Source of the DNA: an uncultured Ardenticatenia bacterium
Lineage (GTDB): Bacteria > Chloroflexota > Anaerolineae > Promineifilales > Promineifilaceae
Reading direction: 5' to 3'
Length of the DNA: 17,835 bases
NCBI GenBank assembly: GCA_937858165.1
Contig: CALLZA010000923.1
Span: forward strand, 1-17,835
The notes beneath the pieces are model-generated. The model was not told the origin of the DNA, searched no databases, and saw only the letters and a program-made list of their open reading frames with translations. Of this stretch, positions 1 through 17,835 are shown piece after piece. The translations under genes were made by a program, and so were the position numbers. How positions within the stretch are numbered: the stretch's first letter is position 1; every line of letters starts with the position of its first letter.

Positions 1-149
1 CTGTTTCGCTTCCTGTCGGGTCGTTTGGTAGTATTGCGTACTGTGTCAGTTCTAGTGCTGATATGGTATTGATCGTGTGTAGGCGTCGTTTATTGATTGT
101 TGGTGTTATAGCAGTTATGTTTTTTTTTTTTTATTTTGTTTTGTTTTTT
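1..149. other. Non-genomic read noise outside the P5 adapter
   Basis: This stretch lies outside the Illumina P5 sequence. It is T-rich with a long T run at about 120-150, unlike the GC-rich insert. It looks like the reverse complement of the low-quality, A-rich bases that sequencers emit after running off the end of an adapter. I see no gene in it. Open frames that cross it are artefacts. Confidence 0.9.
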
Positions 150-219
150 AATGATCCGGCGACCACCGAGATCTACACTAGATCGCTCGTCGGCAGCGTC
201 AGATGTGTATAAGAGACAG
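150..219 (+). other. Illumina Nextera P5/i5/Read-1 adapter (contamination)
   Basis: Positions 150-178 match the P5 flow-cell sequence with one mismatch (C for A at 156). Positions 179-186 (TAGATCGC) are the i5 index known as N501/S501. Positions 187-219 are the Nextera Read-1 sequence, ending in the 19-bp Tn5 mosaic end at 201-219. Genomic DNA therefore begins at 220. This is library-construction sequence, not a natural transposon end. Both strands give spurious peptides familiar from contaminated databases, such as one ending SSAASDVYKRQ on the plus strand. Confidence 0.98.
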
Positions 220-1356
220 GTCGTAAACCCACTGGTAAAGGCGGGCCGCTCCTTCCGCGGTGGCGTCCCAATCCTCCTGTTCGGCGAGTGGCCGCAGGTC
301 AGTGACCGATTCCATGTCCGGAATTCCCGATAGCCCGAGTTGTTGGGGCGCGAGGATAAGCCTGTTCTCAAGCCCGGCGATCATGGTTGCCAGGTTGAGC
401 GTGTCGGGGACGGCCGGATCATAGACGACCGTGCCCTGGAAAAGCGGCGCGTAGTGCTGGTACAGAAAATGGATGGCGCTCAGACCATCGAGGTCGAGTT
501 CCACCACATCGGCGCCTTCATTGATCTGCTCCAGGTAGTAGCGGGGCGATCCGTTATAAATCTCCGGCTGCTCCCACACGAGATAGACACCGGGATTCGA
601 CCGGTTGATTACACCCTGCATGCCGACAAGAGTAAAGGCCATCATAGTGTCATAGGCGTGGTTGATTCGCCAATCCGCCGCTGAGGTCTGCTGCCACCAG
701 TCTTCCAGCTCTGTGCGGACGTGGATGGCGTAGATGCGCCCCCTTTGTTCAGGGAAGGTTGGAAAATAGCGACCGACCGGCCACTGGGGGAACTGATTCG
801 ATGGGACAAACTGCGGGGTCTCGGCAACGGGTAGATAGCCGGTGCGCCATTCGTCCGTAACCCGCACGCGGCCGAGCAAGGCTCCATCAAGCGTCAAATC
901 GACCCAGGCTTCGCCATCGGATGTTGCCATCCGGAGCAAGATGCCCTCCGCATCGGCGGGAAGATACAGTCCAGAGAGGGCTGCTTCTTCCTCCGACCCG
1001 GCCCACTGGATCGCGCCCTCGATAGGATCGACCTGGTTGTCCGACCAACCGCCCGCTTGCAGGACATTTGCCTCCAGGGTGCCGAATGAGAGCGTTTCGA
1101 GCGTGTTGGCCTGGGCATCGATGAAGTGGAGCGTGTGAAACGCGACCGCTTGCCCAGGCTCATCAGCGTCGATGCGGAAGATGATCCTTGAGCCGGGTTG
1201 AACGGTGGGTGGCGGGGTGGCGATCGGTGGGGGCGTCGTTGGTGACGGAGACGGCGCGACGGTGGGTGCGGGCGCACTCTCCGGGCCACAGGCGGCCAAT
1301 GCGAGACAGGCCACCGAGGAGACGAACAATAACACGATCAATCCTTTATGTTTCAT
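220..1356 (-). CDS. Secreted lipoprotein resembling GxGYxYxYxP putative glycoside hydrolases (3' end cut by adapter)
   Basis: 379 residues remain; the C-terminus is lost where genomic sequence meets adapter, and any continuation (LSLIHI) is adapter-encoded. The chosen ATG at 1356 gives a lysine-containing n-region, a hydrophobic core and a lipobox LAAC with Cys23, followed by a Pro/Thr/Ser spacer (about 27-54), so the product should be lipid-anchored outside the membrane. Residues about 57-190 look beta-rich and are unassigned. Residues about 205-379 carry QGVINRSNPGVYLVW (247-261) and VVYDPAVPDTLN (310-321), which I associate with the N-terminal part of GxGYxYxYxP-family proteins; the catalytic-like remainder is missing. 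An in-frame upstream ATG at 1422 would add 22 residues and bury the signal peptide, so it is less likely. No clear Shine-Dalgarno precedes 1356. The family call is from memory of motifs and is moderate; the lipoprotein call is strong. Confidence 0.6.
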
Positions 1357-1441
1357 CCAGATCAATCGCGGTTCATCGTCGCCGTCTAACGGATCGACAT
1401 CGCCCCAACCCTCACAGCTCATGGCAACCCCCACTAAAGCC

Positions 1442-1470
1442 AGTGTACTGCTCCATTTAGGGGAAGTCAA
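1442..1470 (-). promoter_or_regulatory. Sigma70-like promoter for the lipoprotein gene
   Basis: On the minus strand a TTGACT -35 box (1465-1470) is followed by a 17-bp spacer and a TACACT -10 box (1442-1447). Transcription would begin near 1435, about 80 nt upstream of the ATG at 1356. This suggests the lipoprotein is transcribed separately from the ATPase gene that ends at 1555. Box quality and spacing are good, but the call is by eye. Confidence 0.5.
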
Positions 1471-1554
1471 TCACCGGCCGTTCGTCAAGATATCTCCCGG
1501 AAACGTCCGTCAATGTCCTCGAATACGTCAACCGATTTCTGGTGGTGCCCCCCA

Positions 1555-4272
1555 TCAGCGTCGGCCATCCTCCCGCGCAAACCAACGCCTGATCAACTCT
1601 ACCCGAAAGCGATACCCATCCACACCCTCAGTGATGATCCCGCGCTGGCCCAGACGCACCAGAGCAGCGCCGGTCTCCGCCCCGACATGCGGCAACAGCC
1701 CCGCGGCCAGCGCGCGCCCTTCGCCCGTAGCGGCCAATGTGTGTAGCAACTCCCTTTCGCGTGCGTTGACCTGGTTCCACTGGATGTCGGCGAAGAACAT
1801 GCTGCCAACTTCCAGCGCGCTGCGGGCGGCTGTTTCCACATCCTCGACCGAGGCCAGTCGCCGCACGTCCGGCGTCTGCTCGTTCTTCAGTGCCACCACC
1901 TCACCGCACAACAGTTGTAGCAAGAACGGGTGACACTGCGTCAGGTCCAGCACCCGCTGCGACGCTGCCGGCTCATAGGCCAGAGCGAACCCCTTCACCG
2001 GATATTCGACCAACTGGTGAGCCTCGTCCTCGCGCAGATAACCAATGTGGATAACCTGGGCGTTGATAAAGTAACCGGCCCAGCGCTCGAACTCTTGGAG
2101 CGGATGTGACCCGGCCAGCAGCACCTTGAAACGCGGCCGATGCTGGATGAGATGGCGCAAACTACCCAGCACCGCTGCCTCGCTCAGCCGCCCATCAACC
2201 AGCGCCGCGTCCAGCGATTCGAACTCGTCCAGCATCAGGAGCACCATCTCGATGCCACTCGCCTGGGTGACGCGTTCCACCTCATCGAGCCACTCGTCGA
2301 ACGCCGTCAGCGGATCGGCGACAAACGCCGCCCGCGACAGGAAGGGCAACCGAACGCCACGCAGCTCATCGGCCGAGCGCACCATCGCCCGGGCCACGTT
2401 GTAGAAAAAGCCGGCCAGGTCGCTGGCGTAGCTGACGTGCCCTTGCAAGTCCACGAACAGCGGCAGGGTCGTGTAGGGCAGCAGACGGCCCAGGTTATTC
2501 AGCAGCGAGGTCTTGCCCATGCGCCGCTGGCCATAGAGCAGCAGTGGCGGCCGTCGTCGGTCGAGCAGCAGGCTCTCGATACGCCGGCTGATATCCGTCC
2601 GGCCGACGAACACCTCTTGCTGCGCCGTCAGGGGCACGCCGATGACGTAGGGGTTGTCTATCTCCTGGCGGTGCTCAACGGCCAGGGTCAGGTCGCGGAT
2701 GTGGGCGGTCAGCAGTTCGCGCCAGCGCGCGACCACGGGGCTGAAGCGTTGCGCGTAAGGCTCGGCGCTGCGCGTCAACTCGCGCTGAATGCCGTCCAGT
2801 CGGTCGGCGATGGCCTCCAGCGCCAGCCGGCCGTTGTAGGCGCTGCGCTGCTGGAGCGCCGCGGCCACGTCCTGGCTGATACGGCTGAGGCTGCGCAACA
2901 GGGCGCTGGCCGGCCCCGCCAGCTGGCCAGCGCCGAGGTAGACGCCCATCTGAGCTACCTCTTCGACCGTCCGGGCGCGTTCCAGGTAGCGGGCGTCAAT
3001 TTCGATCTGCGCCGCCTGCGCCGCGCCGCGCTGATGGCCGGCGCTCAGCCGCTCGAGGCTCTGCCGCCCCTCCTCCGGGTAGCGTTCCATGACCAGGACG
3101 AGGTGATCGGCCAAGCCGACCAGCGGCAACCGCTGTTGTTCGTCCCAGAAAGCCGCGTGCCAGCGCAGCAGACTACTTGATGCGCCGGCGCGCGCCACCT
3201 CCCGCCGATAGAGTAGCGTGTGCCAGCCGGCCAGCAGTGGATAGGCCAACAGCGGCCGCCACCAGCCCAGCGTCAGCAACAGCCCGCCCACGACCAGCCC
3301 GACCACGAGATTGGGCGCGGCGCTATAGGGGGTAAACGCGGTCTGGCTGATAGGATGGAGCGCCTGGCTGGCCAGTAATCCGGCCACCGCCCCGGCCCAC
3401 GCCCCGGCGATGCGTTCAGCGATGGCAAACGGCAGGGCGTAGAGAATCAGGAAGGACGACAGGGCGACGATCAGAAAAGCCGTCAGCAGTTGCCGGCCGC
3501 CAATGGGATCGTTGTAGGCCACGTCGCGCAGGACCAGCCACTCCAGGCTGCCGATGAGTACAGCCGTTGCGACGGTCAGGGCCAGCGCCCGCTGCCAGCG
3601 TTGGGTGCGCAGGCCGATGACAACGCCGACGATGAGCGCCGGCATCAGCCCCGTCGTCACGGCCACAGTCCCGACGCCGATGAGCCGCTGTTGCCAAGCA
3701 AGTGCCACGCCCGTCGGCACACCCAGCACGATCAGCAGGCCGATAGAGCTGATCAGGATGCCAATGACCAGCCCCCCCAGACGCCGCGCCGGGGCCGAGC
3801 CGCGACCTGGCTCCTCCGCGGCCGTCAGTGCAAACCCGGTCACGCCGGCGATGGCTCCGACCATCACGCCCGTGTGCGACGAAATGACGAGGTCATGGAG
3901 GAGAGCGTCGGACGGGGCGAGAATTGTTGTGGCGATGACCGCGGCAACCGCGCCGGCCAACCCCCCTGCCCCAAAGCTGACGACGCCCCCGATGAAGAGG
4001 GCGACCAGCACACCAATGGCGAGAGCAACGGGCGCACCGCGGCCGATCGGGGTCAGCAGCCGCATCACACCCAGTGTGACCAGCCAGGCCAGCAGCGGCC
4101 CGCCAAGCAGCCATTGCGCCGTCAGCCGCCGCCAGGCCGGGTCGGCCCAGAAGGCGCGGCCGACCTCCATCAGACAGAAGTGCGGCGACAAGTCGGCGTC
4201 GATGGCGCGCACCCTGGCCCGCCAGGCGGATGGACGAAACAGGAGCCAACTGAGCAGGCGCACACTGTCCAC
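1555..4272 (-). CDS. Polytopic membrane protein with C-terminal AAA/STAND-type ATPase
   Basis: 905 residues, GTG start 7 nt after the stop of the solute-binding protein gene, so probably co-transcribed and translationally coupled. Residues about 54-346 hold roughly nine to ten hydrophobic segments rich in Gly/Ala/Val/Leu. Residues about 360-530 are helical and charged, probably cytoplasmic. An AAA/STAND-like ATPase follows: FVGR (555-558), Walker A GQRRMGKTS (581-589, Lys587), Walker B VLLMLDE (677-683), and a sensor-like strand VLLAGS (717-722). A helical segment with HPFLLQLLC (781-789) and a C-terminal winged-helix-like region (about 835-900) complete it. Such ATPases usually act as nucleotide-switched signalling or assembly modules. 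Here the module is fused to a membrane domain and sits beside an extracellular binding protein, suggesting it receives or relays that signal. The substrate and output are unknown. The ATPase call is firm; the function is not. Confidence 0.8.
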   Translation of the reverse strand: MDSVRLLSWLLFRPSAWRARVRAIDADLSPHFCLMEVGRAFWADPAWRRLTAQWLLGGPLLAWLVTLGVMRLLTPIGRGAPVALAIGVLVALFIGGVVSFGAGGLAGAVAAVIATTILAPSDALLHDLVISSHTGVMVGAIAGVTGFALTAAEEPGRGSAPARRLGGLVIGILISSIGLLIVLGVPTGVALAWQQRLIGVGTVAVTTGLMPALIVGVVIGLRTQRWQRALALTVATAVLIGSLEWLVLRDVAYNDPIGGRQLLTAFLIVALSSFLILYALPFAIAERIAGAWAGAVAGLLASQALHPISQTAFTPYSAAPNLVVGLVVGGLLLTLGWWRPLLAYPLLAGWHTLLYRREVARAGASSSLLRWHAAFWDEQQRLPLVGLADHLVLVMERYPEEGRQSLERLSAGHQRGAAQAAQIEIDARYLERARTVEEVAQMGVYLGAGQLAGPASALLRSLSRISQDVAAALQQRSAYNGRLALEAIADRLDGIQRELTRSAEPYAQRFSPVVARWRELLTAHIRDLTLAVEHRQEIDNPYVIGVPLTAQQEVFVGRTDISRRIESLLLDRRRPPLLLYGQRRMGKTSLLNNLGRLLPYTTLPLFVDLQGHVSYASDLAGFFYNVARAMVRSADELRGVRLPFLSRAAFVADPLTAFDEWLDEVERVTQASGIEMVLLMLDEFESLDAALVDGRLSEAAVLGSLRHLIQHRPRFKVLLAGSHPLQEFERWAGYFINAQVIHIGYLREDEAHQLVEYPVKGFALAYEPAASQRVLDLTQCHPFLLQLLCGEVVALKNEQTPDVRRLASVEDVETAARSALEVGSMFFADIQWNQVNARERELLHTLAATGEGRALAAGLLPHVGAETGAALVRLGQRGIITEGVDGYRFRVELIRRWFAREDGRR

Positions 4273-4279
4273 GATCTTA

Positions 4280-5770
4280 CTATTCCATGATCAGATCGTC
4301 GCCCAACGTCAGGCGCAACCGGCGCGCCGCGGCCGTGGCCGCGGCGGTCGGGGTCAATCGCCCCTGGTGCACTTCCAAAGCGAACTCCGCCAGAATACGC
4401 TCATACTCCAGAACGTCGTGGTCGATGTAACTGGGCCAGACCTGCTGATGCTCGCGTAGCAGCTCGATGCCGGCTGGATAGCCCGCCAGCAGCGCCGGCG
4501 ATGGCGAGACGGCCAGCGCGCTCAGTAGACCGGAGCCGGCCATGGCGTTGTGTAGCTGGGGGGTCGTGGCCTGGGCCAGCAGGGCACAGGCCTGGCCCTG
4601 CAGCCGCCTTCCCGTCGCCGCCTCATTCAGAACGACGAAGTAAGCGAAGCGCGACCGGAGTGTCCCTGGCAGCCCGGCCACGGCCGAGGGCAGCCCGGCC
4701 ACGCCGACATCATCCGCCGACAGCGACAGGGCTGGATTTACCCCCCGCTCGGCGCTGCTGTCGGCGACGAGCAGCCACTTCTGCCAGTCTATGGATTGGC
4801 TGTGCCAGAACAAGGCCCGACCGTGGCCCATGGCATCATTCCAGACCAGCCGCGAACTCCAGCTATTCGCAGAGCCTTGCAGAAGGTAAGGGCTGATCAG
4901 TCCAGCGTCCACCATCTCCCGGCGAAATGCGTAGGTAGCCGCCAGGGCAGCTTCGGTGATGACCAGCCGATCTTGGGCGGTGTCGCGGATTCGCCCGCCA
5001 AAAGCCACGTAATGCTCGATGATCTTGGTGCTGCCGGATGGCCGTTGGGAAAAGCCGAAACCAGGCTGCACGACCCCGGCATCGATGGCCGCGGCGGCCG
5101 TGTCGCGCAGGTCGAGCAAAGTGAAGTCGCCGGTGGCGATGCGCGTCGGAAGTTGGTCAATCTCCGCCTCCGACCAGCCCAGGGCACGCAGCTTGGGCTT
5201 GCTGAAGAAGAGTACCGACAACTCCTGTGCCACCGGCACACCCCATATCTCGCCGCGACCCGTGACATCCGGCCAGGCGTTGGCTGCGATACGGGCCAGG
5301 GCCGGCTGCGCGGCGCGACAGGCCGTCAACGGTTCCAACACCCCGGCCGCGACCAGCATCGGAAGATACCCGGTGTCGGTCAGATAGACCACATCCGGCG
5401 CGTTGCCGGTGGCCGCCGCGGCCAACAGATGATCACGGAAATCGGTCTCGATGATATCGTAACCCGTGGCGGTCAGACTTAGAGGTTGGCCATCAGACCG
5501 CTGAACGGCCGACAGAAGCAGTTCGCCGGGCCACTGGCTGTGGAGAACGATCGGATACCAGGCCGTCAGTTCCGATACATTGCCGGCGGCCGGTGCGCTT
5601 GCGCGGCGGGCGACCAGCGCGACTTCGGGCAGCGACGTATCGCACCCGGCCAGCAGGGCCACCCACCCCAGAGCAATCGCCCAGGCAACCGCTCTACTGC
5701 CGCGGCGCACCATCGAGCAGATAGCGATAGCGATTGATCTGCGCCAGCCCATCCGCCTTCCATCCTTCAC
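4280..5770 (-). CDS. Extracellular solute-binding lipoprotein (family 1, MalE-like), orphan
   Basis: 496 residues. The GTG at 5770 is chosen because a strong AGGAGG lies 6 nt upstream, within the preceding gene. The signal sequence has a long Arg-rich n-region and ends in the lipobox LAGC with Cys43, so the protein is anchored outside the membrane. The length fits periplasmic-binding-protein-like sugar-binding proteins. Family-like segments are GNAPDVVYL (122-130), GEIWGVPVA (173-181), a VLFFSKPKLRALGW stretch (186-199), and a later FWHSQS region. No ABC permease or ABC ATPase is present in the window. Instead it lies between two AAA/STAND ATPase genes, overlapping the first by 77 nt and 7 nt from the second. 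I infer a sensing rather than an uptake role. An ATG at 5713 would give a shorter classical signal peptide but has no Shine-Dalgarno. The ligand cannot be predicted. Confidence 0.78.
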   Translation of the reverse strand: MKDGRRMGWRRSIAIAICSMVRRGSRAVAWAIALGWVALLAGCDTSLPEVALVARRASAPAAGNVSELTAWYPIVLHSQWPGELLLSAVQRSDGQPLSLTATGYDIIETDFRDHLLAAAATGNAPDVVYLTDTGYLPMLVAAGVLEPLTACRAAQPALARIAANAWPDVTGRGEIWGVPVAQELSVLFFSKPKLRALGWSEAEIDQLPTRIATGDFTLLDLRDTAAAAIDAGVVQPGFGFSQRPSGSTKIIEHYVAFGGRIRDTAQDRLVITEAALAATYAFRREMVDAGLISPYLLQGSANSWSSRLVWNDAMGHGRALFWHSQSIDWQKWLLVADSSAERGVNPALSLSADDVGVAGLPSAVAGLPGTLRSRFAYFVVLNEAATGRRLQGQACALLAQATTPQLHNAMAGSGLLSALAVSPSPALLAGYPAGIELLREHQQVWPSYIDHDVLEYERILAEFALEVHQGRLTPTAAATAAARRLRLTLGDDLIME

Positions 5771-6878
5771 CGCCTACCTCCTCTTCCAGCGCCGCCAGCC
5801 GTGCCTGGCATAACAGTTGCACCAGAATGGGCCAGCCTTGGCTCTGGATTAGTATCCAGTTGCTGTCGTCTGGGGCGAACGTCTGGGGCGACACAGCGAT
5901 CAGCGCCCGGGCCTCGTCGCTCGTCAGCGGCCCGAGGCGTACGGACGTGAACAGGTTGAAGAAGGGCGACGTCTTGCCAAAGCCGGCGGCCAACGTCTGC
6001 AGGTCGTCCAGTGCGGCGATGGCGAAGGCCAGGGCGCCGCGAGTGACGCTGGTGACCAGCGCGCGCATGCTGCGCCAGAAGTCGCCATCGTACTCCGCCA
6101 TCTCCAGCGCCGCGCCGAGTTCGTCAAGCATGATAATGGTCGGCTGGGGCAAACCATTGCTAATCGTCTCGATGAAGCTCTCCAGGGTACAAGGTTCGTG
6201 GGCCGGCAAACCCAACTCGGCCAGCACATAGCGCAACAGATTGTCGCGTCTGTGCCAGCGGGGGTCGAAGAAGTCGATGTAGATCCAGCGGTAGCGGTCC
6301 GCCTCCGGTAGCCAGTCGTGGCGCTGGCCGGGGCGTAGATGGCGGGCGGGGGTGGTGTTGATCGTCCTAAGGTAGTGGAGCAACGACGTGCGCCCGCTGT
6401 GGCGTGGTCCAATGATGGCCACGTTGTGAAGTGGCGAATGTCGCCACCAGGCGAAGATCCGGCTGCACTCCCGTTCGCGGCCGAAGAACTGTGCCGGCTC
6501 AGTGATCGGCTGCTGGGTTACAAACGGGGCCAACGCCCGCGCCGCGCGCGGCAGAGGAGGCGGGTTGCCCGACTGGAAAAGGGATTCCAGCAGTAGCTCT
6601 GGTCGCGCATGCCCACCGGTGCGCAGGAACTGCTCGCATGTTCGCCGGTTAAGCCCACCCCGTTGCACCAACAGAGTGGCCAGGTGCTCCAGAAGGCGCG
6701 TGTCGGCCGGAACGTTGCCCTTGCGCCAATAGCCGATCGTCGCCGCCCCACCCTTGTCGCGCCCCAGGGCGTAGGCCAGCTCGTCCTGAATCGTTTCGAT
6801 CTTCTTGCGCTCTTTGGCTTTGATCAGGTGGATAGCCTGAGTCAGCCAATAGGCAAACTGGTCTGGTGAAGACGCCAT
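5694..6878 (-). CDS. HTH-like N-terminus plus AAA/STAND-type ATPase with atypical Walker A
   Basis: 394 residues, no signal peptide or membrane helix, so cytosolic. Residues about 5-75 resemble a Cro/C1-like helix-turn-helix region (IGYWRKGNVP at 48-57 is typical of the recognition-helix end). Residues about 130-370 are an ATPase: FFGRERE (131-137), a P-loop GPRHSGRTS (157-165) in which the invariant Lys is Arg163, Walker B IIMLDE (248-253), and a late GWPILVQLLC (348-357). The last motif mirrors HPFLLQLLC in the membrane ATPase encoded downstream, suggesting the two ATPase domains are distant paralogs. It is the first gene of the minus cassette and is divergent from the WXG100 operon, so it could act as a regulator of either. 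The Lys-to-Arg change may weaken ATP hydrolysis. The Shine-Dalgarno for the ATG at 6878 is weak (GGAAG about 15 nt upstream). Confidence 0.72.
   Translation of the reverse strand: MASSPDQFAYWLTQAIHLIKAKERKKIETIQDELAYALGRDKGGAATIGYWRKGNVPADTRLLEHLATLLVQRGGLNRRTCEQFLRTGGHARPELLLESLFQSGNPPPLPRAARALAPFVTQQPITEPAQFFGRERECSRIFAWWRHSPLHNVAIIGPRHSGRTSLLHYLRTINTTPARHLRPGQRHDWLPEADRYRWIYIDFFDPRWHRRDNLLRYVLAELGLPAHEPCTLESFIETISNGLPQPTIIMLDELGAALEMAEYDGDFWRSMRALVTSVTRGALAFAIAALDDLQTLAAGFGKTSPFFNLFTSVRLGPLTSDEARALIAVSPQTFAPDDSNWILIQSQGWPILVQLLCQARLAALEEEVGGEGWKADGLAQINRYRYLLDGAPRQ
5777..5782 (-). promoter_or_regulatory. Shine-Dalgarno AGGAGG inside the upstream ATPase gene
   Basis: A consensus AGGAGG on the minus strand lies 6 nt before the GTG at 5770. 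It decides the start of the solute-binding protein gene over the ATG at 5713. It is embedded in the 3' coding part of the HTH-ATPase gene, so the two genes overlap by 77 nt and are probably translationally coupled. Confidence 0.7.
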
Positions 6879-6894
6879 AAGTTGTCGGCCAAGC

Positions 6895-6908
6895 TTCCTG
6901 GAGCGGAA
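6895..6908. repeat. TTCC-N6-GGAA palindrome, copy 1
   Basis: TTCC at 6895-6898 and GGAA at 6905-6908 are separated by 6 nt. The copy lies in the untranslated leader of the HTH-ATPase gene, 17 nt before its ATG. Its centre is 34 bp from copy 2. It could be an operator half of a paired site; chance is possible for so short a motif. Confidence 0.35.
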
Positions 6909-6925
6909 TCGAAGTAGGCAATCAT

Positions 6926-6945
6926 GGCTTCCGCCTCTGGAAGCC
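6926..6945. repeat. GGCTTCC-N6-GGAAGCC palindrome, copy 2
   Basis: A perfect 7-bp inverted repeat with a 6-nt loop. It shares the TTCC-N6-GGAA core with copy 1. It lies between the minus-strand -10 box and the ATG of the HTH-ATPase, so it could be a DNA operator or an RNA hairpin in the leader. On the plus strand it is followed by GGGTTTT, but no plus-strand gene precedes it that would need a terminator. Confidence 0.45.
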
Positions 6946-7020
6946 GGGTTTTACCAGGAGGCACTCGTTATTGGACAGCGGAGGCCACGCTGACCATCGT
7001 ATCGCGACAGTGAAGGCAGG

Positions 7021-7050
7021 ATTATAGCTGTGGCCTGGGCGACGGCGCAA
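7021..7050 (-). promoter_or_regulatory. Sigma70-like promoter for the HTH-ATPase/binding-protein/membrane-ATPase cassette
   Basis: On the minus strand a perfect TATAAT -10 (7021-7026) is preceded by an 18-bp spacer and a partial -35, TTGCGC (7045-7050). Transcription would start near 7014, giving a leader of about 136 nt that contains both TTCC-N6-GGAA palindromes. The -10 is strong, the -35 is weak, and the call is by eye. Confidence 0.5.
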
Positions 7051-7272
7051 ATAGTCGACAGCGCCGCGCACCCTGGCACTCTTTCAGAACAGCTTCCAGA
7101 AAGAGGCTGAAAATCGGAAGTGACGCTGGCCGCTTCTGGAATCACCCTGGTGCTACTGTACTGCTTATTCGGCCTGGCCCATGCCGGTCGTTTGTCCGGT
7201 AAGCCGAGCCAGGCGCGGCGGTCGCCGCCCATCAGAGCGGCGGCTCATTACGTTGCTGAGGAGAGTGATCCA

Positions 7273-7575
7273 ATGGGCGATTTGATTGAGGTGGATTTCG
7301 AAAAGCTGGGGCAGGTACACAAGAAGTTCACGGAGCAGGCGGAGGCGTTCGCCAACACGCTGCGCGACGTGCGCGCCAAACTGGAACCGCTCCAGAACGG
7401 CGGCTGGAAAGGCGATGCGGCCGACGCGTTCTTCAAGGAGATGAACGACGTCGTCCTGCCGTCCTCCACCCGCTTGCAGAAGGCATTTATCGAGGCCGCA
7501 GCGACGACCAAGCGCGTCGGCGACACGGCCAACAAGGCGGAGCAAGACGCCGTCAACGCCTTCCGGCTGGGCTAA
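7273..7575 (+). CDS. WXG100-family (ESAT-6-like) protein 1
   Basis: Exactly 100 residues from the ATG at 7273, which has a GAGGAGAG Shine-Dalgarno at 7258-7265. The frame stays open upstream to a GTG at 7120, but that extension would put a hydrophobic segment on a leaderless family and is rejected. Two helices flank the central turn GGWKGDAADAF, with Trp45-Lys-Gly47 as the WXG motif. A Phe 8 residues and a Pro 18 residues after the Trp are shared with the next two genes. WXG100 proteins form helical-hairpin dimers exported by EccC/EssC ATPases. No Tyr and hence no YxxxD/E export motif is present, so a partner carrying one would be expected. It is the first gene of the operon. Confidence 0.92.
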   Translation: MGDLIEVDFEKLGQVHKKFTEQAEAFANTLRDVRAKLEPLQNGGWKGDAADAFFKEMNDVVLPSSTRLQKAFIEAAATTKRVGDTANKAEQDAVNAFRLG

Positions 7576-7588
7576 AGGAGGAACAACG

Positions 7589-7894
7589 ATGGCAGGCAAC
7601 GACATCATCAAGCTGAACTACACCCAGGCGCGAGCCATGGCCGCCAGCATGAAAAAGGGCGCCAAACAGTTGGAAGCGAGCATCAACGAGATGAACCGGA
7701 TCATGTCCCTGTTGCAGGGTGGCGGCCTGCGGGGCGAGGCGGGCGAAGCCTTCATTGACGGCATGCGCAGCGCGCTCATCCCCAACATGCAGCGCCTGCA
7801 GCAGAAGTACGTCGAGGTGCAACTCGACATCCTGAAGAACGTCCAACTGAACATCCAGGCCGACCGCAAGTCGCGCGACGCGATGCGCAACTAG
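7589..7894 (+). CDS. WXG100-family protein 2, Trp replaced by Leu
   Basis: 101 residues, 13 nt after the previous gene, with AGGAGG (7576-7581) 7 nt before the ATG. The helical-hairpin layout is the same, but the turn reads GGGLRGEAGEAF, with Leu47 in place of the Trp of WXG. Gly49, Phe55 and Pro65 keep the spacing seen in proteins 1 and 3. It is Met- and Gln-rich in both helices. The likely role is partner of a neighbouring WXG100 protein in a secreted or structural heterodimer. Membership is supported by length, turn, spacing and operon position despite the missing Trp. Confidence 0.85.
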   Translation: MAGNDIIKLNYTQARAMAASMKKGAKQLEASINEMNRIMSLLQGGGLRGEAGEAFIDGMRSALIPNMQRLQQKYVEVQLDILKNVQLNIQADRKSRDAMRN

Positions 7895-7917
7895 CCGTCG
7901 CGGGCAAGGAGAACACC

Positions 7918-8274
7918 ATGGGACTCTTCGATTCGTTCAATCCGCTGATCAAGATCGCCAAGCAGGTCGTCAAGGGCGTGCAGGCGGGCATCATGCAGCA
8001 GGTCAACATCGTGGACACGGCCGTTAAGGCCCCGGTCAACGCCATGATCGGCCAGGTGGTCGGCGGCGTCTGGAAAGGGGAAGGCGCCGACGCTTTCGTG
8101 GAGGTCTGCAAGAATCTGGTCTTGCCCGAGGCCGAGAGCATCATGTCCACTGGTCGTACGATGAGTGGCGGCATTGGTCAGGCGCTCGACATCATGGAGC
8201 GGGCCGACAATCAGGCCACCGGGTTTATCAATGATCTGGTCGGCAGCTACTTCAAGAACATCTACAGAGCTTAG
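7918..8274 (+). CDS. WXG100-family protein 3 with N-terminal extension
   Basis: 118 residues, with AAGGAG (7906-7911) 6 nt before the ATG. The turn GGVWKGEGADAF contains Trp52-Lys-Gly54, and Phe60 and Pro70 keep the shared spacing. The N-terminal side is about 7 residues longer than in protein 1, beginning MGLFDSFNPL, and the C-terminal tail is also longer and ends aromatic/basic (YFKNIYRA). The longer helices could suit a different partner or an effector-like role. No YxxxD/E is seen. One Cys (64) lies just after the turn. Confidence 0.87.
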   Translation: MGLFDSFNPLIKIAKQVVKGVQAGIMQQVNIVDTAVKAPVNAMIGQVVGGVWKGEGADAFVEVCKNLVLPEAESIMSTGRTMSGGIGQALDIMERADNQATGFINDLVGSYFKNIYRA

Positions 8275-8325
8275 GGTGGCGGACGCGCCGGCGGCCCACC
8301 AGTAGACACGACAAGCGAGGAACGT

Positions 8326-8625
8326 ATGGCCAAGACGGAAACAATGATGAACGTGCCCGCCGTCAAAAAGATGGGCACTACTTTTGGCGACATCGGTGGG
8401 GTTCTAGATGGCGTCAGCAAGGTGATGCAGCTGCTGCTGACGACGCTGCGGGCGACGGCCTTCGTCGGCATGTTCGGCGGCTGGGCGTTGCAGTCCTATC
8501 TGGAACAGGTCAAGCCGGTTGTGGATCGGCTGGCCAAGCAGTGCAAGGAACTCGGCCGTGATCTGGCCTTCTCCGCCCAGGCCTATGAGCGGGGCGACGC
8601 CGAAGGCAAGACCCGCTTCTACTAG
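8326..8625 (+). CDS. WXG100-like protein 4 with a YxxxD motif
   Basis: 99 residues, GAGG (8317-8320) a few nt before the ATG. It is more divergent: the first helix is hydrophobic (about 33-50), the turn is GGWALQSYLE with Trp53 but Leu in place of the Gly, and the Pro comes 11 rather than 18 residues after the Trp. The C-terminal tail has YERGD (87-91), matching the YxxxD/E motif known as a type VII export signal on one partner of actinobacterial dimers. It is the only one of the four with that motif. It may be the signal-bearing partner, or a more distant ESX-type helical protein. Confidence 0.75.
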   Translation: MAKTETMMNVPAVKKMGTTFGDIGGVLDGVSKVMQLLLTTLRATAFVGMFGGWALQSYLEQVKPVVDRLAKQCKELGRDLAFSAQAYERGDAEGKTRFY

Positions 8626-8648
8626 GCGGGTGATCCAGCGCATTTGTC

Positions 8649-8689
8649 GGCGCGACGGACCCAGGCCTTTCGCCTGTGCCCGTCGCGCC
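8649..8689 (+). other. Strong two-tier stem-loop between the WXG100 genes and the VWA-FHA gene
   Basis: GGCGCGACGG (8649-8658) pairs perfectly with CCGTCGCGCC (8680-8689). Inside it, CAGGC (8662-8666) pairs with GCCTG (8672-8676), with a symmetric 3x3 internal loop and a 5-nt apical loop CTTTC. No U-tract follows, so a simple intrinsic terminator is unlikely. It fills most of the 99-nt gap between the small-protein genes and the machinery genes, fitting an mRNA-stabilising, processing or attenuating element. Confidence 0.7.
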
Positions 8690-8724
8690 AGCCGTGTCCG
8701 GAATACGATGGAGCGGGAACTACC

Positions 8725-10809
8725 ATGACCTTTCGCGCGCGTGCCATCCGTCTTCTCGGCCTGTTGGGGGCGCTCGGTCTGGCCTGTTGGCTGGCGGCCG
8801 GCCCCGGTGGCGCGGCCCCGGCCCAGGCCCAGGCCGACGCGGCCACCCGCCTGGAGATCGTCACTGTGGACACGTCGGGGTTCCCGGACACAGTCGTCAC
8901 CGTCAGAGTGGTGGACGCCAGCGGCCGCCCCGTGCGCGGTCTGACCGACTTCCAACTGTTGGAGAACGACCAACCTGTGGCCACCCCCGACGTAGAAGAG
9001 GTCGAGATAAGCGCGTCCATTGCGGTTCTCGTTCTTGTCGATCAGGGGATTCTGTCCATTCTGCGCTACCGCAGTTACTACGAGGATCCCCCCACCCTGA
9101 AGGGCGTGCTTCAGGCGTTGGGGGATGGCGTTCTGAGCGAGACGGATACGGTCTGCCTGGCCGTCGGTCGCGCCGACAGCGGCACGAACGGCCGCCAGCA
9201 GATGCTACTTCCTCTTGAATGCGGCCTCTACTCCCCCTTCGACTACGACCAGAGTATAGCCGAACTGGATATAGACCTGGCGCAGCAGTTCCCCGCCGGC
9301 GACCCCCGCCAGGACGTGCAAGGTGTCCATACTGCCCCCTTATTTGAGGACGCGCTGACTGCCCTGGCTGGTCAACCGGACCCGGTCGTTGTCTTCCTGT
9401 CGGCCTACATGGTCGCGTCGCCGGAGCAGGAGGGCCAAAACCCGTCGCAGGCGACGGCTGACCAGGTAGCCCAGGCGGCCGTCGCTGCCGGCGCACGCGT
9501 CTTCGTCTTGCAGGCCGCCGGCAACACATTGGCCGGCAACCCGGCCGAACTGCAAGAGCCGATGATCACCCTGGCCCGCGAGACCGGCGGCGAATACGTC
9601 GAACTGAATGTGGGCCGTGATTATGTCAATGATGCCCGCGCCGCTTTTGGCCGCATTCGCCGGCCCGATTTCGCCTACGAACTGACCTACCGCAGCGCCG
9701 ACGGCACGCCGGGCGAGCGGCGGCTGTCGGTGGCCCTGGCCGGGCAGCCGGAGTTGGTCGTGGAGCAGACCGTCAGCGTGGCCGTCGCCCCGCCCGCAGC
9801 CGACGAGGCCAATCTGGCCATCGACCCGGCGCTGGACGGCCGGCGTCAGATTCGCGTGCCCATCGCCTGGCCGGACGACTTCTCGCCGCGCGCCATTCGG
9901 GCCGTCACCCTCAACGGTGAGCCGATCGAGACATTTGACTTGGCCGACGGCGTGCTCACTTTCTCCATTGATGAGATGATCACTGGCGACCTGCGCCTGG
10001 TGATCGAGGATGAGGTGGGCCAAACGGCGCATCTGGTGATCCAGATTGCTACGCCGCCGTCGCCTACACCAACGTCCGCCCCTCCGACGGCCACGCCCAC
10101 GCCCGCTGTCGTGCCTGTCGCGCCGCCCAGCCGATTCACCGGCGTCTGGCCGTGGCTGGCGGTACTGGCTGTGGCGATAGTGGCCGCCGCAGCCTATCTG
10201 GGGATGCGCCGCGGAACGCTGTCGCACAGCGGCCAGGGCATCGGCGAGGGGGCGCGGCGCATCGCCACCATCGGCACGGCCCGCGAGGAGAAGCAAGCCC
10301 TGGCCTATCTGCTCGTTCTGACCGGGCGCGACAACCTGATCGGCCAGAACGTGCCCCTCTACAATGAGATCACAACCATCGGTCGCGATCCCCAACTGAC
10401 CGATATCCAACTCTACGACGTCAGCGAACTCAGTTCGATCAGCGGCCAGCATTGCACCATCCAGGTTGATCACGGCCTCTTCCTGATCATTGACAACAAC
10501 TCTTCCAACGGCACCTATGTCAACGGCGAAGCGCTGACCCCCGACCTGCCCCACCAGTTGCAGAACGGCGACGAGATCGTGCTGGGCGACAAAGCCCGGC
10601 ACGGGGCGCAACTGCGTTTTGAGATCAGCCGGCGCGCCCTCAATCGCTTCTCCCACACCGTCATCGACGGCGAGTGGCAGGGCGGCGAGCGCAGCGGCAC
10701 GGCGACGACTCCCGGCCCGACGCGCGGCCTCGACCGCCTGGATGACCTATGGCCGCCCGACGAAGCGTCGGCGGAGCCACCGGCAGCCAGCACAGGCCAG
10801 GCGGAGTAA
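8725..10809 (+). CDS. Extracellular VWA-like / TM / cytoplasmic FHA protein 1
   Basis: 694 residues from the ATG at 8725, which gives a clean signal sequence (MTFRARAIRLLGLLGALGLA) with GGAG at 8710-8713; the frame extends upstream to 8644 but runs through the stem-loop. Residues about 40-340 look like a beta-sandwich plus a VWA-like fold (IAVLVLVD at 99-106, VVVFLS at 221-226, GARVFVLQA at 256-264), but the MIDAS-like position reads DQGIL, so metal binding is doubtful. A Thr/Pro spacer (about 444-468) precedes a TM helix (about 474-493). The cytoplasmic tail has an FHA domain: TIGRD (551-555), SISGQHC (571-577), NNSSNGTYVN (591-600). FHA domains bind phosphothreonine, so it is probably a target of the kinase encoded 3 nt downstream. 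The orientation is VWA outside, FHA inside. Confidence 0.85.
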   Translation: MTFRARAIRLLGLLGALGLACWLAAGPGGAAPAQAQADAATRLEIVTVDTSGFPDTVVTVRVVDASGRPVRGLTDFQLLENDQPVATPDVEEVEISASIAVLVLVDQGILSILRYRSYYEDPPTLKGVLQALGDGVLSETDTVCLAVGRADSGTNGRQQMLLPLECGLYSPFDYDQSIAELDIDLAQQFPAGDPRQDVQGVHTAPLFEDALTALAGQPDPVVVFLSAYMVASPEQEGQNPSQATADQVAQAAVAAGARVFVLQAAGNTLAGNPAELQEPMITLARETGGEYVELNVGRDYVNDARAAFGRIRRPDFAYELTYRSADGTPGERRLSVALAGQPELVVEQTVSVAVAPPAADEANLAIDPALDGRRQIRVPIAWPDDFSPRAIRAVTLNGEPIETFDLADGVLTFSIDEMITGDLRLVIEDEVGQTAHLVIQIATPPSPTPTSAPPTATPTPAVVPVAPPSRFTGVWPWLAVLAVAIVAAAAYLGMRRGTLSHSGQGIGEGARRIATIGTAREEKQALAYLLVLTGRDNLIGQNVPLYNEITTIGRDPQLTDIQLYDVSELSSISGQHCTIQVDHGLFLIIDNNSSNGTYVNGEALTPDLPHQLQNGDEIVLGDKARHGAQLRFEISRRALNRFSHTVIDGEWQGGERSGTATTPGPTRGLDRLDDLWPPDEASAEPPAASTGQAE

Positions 10810-10812
10810 CCC

Positions 10813-11742
10813 ATGGCGCTGCCAACCGGCCAATTCATCGAACCCTATCGCATCGAGGCGTTGCTGTCGGAGGGGGGCATGTCGGACATCTATCTGGCCA
10901 GCACCCAGGATCGCCGCTATCACAAGATCGCCGTCAAGTGTAGCAAGGACGGGCGGATCGAATATCAGGACGCCCTGCGGCGCGAGGTAGACAATCTTAA
11001 GCTCCTGCGCCACCCCTGCGTCGTGCGCATCTACCCGCTGCGCCTGAGCCGCGAGCGTGTGGTCTACCACGCCCGCGCCGACAAAGCCCCCAGTCAGCCG
11101 TGGTACTTCGCCATGGAGCACATTACCGGCGGCGGGCTGGATAGCCACATCGCGCGGCTGGCCCATCTGTCGGTTGCCTGGCGAACGGAGTTGTTCTACC
11201 AGTTGCTTGTGGCCGTCCACTTCATCCATCGCGCAGGCTTTACGCATTGTGATTTGAAGCCGGAGAACATTTTACTACGCGAAAATCCGCGCATGGATCG
11301 CCTGCCGCAGCCGGTGCTGGTTGATTTCGGCAGCGCCTCGCCCATCGGCCGCCGCCGCAATCTGACCCACACGCCCCATTACGCCCCACCCGAAGTCATC
11401 CGCGCGGCCGCCGACCCGCAGAACCGCGACCTGCGCGCCCCGGAGATGCTCCCGCCTGATAAGGCCGACATCTGGGCGTTGGGCGCAATCTACTATGAGT
11501 TGTTGACCGGCGTGCCGCTCATCACGGCAACGACCTACGGTGACGCGGTGGAGGCCGTATTGAGCCGAAAGTGGCACCCCAATGTCGGCCGCAGGGCCGA
11601 TGTTCACCCGTCCCTGGCCCGCCTGGTGGAGCGCATGCTACAAGTCAACCCCTACGATCGGCCCACCGTGGACGACATCATCGTCGACGTGGAAGAGCGA
11701 ATCGCCACGATTGCGCCGCCGCGCATCCCGACTCTATCATGA
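10813..11742 (+). CDS. Soluble Ser/Thr protein kinase (non-RD, HCD catalytic loop)
   Basis: 309 residues, essentially a bare kinase domain without TM, PASTA or other sensor domain. Seen motifs: glycine-rich SEGGMSDIYLA (19-29), Lys42 in IAVK, Glu58 in the C-helix, catalytic loop THCDLKPEN (144-152) with Cys146 replacing the usual Arg of HRD, and DFG (171-173). An APE-like APPE and DIWALG (219-224) follow. Catalytic Asp147, Lys149 and Asn152 are kept, so it should be active. Non-RD kinases generally do not rely on activation-loop phosphorylation. GGAG lies 6 nt before the ATG, and the gene overlaps the phosphatase gene as ATGA. It sits between two FHA-protein genes, the likely phosphothreonine readers. 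Confidence 0.93.
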   Translation: MALPTGQFIEPYRIEALLSEGGMSDIYLASTQDRRYHKIAVKCSKDGRIEYQDALRREVDNLKLLRHPCVVRIYPLRLSRERVVYHARADKAPSQPWYFAMEHITGGGLDSHIARLAHLSVAWRTELFYQLLVAVHFIHRAGFTHCDLKPENILLRENPRMDRLPQPVLVDFGSASPIGRRRNLTHTPHYAPPEVIRAAADPQNRDLRAPEMLPPDKADIWALGAIYYELLTGVPLITATTYGDAVEAVLSRKWHPNVGRRADVHPSLARLVERMLQVNPYDRPTVDDIIVDVEERIATIAPPRIPTLS

Positions 11743-13499
11743 CCAAGCTGGTGACTGGCCTCGCCTTTGATATCGGTCAGCGCGACATCTACGAGGATCG
11801 CGTGGCCGTTCGGCGTCTGACGACGCGCAGCAAGCTGGACATCACCGTCGCGCTGGTGGCCGATGGCGTCGGCGGGGCCAATCGCGGCGAACGGGCGGCG
11901 CAGTTGGCCGTCGATGTGGCCCTGCACTATCTGGAAAACGGCTCCACGGCCTCGGATGTGCCCCGTCTGCTCGATGAAGCGTTTGTCGCCGCCAACCAGG
12001 CGGTGCTGGACGAGCGCGAGGCGACAATGGGCGCGTCAACGACACTGGCCGCGGCTGTCGTCCACGAAGATCGCCTCTTTGTGGCTAATACCGGCGACAG
12101 CCGCGTCTACCTCTGTCGCGGCCGGGCGCTGACCCAACTGACCATCGACCACAACTTCGCCAACGTCATCCCCTGGACGGGCACGATGTCGGCTGCGGCG
12201 GCCGCTATCAACCCGCGCGCCGCCGTGCTCATGCACTACCTGGGCCAACGCGCCCAGCCCCACGTTGACCACGGCTTCTACGGCGACGCGCAGTTGCCCA
12301 ACGGCGCGCTGCCGACAACCGACCCGCGCGCTGCCCACGAGCGGGGCATGGTCGGGCTGCCGCTGCGACCGGGCGATGCGGTGCTCGTCTGTTCCGATGG
12401 CCTGGTGAAGCCGGCGCCGAGTGCCCCAGCCTACGTCTTGCCCGACGAGATCGCGCGCGTGCTGGGCACGCAACAGGGTGACCGGGCGGCGCGCAGTCTG
12501 GTGTCGTTCGCTCTGGGGCGCGACGCCGACGACAACGTCTCCGTCGCCCTCATCCAGTGGCCGGGGCGGCGATCGCGCGGTCGTCCGCTCGTGGCTTTCC
12601 TGGCCTTGGTCCTGCTGGTGGGATTGGCGGCGCTGTTGCTGTGGCGCGCCTTCGACGGGCAGCGGCAAACGCTGGAAGGGCGGCTGGCGGCGCAGCAGGC
12701 ACAAGCCACTCAGGAAGTGGCTGCCGTGGCCACAACCGACGCGGCCGAGCAGGCCACGGCAACCGCCACAACCGCCAGCGGCCGGGCGACGGCCACCGCT
12801 CTGGCCGCGGCCACAGCCTCGGCCGAGGTTCGGGTCGCGGCCACGCGCCGGTTACAGGCGGCCACGGCCACAGCCGACGCCGTTGTCGCCGTCGCGGCCA
12901 CAGAGCGGGCCACGCACTGTTCGCTGGCCGGCAACTACAGCTACGAAGTGCGCCGGGTGACGCTGACCCCGGAGACGATTCGCTTCACCGTCGGCAATCG
13001 CCTGCCCCGACCCATTCCCATCGCCGTGCGCTGGCTGCTCACCAACACGGGCCTCTGTCCGCTGGTCGTGGGGGCCATCTATCGCACCCCGGATACCGGC
13101 GACGGGCCGCTGGCGGTGGTGTTCGAGCGCGACAGGGTGGTGCTGGCGGCGCTGCCCCCGGGCGAGAGCGCGGAGTTGGTGGCCACCCTGGGCGACATCG
13201 CCACGTTCGGCGAGTTGGTGACCTGGCGCGACCTCTACCGCTCCGGCGCGGTGCGCTGGGAGCCGGCCATCGCCCCGGCAGGCGAGGCCAGCGCCTTCCG
13301 ACCCATCAACCAGCCCCTGTTGCCGCTCAATAACGCTACGCAGCGGGAGTGGATCGCGATCACCGAACCGACGCCCACGCCTACCCGGCCGCCGACGATC
13401 ACGCCCACGCCCACGGCCGTGCCCACCGACGCTCCACCGCCGCCCGACGCGGACGAAAACCCATCGCTGCCGCCGGCGACGCATACGCCCGTGCCATGA
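11739..13499 (+). CDS. PP2C-family Ser/Thr phosphatase with TM helix and extracytoplasmic domain
   Basis: 586 residues from the ATG that overlaps the kinase stop (ATGA); this coupling fixes the start although the frame is open further upstream. The PP2C domain covers about 5-275: EDR (19-21), VADGVGG (40-46), ANTGDSRVY (116-124), CSDGLV (218-223), DADDNVS (262-268), holding the expected metal-binding aspartates. A TM helix follows (about 283-302). Outside is a low-complexity Ala/Thr linker (about 320-395), a beta-rich domain (about 398-510, with WLLTNTGLCPL) faintly like NBR1-type Ig modules, and a Thr/Pro tail ending the protein. The layout recalls actinobacterial PstP, also PP2C plus TM plus outside region. 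It should reverse phosphorylation by the upstream kinase; here the phosphatase, not the kinase, has the outside part. Confidence 0.9.
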   Translation: MTKLVTGLAFDIGQRDIYEDRVAVRRLTTRSKLDITVALVADGVGGANRGERAAQLAVDVALHYLENGSTASDVPRLLDEAFVAANQAVLDEREATMGASTTLAAAVVHEDRLFVANTGDSRVYLCRGRALTQLTIDHNFANVIPWTGTMSAAAAAINPRAAVLMHYLGQRAQPHVDHGFYGDAQLPNGALPTTDPRAAHERGMVGLPLRPGDAVLVCSDGLVKPAPSAPAYVLPDEIARVLGTQQGDRAARSLVSFALGRDADDNVSVALIQWPGRRSRGRPLVAFLALVLLVGLAALLLWRAFDGQRQTLEGRLAAQQAQATQEVAAVATTDAAEQATATATTASGRATATALAAATASAEVRVAATRRLQAATATADAVVAVAATERATHCSLAGNYSYEVRRVTLTPETIRFTVGNRLPRPIPIAVRWLLTNTGLCPLVVGAIYRTPDTGDGPLAVVFERDRVVLAALPPGESAELVATLGDIATFGELVTWRDLYRSGAVRWEPAIAPAGEASAFRPINQPLLPLNNATQREWIAITEPTPTPTRPPTITPTPTAVPTDAPPPPDADENPSLPPATHTPVP

Positions 13500-13512
13500 G
13501 AGGGAAGCAAGC

Positions 13513-15849
13513 ATGACAAGGCTCAACGTCCGACTCCTGCGCCTCTGGTGGCTGTGGCTCCTGCTGCTGCCCGCCGCTTCCCGGGCTGCCCAGACTGTGA
13601 GCCAGGACGCGCCCCCCCACCACGCGCGCATCACCGCCATCGTCGCCGCCGACACCGCCGATCCGGCCGGCGGCCTGCCCCTGACGGTCTACTTCGTCGC
13701 GGCCGACGAGAGCGGCCGGGCGTTGCCGCGCCCGCCGCTGGTCGAGGACGGCGCAGCGGTGTTGGTGGACGGCCGCCCCTTCCCGGCCACGCTGGCCCCC
13801 TACACCGGCGATAGCTATATCACCCTGCTGACGGACACCACCGACAGCATGAGCGGCCACATGCCGGCCATCCTGACCGCCTTCCTGAGCCTGTTCGAGC
13901 GCAAGCCGGCCAACGTGCTGCTGGCCCTCACCGGCTTCGAGCAGGAGAGCACGACCGTGCTCGACTTTACGGCCGACGCGACGGCCCTACAGGTGGCGTC
14001 GCAACATCTGGTGACGACCGACGAGCGGCTCTCGTGCCCCTTCGACGCCGCCTACGACGCCATCAACGCCGCGTCCCTCGCCGCCGTCCTGGAAGAATCG
14101 CCGCAGGTTATGCGGGCTGTGGTTCTGTTGAGCGACGGCGTCAACAACGGCCGCTGCACCTATCGCACCGACCGCGATCTCGACGGCCTGCTCGAACTGG
14201 CCACCGACAAGCAGATCAGCTTCTATACCATCCTCTTCGGCAACACCGCTCCGGACAACAACGCGCGGCTGGAGCGGCTGGCGGCCGCCACCGGCGGCAC
14301 GTCCTACCGTTTCACCAACGCCGAGCGGCCCGAGCAGCTCAGCGAGCATCTCAACACCATCGCCGCCGGGCTGAACACCCAACAGCAGGCCGAGGCTGTG
14401 GTCTTTACCGAGACCGATGAGGCCGTCTCGGTCAACCTGGAGTTGCGGGTGCGTGGCCAGGGGAACGAGACGACGCCGCTGCGCTCCACCTCGACCGAAT
14501 TCACGCCGCCGCCGCCAGGCATCTTCCGGCCGAGCTTCAAACAACTCTTTCTGGAGGATAGCACCAGCTACCTGTCTCAAACCCAGGACCTGGCTGTCGT
14601 GCTGCGCGGCGCGAACATGAGCGGCGGCGAGCGGGTGCGGCTTCACATCTACGACGTCGAGGGGGGCACCATCGTCCCGGGCACAGAGAAAGCCGTCGTC
14701 TGGGAGGCGGGCCAGGAGCGACGCGACGAGATTTTGCCGGCCGAGGGGCTGGTCAGCGGGCGCGCCTACGCCATCCGCGTCTACAGCGAGGACGTGCCGC
14801 TGCCGGCCGAGACCGAGGTGGGCGCGCCGTTAAGCGAACGAACGTATACCCACGGCGAAGTGACCCCCGTGCCCGAATTTGACCTCAGCCTGCCCCTACA
14901 GCGGCCGGAGACAGGCCAACTGGAGGTGGATCTGGTCGGCGTCGTCGTGCCGCCCGAGGGGCGGACGAGCTACCGCGTCGCCGTGGTCATTGACGGTACG
15001 ACGGTCTATTCGACGCCCGTCGGCAGTGAGCAACCGCTGACCGACGCTGCTGAGCCATTGATCATTCCCTACTACCCAACCGAGGAGGCGACGGCCGACC
15101 GTCCGAGCGTGGACGCCGACATCACCGTCTGGCTGACGTGGCCCGACGGTCGCCAGAGCCAGGCGACGGTAGAGGCCCGGCTGCCGCTGCGGCCGGGCGT
15201 GGGCTGGACAGAACGCCTGGCGGGCGCGCTGCGGGCCAATCCGGTCATTGCCGGCGTTGTTCTGGTCGTCCTCGGCCTTGCCCTGTTCTACCTGCTGGCG
15301 TTACGGCGCTTGAATCGGCTCAACCCGGCGGCTACCTGGCGGCCGGTGCGCGCCCTTACACGGACGCCCGACGCGCCGCCGGCAGGCGACGTCGCCGCTG
15401 TAGGCTCTGCGGTTGTTGGCCCGGCCGCCGGAACGCCGTCCAGCGCCGCGCCGCGCCCAGCGTTGCCGCCACTGTCGTCACACCCACCCCTGGCGGCCAC
15501 CTTGCGCGTCGTCCGCGCCCCTGACACCGCCCGTGAAGGGGAGATCGTCGTCGTGAACCGCTTCCCTTTTCGCATCGGCCGCGAGGGGTGCGAACTGACC
15601 ATCGGCGACGGCCGCACCTCGCGCCACCACGCCTCCATCCAGCAGATCGGCGATCAGTTGGTCATCATTGACAAGAACAGCAAGAACGGTACCTACCTCA
15701 ACGACGCGACTGAGCCGCTGACGCCGGGCATGCGCTGGCCGATGGACGATGGCGATCGCATTTGCATCGGCTCGACCATTGAGCTGCAGCTGGCCACTCA
15801 CCCAACTGGTGACGCCGTATCCGGCGGCGGTAAGCCCACCGGCCCCTAG
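13513..15849 (+). CDS. Extracellular VWA / TM / cytoplasmic FHA protein 2
   Basis: 778 residues, 13 nt after the phosphatase gene, with GAGGGAAG upstream. A signal sequence (about 1-25) leads to a VWA domain (about 100-285). The MIDAS motif is close to canonical: TDTTDSMS (107-114) fits DxTxS, with VVLLSDGVNN (203-212) as a later metal-loop segment. Beta-rich regions (about 300-560) follow, then a TM helix (about 579-597), a Pro/Ala linker and a C-terminal FHA domain: FRIGRE (686-691), SRHH (703-706), NSKNGTYLN (722-730). The topology is the same as VWA-FHA protein 1, making a pair that brackets the kinase and phosphatase genes. The likely role is a membrane scaffold that joins an outside VWA interaction to phosphothreonine recognition inside. 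Unlike protein 1 its MIDAS looks functional. Confidence 0.9.
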   Translation: MTRLNVRLLRLWWLWLLLLPAASRAAQTVSQDAPPHHARITAIVAADTADPAGGLPLTVYFVAADESGRALPRPPLVEDGAAVLVDGRPFPATLAPYTGDSYITLLTDTTDSMSGHMPAILTAFLSLFERKPANVLLALTGFEQESTTVLDFTADATALQVASQHLVTTDERLSCPFDAAYDAINAASLAAVLEESPQVMRAVVLLSDGVNNGRCTYRTDRDLDGLLELATDKQISFYTILFGNTAPDNNARLERLAAATGGTSYRFTNAERPEQLSEHLNTIAAGLNTQQQAEAVVFTETDEAVSVNLELRVRGQGNETTPLRSTSTEFTPPPPGIFRPSFKQLFLEDSTSYLSQTQDLAVVLRGANMSGGERVRLHIYDVEGGTIVPGTEKAVVWEAGQERRDEILPAEGLVSGRAYAIRVYSEDVPLPAETEVGAPLSERTYTHGEVTPVPEFDLSLPLQRPETGQLEVDLVGVVVPPEGRTSYRVAVVIDGTTVYSTPVGSEQPLTDAAEPLIIPYYPTEEATADRPSVDADITVWLTWPDGRQSQATVEARLPLRPGVGWTERLAGALRANPVIAGVVLVVLGLALFYLLALRRLNRLNPAATWRPVRALTRTPDAPPAGDVAAVGSAVVGPAAGTPSSAAPRPALPPLSSHPPLAATLRVVRAPDTAREGEIVVVNRFPFRIGREGCELTIGDGRTSRHHASIQQIGDQLVIIDKNSKNGTYLNDATEPLTPGMRWPMDDGDRICIGSTIELQLATHPTGDAVSGGGKPTGP

Positions 15850-15859
15850 CGAGGAGTCT

Positions 15860-17647
15860 ATGGCGATCGAACGCACCTACATCGAGCGGCCGCCACGCAT
15901 CCAGCCCGAACTGCCGCGACGCGAGGTGGACATCCCCACGCCGCCGGCCATTGACCGCAGCGGCGTGGGCGAACTGATCCAGATGGCCCTGCCGCTGCTG
16001 ACAGTGGTTGGCTTCGTCATGGTAGCCGTAATGGGCGGCAGCGGCGCGTCGCCGCTCATGGTGCTGCCCATGTCGTTGACCGTCCTGGCGGCCACAGGCT
16101 ACTCCATCTATAGCTTCCGCCGCGAACGCCGGCAGCGCGCCGCCGAGCGTGCGGCCTACATCGAACAACTGACCGTCATGCGCCGCGACATGGTGGCCGC
16201 CCAGCATGCCCAGCGGCAGTTCTACCGCTACACCTTCCCCGATGCGGCGACCACTCTGAACATCGTTGCCGACACCGCCCGCCCCCCGGCCGACCGCGCG
16301 GCCGAGACGCGCGCCGGAACCCGCCTCTGGGAACGCCGCCCTGACGACGACGACTTCGCCACGCTACGGCTAGGCATCGGCACGCGCCCCTCGACGGTGC
16401 TGTATAAACCGCCGCGCGTCGAGGGCATCAGCACCACCCTGCTGGATGAGGCGCTGCGGCTGGCCGAGGACTCGCGCTTCCTGAGCGACGCGCCGATCAC
16501 CATTCCCCTGCGCCGTTTGCCGGTGGCCGACGACGAGACCGCCGCGCCGGAGGCAGCCGGCGACAAGCCGCCGACGCCCGATGGGGAGGAGTTGCCTGCT
16601 CCCCAGACGATCCACGCCCTGGGCATCACCGGCCGCCCGGCCGACGTCTACGCCGGGGCCTACGCCCTGCTGGCCCAGTACTGCACCTTCCACGCCCCCC
16701 ACGACGCCCGCCTCCTGGTGCTGGCCGCCGACAGCGACCCGTGGGAGTGGGTCGAAGACCTGCCTCACGCCCAACCCGACGACGTGGGCGACGCGCTGTG
16801 CTTCCTCGACCGGCTGGAGCCGTCGTCGGCCGACGCGACGGACGACGCCTCTGGACTGGCCGTCTATCTGGAGGGGCTGCGGCGGCGGCTGGTGCAGCGC
16901 AAGTTACGGCTGAACGACACCGACCGCGACGCGCAGGACGATCCGACACGCCCCTTCCTGCTGCTGGTGGTTGACCTGCTGGCGGAGTTGCCGTCCGGCT
17001 CGCCGCTGGCGGACGTAGAGACCGACGCCTCGCTGGCCATCTTGCAGCAGAACGGCCCGGCCCTGGGCGCGGCGGTCATCTTCCTGACCCGCGACCGGCG
17101 TGCCGTGCCCGGCAGTTGCGTCGGCGTGGTCGAGATGGCCGCCGACGAGCCGCAGCGGCGCGTCTTCCGCTATGCCGAAACCGGGCTGAACAGCCCGCGC
17201 TACGTGGGTGCGGCTGACGCCGTGCTGTCGCTGGAGGCGTTGCTGGCCTACACCGACACCATTCGCCGCTGGGACGTGCGCAAGACGGAGAGCACCCACA
17301 TCGCCAAGGTGGTGCCCTTTCTGGAGATGCTGCGCGAGAGCAGTCTGCGCTCGCTGCGCGACAGCGCCCAGAGGTATTGGGAGCGCAGCACCCAACCGGA
17401 GCGTGCCCAGCCGTTGCGCGTCAAGGTCGGCTACATGTCCGGCAACAAGCCGCGCGCGCTCGTCCTCTCCGCCAAGGCCGACGGGGTACACGGCATGATC
17501 GCCGGCAGCACCGGCTCAGGTAAGTCGGAGTTGCTCATCTCGCTCATCGCTGCGCTGGCCGCCACCTATGATCCTTCGATGCTCAATTTCGTCCTGGTGG
17601 ACTACAAGGGCGGCGGCGCGTTCAAAGAGTTCGAGGATCTGCCCCAC
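15860..17647 (+). CDS. eccC: EccC-type type VII secretion FtsK/SpoIIIE ATPase (3' end cut by adapter)
   Basis: 596 residues remain; the frame past 17647 is adapter (LSLIHISEPTRPY). GAGGAG (15851-15856) precedes the ATG, 10 nt after the FHA gene. The N-terminus IERPPRIQPELPRREV (8-23) resembles actinobacterial EccC N-termini, then two TM helices (about 43-60 and 64-86). The region with RLWERRPDDDDFATLRLG (155-172) is the EccC segment before the ATPases. The first ATPase domain has Walker A GSTGSGKS (549-556, Lys555) and Walker B FVLVDYKGGGAF (577-588). Full EccC/EssC proteins carry three such domains; two and a part are missing here. There is no N-terminal FHA pair as in firmicute EssC. It is the motor that recognises and exports WXG100 dimers, defining the operon as type VII-like. 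Confidence 0.93.
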
Positions 17648-17713
17648 CTGTCTCTTATACACATCTCCGAGCCCACGAGACCGTACTAGATCTCGTATGC
17701 CGTCTTCTGCTTG
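17648..17713 (+). other. Illumina Nextera Read-2/i7/P7 adapter (contamination)
   Basis: Positions 17648-17666 are the Tn5 mosaic end, 17667-17681 the rest of the Nextera Read-2 adapter, 17682-17689 (CGTACTAG) the i7 index known as N702, and 17690-17713 the P7 sequence. Genomic sequence ends at 17647, inside the EccC-type gene. The peptide SLIHISEPTRPY encoded here is a known database contaminant. Confidence 0.98.
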
Positions 17714-17835
17714 ACAAAAACAAAACACAAAAAAAAAAAACACAAACACAGCTCTCCACCACTAATAACACTTATACCAAGTCCTAACAATAAACATAAG
17801 CTCTGTACACTCAATATTATGCACAAGCGTACACA
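17714..17835. other. Non-genomic read noise outside the P7 adapter
   Basis: AT-rich sequence with A runs immediately after the P7 end. Its composition is unlike the insert. It is interpreted as bases called after the read ran off the adapter. No gene is seen. Confidence 0.9.

What the first reader, a model, noticed from the sequence alone, without database searches (positions are those of the whole stretch)
7273..17647. A type VII secretion-like operon outside the classical actinobacterial and firmicute layouts
Seen: four WXG100-type genes, two VWA-TM-FHA proteins, a Ser/Thr kinase, a PP2C phosphatase and an EccC-type ATPase on one strand with gaps of 3-99 nt and one ATGA overlap. Known: EccC/EssC plus WXG100 proteins define type VII secretion; actinobacterial loci add EccB/D/E and mycosin, firmicute loci add EsaA/EssA/EssB/EsaB. 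None of those appear in the 10.4 kb seen. Inferred: a Chloroflexota variant in which VWA-FHA proteins and a phospho-switch replace or supplement the usual membrane partners.
Basis: partly seen in the sequence, partly recalled or inferred. Interest (0 to 1): 0.8.

Follow-up and report, generated by a model that had tools for sequence, protein, structure and literature searches.

The report
Chloroflexota secretion system with multi-motor ATPase
A group of Chloroflexota bacteria carries its own version of the type VII protein-secretion machine, whose motor protein has seven ATPase units in a row instead of the usual three, so it may be built and driven differently from the machines known in tuberculosis bacteria and staphylococci.

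Summary
In detail: nine co-directional genes at 7273-17647 (four WXG100-type, two VWA-TM-FHA, Ser/Thr kinase, PP2C, EccC). The window is a whole contig with Nextera adapters at both ends, so EccC is cut by adapter at 17647. Contig C704 of the same assembly carries the rest; a same-genus relative holds both halves in one gene (91% identity to each, six of seven P-loops before its own contig end). The full EccC is inferred at about 2817 aa with seven P-loops, [D1-D2]x3-D3. 101 of 120 listed homologues have exactly seven P-loops; all 16 rows naming a taxon are Chloroflexota. One- and two-module forms exist too. The Walker B Asp is followed by Glu in 101/101 of each D1 and by Asn in 88-100 of 101 of each D2 and D3. 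Just past EccC lie a ubiquitin-like+FHA protein and a tail-anchored pseudokinase. Esx quartet, pseudokinase, EccC and Ub-FHA recur together across the phylum. It is a new T7SS variant, closest in parts to T7SSc/T7SSh. Secretion and motor mechanism are inferred, not shown.

The parts
1..219 (.). Nextera P5/i5 adapter and junk, not genome
   Evidence: sequence read (mosaic end ends at 219; adapter identity recalled)
7273..7575 (+). Esx1: WXG100 protein with WxG, 100 aa
   Evidence: PF06013 37.5 bits; TIGR03930 61 bits
7589..7894 (+). Esx2: WXG100 protein without WxG, 101 aa
   Evidence: (33.4 bits)
7918..8274 (+). Esx3: WXG100-like with WxG, 118 aa
   Evidence: (TIGR03930 20.6 bits, under cut-off)
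8326..8625 (+). Esx4: WXG100-like without WxG, 99 aa
   Evidence: (family conserved in the fourth position)
8725..10809 (+). VWA-TM-FHA protein 1 (signal peptide by eye, weak VWA without clear MIDAS, hydrophobic segment, FHA with GR/S..H/NGT)
   Evidence: start codon chosen by eye
10813..11742 (+). Ser/Thr kinase with Lys, HCDLKPEN and DFG motifs; no hydrophobic segment found
   Evidence: (Pkinase 126 bits)
11739..13499 (+). PP2C phosphatase, hydrophobic segment, C-terminal tail; metal-site motifs present by eye
13513..15849 (+). VWA-TM-FHA protein 2
   Evidence: clusters in 9 of 12 lineages
15860..17647 (+). EccC, residues 1-596: N-terminal membrane segment, D0-like region (inferred), first half of D1a with P-loop GSTGSGKS; the rest is on contig C704 (L009:184-6615)
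17648..17835 (.). Nextera i7/P7 adapter and junk that truncates EccC
   Evidence: adapter identity recalled

Best explanation
This is the left part of a Chloroflexota-type type VII secretion locus. Shown by sequence: (1) an Esx quartet that looks like two WxG+/WxG- partner pairs; (2) an EccC motor in which the D1-D2 pair is present three times, followed by D3, giving three catalytic-type (Walker B D-E) and four D-N sites per chain; (3) a ubiquitin-like+FHA protein directly after EccC; (4) a pseudokinase with a Cys4 N-terminus, held in the membrane by a C-terminal helix; (5) VWA-TM-FHA proteins, an active-looking kinase and a PP2C. Inferred: EccC multimers in the membrane export Esx dimers and larger proteins that start with a WXG100 domain. 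The three D1 modules do the ATP hydrolysis. The D2/D3 modules bind ATP and substrate signal and gate their neighbouring D1. The kinase phosphorylates threonines that the Ub-FHA and VWA-FHA proteins read, switching assembly, and PP2C resets it. The pseudokinase scaffolds EccC and the FHA partners, as EssB does with EssC FHA domains in T7SSb.
For: EccC models: TIGR03928 1552 bits (cut-off 778), TIGR03924 1057 bits (cut-off 509) for the uninterrupted 2903-aa relative P0013. The two contigs are one gene: one ORF on G003 contig C492 matches window residues 1-596 (91%) and C704 residues 1-1774 from its residue 675 on (91%), leaving 78 residues (234 nt) missing; the eight preceding genes are in the same order. 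Seven P-loops in 101 of 120 listed homologues. Glu after the Walker B Asp in 101/101 for each D1; Asn in 98, 100, 99 and 88 of 101 for D2a, D2b, D2c, D3. Copy-number ladder 3/5/7 P-loops. Quartet upstream of EccC in 14 of 14 loci reaching that region, window and G003 included; Ub-FHA right after EccC in 16 of 16. YukD matches (E up to 1, best 5e-5) in 3 of 7 and FHA in 6 of 7 Ub-FHA proteins; best model pLDDT 87, matching FHA and ubiquitin-like structures. Pseudokinase: catalytic Asp lost in 11 of 11 readable of 12, hydrophobic segment at the C-terminus in 12 of 12. 17 WXG-headed larger ORFs of 177-494 aa in the loci, six of them from three close genomes of one genus. EspG-like ORF in one relative (33.6 bits, cut-off 27).
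Against: No secretion has been shown in any Chloroflexota that I found. No WXG-headed large protein was seen beside the window's own locus, and a PF06013 search of its genome found only Esx1 and Esx2 (genome 79% complete). Several loci show no kinase or PP2C hit near EccC, so the phospho-switch may be optional. The window's Ub-FHA matches no Pfam family at all and has Gln where many members have His in SRRH; in the genome search the YukD hits at the locus were under the cut-off (25.2 and 24.6 bits against 27, G029 and G008) and the over-cut-off YukD hits lay elsewhere. Two relatives of the EspG-like ORF (G021, G167) had no Pfam match. The pseudokinase model was poor (pLDDT 48) and there is no YukC/EssB match, so kinship with EssB is by type, not by sequence. 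P-loops are lost in some copies (6 in G095 and G298, 5 in G070).
Confidence: 0.75

Rival explanations
1. It is simply a T7SSc (or T7SSh) system that happens to be in Chloroflexota: FHA-less EccC, YukD-like protein, kinase, PP2C, VWA protein.
For: PMC11217815 describes T7SSc with WXG100, YukD-like, FHA-less ATPase, kinase-TM, VWA and PPM phosphatase, and T7SSh with an EspG-like protein and a kinase-like protein with a C-terminal TM and no outer domain. The window has the same kinds of parts.
Against: That paper gives four NTPase domains for every T7SSc-j ATPase; here there are seven P-loops plus an inferred D0. T7SSc has one WXG100 gene, here four. TscE is cytoplasmic without TM, here VWA-TM-FHA. 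The window's kinase shows no TM. The ubiquitin-like domain is fused to FHA. The paper's text has no hit for Chloroflex.
Confidence: 0.15
2. The large FtsK-like protein is a DNA translocase or conjugation motor and the WXG genes are unrelated neighbours.
For: Many database copies are named 'DNA segregation ATPase FtsK/SpoIIIE'; under-cut-off matches to TraB, HerA and VirB4 models.
Against: EccC/EssC models score above cut-off and far above the FtsK model (1552 vs 161 bits). Among solved structures matched by sequence, YukB and EccC5 are in the top four; the top hit, 4nh0, is deposited as FtsK/SpoIIIE and is an actinobacterial EccC by recall. The Esx quartet is upstream in 14 of 14 loci that reach it.
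Confidence: 0.04
3. Two separate modules lie side by side: a T7SS (Esx, EccC, Ub-FHA, pseudokinase) and an unrelated VWA/FHA/kinase/PP2C signalling cassette inserted between Esx4 and EccC in the Promineifilum lineage.
For: In 12 fetched relatives the pseudokinase alone lies between Esx4 and EccC, and VWA-FHA, kinase and PP2C hits lie elsewhere in the fetched stretch or are missing. The four-gene insertion is seen only in the window and G003 among the fetched loci.
Against: By clustering, VWA-FHA2 recurs in 9 and PP2C in 8 of 12 lineages within the fetched loci, so the association outlives rearrangement.
Confidence: 0.2
4. The seven-P-loop EccC works as an ordinary hexamer in which the extra D1-D2 modules only add substrate-binding sites, not extra motor rings.
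For: One-module and three-module EccC occur with the same Esx quartet, pseudokinase and Ub-FHA in one family (G008/G029 vs G016), so the rest of the machine does not need to change. Some three-module proteins lack one or two P-loop motifs.
Against: In the 101 proteins with seven P-loops the catalytic Glu is kept in all three D1 (101/101 each) and D1 is more conserved (77-79% mean identity) than D2 (61-64%), which argues that all three hydrolyse ATP.
Confidence: 0.3

Closest known systems
T7SSc of Bacillota (TscA-G; PMC11217815: abstract, Results parts 1 and 2 of 3, Discussion and found passages seen)
   Same: FHA-less EccC-type ATPase, YukD-like protein, VWA protein, Ser/Thr kinase, PP2C; an EspG-like ORF in one relative
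   Different: Seven tandem ATPases instead of three plus D0; four Esx genes instead of one; VWA joined to TM and FHA; ubiquitin-like domain fused to FHA; extra tail-anchored pseudokinase; Chloroflexota
T7SSh of Bacillota (same paper)
   Same: FHA-less ATPase, ubiquitin-like protein, EspG-like protein, kinase-like protein with C-terminal TM and no outer domain
   Different: No VWA-FHA or PP2C described there; one WXG100; four NTPase domains; Tad genes beside it were not looked for here
T7SSb of Bacillota (EssC, EssB, EsaA, EssA, EsaB; PMC10765036, passages seen)
   Same: Pseudokinase-TM and ubiquitin-like component; FHA domains in the complex; larger substrates with a helical N-terminal domain
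   Different: FHA not on EccC; no YukC or EsaA match in 12 genomes; pseudokinase has no outer domain
T7SSa/ESX of Actinomycetota
   Same: EccC type; Esx genes in unlike pairs; an EspG-like ORF in one relative
   Different: No EccB/D/E block after EccC on C704; ubiquitin-like domain fused to FHA, not to a polytopic EccD

Membership tests
Type VII secretion (general) | EccC/EssC-type membrane ATPase | tested here: met
   N-terminal hydrophobic segments
Type VII secretion (general) | WXG100 gene(s) next to it | tested here: met
Type VII secretion (general) | Export of WXG100 proteins that depends on the ATPase | not testable with these tools
   needs culture work
T7SSa | EccB | tested here: inconclusive
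   0 of 12 genomes, but 0 of 14 control genomes rang
T7SSa | EccE | tested here: inconclusive
   0 of 12 over cut-off; two 23.5-bit hits under the 23.7 cut-off inside frames of 2041 and 6684 aa, away from the locus; 0 of 14 controls rang
T7SSa | EccD (ubiquitin-like domain plus polytopic membrane domain) | tested here: not met
   at the locus the ubiquitin-like domain is fused to FHA with no hydrophobic segment; none of the nine PF08817 hits in 12 genomes lies in a frame over 255 aa; 5 of 12 genomes gave no hit
T7SSa | Mycosin protease | not tested
   no search run for it
[quoted passage not shown]
   no FHA in P0009 or among the precomputed domains of P0013
T7SSb | EssB/YukC | tested here: not met
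   PF10140 0 of 12; B. subtilis control rang; the pseudokinase is only a counterpart
T7SSb | EsaA | tested here: not met
   TIGR03929 0 of 12; 4 of 14 controls rang, one over the cut-off
T7SSb | EssA | not tested
   no search run for it
T7SSb | EsaB/YukD as a ubiquitin-like component | tested here: inconclusive
   YukD matches 3 of 7 Ub-FHA proteins at E up to 1, none shown over the cut-off, the window's copy not at all; the fold is supported by the model
T7SSc | Four NTPase domains (D0-D3) in the ATPase | tested here: not met
   seven P-loops: six on C704 plus one in the window; paper statement
T7SSc | Single WXG100 gene | tested here: not met
   four in order
T7SSc | Cytoplasmic VWA protein without TM | tested here: not met
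   hydrophobic segment and FHA present
T7SSc | Active kinase with TM | tested here: not met
   window kinase active-looking, no hydrophobic segment; a kinase with one is present at G411
T7SSc | PPM phosphatase | tested here: met
T7SSc | ATPase nests in the TscC clade | not tested
   no TscC sequences were at hand

The most novel reading that the evidence does not exclude
The Chloroflexota EccC is a covalently expanded secretion motor: stepwise tandem duplication of an internal D2-D1 unit gave chains with one, two or three catalytic D1 modules. In the three-module form the D1s of one chain take the places of several protomers (pseudo-hexamer from two chains) or form three stacked motor rings, so the type VII machine is built with a stoichiometry unknown in ESX or Ess systems.
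Probability: 0.35. Interest if true: 0.88.

Novelty: new variant of a known kind. Interest (0 to 1): 0.72.

Why it matters
How EccC subunits assemble and how D1, D2 and D3 take turns is, as I recall, still open for type VII secretion. A natural series of motors with one, two and three D1-D2 modules, the first and last seen with the same partner genes, is a ready experiment: it says which domains are duplicated together, keeps a D-E/D-N division in the copies, and predicts different stoichiometries. [quoted passage not shown]

Tried and rejected
T7SSa-like or T7SSb-like N-terminus of EccC: I first thought it T7SSa-like; residues 1-480 of P0013 score 123 bits with the EssC model and 99 with EccCa, and the window piece scores 189 (EccCa) and 188 (EssC), so this stays open. 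Structure of the pseudokinase from five sequences failed (pLDDT 48). Toxin domains in the WXG-headed proteins: of ten scanned (of 17), none had a C-terminal Pfam domain over cut-off, so 'effector' rests on the N-terminal domain and variable tails. Shared motif AExEAxxxF after the WXG domain: in 13 of 17 large proteins, 6 of 15 Esx1, 0 of 13 Esx2, 2 of 13 Esx3, 0 of 13 Esx4 (loose pattern of my own); suggestive, not tested against chance. A standalone YukD on contig C744 was followed as a possible T7SS part and rejected: by eye it sits with E1-, E2- and JAB-like ORFs. Clean monophyly of every repeat position: not met; the window's D1b, D1c, D2a, D2b (and P0088 D1b) fall outside the main clades and D1a is not one clade. 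With 5-P-loop proteins added, D1b+D1c hold together (0.97, with one 5-P-loop D1) but D2a+D2b drop to 0.2 and mix, so the duplication order rests on distances and partial support. Database counts are not a census: about 8000 candidates were scored per search and 120 listed of 310 and of 1177; the Ub-FHA search gave 36 proteins. Rows left out: G011, G021, G118b and G418, whose contigs do not reach the quartet, from the quartet count; G118b and G418 from the Ub-FHA count; 19 of 120 proteins without exactly seven P-loops from the Walker B count. G092 and G100 had hits but were not fetched; L080-L083 were fetched and not examined.
Full report
WHAT IS IN THE WINDOW. Pfam supports WXG100 for genes 1 and 2, FHA for both VWA proteins, a protein kinase, PP2C and an FtsK/EccC-type ATPase; the VWA domains stay under cut-off. 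Genes 3 and 4 fall under the WXG100 cut-off but belong to position-specific families in relatives. Among short ORFs assigned to the four positions, WxG is present in 14/15 and 13/13 (positions 1 and 3) and in 0/13 and 0/13 (positions 2 and 4), which suggests two unlike pairs. Read by eye, the kinase has its Lys, HCD and DFG motifs, PP2C its metal-site motifs, and both VWA-FHA proteins the FHA GR, SxxH-like and NGT motifs.

THE WINDOW IS A WHOLE CONTIG WITH ADAPTERS. It is G000:C923. Bases 1-219 and 17648-17835 are Nextera adapter plus junk (adapter sequences recognised from memory). EccC therefore ends by adapter after residue 596, not by a stop.

EXTENSION. In the same assembly contig C704 (L009) begins, after its own adapter, inside an EccC D1 domain and continues for 2143 residues. 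It is followed by a 227-aa protein and a 339-aa kinase-like protein. The other PF01580 hits in the genome are two proteins that look like FtsK by eye, on C65 and C655. The same-genus genome G003 has one ORF that matches window residues 1-596 (91%) and C704 residues 1-1774 from its residue 675 on (91%), after the same eight genes in the same order; it carries six P-loops and ends with its contig, and the D3 part is on contig C520. So 78 residues are missing in the window's assembly and the full protein is inferred at 596+78+2143 = 2817 aa. G003 contig C520 (8838 bases) has the length and the match position of JAIBAS010000329.1, Promineifilum sp. SSF11.

A SEVEN-ATPASE ECCC. G016 has an uninterrupted 2903-aa protein with seven P-loops. 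A database search with it gave 310 proteins at E<=1e-30. Of the 120 listed, 101 have exactly seven P-loops and 113 exceed 2800 aa; the 16 rows that name a taxon all name Chloroflexota. In the 101, each D1 has Glu after the Walker B Asp in 101/101, while D2a, D2b, D2c and D3 have Asn in 98, 100, 99 and 88. P-loop spacing is regular (differences of median positions 372, 333, 342, 333, 345, 298). With a second search from a 1547-aa relative, the 234 listed proteins show one-module (123: 32, median 1530 aa; 122, probably the same: 45), two-module (12123: 9, median 2212 aa) and three-module forms (1212123: 92, median 2934 aa). Distances put the second D1 of the two-module form nearest D1b/D1c and its second D2 nearest D2c; D1b with D1c and D2a with D2b group at 0.89 and 0.87, the latter not upheld. 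This fits a stepwise tandem duplication of an internal D2-D1 unit, with partial support.

HOW COMMON. In 400 Chloroflexota genomes drawn evenly, 15 had a match at E<=1e-100. Eleven of these have an open frame of 2874-2993 aa, and the window's own genome makes twelve; three have only 1376-1502 aa forms; one of the eleven (G135) has both. Only two candidates per genome were scored, so these are lower bounds. Among 59 genomes of kin, the own one included, 7 carry the Ub-FHA gene, so the locus is patchy even within the family.

CONSERVED UNIT. The Esx quartet stands upstream of EccC in 14 of 14 loci that reach the region (the window and G003 included), and Ub-FHA directly after EccC in 16 of 16. 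The pseudokinase lies between Esx4 and EccC in 12 (either strand) and after Ub-FHA in the window's organism and G003. By clustering, VWA-FHA2 occurs in 9 and PP2C in 8 of 12 lineages. In the ten long relatives (G016 included; 2871-2992 aa) strict P-loop counts were 7 in seven, 6 in two (G095, G298) and 5 in one (G070), so some copies have lost the motif. G008 and G029 have the same partners with a one-module EccC, so motor expansion is separable from the rest.

NEW PARTNERS. Ub-FHA: at E up to 1, YukD matches 3 of 7 members (best 5e-5) and FHA 6 of 7; the window's own copy matches neither. In the genome search the two YukD hits at the locus were under cut-off and the better ones lay elsewhere. 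The best of five models (pLDDT 87; the others 67-87) matches FHA domains and ubiquitin-like folds in the PDB; the listing prints no query range, so which half is which is inferred from the FHA motifs in the second half. The FHA Arg is invariant and Ser-Arg nearly so in 15 sequences. Pseudokinase: catalytic Asp replaced in 11 of 11 readable of 12; a CxxC...C....C motif found near the start in 11 of 12 (in G411 it lies beyond the searched stretch because of the start chosen); C-terminal hydrophobic segment with at most 10 residues after it. Larger ORFs with a WXG100 head: 17 in the loci. Of ten scanned, nine pass WXG100, one is under it (23.0 bits), and nothing else passes. A 263-aa ORF after one of them matches EspG (33.6 bits, cut-off 27); its relatives in three other lineages include two that were scanned without any match.

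CANONICAL PARTS. In 12 genomes no YukC/EssB was found while B. subtilis rang, and no EsaA while 4 of 14 controls rang, one over the cut-off. EccB and EccE were also not found over cut-off, but no control genome rang. Mycosin and EssA were not searched.

LITERATURE. Chloroflexi are named as holders of WXG100 genes or T7SS in PMC3935865, PMC4010439, PMC10765036 and PMC3482391 (passages seen), and WXG100-calpain fusions of Herpetosiphon aurantiacus in PMC4631099 (passages seen). PMC11217815 (abstract, Results parts 1 and 2 of 3, Discussion, found passages) defines T7SSc-j, states four NTPase domains for each, and has no hit for Chloroflex. My searches (listings seen) showed no description of a multi-module EccC or of this locus; no bioRxiv collection and few subscription papers are in that library. 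That G167 is Herpetosiphon aurantiacus is recalled from its 6,346,587-base contig and not confirmed by a call.

MECHANISM. Shown: parts, order, motif state, copy-number series. Inferred: protein export, substrate role of Esx and WXG-headed proteins, phospho-switch, scaffold role of the pseudokinase, and how seven ATPases are arranged. The D-E/D-N split suggests that D1 modules hydrolyse ATP and D2/D3 bind it without turnover; that D2/D3 regulate D1 is recalled from work on actinobacterial EccC.

VERDICT. A real, conserved T7SS variant, undescribed as far as the searches reach.

Noticed in passing
window 1-219 and 17648-17835; also L009 both ends, and ORF tails at the ends of L010 and L079: Nextera adapters left at contig ends of the public assembly; they create false ORF tails such as LSLIHI and cut genes.
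   Followed up: partly
L079 (G000:C744) 163-3360: Standalone YukD-like protein (42 bits) between ORFs that look like ThiF/E1, E2 and JAB plus TM by eye: a possible bacterial ubiquitin-like conjugation operon. Similar YukD hits at G008:C23, G029:C517 and G016:C452, contexts not examined.
   Followed up: partly
L028 1816-3603 (G003): In Promineifilum sp. SSF11 a secreted trypsin-like serine protease (595 aa, by eye) sits between Ub-FHA and the pseudokinase; in the window's organism those two genes overlap by 4 nt.
   Followed up: no
L108 (G003:C322): A second EccC-type gene (1135 aa, cut by the contig end) in the same genus; G135 also has both a 2956-aa and a 1386-aa EccC.
   Followed up: no
L083 (G118:C55) 7998-8171 and contig position 15467: A YukD hit (34.5 bits, 221-aa frame) and a WXG100 hit on one contig away from the main locus: perhaps a second T7SS locus in G118.
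   Followed up: no
window 1555-6878, - strand: Divergent neighbours, conserved in G003 (83, 61 and 86% identity): AAA ATPase with a hydrophobic N-terminal half, a solute-binding-like protein, and an AAA protein with under-cut-off matches.
   Followed up: no
window 199-1470, - strand: GxGYxYP_N second domain (37 bits) in a lipoprotein-like ORF cut by adapter.
   Followed up: no
G167:C1, many places: 19 WXG100 matches in one genome, 15 of them in open frames of 342-459 aa, 13 of these away from the locus: a large candidate substrate set.
   Followed up: no
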